NCBI RefSeq assembly: GCF_000003605.2
Contig: NW_003151754.1
Location: 758,147-784,982, forward strand
DNA from: Saccoglossus kowalevskii
Lineage: Eukaryota > Hemichordata > Enteropneusta > Harrimaniidae
Length of the DNA: 26,836 nt
Direction: 5' to 3'
The notes under the pieces: model-generated
Told to the model about the DNA's origin: nothing
Databases searched by the model: none
What the model saw: the letters and a program-made list of their open reading frames with translations, nothing else
Made by a program: the position numbers and the translations under genes
In this document: positions 1-26,836 of the stretch, one piece after another
How the letters are laid out: each line of letters starts with the position of its first letter
Numbering within the stretch: position 1 is the first letter of the stretch

Positions 1-507
1 TTTGACAGCCACATTGCTATAAATATTACTCGCAGTAAAACTGACCAGTATCGTGAGGGCAATTCTGTAGTTGTTGCAACAATTGATTCGGTAGCATGCC
101 CAGTGTCGATGTTACGGAGATACGTAAAAGCAGCATCGATTGATTTGAGTAATTCATTGTTTTTGTTTATGGTTAGGTCAGGAGTTAAATGTGCATTTGT
201 TAAACACAATAAAAAGCTTAGTTACACCAGGGCTAGAGAAACTATAGCGTGTCGTCTTAAAGGGGTTGGAGGGGCGAATTTGTTCTTCGGGTTGCACTCC
301 TTGCGATCGGGAGGTGCTACAGCTGCCGCCAATGCGGGGGTTGGTGATAGGTGCTGGAAGCGCCATGGCCGTTGGAGGTCCGAGTCAGCTAAGGATGGGT
401 ATGTGATGGACTCGCTAACCAGCCGTTTGGCAGTGTCGAAGAATTTGGGATTGCAAATCTGTTACAAGCTCCCCTTTTCCCGTTCTTTTATTATTCTATG
501 TGGCTAA
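1..507 (+). pseudogene. Tyrosine recombinase of a mobile element, 3' portion
   Basis: The frame is open from the first base to the stop at 505-507 (168 codons), so the 5' end lies outside the window. The product resembles the C-terminal catalytic half of tyrosine recombinases carried by DIRS/Ngaro or Crypton-type elements in invertebrates. Visible catalytic-type residues are a basic stretch RSKTDQYR at residues 11-18 (beta-hairpin Lys region), HSLR with His99 and Arg102, a second His122 in HGRW, and the likely nucleophile Tyr134 in KDGY. These enzymes cut and rejoin DNA through a 3'-phosphotyrosine link to integrate the element. The usual end of the family is near the SKNLGL motif; here about 15 extra residues follow before the stop, probably read-through into flanking DNA. 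No reverse transcriptase or element terminus is visible. The catalytic part looks intact, but whether the full gene is functional cannot be judged, so pseudogene status is only the default. Confidence 0.75.
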
Positions 508-2684
508 ATCCCGCAACCTTACCTTATTGATACCGTGTATTGCGTATTATTGAGTGGATGTGCAGTCTAGTGAAGACCTGCTGTGTACAATGGCGTATAC
601 GAATGCGATCAGATAGTAAAACGTCATAGCTTTGAAAAGTACTCGGATGTTTAATATGTTCGTTCGTTATTTATTTCCCTCCATGAATGGCCTCTATGGT
701 GTTTAATTGCAAGCGCTTCAACTTGCCTATCCAAGCTACAGTTATAATTAAAACAAAATTAAACCACTGCGATATTATTTCGAATACAGTTTGGAATATA
801 CACAACTATAAATTAAGGCCGCATTTAGGTTCGCTTTAACTTTCTGAAACAGTTTCATATAGAGATAGGATGCAGCAAACGAGAAGATAATCACGGAATT
901 GTGGCATAAGTAAAAAAACTACTTCCTGTTTAGAAGGAAACCAAAATGGCGGCCAAACCATGTGAACAATCATGACAATTTTTTCAAACTCAAATGGGCA
1001 TCATATATAGATGATAAAATACCATGTTTGAAAGCATTTTGCCAAGTGGTTCGAAAGAAGAAGATTAAAAGTGTTTTTTACTGTTTTTTGGAGAAAAAAA
1101 CATTGCGGGAAAAGTCACGTGATCGCTAAAATGTGTATTGCTGATATCTATTACAAATGAGTTGTTCTATATGCCATAACAAATTTGATCGTCTCGACCC
1201 TCAGAATGTTCCGGTTTAATTTCAATCCAATATGGCTGCCGAACCAATTAACCAATCACATTCTTAAAGTCAGGTGCACCAGTTCACATTAGAGACTATC
1301 AGTATGGTGAGTTTCAGACCATTCTGTTCAGCGTTTTTTTTTCCAGACGGCTTGACGAAATAAGTTACGGAAGCAAGAAAAAGAAAAAAGAAAGAAAAAA
1401 ACGGATGATAATAATAGTGGTAGTAGAAATTATCCAATATAACCAGACGTTTCGGACAAAGTGTTTTTACTCGGTGATAGATATGAAACAGAGTGAGAAA
1501 CCTTTGTAAAATAGTGCATCAAATGGTAATTATCAGAAATGAAGTAAACTATTTATTCATTCCATTAGGTTTCATAATTCTAAGTCTGAACATAACTTGT
1601 TCTTTTAATCTTCTAACTTGACTGTGTTGCTGAAAACACCTGAAATAGCCTAAGAGTACATGTCCCCTAAAACTAAAGTGTAACGACACCGTTTACAAAC
1701 AGTGACTTATTATGCCTATGATAGACATTCAAAAGACTAAACACTCTTTTCTTCTGGTGAGCTTGGACTGTACAATCAAAAACGTGAATCCTTGCAATAT
1801 GTTATTCATGGCATCCGTATTAGTTGACGATGAACTTTCACCCTTTCAATAGCATGGCATGCCGTGTTCATTCAATCGGACGATGCTTTCTTCGACTTTC
1901 GTCGACCCCCCCCCTCCAATCAAGCTTAAACCTTTTGTGTCAGCAAAATTTTCCCCTCAAGATGCAGGAAATGGCGTTTCAGAAGGTCTAGATTTCAGAT
2001 CTCGCCCCTCATGCAAAATACCGTTCCGCCTCCTCTGTTTTCCACGTGCATGTGGTTACGTTTATATCGTGAGTAAAATGATTGAAGTTCACGTTTTGTT
2101 GAAATCGGAACTGGTACGATCATGTAATCACCTGAAAACTACATGCCGAAACGACGGTAAACGTAATTGTATTAAAACTGTAAATATATATATATATTTA
2201 ATTTCGCAATGCATAACAAGTTAGAAAGGATACATTTTAAAATCTTACATTTAAATTAGTTTTGTAAAATGTTGTGTGCAAACACTGGAAAGTTTCACGG
2301 TAGTAATTATTATAGATATGCATTAGGCTGTAACAGCACATTATTCGTGATGGCACAACTACAGAAAGCCGATCATCAACTTTTAAGACACTAAAGCAAA
2401 CAGCTATTGAAGAACATCTTAGGGCTGGGGTTCGGATGGATTTCTATTGGCATGGCATGTCAAAGTGCTCTTAACGTTAAACAAACTTTCGAATTCTCAC
2501 ATTTCTCTCAGTTATTGACTATATTTAATAACAGGCACCGTATATCGAGGTTATCTTCTGTGTTATAATAATCCCGCCCCTGCACTCGTCCACAGACCTC
2601 GTGAATTTTCAACAATTTCACTTTTTAAAGCTACTGTGGTCAACATCTGCAGTGCTGCTCTTTACTTTGGTGGATTGTGGGACA
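508..2684. other. Intergenic, no gene recognised
   Basis: No frame here has recognisable domain content or a supported exon pattern. It contains a purine-only tract around 1370-1404, an eight-C run near 1907-1916, and an alternating TA run at about 2184-2199. Two related phrases, 'aaaatggcggccaaacca' near 943 and 'caatatggctgccgaacca' near 1228, may mark an old dispersed repeat. The frame at 1859-2224 starts over the poly-C tract and has no familiar motif. Confidence 0.6.
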
Positions 2685-2714
2685 ATTCAGAAAGGATGGG
2701 GACCCTTTCTGAAT
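2685..2714. repeat. Perfect short hairpin
   Basis: ATTCAGAAAGG at 2685-2695 is exactly complementary to CCTTTCTGAAT at 2704-2714, with an 8-base loop. No T-run or other context gives it a function. Confidence 0.7.
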
Positions 2715-3886
2715 AAAACACACTACATATTGGTTGGACGCCCGGTAAACAGCGCATGCTTCAGACAACTAACACATTTAATACATTGTATTAGTTTTCG
2801 GAGAGGAAACTAAAAGATTCGGTAAAGAATCTCGAAAGAACAATGCTGTCAGGGAGTTGGATGACCAATTACCACAACATTATTGAACGATAGTCGCCTT
2901 TACACGACACTGCCCATTATCAAATGACAAGATCTTACTGGCGGGAAAAAAAAGTTCTTTTTTTCGGAGATACTGATAACCATCATTAGAACATCGGATA
3001 AAACACAATGTTTCGAGATAAAATATGATTATATATGCGTGATTTATTTCTTACATTCCTCTAAAGTTCCCGTCATCGTATTTTTTTAACCGGTGCCGGT
3101 GTACATTTACGTCATGCTTGGAGCGCTTTATAGTGTCCGGCACAAATCTTAGAGCAGTGACGTAAGTTGATACCATTGCTTGATTTGAAATGCACTTTAT
3201 GAATAAAATACATTTACTACAAGGAATTGTTTGTCTCTGACTATCGGTTTAAGATGTAAATTACTGCATCGTCTCACTGTTCTGTCCTCTATTTCACTGA
3301 TAAGCATGGACAAATCGGACACAGGGTGTGAATGGATAGTTTTGTCAGATGTACTGTGTAGTGAGGCGGGCGTGGGATAGAACATTCTCACCCAGCGGAC
3401 GGGGTCCGGAGTTATATAAACAATAACAACGGAGACAAAAGGTGTCACCCAATATGCAGAGACGCTAACAGTGGCATGTATAGTGGAAAATGTTCTCACG
3501 GTCCTTCGCATTATCATTTAAATATCTTCTTCGCCCTCGTTTATTGACACTCCGTAAAACGTCATTAACATGTCATTGTGAATAGAACTGGTACATTCAT
3601 ATACACCGATGTAATCACCGACGTAACAAGACCTTGTTGCAAACAGTATTATGATGGAATAGATCTAAAAGGCGTTCTAGATATACTAGACTGAGGGGGA
3701 GGAATATTACTGGAAAAGTTCCCGCCAAAAAATGCACTCATTTGCTCTCATATACAATTTCCCATTTGTAGTGCGCATTAAAAAAAGAGTTATTTTAATC
3801 TGATTTGTGTGAAACAAGTAGACCTACCTATAGTCGCTTGTTTATTTTTTGCTGTTTTTGTTCAATAAAATACTATATGGAAGTGT
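2715..3886. other. Intergenic, no gene recognised
   Basis: I see no supported coding exon, RNA gene or clear repeat. A reverse-strand frame at 3197-3517 has no recognisable domain and no matching splice or promoter context. Confidence 0.55.
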
Positions 3887-3944
3887 GTAAATGGCGAAAG
3901 TCTGGTTACCGCGAAATAACTTGAACTCGACTTTTGCCATTTAC
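3887..3944. repeat. Short inverted repeat
   Basis: GTAAATGGCGAAAGTC at 3887-3902 pairs with GACTTTTGCCATTTAC at 3929-3944, 15 of 16 positions, around a 26-base centre. It could be a very small foldback element or chance structure. Confidence 0.6.
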
Positions 3945-4592
3945 ATATTCCCCGTGATATTTTATTTTATTGAAAAAAATACCGAAAAATAAACAAGAGA
4001 CTGAGTGCAAGTGCAGACACAAACTAAAATTCTTGTTATTATACGAGAAGCATATACCTAACCATTTTGTGTGCAATCACCCGAGATCTATTGGCGCTGT
4101 ACGGAGGAATGTCATTACTATTTTGACTTCTTCTTTAGGGGCGGGGCATTGAAAGCAATAATGTAGAATGTAATTTCGGCCAGCATTTCCGGCCCGGACT
4201 TTTCGGTCACGCATTGTAAAAAGCACGTACCTGTCGACCATGTAAACGTTGTAGAACTTATCAATCGCATTCATACGACAAACACGAAATACTTTGTTTT
4301 CATCTATTATATACTATTATTAATATATCTGTCGTCTTAACGCCATAACTTACAGCGTGCCATAATTTTGCGGCATTTTACGGGGTATTTTTATCCTACC
4401 ATATAAGGAAATGCGAATTCCAAATATGAAATGATTATGTGCGGAAGCGTCCTCTAATAATAAAAACAAACATAGCTGCCACCAGGGTTTGACCAGACTC
4501 CACACAAATAAGTTCGCCGATTCTGTTCTAAAATTTTATGATTTCGGCATTCCCATTATGTATTCTTGGAAGGAAAGATGTATAATAATAAA
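3945..4592. other. Intergenic, no gene recognised
   Basis: AT-rich DNA. The short open frames on either strand (3970-4152 forward, 4077-4274 reverse) show no domain, signal peptide or splice context that would support a gene. Confidence 0.5.
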
Positions 4593-4715
4593 GTTATTAC
4601 GAGCATACCTCAAAGTATGCACTCAGGCAGTACGTCGTCGCATCGATCTACGCTGCGCGTTGGTCGATACTGCTGTACTGACTTCGTGCATAATTTGAGG
4701 TATCCTCGTAATAAC
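4593..4715. repeat. Foldback element / long imperfect hairpin
   Basis: A 41-base left arm (4593-4633, beginning GTTATTACGAG) pairs with a 41-base right arm (4675-4715, ending CTCGTAATAAC) with about five or six mismatches. The 41-base centre is itself partly self-complementary, so the whole 123 bases could fold into one long stem. This fits a foldback MITE; a hairpin RNA precursor is a less likely alternative. No target-site duplication can be assigned with confidence. Confidence 0.7.
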
Positions 4716-5512
4716 CTCATAGTACTGTATGTACTGTTTATATTGCTGGAATATGTTGTTTTTCATTTACGCAATAATTTGTAATTCGAATTATCAAGCA
4801 ACCTGACAAGATTATATAACTTGTAATCGCTTTTTATATGTGTTGTAAATGTTACCGTACTCACGCAAGCTAGGATATGACTGTTTTCATGTGCGGTTTA
4901 TTATATATCGGGTCAGCAGCCAGTGGGTAGATTAAAGTAGATAATTGAAAACCACAGACCGTACTAATATGTACATAAGATACCAGTAACTGCTGGAACG
5001 AGTTATCAGTACACGAAGATAAATATACAGTTCTTGTTGTAACGCACGAGTAATTATTAAAGGGGACAATTTTATAGTATTTATACTATTTTAGTCTGAT
5101 TTTAGTCAACAAATTAAGGCAAAATGTATGTATTAGTGTGTTATAAAACCGTCGAAATCCGTTTGATATTTTGACATAGTTTTAAATGATTTGTAATTAG
5201 GAGCTTTGAACTTGGGTAATGTGTGGGTAATGGAAATACGCATCCTGAAAGCACTCTTCACTGATCAGTATATGGTTATAGCTCATTAATATTTTAACTT
5301 TTGTGTAACATTGAAAACAAATGTACAGCATTTAGTGTTTGGCAGCTACGTGTAGACAAGTCCCGGAACTGCCGTGTTCGACTAATCCGTCGCCGCAGCG
5401 GAAGAAATCTTACATGGAATTAGTCAAAACACCTAAATCAAGTTTTCATGAGAATCGTTCGAGCAACATTAATCAATTCACATTAATAAACTATTCAGGA
5501 CGACTCGGAATT
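4716..5512. other. Intergenic, no gene recognised
   Basis: AT-rich sequence with no supported exon, RNA gene or repeat that I can identify. Confidence 0.5.
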
Positions 5513-5593
5513 GCCAATTGTGTCTTTGTCCTCATCTGATTACAGAAGCCCCGAGTATTACAAATGAAAGTGCCTGGCACTTTCACAATTGGC
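5513..5593. repeat. Nested perfect inverted repeats
   Basis: GCCAATTGTG at 5513-5522 pairs exactly with CACAATTGGC at 5584-5593. Just inside the right arm, TGAAAGTGCC (5565-5574) pairs exactly with GGCACTTTCA (5576-5585) around a single T. The two structures overlap slightly, so they are alternatives. They lie about 490 bases upstream of the predicted copy 1 start site. Confidence 0.6.
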
Positions 5594-5929
5594 ACCCTGC
5601 TGCTTTGTTATTCCAAATTCCAATTCAGGCTCAGGATATTTCCCGGATTACTGTCTGACGTACAATTGGCTTTAAGTTTGCCTTTCTATACTATTCAGTG
5701 GCAAGAGAACCCACCGGGAATGGCTAATTATGTATATAATTAATCTCACAAATCTACAAGCGTAGTGGAACACAACAAACTATGTATAATACTATTGTAA
5801 ACATTATTATAAAAACACGACCTACCTACATCAAAACCCTGGACAACTACGATAATTATTAAAATTATACAGTTTTTAATTTTTTACCATACGATTTGTC
5901 GTTATTCAAAAATACGAATCGTATTAATC

Positions 5930-6061
5930 TACCATGCCCTAGACGCTCGTTGACAAATTTATACATGTAGCATTTTCCCACAATGCTTTAGTTGAATGAA
6001 AACTTTAACACCAAAATAGGTGCGTGGACCCCGGGACTCCGAAACTGGTGTATATATAAAC
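5930..6061 (+). promoter_or_regulatory. Proximal promoter of CAP gene copy 1
   Basis: This block is conserved upstream of copy 2 (15141-15252), including GACAAATTTA, CATTTTCCCACA, GAATGAAAAC and GACCCCGGG. It ends in the TATA box. Conservation while the sequence further upstream differs supports a regulatory role. Confidence 0.7.
6051..6060 (+). promoter_or_regulatory. TATA box, copy 1
   Basis: TATATATAAA lies 29 bases upstream of the shared CATTCAG initiator-like motif and 83 bases upstream of the ATG, at the normal TATA-to-start spacing. Confidence 0.75.
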
Positions 6062-6079
6062 CCCATGTAATCACAAGTA

Positions 6080-6091
6080 CATTCAGGCACC
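6080..6091 (+). promoter_or_regulatory. Putative transcription start (initiator), copy 1
   Basis: CATTCAGGCACC is shared with copy 2 (CATTCAGACACC). The 54-base leader between its start and the ATG contains no other ATG, so translation should begin at 6134. Confidence 0.55.
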
Positions 6092-6133
6092 AAAGTCAGA
6101 CAGGCAAACCGAGCAAAACTGCGACATACAAAT

Positions 6134-6211
6134 ATGCGGCTTATCATCGTCTTCGTATTCATGGCTGTGTGCTCGGCGACGTATGTGCCGAGGAAGACAA
6201 GTTTTGAACCG
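6134..6211 (+). CDS. Copy 1 exon 1: signal peptide
   Basis: 26 codons from the first ATG of the transcript. MRLIIVFVFMAVCSA is a hydrophobic signal peptide with an A-x-A-like end, followed by TYVPRK. The donor is CCG|GTAAGT, phase 0. Confidence 0.9.
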
Positions 6212-9200
6212 GTAAGTAACACCTGGTCACTTGTCACATGTATGGCGAAGACCAATTCCCAACACCGTGACCAAACTCTTTCCATTCCATTTCGTGGTTT
6301 ATTTCATTCAACATGCGACTGTCCGCTAACATGTTTAAACTGTGGGGCTAGATAAAACAAGTATCAGGGGTAAATTCTTCTCTTCGGGGTTCTCCACACG
6401 TGTCAGGGGGGAAACTCGTCTCGTCTCTCTATCGCGTCCCCTTGAGGTACGGGATCGGGGAAGTCACTTAAGCTTTACAGTCAAATAAGACACACACAAC
6501 GAAATACGTTTCAACTCTCGTCTTAGTCGATCAGTCGAGCACTCTATAAGACACAGCGCCCTGGGGAAAAAATCTCCAAGACTATCGCAAGGCTGACCCA
6601 AGACTAGCCCAAGACTATGTCAAGATTCGCCCCACGACTTTCCAGGACTGCGTCTGTTCTACTGTACTCTCCAAGACCAACTCAAACCCTCTTTTATTCA
6701 TTTTCAAAACTCTAACCAATTACAAAACAGTAAAAAGACTCTAGGGCGTAACCTTCAATCATAAAGCCAATCACACTAAGTACTGAATACGTCATATCTT
6801 ATTATTAATCGTTCACTACATTAATAACTACGGATACTAACTGTCAGAAATCGTAGTCAGAATAGCGACGGTTATCTCGTAATTAGTTCCAAATCACTGA
6901 GCCATGTTCCGTCCAAAACTTCAAATAGGCCTAAACGATGACAGACATAACACAGCAATTCGCTAATAATCAGCTAATTAAGTCGGTCAACAAATACGCA
7001 AAAACAAATTCATGACACAAGCATAAATTTCATCATTCTGATATCATCTGGTCGGCCATTACTTCGCGTGTTATTTTCATGGCAACATATATTCGATGTA
7101 CGTAAAAAATAGCAAATACATAAGTTTGTTGGATAAATGGCGATAAATACTTTAAACATATTAGCCTCACCACATATCTCACAGTCGGACACATTGCTAC
7201 CGTTTTTACAAGTACAATCTACTGTAAAACATGTCTTTTTAGCTAGCATGTTATTTTAGCTAATTTAGCTAATCTGTAATTTCGCTAATTCAAGATGTCG
7301 CTAATATAAAATAAAGTACATTTTCACAATGAGATTGTTGGCACTTTAGCTAAATTTAGATTCAGTTAATCCATGCGTGGATTCAAATTCGCTAAAATGT
7401 CATGTCGCTATTTAAACATGTTTTACAGTATTTCATTAGCAGAAATCCTAGAATGCATACCAGTATTGCAGAGTTATATGGATAACATTACGTATCTCAT
7501 ATTTCGTGAAATTTGCAAAAACTTAGACGCATGCAACTTTCAGTACAAAAATGGTAGTAAACTAGTGTAGTAATATCTGCTATATATAATTCAAGCAAAA
7601 GCACTTAAAATAGTTATAAAGCTTCAACGTCTCCTGTCGCTCTGCCTACACGTGCGTCCGTTCTCATTAATCTGGGCTTGGAACGCAACTGTTCGTGAAA
7701 ATTATAAGTTATGAACGTGACACTATAAGCTGTCAATCGAGAAATACATTTCACGACCGATGATAATAATTAGCATGATAATAGACAACACCATTTGATT
7801 GGACCATTGCGATTTACCTGGCGACGAGTGTAAAATGATTGAACGTTGGAGGATTCTGAAACGTGTCACACTGACGTGAATAAATGTAGATTTATACGAC
7901 ACTAGTGTTATATTCTGTAACTAACTCGTGCACATTGTGTGGGATCAATTCTACTGAGTTCCGGGATAAGCTACAGAATACGGCCCGGTTGACGCTCTTA
8001 CTCACATTTACTCGCTGGACAATAATGTGTTCATGCTATCTCCCATCGCATCATTCGGAGAATACATCACGGGTAATGCGATGTACACACGCATAATACG
8101 ACTAAGTAAGTTCAGCAAATTCGTTCATGGCTATTACTATCGCAGTTCTGACTGGATGGTCTGTCATTCAATTACAATGTTGTTTCAGTTCCAGTAATAT
8201 TGGGCGGGGTTGCACAGGGGAAAGTTCAACACAGTCTTTCCATAGATGGACTTCGTAGTTGAAATGAATTCGTGTCCGAATGAACGAGTACCACGCATCA
8301 TGTAAACATATTTTGTTGTTTTTGGCCGTTAAATGCATTCAAAGTCAAGTTTCTTTGTTAAAATTCATTCTGTAATCAATAACATCAGCCAACTTGAACA
8401 GTACTATTTGACTAGTTTTTGTTTTTTTTAATTTCACTCCCAAAATGCAAACACATGGTCAGTTCAATGTCGGCTGGGTTAAGTCTAATAGACCCACTTT
8501 GTTGACCTTTTATTTGGCATTAAAGTCAAGGGCACCCCGAGACAAACATGAATTAATGCATGCGGTGTCGATTTGCGTTTGCCAACCACAGCGTAAATAT
8601 CAACACATAGTAGAATAAACACAATATGAATGATGTTCGTTAAACATAGTCCCACGAACTTGGTTTAAAGCTACTCAGTGAACACGTCACCAAGCCAGAT
8701 GGTGGTAGCCAAGATTTCATTTCAGCTAAAATTATATTTCCTTAAAGAATTAAACATTTGCACTATTATCATCGATTTCTACTTGAATTGCTAGAATTTG
8801 CATCCGATAGACCCTACCGCTAAGTGTCGCCCTCTAAAGTGTAGAAGCATTTCTGTGACGTAATGGCTCGATAGGCGACATTGACTAGTACGTGAGATAA
8901 CGCCTATATCCACAGGACATCCGAACTGAAAATATACTTTTATATATTGTATTGTGTGTATCATAATGACATCTAACAAGAATTGCCGCTGTGTGTATTT
9001 TTACAGACTCGTAATCGCTTGCCCAGTGAATATTTTGCAAGAAAGAACATGTTCCTAGAGGCACTGGAATTAAAGCATGGTTTAAAGTCAACAGGTATGT
9101 GCTCAGTGCAAGTATTCAGTAAACTCGTTACGAAAAAGATCTGTTCTCGTCATAGACCAACAATGTTCTTGTCTAATTGATGTTTTCAATCACAAGCAAT

Positions 9201-12172
9201 CAATATAACATTTTTTTTAATCATGTTATAGTGAAAAGAGGAATATCGGCTGAGTACAGTAGCATGTGTGCGCAATTCTTTCCTCAAAGCACGTACATAT
9301 GCGCTGACGGAACTTATTGCATCTCCGAATTCAACTTGTGTGACGGTCATAAACTTTGCGGAGACGGAAGTGACGAAATAGACTGTGGTAGTAGTGGTGG
9401 AGATAATGGCGATAACAACGGTAAGGAAGTTATCATCGTTTTAGTATTTGTTTGTAATGATTCTTACTAAACAATAGACCATTTTATGTTCATTACGAGA
9501 TCCCGCAATATGCTTGAAAGCGAACGTAAAACCTGGACAAATAAACGCAAACAAATATTTTGTGTGAATTTTCACGCCCAATAACGTGTTATACACATTT
9601 GATGTTACAAAGAAAAACAAATCATTTGATTTTGGCGGCAAACGTTTGTTCTGTGCTTTTCACGCGATATGCGAGATTTCGTAGTGAACGCTAACCTATT
9701 ATTCTCCCAGTCAAAATCCTGTGAGATTTTAATTTAATTTTTGAAAAAGCAACAATTGTTTACTCATTTCGTATTCATCATTTATGCGTTGATGATTAAG
9801 AAGATAAATATGTATTTAATAATCCTCATATTTCATATTTCTAGGCAATACCGTAGGGGCTGCTTCGTACGACGACAATTGTGCTAGTTGGTTTCCAGAC
9901 AGCACGTATAGATGTAGTGACGGAAGTTTTTGCATACCGGAGCGTAATGTGTGCGACGGACACACTCTCTGTGGTGACGGTAGCGATGAGATTGGATGCA
10001 ATGCCGGAAACAATAATGGTGGTAACAATGGTGGCAATAACGGTGGAAACAATGGTGGCAATAACGGTGGTAACGGTGGTGGAAATGGTGGTGGAAACGG
10101 TGGAAACAATGGAGGCAATAACGGTGGAAACGGTGGTGGTAGCAGTAATTCAGGTAAAATAACGACGTTGAAAATATGCTAAGAGATGAACGCTTCGAAT
10201 TGAGAAAAAAACAAATATTTATTAAAGAAAAAAATGAAATTAGCTAATCAATTGTTCCAATTAAAGAGGAAATAAAAAAACAAATTAACTTTATTTTCCC
10301 AAGTTGAACATCACTTCAATGTCTCAAAATATACAGCTTAAAATAACGAAACACAACATCGACACCATCACACTGATATGAACAAGGCAGAAAGTTGTTC
10401 AGTTCGTATTTCGTTTTGTATGTGCCAACTATAATAACATAATTCCACACTTCACTTGTAGAACCTGAAGCTTATGAAGACAAAAACGGTTGCGGCAAAT
10501 GGTATCCGAATAGCCCATATACATGTGCAGATAAAAGTTTGTGTCTAAAAGAAAATCAACTTTGCGATGGTCTCATCTACTGTCTGGATTACAGTGACGA
10601 AGTTGGATGTGGTAAGTCTTCGTTCACGTTACAGGGGTTGCTTAAATAGTTATTTGTATTACTGAGTATATTCTGTACAGTTATAGCAATATAACCATGT
10701 GCACTCATGTGCTCGAGAACCCGTATGTGATATGACGCTATTATGTTTTACCCGCTATGGGAAGAGCGTTTCTTTTACTACAATCTACATCCCAACAATA
10801 AAACAGTATTCAAACTTCAAGTTGAACCCAATTACAAATAATATGGCGGTTGACATGCATGCATAACTGGATGGGAAATTCCAGATCTTTAGTTCGGTAT
10901 ACGTAGTCGCACTACATGTAGCATTTTATATTCAGTAACCATAAATGACATCTGACATACTAACTAAAACTTAATTATTCACAGGATACGGTGAAACTGA
11001 CAGCAATGGTTGTACGGTACCAAAGCAAATGGGTAACAGTGGAACCAAAGATTTCGAAGACCAACTGCTCGAAGCGCATAACTATTTCCGTTGCTTGCAC
11101 GGAGTGGAGCCGCTCACCTGGGACAGTTCACTGGCACAGACGGGTCAACTCGTGGCACAGGACAACGCAGACAGGGGAATGCTTAAACACAGCAGTTACG
11201 GATATGGTGAAAATCTCGCTATGTCTGGACTGGAAAATATGAGTTACGCAACAGGTAGGAGAAACATCAGCTTATTTATGGCATAAACTTACAAGATGTA
11301 GTAGGTCCAAAGTTTAGCAACAATTTTATGCTTACTATTATTTGCTCTCAAACACATCATACATATATTATATTTTTTGGATAGTTCAGTCACGAGTAGC
11401 TCTCTCTAGTAACATGGTAGAGTGACGACTTACATCATGGTAGTAATTTTAGACAGAATAACTTAGTAAACAAAGTTAAATTCGACATCCGGTTACATAG
11501 TTACTGAATGTAATTAATAATGTAAGTCCAATGTCAATGAAATTTTAGGTAATGTATACATGGAATCCGCCGTTTGCAATAATTTCTATACGAATTATAT
11601 ATTGTTTTGTTTTTATTCAGGTTATGGATTCGTCAAGATGTGGTACGACGAAATAGAATTTTACAATTACGGTAATCCCGGATTCTCTTCCGCTACCGGT
11701 AAGTTATTCAAGTTAACACTCTGGGACTAAAAGTCAAATCTACGATGCTAAAGTAGTGTCGCAATTGATATCATTGCAATTTTATTTTGCCGTGATAATT
11801 GAAATTGGAAAACAAAGATTATGACGACAATGTTTGGGGCAAACAAACACGTTGATATTTTCTGAATTCAAAAGTATTTCAAAATTATTTCCATGGGCCG
11901 AATGTAGGTAGTTGTTCATATTTCGTGTCCCATGCCTTCCTGGTTAAACAGCTAAAGCAAAAAAAAAGTCGAGCTTGACAAGTGTCCAAAATCATCCTCA
12001 TTCTCACTCGTTCTTTCCCGTAGGTCACTTCACCCAGGTTGTGTGGGCAGATAGCAAGACGCTTGGCTGTGGCGCTGTCGACGATGGCAACAGAGTTTGG
12101 CTTGCCTGTGAATATAGCCCACCTGGCAATTACAACAACCAGTTCTCTTCAAACGTACCTCAACCATTATAA
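6134..12172 (+). CDS. Secreted LDLa-CAP protein, copy 1 (8 coding exons)
   Basis: The exons at 6134-6211, 9007-9094, 9232-9420, 9845-10153, 10462-10611, 10985-11254, 11621-11698 and 12024-12172 join in one frame (1311 nt, 436 residues). All introns are GT-AG; the first is phase 0, the rest phase 1. The order is a signal peptide (1-15, cut after CSA), a basic segment (16-58), LDLa modules with six Cys each at 68-107, 131-170 and 232-271, an Asn/Gly-rich linker at 171-221, and a CAP domain at about 293-430. The CAP cavity tetrad is His340, Glu347, Glu372 and His389. The CAP1 signature GHFTQVVW is present, and the CAP2 signature reads ACEYSPPGNY. LDLa modules bind Ca2+ through the C-terminal DxSDE region and usually mediate protein or lipid-particle binding. 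CAP domains are secreted sterol-, lipid- or protein-binding folds. The in vivo role is unknown. It is a tandem paralogue of the gene at 15317. Confidence 0.93.
6571..6650. repeat. Degenerate short tandem repeats
   Basis: Units such as CCAAGACTA, CAAGGCTGAC, CCAAGACTAGC, CCAAGACTATG, CAAGATTCGC and CCACGACTTT follow one another at about 11-13 base spacing. The flanking DNA is locally richer in C than the rest of the intron. Confidence 0.55.
7220..7430. mobile_element. MITE with TA target-site duplication
   Basis: TACTGTAAAACATGT (7220-7234) is exactly inverted at 7416-7430. The inverted similarity continues inward, with gaps and mismatches, for about 35 bases (TTTTAGC...CATG). The outermost TA on each side is the expected Tc1/mariner-type duplication, leaving a 207-base element (7222-7428). 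The interior is rich in GCTAAT / TTAGCTAA phrases and codes for nothing. It is absent from copy 2's intron, so it inserted after the duplication or was lost there. Confidence 0.75.
8305..8600 (+). promoter_or_regulatory. Conserved non-coding blocks in intron 1, copy 1
   Basis: Sequence from about 8305 to 8444 (TTTTGTTG, AAATGCATTCAAAGTCAAG) and from about 8445 to 8570 (GCAAACACATGGTCAGTTC, CCTTTTATTTGG, GACAAACATGAAT) is also found in order in copy 2's intron 1 at 18254-18376 and 18636-18785. Retention in an otherwise divergent intron makes an enhancer possible. Leftover similarity from the duplication would look the same. Confidence 0.5.
8795..8920 (+). promoter_or_regulatory. Conserved block upstream of exon 2, copy 1
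   Basis: Phrases around GATAGACCCTACCGC, GTCGC, GTGACGTAA and AGGCGA match copy 2 at about 19790-19900 in the same order. GTGACGTAA resembles a CRE/bZIP site and is kept in both copies. Confidence 0.4.
9007..9094 (+). CDS. Copy 1 exon 2: basic segment
   Basis: 29 codons plus one base (TRNRLPSEYF ... HGLKST). The acceptor is TTTTTACAG and the donor ACAG|GTATGT, phase 1. It is about 75% identical to copy 2's exon 2 and matches no domain I recognise. It may be a propeptide or short helix. Confidence 0.88.
9232..9420 (+). CDS. Copy 1 exon 3: LDLa module 1
   Basis: 62 whole codons between phase-1 introns. Six Cys and the CGDGSDEIDC ending define a complete LDLa repeat (residues 68-107), followed by a Ser/Gly/Asp/Asn tail. 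Copy 2 has no counterpart. A Lys-Arg pair (residues 57-58) just after the exon junction could be a convertase site. Confidence 0.9.
9421..9844 (+). other. Copy 1 intron 3 (424 bases)
   Basis: Phase-1 intron between LDLa modules 1 and 2. The last 50 or so bases resemble the end of copy 2's intron 2. Nothing else is seen in it. Confidence 0.8.
9845..10153 (+). CDS. Copy 1 exon 4: LDLa module 2 plus Asn/Gly linker
   Basis: 102 whole codons, phase 1-1. LDLa residues 131-170 end in CGDGSDEIGC. The exon then runs into about 48 residues made almost only of Asn and Gly, ending in SSNS. Copy 2's matching exon 3 is 108 bases shorter, with only a brief Ser/Gly/Asn tail. Confidence 0.92.
10011..10139 (+). 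repeat. Coding minisatellite (Asn/Gly)
   Basis: In-frame units of AACAATGGTGGC type with GGT/GGA and AAC/AAT variants repeat about ten times. Strand asymmetry opens a Pro-rich shadow frame on the other strand. Confidence 0.85.
10154..10461 (+). other. Copy 1 intron 4 (308 bases)
   Basis: Phase-1 intron. The first 30 or so bases match the start of copy 2's intron 3, and the acceptor CACTTCACTTGTAG is identical in both. No other feature is seen. Confidence 0.8.
10462..10611 (+). CDS. Copy 1 exon 5: LDLa module 3
   Basis: 49 whole codons, phase 1-1. Cys at 232, 243, 249, 256, 262 and 271. The Ca2+-site segment is LDYSDE instead of the usual xDGSDE, so the acidic ligands are kept but Gly is Tyr. 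It is about 89% identical to copy 2's exon 4. Confidence 0.92.
10612..10984 (+). other. Copy 1 intron 5 (373 bases)
   Basis: Phase-1 intron. Its first 24 bases (GTAAGTCTTCGTTCACGTTA...) are identical in copy 2; the rest is poorly conserved. Confidence 0.8.
10985..11254 (+). CDS. Copy 1 exon 6: CAP domain, first part
   Basis: 89 whole codons, phase 1-1. It contains the CAP start (FEDQLLEAHNYFR), His340 in HSSYGYGEN and Glu347. Only 5 of 270 bases differ from copy 2's exon 5, three of them silent. Confidence 0.95.
11255..11620 (+). other. Copy 1 intron 6 (366 bases)
   Basis: Phase-1 intron. The first 90 or so bases align to copy 2's intron 5 at roughly 80%, then similarity fades. No other feature is seen. 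Confidence 0.8.
11621..11698 (+). CDS. Copy 1 exon 7: CAP domain, middle
   Basis: 25 whole codons, phase 1-1, with the WYDE motif supplying Glu372. 7 of 78 bases differ from copy 2's exon 6, giving several amino-acid changes after the motif. Confidence 0.93.
11699..12023 (+). other. Copy 1 intron 7 (325 bases)
   Basis: Phase-1 intron. Little similarity to copy 2's shorter intron 6 beyond the ends. Nothing else is seen. Confidence 0.8.
12024..12172 (+). CDS. Copy 1 exon 8: CAP domain C-terminus and stop
   Basis: 48 codons plus TAA at 12170-12172. It starts with the CAP1 signature (His389) and includes CAP2 (ACEYSPPGNY). The tail is SSNVPQPL. Three of 149 bases differ from copy 2. Confidence 0.95.
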
Positions 12173-12365
12173 AGATTACACGTCGAAAACATAGAACAAA
12201 ACTAAATCTCCCGCCGACATATTGCGTAATTATTTTGCGTTTTCTATTCTTCCAATCATGCACATGAAAAATGTTCATTTCATAAAACACATTTTTTCAT
12301 GAAATTCTTACAATTGAAAGATTTATTTCGTGTTATGTATTTTTTTTATAAAAGAAAATAGTTTA

Positions 12366-12371
12366 AATAAA
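12366..12371 (+). terminator. Poly(A) signal, copy 1
   Basis: AATAAA about 195 bases after the stop, inside the phrase AAAATAGTTTAAATAAACTG, which copy 2 shares almost exactly. Confidence 0.7.
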
Positions 12372-12390
12372 CTGTTGAAATCTCATATAT

Positions 12391-13489
12391 TCCGTCTTAT
12401 GCATATTACTAGTATATAATAATCACCAATTATATTGTGATCATATATCTTATCTAATCAAATCTGAGATTTTCAAAAATTGTGCGATGAGTGCATTTTT
12501 CTCGTTTGGGTTGCTTGTCTTTCATTTTCGCAATATTATACTGAACAGTTTGTTTGCCAAAACTGAAATGAATAGTACAATTTTCTTCACTGAAATAAGA
12601 AGTGTGTATTTAAGTTGAATCGCAATCAGTGTTAGTTGAATGTTGCTGGCATGCAAACTATATCTGACCCAGCTCTTACCTTTTCATCAAAAACTCACCG
12701 AACAAACGAGAAATGTTAACACAGACAAAGTGGTAGCTAAACCATACATAATTATTCATTTTTTGTGGTACCACAGTGCAAAATTAAAGAGCGCCACCAC
12801 GTGGCCTCTAATTGATACAGCCTATAGACACCGTTGAAAGGTAGTCCATGACACGAGTAACACCGGGTGTTTGTATGATACAATTGGCTGAAAAAAAATC
12901 GTATTTTTAGTAAAACTGTGCCAAAATGCGTTCCGATGCCAACATGGCTATACATTTACTGATTCTAATAGTGTGGGTTGTTGCTTCGACGGTGATGGCC
13001 TACAGACGACCGACTTCGAAACATTCCATACAAATTGGACGGCGTCCTCTTCTACCATTCCCCCCCCCTGAGCGTGTGTAGACAAGGCCCAATCTGCAGC
13101 GTCAATTGCCCCCCCCCCACCTTGCCCCCCTGAGTAACACATCAGACTCTTAAGTAATGGAACACACAGTTTTGTAAACGAGAAGTGGATGGTATATGAA
13201 AACGTGACCGTCACGGTTTCAATCTGAATGATGCCCATTTTAAGGTAGAAGCAAAAAATTGCAAATACCCAGAATCCATTTAGTTTGCAACAAGTTGTAC
13301 TCCCGGACATTGACTTAAAAGAGTAGTGGTCATCATCGAGAGACTGATGGCTGAATTTTAGTAGATAGTGACCATTTTGCGCAATATTCTCTTCTCAAAG
13401 ATCGACATCTCGACATGGAGCTATAAAAAATAAATTCAAGTTCAACTTTTCACGTTTCAGAAAAAAAATGTCTTAATGTATGTACTAGA
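12391..13489. other. Intergenic, poly-C tracts
   Basis: No gene recognised. Runs of 9, 10 and 6 C occur at 13060-13068, 13109-13118 and 13125-13130, and the first and third are followed by TGAG. The reverse-strand frame 12948-13310 is Gly-rich only because it crosses these runs. Confidence 0.6.
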
Positions 13490-13611
13490 GTATTCATCAA
13501 ATAAATATGTTACTGAATACAATGTAATCGGCTAAAACATACCGCCTTGGGTTTATCTAAATAAACTAAATACAGTTCATGGTTTTCAAGCATAATTGCA
13601 AGCTGGATAAG
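13490..13611 (+). repeat. Repeat block A, first copy
   Basis: Shares TACTGAATACAATGTAATCG, TTGGGTTTATC, AAATACA and AGCATAATTGCA, in order and orientation, with 26697-26818. Confidence 0.75.
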
Positions 13612-13708
13612 TCGAACGTTATATTTTATGTAAATGTTGATAAACTTGTGGTAGTTAATACCAGACTTGTGAGTAAATGTAAAGTAAATGCCTCTACATA
13701 CTATATAC

Positions 13709-13850
13709 GAAGCTATCAGTAATAATTAAAAAAAAACAGTCATAACGTCACGGTGTTTAGTAGCATATAAACCGAGCATTTTAGAGTTCATGCTACAAAC
13801 AAGTCGGAATATCCGAGTTTGTGTATTGTTTGAAAAAAATATTGGCAGTT
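13709..13850 (+). repeat. Repeat block B, first copy
   Basis: Shares ATCAGTAA, GTGTTTAGTAGCATAT, CCGA and AGTTTGTGTRTTG with 25749-25855. It lies about 100 bases after block A here, but about 840 bases before block A in the second locus. Confidence 0.65.
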
Positions 13851-14289
13851 AGATACTTTGGGGCATAAAGAAAATATCCACACAGGGATTATTACATGAA
13901 ATTTGCTGGGAAATGTCCCACACGTCTGATTGAAATAATAAAAAAAAGGTTACAGCTACATAATCGTGCATGTAAAATAATCTTATCGAGTGATGCCGGT
14001 ATTTCCTACCAATAGTTATGAAAATGTGACATTCATCGGCTGAACTACAGAGACATACATTGTAATTATTGTCACGTGCGCATGCGCAATTAGTTTGTTG
14101 CCTGTAAATGTAAGATTGGAGGGATGTATTTTCACATAAAACGTGTGTATTACTTAACAACTTGAACAAAGATAGGGGGCTTCATAACTCTGCGCCCCTC
14201 ATCAATTTTAGAAATAGACATTACTATACCAAATTGTTAGCACTTAGGACAGTGAGGCTCAGCATTGCTATGGACACATCATAATGTTT
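13851..14289. other. Intergenic, no gene recognised
   Basis: No supported coding exon or RNA gene. A reverse-strand frame at 13849-14169 has no recognisable domain. Confidence 0.5.
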
Positions 14290-14366
14290 AGCCTGATAAA
14301 TTGGCGTAGGTGGCGCCTTGTACTGCTGCGAACCCATCTGCGCCACCTACGTCAACTTTTCAGGCT
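14290..14366. mobile_element. Tiny TA-flanked foldback element
   Basis: Arms at 14290-14316 and 14340-14366 pair at 24 of 27 positions (AGCCTGA...CGTAGGTGGCGC) around a 23-base loop. The TA at 14289-14290 and the TA at 14366-14367 fit a mariner-type duplication around a 75-base element. Confidence 0.65.
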
Positions 14367-15140
14367 ACATAATGTGTTACGCTTCATAATATTATAAATT
14401 ATAACAGATTTTATCATCTGAGCTCTCGTTATATATGTATTTGTCATAACCTTCGTTTACTTGTTTTCTTACATCGAGTGGTTTGTCTGAATTAAATATA
14501 TGTCTCTGAAAACATCTGTTCGCTCTCTCCAAGTAAACCAACTGATTACTAGTTCACAAACAAACATACACTGTACTATTGAAAACATTGCCCACAGGGA
14601 CAATGAAATATCTATCGTAGAGATCGGGCGGGAAATGTAGTGTGTCAGGGTCAGCTGTTAACGCATAGCTCAACTGTGTGAATACGACAACAAACTTCAT
14701 TTCTTACAGTACAGTGCAGTCTTCACCCACTCACATAAAATATCAAGTTATACTCCGTTGTTTGTTTCAATGTCTGGCATATTCTTCAACTGAGCCTGAC
14801 AGGGTCATAGTAGAAGAAACAGGCAGTGCAGTCACAAGTAGTTGGATTTTAAGACAGAAAGGTAGCAGACTGGTTACTAAAATATTTGCCAAAAATGACA
14901 GACGCATAAAGTGACGATGACAGAGCAGTCTTGAATAGTCTGCATGTTGAAATGTCGGCAGTCTGTAATTTGGAATTTTGGATTACTGTGAAGTGTTTCG
15001 AGTCTGAGTGTAAAGAAAAATAGTGAAGCACGTGTGGTGAAGACCAATTTTAAGGACTCTTTCATAATAGTGCTACAAAGTTTTAATCGGATAATAATGA
15101 GTTTCTATGGTTACAGTCGTTAAAAATTACGAAACGTACT
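14367..15140. other. Intergenic, no gene recognised
   Basis: Upstream of copy 2. No supported exon, and not obviously similar to the sequence upstream of copy 1 until about 15141. Confidence 0.5.
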
Positions 15141-15252
15141 GATCCACCAGGCCTTAAATGCCCCTTGACAAATTTACAACATTTTCCCACAGGGCAGTAA
15201 CCGAATGAAAACATTTGTGCAGACCCCGGGGACACCTAGATTGGTATATATA
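15141..15252 (+). promoter_or_regulatory. Proximal promoter of CAP gene copy 2
   Basis: Matches 5930-6061 through TTGACAAATTTA, CATTTTCCCACA, GAATGAAAAC and GACCCCGGG, and ends in a TATA box at 15245-15252. Confidence 0.7.
15245..15252 (+). promoter_or_regulatory. TATA box, copy 2
   Basis: TATATATA, aligned to copy 1's box. The distance to CATTCAG is only about 18 bases because about 10 bases are missing compared with copy 1. Confidence 0.65.
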
Positions 15253-15262
15253 CCGTTAAGTC

Positions 15263-15274
15263 CATTCAGACACC
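15263..15274 (+). promoter_or_regulatory. Putative transcription start region, copy 2
   Basis: CATTCAGACACC matches copy 1's initiator-like motif. With normal TATA spacing, the start would fall at or just after its 3' end. The leader to the ATG (54 bases from the motif) has no other ATG. Confidence 0.45.
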
Positions 15275-15316
15275 ACATTCAGAAAAGGAGCCTGGAGGAA
15301 ACGGCTATCCATCAAA

Positions 15317-15394
15317 ATGCGCCTTGTCATCGTCTTTACAGTCATAGTTGTGTGCTCGGCGACTTACGTGCCGAGGAAGTCAAGTTTTATACCG
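15317..15394 (+). CDS. Copy 2 exon 1: signal peptide
   Basis: 26 codons, MRLVIVFTVIVVCSA then TYVPRK. Donor CCG|GTAAGT, phase 0. About 83% identical to copy 1 exon 1. Confidence 0.9.
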
Positions 15395-18300
15395 GTAAGT
15401 AACGATGAGTTGTATGGCTGGCAGAGATTGCCATAGCTACATCTCTCGGTTCCAATTCGTGGTTTAATTCGCTCAACACACGGCCCGATCGACACTCAAA
15501 ATAATTAACCACCTCACTGGCAGAAACGTTGCCAACCAAAACTAGTGTCCTATTTTTATATAATTACGCACCGACCGGCTGGTTCTGCTAGTCGTGAATC
15601 TGAATTTTTCGCACGATGCGAAAGCGGCGTTTAAACAATACATTAGTCAAGTTGGTTAAATATTAAACCCGTACCAATAAAATACACAACCTTTTTTAAT
15701 GAAAAAAACTAAATACAAACATGACATTTTCGTTCTCATAATGTACCTTTTTCATATATATTTATACGAGGTTTGGGTAAAGAAGACTTGGACGCTCATC
15801 AAAATAATTTCCATGAACTCGGAATCACATACATTCAAAACGCGACACACATGTTTGCCATTTGGGATATCTTGGCAAAGTTGCGTGTTTCCCATAATAT
15901 TGTTTGGCTATGAATGGTAATCCCAATGTCAGTGCATGTTAAAACACCATCCATGTAAAAGGGCTGAGTCTCTTATGGAAACATACAAGGCAGGGTGAGA
16001 AAATCCAGGTCTGAATGTCACAGCGAAAATTCGTTTCTTGTCGCTATCTCTACGTGAACAAAGGATAAATTTACATGCAAAACCCACAGTGTGATTTTTG
16101 TGTAATTTTATATAGAGTCTGGGTAAAAATATTTAAAATTCTATTGATAAATATTTTTGATATAAGAACTAACAAAACAGTAACCAACACAATAATAATA
16201 CACTTCACCATTATAATCGACGGTTTGGGCGGGACTCGTGGGGCATGTTCTGTTGTTACGGCTTGGGTTAAATACAGAGTGTGGACGGCTTTTTCTATAT
16301 AGGTCTGGCTATAGTAGCCATGGCGACAGTTAACCGTTGTTGTTAGGTGCCTAAGCTTAATTAAAAACAGAATAAAACCGTGGTGGTGAAAATACGAGCC
16401 CTCGACATTATCGTTAAAATGAAGAGAAGTGAATTACTAATTACTGTTTCGAGTTTTTTCTGTGGATTACATGTTAGGTAAATCGGCTGTACAAGGTCTC
16501 TTCTAATTCGTAATTAATGTTTCAATGACTGAGGGTCGGTAAAAGTTGCAAGTCTGATCCATGTAAGGTACAATCACATAGTACGTCAACCAATCATAGT
16601 GCAAAATTAGAAAAAGCGTTGGTCTCCTTCTGGCGACGATTGATCGACCTGTTACGCTGGCTCTGTGTGAGAATCTGATTATTGTCAAGGTAATACGCAT
16701 ATGATTTGGGTTCAAACATGAGCAATTGCTGTTTCTGGCAGAACGTGTTCAAAGCATCGCTATTATCTCTGGAAATTGCGTATGAGGATTGTAATTTGTC
16801 AACGTTTTTGTCAAAGTTTGACAGAGATGACACTTTAAGAACGACCTTGAGTATTGTTATTATATGCGACATTTCCCATAATCAGTGTCAATAGCACGCC
16901 TATATTCACACAACAAATCTTGCATTGTACATTGAGTCCTCGTTTAAACATCCAATCAATTCATCTAATTCAAATCACGTGGCTTACCAGGTTAAACCTC
17001 GTGATTTATTACGATTTGTCAACGTGTTGCTTTTTTGTATTTTGTAAAATGTGAGCTGACAGAAGTAATTTTCCCTTTAATTTAAAAAAAACGCCGCTTT
17101 GTGGTTCGACATGGTTCAGGGTTGAACTATAAAAGGTAGGATAACAATGTCATAATGGTTTTTACAAAAGAACTATCGCCCGTATTGTTATTATGGACGA
17201 CTTTTCCCATAACCATCGTTCATGTTTTAGTAGTAGCACTTCAATCCACAACAGTCAAGCCATGATACCACAATTGTGACGCCCTCGTTTAAAACAGCAT
17301 CCAATCAATTCATTTAATTCAAGTCACGTGGCTTGCTAAGAGATTTGCCAATATAATTATAGTACTGTGCCTTTTTGTCAAAAGCTTCATCATACCCACA
17401 AAAGGATGCAGTTGATACGTGTTCTACCTAAGTGTTTTAAAAGGCGGTAGTCGTCGCGTCACGCATGCGCGAGATAAATGGGTCTCATATAAAGATGGCG
17501 ACTTTTACTATTGCCAGATCAACGAGTACAAACTGAGACGTTTCCAAGTTTTAATTAGGTAATTTTTGATTGGAAGCTATCGAAGGAGTCACCGGCGGTA
17601 TTCAGTGCAAGTCGCGCCCAGTTCAAGCCTCATACTTGTGATTTACTTGCGACAACCACCGCGCTTTAACTAAAGATACAATGAGGTACCTCTACAAGCC
17701 AAGCGATTTTCCATATGCGTATGTACACAATAAGTGACCACGTAATACTTAATAATATTTCGTTACGCCGTGTTGTAATAATTTTGGCAGAGATGTATTA
17801 AATGTAAATAAATAAAAAAAGTCAAAATAAAAGGCCACATTGCCGGATTTTATACATGTAAAATAAAGAGAATAGTTTCCAGGGAATCTTGTAGAAAAGT
17901 CATTAAATTTTGCCGGAGTGTTAAGGTGTCGTTCACAATCTTAGGCTGGGACGGATGGTTGTGAGGTAACCATTCATACGTATTCCAATCCAGAAAATGG
18001 TTAATATTTGCGTAATTTGGTCGTGGTTTTGGTTTAAATGTGTCGATAATATAAGTTATTCAGTTTTTGTGAGCTTTTTTCACAGTTAAGCTGTGTACCA
18101 CTGCCTAAAATTAAGATAATATGTATCTGTGACGTCATCGCGTCTAAGGAGTGTCCTTCCTTATCGCACTTCGCGCTCGCACTAGGGAATCAGTTGACAA
18201 GCCCCAGATTTCAAATTAACCACAATTTCTACTCACTGGCGCATGCAAAAGTATTTTGTTGGTTTTGGCCTTCAAATGCATTTAAAGTCAAGTTTCTTTG

Positions 18301-21300
18301 TCTAAATTTATTCTGTCGTGAATAATATCAGTCAATTTGAACAGTCAAATAACTGTTTTTCCCTGTTACTCCCAAAGTGACACTGACTAGACAAGATGCC
18401 GACTTTGAAAAATCTAACAGACTAGTGAATCGGTCTGCAAGAATGTGGGCGAGTCTTACATACGGGTCCTTCTGCACATGCGAGTTCTCATGGTAATGTA
18501 CTGACGTCATGGAAACAGCCAATCAGTGATGACACAGAAATCTGTGCCATCTATGCGTTTACGTAGCGACTTGCCTAACCAATCTTGAGTACACTGGGAA
18601 GGGCACCTTGAACGGTTGGATCCCAGGCTACCAACGTGCAAACACACGGTCAATTCGTTGTTAGCTGTGTTGAGGGAAACACAATAAATCCATTTTATTA
18701 CCTTTTATTGGATATTGAAGTTAAAGACACCCTCGGGACAAACATGAATGCATTGGGAGAAGGCGTTGTCGAATTCTGATTGCTGAATAAAATGTCACCA
18801 CATTGTTTATTGTTTGTAGAAAAAACACGGTAAGCACGTATGCACATTTGTTACTCCAGTGTTATGAAGTCACTCATTGCCAACAGCAAGCATGTTTGGG
18901 TGGTCATTATGCCGCATTATAATGATATATTTTATATATATATATCGTAAATACATATTTTATGTTTATAAATGTATCGTCTGCAATAAGTATCACGAGA
19001 GTACAAAACCCTTCCATGAGTCTTGAGACCTGGCAATCACGTGATCATATCAGTGGACTTTAAACATTGGTTGACGACGTCCCCATAATAATTGTATTTT
19101 CAGTAAAATGTGAAGCATGTAATTAGGATTGCAACCCGACCTAGAAATGGAGGGTTGGTGAGTAATAAAACCGATCTAGTTGTGTTCGGAAATTGAGGAA
19201 CCTCTTGCGTGCATTCTTCAGCAACAATTACAAAAGTATAGAGACAGCAACCCCGCATAACAAGGGGCACGCGCCTCCCTGCGTCAACTGTTGCCTGGTA
19301 TTGAAGGTAGAGAATGGAGGCAGTGTACAGTTCGATTCACGTACGATTCGCGTACTATTCACGAATGACTGACACACCTCCCAAATACCCAATTGAAATA
19401 CCTATAAATTTTGTTATATCGTAATTTGCGCCAATAAAACAATATTTTTATTTATAACCTTGAATTGTCAAATAATGAGTTTATTTCCACATATAAACAT
19501 ATATATGTATGTATGAATTGCACGAAAATAGTATACAGAAATCGAACCGTACGCTGTCTTCACATTAGTAAAAGTTATATAAAATATGAAGTCGAATAAA
19601 CATGACATAAACAATATTGAGTAAACGTAAGCTCTTCTTTGAATGGTTTTAAAAATACTCCTTGAACACGTCACTATTTTTTATGGTTATAACAAAGTGT
19701 TCGCCTAAAAGTCATACGTCTTGAGAAAACTGTACATTTCACTATTATTACGAAGAAGTATTTTTATTATTGGTGTTACGTAATTGCTAAGACTTGCGTC
19801 TGATACACCGTACCGCAAAGTCGCGCCTTCTGGCGTCAAGGCATTTAATTATGTGACGTAACTGGTCCAGTAGGCGAATACAATACCACGTAATAAAATG
19901 CTCATGTCCCGACAAGATGACATATTAATTTAAAATAATGATATTAATAAACATATAATAATGTTTCATTCAATACAATTTGGAACTGTGTGTATTATTA
20001 CAGATTCGTTCTGGTTTGGCCGGTGAAAATGTTTCACGAAAAAACATGATCTTGAAAGCACTGGGGTTGATACGTCATGGTTTAAAGTCAACAGGTATGT
20101 ACTCAGTGCATATTCAGTCAAAATACATTACGCAAAAACTACGTTATAGAAACAAAAAAATGTATTCGAATAAAAAAAATCAGTGAACAGTGGTACGCAA
20201 TACTGTCATCAAAACCCAACTACGGGACAATGTCAAATCGTAGAATGTTCAGTGTACATTTAGAACGCTGGACGATGATACCAGTAAATCGTTTTGGAAC
20301 ACTTGCCGGAACGCTCTGGTCGAAATAAATTTACAAATTAAAGAAGGTACGACGTTCTTTGAGATTTCACGTATAGGTTGATAAGTTGTTAGTGATGGGG
20401 GTGATGACGAAAAGATATGTGTATAATAATCCCTGTATTTCATGTCACTAGGGAATACTGTAGAAGCTGCTTCGTACGACGCCAATTGTGCAAGTTGGTA
20501 TTCAGACTACACGTATAAATGTAGTGACGGCAGTTTTTGCATAGGAGAGTCTAGTCTGTGTGACGGACACACACTTTGTAGTGACGGCAGCGATGAGGTT
20601 GGTTGTAATAGCGGAAGCAATGGCGGCAACGGTGGTAGCATCAGTGTTCTAGGTAAGGGAACAACGCTGAAAATACGGTCTGAATGGAGAGAATACAAAT
20701 AATGACAGGACAAAAACAGAAGGAAGACAAAAAAGGCAAAATCTCTTCTATGCTGGCATATTCACAATCTAGCAAAATTAATTTACAAATAGACAAAAAG
20801 AAAGTTGACCGCAGTTCCACAGTTGCGTCCCTAACACAATTCAAAGTATTTCACCAACAAACCAGAAAGCACCCAGAAATTGTAGACCTTCGCCTAGCAG
20901 CTCATTTCTCTATATATAACACCTAAAATATATGCCCCATTTTATCTACATTGTTGGATTCCTTTACCATGACAACATACAACCAGCATTTGATATTATA
21001 CTTATATCATATTTACTTCAAAATTTAATGCATCATTAATTATGTTTGTTACCAATAAAATATTTCCGGAAATTCTTTTTTTTCATGGCAACCAAATCTG
21101 AATCTTGACCCAAATTGATTGGTTCGCGTTGAGAGCAAGTCCTTTTGACATTGTTATGAGAATTCTCCCATAACCTTTTGAGTTATAAGGAAAAAGTCAT
21201 TACCAAAATTGCTGTTTTCATTAACATTACGCATATCTCTATCAACATCATTTAATGGGTTCGTGGTGTATCAAGGGCAACTCCTCCTAGGACTTTTATG

Positions 21301-23029
21301 AGAATCGATCCATAACGTTTTTGTTATCATGCTAAAAAGCGAAACAAAAACACAACAACAACAAGCCAGTTCTACCAAAAACATAACGAATCAAAACATC
21401 AACACAGACACGTTACTATAGACAAGGCATTATATTGTCTACCTCGTTTTTTTACATACCGTTTATAATTTCACAATTCCGCACTTCACTTGTAGAACCA
21501 GAGGCTTATTACGACCCAAACGGTTGCGGCAAATGGTACCCGAACAATCCATATATATGTGCAGATAAAAGTATGTGTTTGAAAGAAAGTCAACTTTGCG
21601 ATGGTCTCATCTACTGTCTGGATTACAGTGACGAAGTTGAATGTGGTAAGTCTTCGTTCACGTTACAGGTATTTGTACTGCTGCTCATATTCTGTGCAGT
21701 GACTACAGTAAGCGACTCGTGTCACGTTATTATTGTAATAAAACACCGAGCTATTGGGAGGGGTCTCCTGCTTATACAATCTACTTCACAGACAATATTG
21801 CCCTAGGCATATATATATACATAATTTTGGCGGTTAAGTGTAAACATTGAATACCATGCACAACTGCTTTTAGATTGGTCGATCACTATATGTGGTCCCA
21901 AAGAACGTGCATCTTCTGAGTGATGACATTCTAACTATAACCCCAATTACTTTCACAGGATACGGTGAAACTGACAGCAATGGTTGTACGGTACCAAAGC
22001 AAATGGGTAACAGTGGAACCAAATATTTCGAAGACCAACTGCTCGAAGCGCACAACTATTTCCGTTGCTTGCACGGAGTGGAGCCGCTCACCTGGGACAG
22101 CTCACTGGCACAGACGGGTCAACTCGTGGCACAGGACAACGCAGACAGAGGAATGCTTAAACACAGCAGTTACGGATATGGTGAAAATCTCGCTATGTCT
22201 GGACTGGAAGATATGAGTTACGCAACAGGTAGGAATGTCGGCTTATTTACGACATTAACTTACAAGATTTAGTAGAACCATGTTTAGTAACAATGTTATG
22301 CTTACTATTATTTGTTCAATTTTTCAGTCAATTTTTACAATCAATTATTTGCTTTAAAACACACTATGCGCGACTTTTGGATAGTTCAATCGCGAGTAGT
22401 TCTCTCAAGTGACGTGATCGACCGACGACATATCCCAAATCGTTTCCTGGTGTTCATCGTCCGCTTAATCTAGATCGACCCCAAGCCTGGGTTGTTTCTC
22501 TATACAAAGTAACTTCAATTTCAATGAAGCTTCAAAATTTGCAAATGTGCGTATAAAATCCGTAGATTGTTCTAATTGTATCATGAACTATATATATTGC
22601 TTTATTTTACAATTATAGACCAATTTATTTTGTTCAGGTTATGGATTCGTCAAGATGTGGTACGACGAAATAGACTTTTACAATTACAATAATCCCGGCT
22701 TCTTTTCATCTACCGGTAAGTTATTATCACTCTGCTGCTAGTAGTCAAATCTACAAGCAATGAATGATGTTGTTACAAACAATGTTTGGAGCGAACTGAT
22801 TAAAAAACAACGGTAGCGGGCAGTATTTCATTTCATAGCGATAAAAATAATAGAAACTAAACTGTCGTTTTCTCTCGTAGGTCACTTCACCCAGGTTGTG
22901 TGGGCAGATAGCAAGACGCTTGGCTGTGGCGCTGTCGACGATGGCACAAGAGTTTGGCTTGCCTGTGAATATAGCCCACCTGGCAATTACAACAACAAGT
23001 TCTCTTCAAACGTACCTCAACCATTATAA
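15317..23029 (+). CDS. Secreted LDLa-CAP protein, copy 2 (7 coding exons)
   Basis: The exons at 15317-15394, 20004-20094, 20452-20652, 21496-21645, 21959-22228, 22638-22715 and 22881-23029 join in frame (1017 nt, 338 residues). Splice sites are GT-AG, with phase 0 then phase 1 throughout. The order is a signal peptide (1-15), a basic segment (16-57), LDLa modules at 69-108 and 134-173, a short Ser/Gly/Asn linker at 109-123, and a CAP domain at about 195-332. The tetrad is His242, Glu249, Glu274 and His291. No frameshift, early stop or lost Cys is seen, so it should be functional. Relative to copy 1 it lacks the first LDLa exon and the long Asn/Gly linker, which accounts for the 98-residue difference. 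Its first intron is 1.8 kb longer. The role is unknown; the architecture suggests an extracellular Ca2+-dependent binding protein. Confidence 0.93.
16851..17340 (+). repeat. Degenerate direct repeat in intron 1
   Basis: Units at 16851-16990 and 17182-17340 share GTATTGTTATTAT, TTTCCCATAA, CCTCGTTTAAA, CATCCAATCAATTCAT and TCACGTGGCTT in the same order, separated by about 190 bases. The similarity is too weak for a recent duplication. Confidence 0.7.
18254..18785 (+). promoter_or_regulatory. Conserved intron 1 blocks, copy 2
   Basis: Counterpart of 8305-8600 in copy 1. The block is split by an extra 259 bases (18377-18635) between ACTCCCAAA and GTGCAAACAC, which are adjacent in copy 1 (with ATG for GTG). 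Confidence 0.5.
20004..20094 (+). CDS. Copy 2 exon 2: basic segment
   Basis: 30 codons plus one base (IRSGLAGENV ... HGLKST), one codon longer than copy 1 through an Ile-Arg near the end. Acceptor TATTACAG, donor ACAG|GTATGT, phase 1. Confidence 0.88.
20095..20451 (+). other. Copy 2 intron 2 (357 bases)
   Basis: The start resembles copy 1 intron 2 and the end resembles copy 1 intron 3. The LDLa exon that separates those in copy 1 is missing, and I see no remnant of it. Confidence 0.8.
20452..20652 (+). CDS. Copy 2 exon 3: LDLa module 1 and short linker
   Basis: 66 whole codons, phase 1-1. Six Cys at 69-108 with CSDGSDEVGC, then NSGSNGGNGGSISVL. Orthologous in position to copy 1 exon 4, at about 83% over the LDLa part. 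Confidence 0.92.
20653..21495 (+). other. Copy 2 intron 3 (843 bases)
   Basis: 535 bases longer than copy 1's intron 4. The extra part contains two related phrases near 21110-21190 and 21250-21340 (GGTTCG..., TTATGAGAAT...CCATAAC.TTTT), a weak direct repeat. No exon is seen. Confidence 0.7.
21496..21645 (+). CDS. Copy 2 exon 4: LDLa module 2
   Basis: 49 whole codons, phase 1-1, six Cys at 134-173, with the same LDYSDE variant as copy 1 exon 5. 16 of 150 bases differ. Confidence 0.92.
21646..21958 (+). other. Copy 2 intron 4 (313 bases)
   Basis: Phase-1 intron. The first 24 bases are identical to copy 1 intron 5, then divergent. A TA run lies at about 21810. Nothing else is seen. Confidence 0.75.
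21959..22228 (+). CDS. Copy 2 exon 5: CAP domain, first part
   Basis: 89 whole codons, phase 1-1, containing His242 and Glu249. Differs from copy 1 by Asp-to-Tyr before FEDQ, Asn-to-Asp near the end, and three silent changes. Confidence 0.95.
22229..22637 (+). other. Copy 2 intron 5 (409 bases)
   Basis: Phase-1 intron. The start aligns with copy 1 intron 6 at about 80%, the remainder weakly. No other feature. Confidence 0.75.
22638..22715 (+). CDS. Copy 2 exon 6: CAP domain, middle
   Basis: 25 whole codons, phase 1-1, with WYDE giving Glu274. Ends FYNYNNPGFFSST. Confidence 0.93.
22881..23029 (+). CDS. Copy 2 exon 7: CAP C-terminus and stop
   Basis: 48 codons plus TAA at 23027-23029. His291 in GHFTQVVW, CAP2 ACEYSPPGNY, tail SSNVPQPL. 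Near-identity with copy 1 continues for about 8 bases past the stop and then falls away. Confidence 0.95.
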
Positions 23030-23183
23030 AGATTATGTTAGTGGACACTCGAATTAAATCTTTCATCGACGTATCGCGTTAGCTATTGCGTTTTCTTTCT
23101 TCGAATCATCAATAAATTCTTATAATTATTATAAACATATAATCTACCTCTATGTTTTGTAAGCGTTTGTAAAAAATAGTTTC

Positions 23184-23189
23184 AATAAA
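23184..23189 (+). terminator. Poly(A) signal, copy 2
   Basis: AATAAA in AAAATAGTTTCAATAAACTG, aligned to copy 1's signal and about 155 bases after the stop. An earlier AATAAA at 23111 is not conserved. Confidence 0.7.
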
Positions 23190-23199
23190 CTGTCGACAA

Positions 23200-23703
23200 T
23201 TTTTTAATCATATATGTATATTTTGTTTTATTGCATACATGTTATATCATAATTATGAATCATTTTAAAGTACAGTATTTAATATATTCTAAATAACAAA
23301 CGATCACACCACTGAAGATACCCGTCGTTTTGAAGGACACAATGCATACTCTCATTTCGTCAGTCTGACATCAGACGCACGCCGTCGCTAGCGGGCGTCA
23401 TATACAAGAATGTGTTATTGAATGGACGCTGCATGAACGTAAGTAAGAAATATTCAGCGGTTGTGTTCTTTATTTCACGATCAGAATATAGAACAAATTA
23501 GCAACGCTTGCTGTTGTTGGTGTGAGTTGGGGATTACGCCGCTAGAATGCGTGCCACGGAATACCTTGCTGGTAGTTTATTGACTCACGTTTACCCTAAT
23601 GCACTCGCATTTACCTGCTTCCTGCGTTTTCGTAAAGTAATTCTAGAGCGAAACGCGAGACGCGAGCATATTTTATATATTTTTGTTTCTGTTGAACGTC
23701 CAC
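23200..23703. other. Intergenic, no gene recognised
   Basis: 3' flank of copy 2. No supported exon; the short forward frame at 23547-23735 has no recognisable motif. Confidence 0.5.
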
Positions 23704-23827
23704 ATTTAGTAACTCGAACTTTCATTACCAATTAACCGAGCATACATTTGTTGTTTTGTTCAACGTTTTGTGTTTCCCGGAACTCAAAGTTCGGTAAACA
23801 GTTAAAATAAAATTCGAGTTACTAAAT
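23704..23827. repeat. Perfect 15-base inverted repeat
   Basis: ATTTAGTAACTCGAA at 23704-23718 is exactly inverted at 23813-23827. Pairing does not continue inward. Confidence 0.65.
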
Positions 23828-23966
23828 TTGAAAGTTTTTAACCGAATTCGATTTCCATGGAATCCACTTTTCCATGGACTTCGAGTATGAAATGTCTGCG
23901 TACGTAGACTGGTTACCGTATCGCAGGTCTTTTAATACTCGTCATTATAGTTTGGAAGTGCCGCTT

Positions 23967-24127
23967 AAAGCGGGGGAGTCGTCACCTGCGCATGCGTCAG
24001 ATTGCCATAGCATGTAATTTTTTACAAACACGCGTCTACCCATGAGCCTTTGCGTTTTTAGCGTGTGTTGTTATCGTCGCTTGAGACTCAAATCCCGTGT
24101 GTGTGCAGGTGACGACCCTTCCGCTTT
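23967..24127. repeat. 23-base imperfect inverted repeat
   Basis: AAAGCGG...GTCGTCACCTGC at 23967-23989 pairs with GCAGGTGACGAC...CCGCTTT at 24105-24127, 20 of 23 positions, around 115 bases. It could be the termini of a small non-autonomous element. No clear target duplication. Confidence 0.6.
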
Positions 24128-25748
24128 AAATTTGGCTAATTAACCACGTGAATTAATTACAAACACACGAAGAATTGTGCGGTCGCACCTTCGTCCCTGT
24201 GGTAACTGTTTGTTGATACTAACAGCATGTGTGGGAAACATTTTCTCCTGACAGCTATAAATTGGTTCTAATCCGAATCGGGACCATATAAGATATAGCT
24301 TTCAGAAAAGGAAGCATAATACAGGATCCACATCACTTGCTGAATAATGAATTACCGCCAAACGTGATATTGACTCGGACACGTGAGTGTTGAAAATTGA
24401 CGATGTGCGACATTTCATCGAAAGACCAATCCGTCCAAAAATTCCTTTACTCGAAAGTTGAATATATCATTATCCAAGTATCCAAACACAAACAAATGTG
24501 ATAGGAATTAAAGGAAACATTGCGTGTAATATTGCCGGTTTCGTAAAAGAATTTGTTTTTGAAGTTCTAAAGGCGTGAAAAGTCAGCTTTTCACCGGGTC
24601 ACGACCATACCTATTAAACACTTAATTACGTCGAAAATGTGAGTGCTGAAAAGTTGGGGGTGATCTTATCAATCTCCGTACCTTATATTATAGTAGGAAT
24701 TAAAGAGACGTTGCTATTTATATTATTAATTAAAATTTAAAAAAAATCTGTAACTTACAATTAGTAGTTTCTTGTTTTAAGGAGAAAACCGTTTTTCTAG
24801 AGTCATTTCACTCGTCCATAGTTCCATTAATTAACAAACAATACAATCCAATTTGACGCACATTCTTCCAGACTCTCATTGGAGAATGGTTGTAAGTATT
24901 GGCCCCGCCCCTCCTGCATGCGATACACTTGTTCAAAACTTGTTCAAATTCAAACCTTCGAATTCATTTTAACTAATAAAATCGATATATATATATAGTG
25001 ATATATATATAGTGTAACAATAATATGAATTTACACTATTATATGGGGAAGAGTAAGAGATGTTTACAAACACCAGCCAAACATGTTTTCTACGTATTTT
25101 ATAGGGAATCAGATATTGTCAATGACCTGCTATAAAGTTGCGATTCTTTAAATGAGATTATCGACAATCATTTCTTCTACATCAGAGGCAGTTTTGAGCA
25201 ATCGTTGAAATTTATTAATGTGTACCACACTGCGTGATAGTTGGACAATTAAATAACCATACCATGGCCATTCGATAAAATGTTCTTCGGCGAAATTCCG
25301 TTACGGTAGACTAAACAACGGTTATATATGTTTTTGTATTTACAGGTATAGTATATTAGGGGAATAATAATATTGAAAGAAGTCCAAATGTGATAAACTT
25401 GTTGGTTGTGTGTCTTTGTATTCGTTTCAATTACGCTATTTTATTATAAATGCTTTCACGGACAAAGAAACAACTAACCATACTACTTGATGTTTTGCAT
25501 TTTCTGAGATTATAGAGAACGTATTCAAGAATAAATAAAACAAAATAAACAACACAGCGTGAAGCTGCGACCAGACAAAAGTTCCAGGCGACGGACAACG
25601 ACCCAGAAAACACGCTAAATAAAAATGAACGTTCCAAATCGAAATTACTAGAACAATTCTGGAAATGATATATAGTGTGCAGTACGCCCGTTGTAGTCAT
25701 TATCATACTAATTTAAAATGTATAACATTTACTCCGACGTCTCATACA
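24128..25748. other. Intergenic, AT tracts
   Basis: No gene recognised. Two direct copies of ATATATATATAGTG lie at 24987-25000 and 25001-25014. ATAGTGTAA just after is inverted as TTACACTAT about 20 bases later. The reverse-strand frame 25431-25706 has no recognisable domain. Confidence 0.5.
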
Positions 25749-25855
25749 AAGTTATCAGTAAAATAAAAACAACATCCGTCACGTGTTTAGTAGCATATAC
25801 TCGTATACCGAATAGTTAAGTTTGTGTGTTGCACCCGTATAAAACAAAATATCTG
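25749..25855 (+). repeat. Repeat block B, second copy
   Basis: Similar to 13709-13850 through ATCAGTAA, GTGTTTAGTAGCATAT and AGTTTGTGTGTTG. Confidence 0.65.
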
Positions 25856-26696
25856 CATACTCTGCACACATACACAATTGAAAATCAAATGAAAACAAAA
25901 CAATTACACGGAAACTACCAGAAAAAACCCCACTGCACTGAGAATCAAAAGAAAAATATACAGCAATGTCAATTTGCATGTAAACGTTTGTTGCTTGGAT
26001 GACGGACAAAGAATAAAATGCATTATGATGGATAGTTCCAATGTTCAAACGCTTACATATATCCCAGGCCCCAGGCTTTAGATTTCTTTCAAACAACTAG
26101 TGTGTTTGACATTGCATCATTCCTCAAATCCCGAACAATAACAACTTCAGGGGATGTATTTTCAGATTTTGCCCAAAATGAGGGGTGTTTTTGCCCTGCA
26201 ATCAGTGTGGAATTCTAGTGGGTCCGCTGGAAATGTTGTGCACCGCTGTAATTTTTATTTTGTTTAATTGACAAGGTATCTTCTTTCCATCAGTTCCACA
26301 CGTGGCGCGTACGCTTTGTAATTATTCCGTATCTCAGTGGATTTATATTGCGTTCAGTTAAGGCATCGCAGTGGTTAATATTTAACTCGTTTATGAATCT
26401 CTCCGTCAATAACTTAACCAGTTTGATTCGTCAAAAGAACTTAACTTTAAAATTATTCACTGTTAATTGATATTTAAAATATATATGCACATTATTCAAC
26501 ATACTTGTTGACCATCGCGGATTTTCTATAGTCGGATGCCATCAAACATTTAGCTAAGCAAAATAAAAATAGCGTGCAGAATAAACGTGAGTGACTAGTA
26601 AGTTGGCTCTTTGTTGCATGGTGTTGATTGGCTTCATTTTAATGTAAATCACACGACAAAACCACAAAACGTGATAACGAGAACATTTATTTTATT
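25856..26696. other. Intergenic, no gene recognised
   Basis: No supported exon or RNA gene. A reverse-strand frame at 25779-26096 begins in this stretch and runs across block B; it has no recognisable domain. Confidence 0.5.
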
Positions 26697-26818
26697 GTAC
26701 TCATTTCATTAATACTGAATACAATGTAATCGTCTAAATCACACTGCATTGGGTTTATCGTGTACAAATAAATACACTGAATGCTATGGATTTCAGCATA
26801 ATTGCATGGAGGATATGT
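26697..26818 (+). repeat. Repeat block A, second copy
   Basis: Matches 13490-13611 in the same orientation (TACTGAATACAATGTAATCG, TTGGGTTTATCG, CAGCATAATTGCA) and runs to the window edge. Confidence 0.75.
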
Positions 26819-26836
26819 AATTGGATATCTGCTGTG

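What the first reader, a model, noticed from the sequence alone, without database searches (positions are those of the whole stretch)
6134..23029. Tandem LDLa-LDLa-CAP secreted proteins: an uncommon domain combination
Seen: two head-to-tail genes, each joining a signal peptide, two or three LDLa modules, a low-complexity linker and a CAP domain with all four cavity residues. Known: most animal CAP proteins are CAP alone or have C-terminal Cys-rich, LCCL or similar additions. Inference: N-terminal LDLa arrays would give a Ca2+-dependent, possibly lipoprotein-binding, secreted CAP protein, perhaps a lineage-specific family.
Basis: partly seen in the sequence, partly recalled or inferred. Interest (0 to 1): 0.75.

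Follow-up and report, generated by a model that had tools for sequence, protein, structure and literature searches.

The report
LDLa-linked CAP secreted protein family
Two neighbouring animal genes each appear to encode a secreted protein with two or three LDLa modules in front of a sterol-carrier-like CAP domain, and the same combination recurs elsewhere in this genome, so it looks like a real gene family whose partner molecules are unknown.

Summary
Splice models at the stated coordinates give open frames of 436 and 338 residues. Pfam finds three and two LDLa modules plus one CAP domain in them, all above curated cut-offs. The combination recurs: a diverged gene on contig C3287 has the order KR-LDLa-Gly linker-LDLa-CAP, and contigs C2159 and C2864 carry an LDLa exon close 5' of a CAP exon. 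That argues against separate LDLa and CAP transcripts, although no RNA data were available.

The CAP part is Pry1/GAPR-1-like with all four cavity residues, so lipid or sterol binding is plausible. The nine LDLa modules seen lack the aromatic residue and the second acidic residue of the LDL-receptor lysine-docking site, so LDLR-style lipoprotein binding is unlikely and calcium binding doubtful.

New here: the last CAP exon is 95-98% identical among three tandem copies while other exons of copy 3 and the flanks diverge, which points to exon-limited gene conversion. How widespread the architecture is across phyla could not be tested.

The parts
6051..6060 (+). TATA-like box of gene 1
   Evidence: TATATATAAA; the region aligns with the gene 2 promoter
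6134..6211 (+). gene 1 exon 1: start codon and hydrophobic N-terminus (signal peptide, inferred)
   Evidence: splice model
9007..9094 (+). gene 1 exon 2: propeptide-like segment
   Evidence: splice model
9232..9420 (+). gene 1 exon 3: VKR dibasic site and LDLa-1 (residues 68-107); no counterpart found in gene 2
9845..10153 (+). gene 1 exon 4: LDLa-2 (131-170) and the NNGG-rich linker
10462..10611 (+). gene 1 exon 5: LDLa-3 (232-271)
10985..11254 (+). gene 1 exon 6: CAP domain, first part, with tetrad His340 and Glu347
11621..11698 (+). gene 1 exon 7: CAP domain, tetrad Glu372 and caveolin-motif-like YNYGNPGF
12024..12172 (+). gene 1 exon 8: CAP domain end, GHFTQVVW with tetrad His389, stop; homogenised exon
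12366..12371 (+). AATAAA downstream of gene 1
15245..15252 (+). TATA-like box of gene 2
   Evidence: TATATATA
15317..15394 (+). gene 2 exon 1: start codon and hydrophobic N-terminus
20004..20094 (+). gene 2 exon 2: propeptide-like segment
20452..20652 (+). gene 2 exon 3: LDLa (69-108) and short Gly-rich linker
21496..21645 (+). gene 2 exon 4: LDLa (134-173)
21959..22228 (+). gene 2 exon 5: CAP domain, first part (265 of 270 bases as in gene 1)
22638..22715 (+). gene 2 exon 6: CAP domain, caveolin-motif-like YNYNNPGF
22881..23029 (+). gene 2 exon 7: CAP domain end and stop (146 of 149 bases as in gene 1)
23184..23189 (+). AATAAA downstream of gene 2 (another at 23111)

Best explanation
These are two tandem members of an animal gene family of secreted modular CAP proteins. 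Each has a signal peptide (inferred), a short propeptide-like part (ending in a dibasic site in gene 1), two or three phase-1 LDLa exons with a Gly/Asn-rich flexible linker, and a C-terminal Pry1/GAPR-1-like CAP domain. Inferred: the CAP domain binds a sterol or fatty acid, with the His/Glu tetrad holding a metal. Inferred: the LDLa modules act as disulphide-stabilised protein-contact arms that place the CAP domain on a partner, not as LDL-receptor-type lipoprotein or lysine docking sites. Because the LDLa exons of the window genes have phase-1 borders on both sides, modules can be gained or lost without a frame break, while gene conversion (inferred) keeps the last CAP exon uniform.
For: Open splice models with phase-1 module borders. 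Pfam hits above cut-off. CAP closest to Pry1 (97 bits) and GAPR-1 (90.6 bits), with snake venom CRISPs at 27-44 bits. Tetrad and an aromatic-x-aromatic-x4-aromatic loop present. Pry1 CAP binds cholesterol and holds Mg2+ at the tetrad (PMC4921858, passages). Independent diverged gene with the same order on C3287. LDLa exon within 700 bases 5' of a CAP exon on C2159 and C2864. Exon 8 differs at 4 of 149 bases between copies 1 and 3, against 57 of 268 aligned bases (plus 7 gap columns) in exon 6, Fisher p 2.9e-8. dS is 0.056 and 0.016 in CAP exons 6 and 8, against 0.48 and 0.32 in the LDLa exons.
Against: No RNA evidence for exon joining. AATAAA occurs in the intron between the last LDLa exon and the CAP exon in both genes (10797, 21737), so a short LDLa-only transcript cannot be excluded. 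No binding test was possible. No LDLa exon was found in the 691 bases 5' of the C3982 CAP exon, nor next to the C1052 CAP exons in the stretches fetched, nor in C3287:76000-85999, which ends 2.6 kb before the CAP exon at 88566. In Pry3 the mating effect is independent of lipid binding (PMC7340583, passages), so a tetrad-based activity is also possible.
Confidence: 0.5

Rival explanations
1. LDL-receptor-like reading of the first reader: the LDLa array binds calcium and lipoproteins, and the CAP domain is carried with the particle.
For: Six cysteines and the acids at positions 25, 35 and 36 are kept in the seven modules tabulated; modules of LRP2, VLDLR, LDLR, LRP1 and enteropeptidase are the nearest solved relatives.
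Against: The aromatic at position 22 and the acid at position 29 are missing in 9 of 9 modules seen, and position 29 is Leu or Tyr in all 5 window modules. In LRP1, absence of the aromatic goes with inability to bind RAP (PMC8239462, passages); the VSV G complex uses the same acids and aromatic (PMC5847621, passages).
Confidence: 0.1
2. The proteins are secreted effectors of a gland (saliva, venom, mucus or skin secretion); tandem expansion and varying LDLa number reflect selection on that secretion.
For: Centipede venoms hold CAP proteins and LDLa proteins as separate components (PMC4379518, and PMC4619613, passages); a tandem array of CAP genes occurs in a blowfly (PMC7694928, passages); about 23 first-CAP-exon matches in this genome (my count of the rows).
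Against: The CAP part is closer to Pry1 and GAPR-1 than to snake CRISPs. There is no C-terminal Cys-rich domain. No expression data.
Confidence: 0.25
3. LDLa and CAP exons are neighbouring genes or alternative transcripts and not one protein.
For: AATAAA in the joining intron of both genes; read-through of the last LDLa exon meets a stop after a tail of about 13 residues in gene 1 and about 53 in gene 2.
Against: The phase-1 junction and the G-x-G-E-x-DSNGC start of the CAP exon are kept in a diverged paralogue with an open spliced frame, and LDLa next to CAP recurs on further contigs. Whether the CAP exons have a start of their own was not tested.
Confidence: 0.07

Closest known systems
Pry1 / GAPR-1-type CAP proteins (PF00188)
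   Same: CAP tetrad, GHFTQVVW motif, caveolin-motif-like loop; best solved relatives by sequence
   Different: Pry1 has a Ser/Thr-rich part beside its CAP domain (PMC7340583, passages) and GAPR-1 is CAP alone (recalled); here two or three LDLa modules precede the CAP domain
LDL-receptor family class A repeats (PF00057)
   Same: six-cysteine module with the SDE motif; here one module per exon with phase-1 borders
   Different: no transmembrane segment, EGF or YWTD match reported by Pfam; aromatic-22 and acid-29 of the docking site absent in 9 of 9 modules seen
Multidomain animal CAP proteins (CRISPLD with LCCL, CRISP with Cys-rich tail, barnacle CAP-MAM, mussel SCP-ShKT)
   Same: CAP domain joined to another extracellular module
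   Different: other partner modules: CAP-MAM in Pollicipes adhesive (PMC8371367, passages), SCP with ShKT in the Perna shell (PMC6641155, passages); LCCL and CRISP forms recalled, the LCCL name seen in PMC10448888 (passages)

Membership tests
CAP superfamily (PF00188) | profile match above the gathering score over the whole domain | tested here: met
   67.6 and 65.1 bits, positions 1-117 of 117
CAP superfamily (PF00188) | cavity tetrad His, Glu, Glu, His | tested here: met
   H340, E347, E372, H389 in gene 1 and equivalents in gene 2, matched to the Pry1 alignment
Pry1-type sterol-binding CAP | caveolin-binding-motif loop (aromatic-x-aromatic-x4-aromatic) | tested here: met
   YNYGNPGF and YNYNNPGF, aligned with YDFSNPGF of Pry1; that this stretch is the Pry1 motif is inferred, the formula is recalled (the defining paper was not held); a second motif match, YGFVKMWY, also occurs
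Pry1-type sterol-binding CAP | binds cholesterol or fatty acid | not testable with these tools
   needs recombinant protein
CRISP proper | C-terminal Cys-rich domain after CAP (recalled) | tested here: not met
   both proteins end 20 residues after the last CAP cysteine
LDLa module (PF00057) | profile match and six cysteines | tested here: met
   3 and 2 stretches above cut-off; six cysteines in the seven modules tabulated
LDL-receptor-type ligand-binding repeat | aromatic at 22 and acids at 25 and 29 for lysine docking | tested here: not met
   D25 kept, 22 and 29 changed in 9 of 9 modules seen; numbering recalled, spacing checked against W66/D69/Q71/D73 (PMC5847621, passages)
LDL-receptor-type ligand-binding repeat | four acidic calcium ligands | tested here: not met
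   three of four kept in the seven modules tabulated

The most novel reading that the evidence does not exclude
A diversified recognition family: the lipid-carrying CAP end is kept uniform among tandem copies by exon-limited gene conversion, while LDLa arms change in number and surface by exon gain and loss. Different members would bring the same CAP activity to different targets, for example microbes or mucus components.
Probability: 0.1. Interest if true: 0.7.

Novelty: new variant of a known kind. Interest (0 to 1): 0.4.

Why it matters
CAP domains are mostly known alone or with C-terminal additions (recalled). A family in which LDLa modules precede a Pry1-like CAP domain would offer a natural test of whether CAP proteins are aimed by partner modules. 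The near-identical last CAP exon among three tandem copies, with diverged flanks, also looks like a clean case of exon-limited gene conversion.

Tried and rejected
Lipoprotein docking by the LDLa array was considered and largely rejected on residue grounds. Reading the high identity of CAP exon 8 as plain constraint was rejected for the C4171 copies, because the same exon in the C3287 paralogue is only 50-52% identical in protein. A viral-contig search with the CAP part gave 4 pattern matches, none a relative. A genome-contig search gave 156 prokaryotic CAP relatives, of which 80 were kept, 36-48% identical; they show the broad CAP family only and were not used further. NCBIfam gave only a YkwD match far below its cut-off. 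An LDLa-1 remnant in gene 2 was looked for by tblastn and not found. Whether the neighbouring 200 kb hold more copies is mostly unanswerable, as 131,166 of 200,000 fetched bases read N. A count of LDLa exons next to every CAP exon of the genome was planned; the search machine did not answer. The Choudhary 2014 paper on the Pry1 motif was not held. One search, a paper search on LDL-receptor docking residues, led to the two papers read. No structure prediction was made, since the spliced protein is not a contiguous translation of the window.

Full report
Observation. The window holds two head-to-tail genes on the + strand. Gene 1 has exons 6134-6211, 9007-9094, 9232-9420, 9845-10153, 10462-10611, 10985-11254, 11621-11698 and 12024-12172. 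Gene 2 has exons 15317-15394, 20004-20094, 20452-20652, 21496-21645, 21959-22228, 22638-22715 and 22881-23029. All introns are GT-AG. The first intron is phase 0 and the rest are phase 1. The products have 436 and 338 residues. Pfam gives three and two LDLa stretches and one complete CAP domain, all above the curated cut-offs. Each gene has a TATA-like box in front and AATAAA behind, and the promoter regions align.

One protein or two. No RNA was available. The LDLa to CAP junction is a phase-1 intron in both genes. It splices to an open frame of 289 residues with two LDLa stretches and a CAP domain above cut-off. The first 1467 bases of L106 read N, so its signal-peptide exon was not seen. 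Against one protein: AATAAA occurs in the joining intron of both window genes (10797 and 21737), so intronic polyadenylation cannot be excluded.

Family in the genome. The genome has 572 Mb in 4830 contigs, and the window is C4171:758147-784982. A search with the CAP part gave 51 matches at E up to 0.01 on 12 contigs; the tool says such counts are lower bounds. About 23 of the 51 rows are of the first CAP exon by my count. I examined the 5' side of 8 of these 23. Five have LDLa exons in front: both window genes, C3287:70814, C2159:363183 and C2864:31235. The third C4171 copy has only N on its 5' side. C3982:40979 has none within 691 bases. C1052:42116 has none in the fetched stretches, and the last exons on that contig look GAPR-1-like by eye. 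For a ninth, C3287:88566, I hold only 76000-85999, where no LDLa was found; the 2.6 kb before the exon were not fetched. The other 14 were not examined. A separate CAP gene on C2668, found by the profile search only, has an EGF-like Cys-rich frame nearby by eye.

LDLa residues. In LDL-receptor modules the ligand lysine is held by acids of the calcium cage and by an aromatic residue (PMC8239462, passages; PMC5847621, passages). The seven modules tabulated keep six cysteines and the acids at 25, 35 and 36. Position 22 is N, N, Q, S, Q in the window, S and N on C3287, E on C2159 and Q on C2864. Position 29 is L, L, Y, L, Y, then N, Q, N, Q (the last two modules read by eye from the translations, the C2864 one cut at its start). 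So 9 of 9 lack both the aromatic and the second cage acid. Asn or Gln could still lend a carbonyl to calcium; Leu or Tyr side chains could not. This weakens the calcium claim and argues against LDLR-type lipoprotein docking.

CAP part. The nearest solved chains are Pry1 (97 bits) and GAPR-1 (90.6 bits), then plant PR-1 and Ves v 5; snake CRISPs score 27-44 bits. The tetrad is complete, and an aromatic-x-aromatic-x4-aromatic loop aligns with YDFSNPGF of Pry1. The Pry1 CAP domain binds cholesterol, and Mg2+ sits at the tetrad (PMC4921858, passages). Lipid binding is therefore the best guess for the CAP end, inferred and not shown. There is no C-terminal Cys-rich domain, so these are not CRISPs in the strict sense.

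Homogenised exons. Between genes 1 and 2, synonymous divergence is 0.48 and 0.32 in the two shared LDLa exons but 0.056 and 0.016 in CAP exons 6 and 8, and 0.154 in exon 7. With rounded counts (4 of 88 against 17 of 55 synonymous sites) the Fisher test gives p 3.6e-5. A shuffle test on the longest run without third-position differences gives 0.017. A third copy lies 5.4 kb beyond the window end (C4171:790356-791942, in L095). Its exon 8 matches gene 1 at 145 and gene 2 at 142 of 149 bases, but its exon 6 matches gene 1 at only 211 of 268 aligned bases and its exon 7 at 58 of 76; p 2.9e-8 for exon 8 against exon 6. The 60 bases on either side of exon 8 match at 37-38 (5' side) and 37-43 (3' side) positions in the three pairs, against 34-36 in three shuffles of one pair, so they are near chance level. 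In C3287 the same exon is 50-52% identical in protein, so plain constraint does not explain the identity. Exon-limited gene conversion does. Around exon 6 the similarity of genes 1 and 2 runs on some 90 bases into the following intron.

Module turnover. Gene 1 exon 3 (LDLa-1) left no trace in gene 2 by tblastn, and is closest to LDLa-2 of the same gene (57.6% over 66 residues). Because its borders are both phase 1, gain or loss keeps the frame.

Literature. Eight of the ten paper searches put LDLa or LDL-receptor terms with CAP, SCP or CRISP terms; four of them (5, 14, 17 and, for the Pfam LDLa name, the 15 of 74 papers listed in 64) held no paper with both. Of the papers that held both I read passages only. 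Centipede venoms hold LDLa proteins and CAP proteins as separate components (PMC4379518; PMC4619613). The Perna shell lists LDLa and SCP in different proteins, the SCP one with ShKT (PMC6641155). The leech saliva paper treats CRISP and LDLR-A proteins in separate sections (PMC7191736). The starfish spine paper showed a CAP protein with signal peptide and SCP domain only; its one LDLa mention was not among the passages shown (PMC10448888). Coral skeletal matrix names both domains in its legends; whether in one protein could not be seen (PMC7853314). Barnacle adhesive has CAP with MAM (PMC8371367). A blowfly has a tandem array of 16 CAP genes (PMC7694928). The library is limited to open licences, so absence is weak evidence.

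Verdict. A real LDLa-CAP family, with at least three genes seen at length and two more seen in part, in one unnamed animal genome; a new variant of a known kind.

Noticed in passing
L095 (C4171:784983-794982), 5374-6960: Third tandem CAP copy beyond the window; its 5' side is N, so its LDLa content is unknown. Its exon 8 is nearly identical to gene 1.
   Followed up: yes
window 1-507: Open frame that looks like a tyrosine recombinase (HxLRSGGAT...GRW pattern, recalled); Pfam gave no match up to E 1.
   Followed up: partly
window 12914-13081: Frame between the two genes holding MRSDANMAIHLLILIVWVVAS, a signal-peptide-like stretch; no family match above cut-off.
   Followed up: partly
window 10797 and 21737: AATAAA in the intron between the last LDLa exon and the first CAP exon of both genes; possible intronic polyadenylation or chance in AT-rich sequence.
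   Followed up: no
L106 3058-3410: Array of 30-base direct repeats, twelve starts from 3058 to 3379, in an intron of the C3287 LDLa-CAP gene.
   Followed up: no
L112 9692-9988 and L113 2257-2553: CAP gene of a different type on C2668 with an EGF-like Cys-rich frame downstream, by eye.
   Followed up: partly
C4171:658147-758146 and 784983-884982: 131,166 of 200,000 fetched bases read N, so copy number near the window is a lower bound.
   Followed up: no
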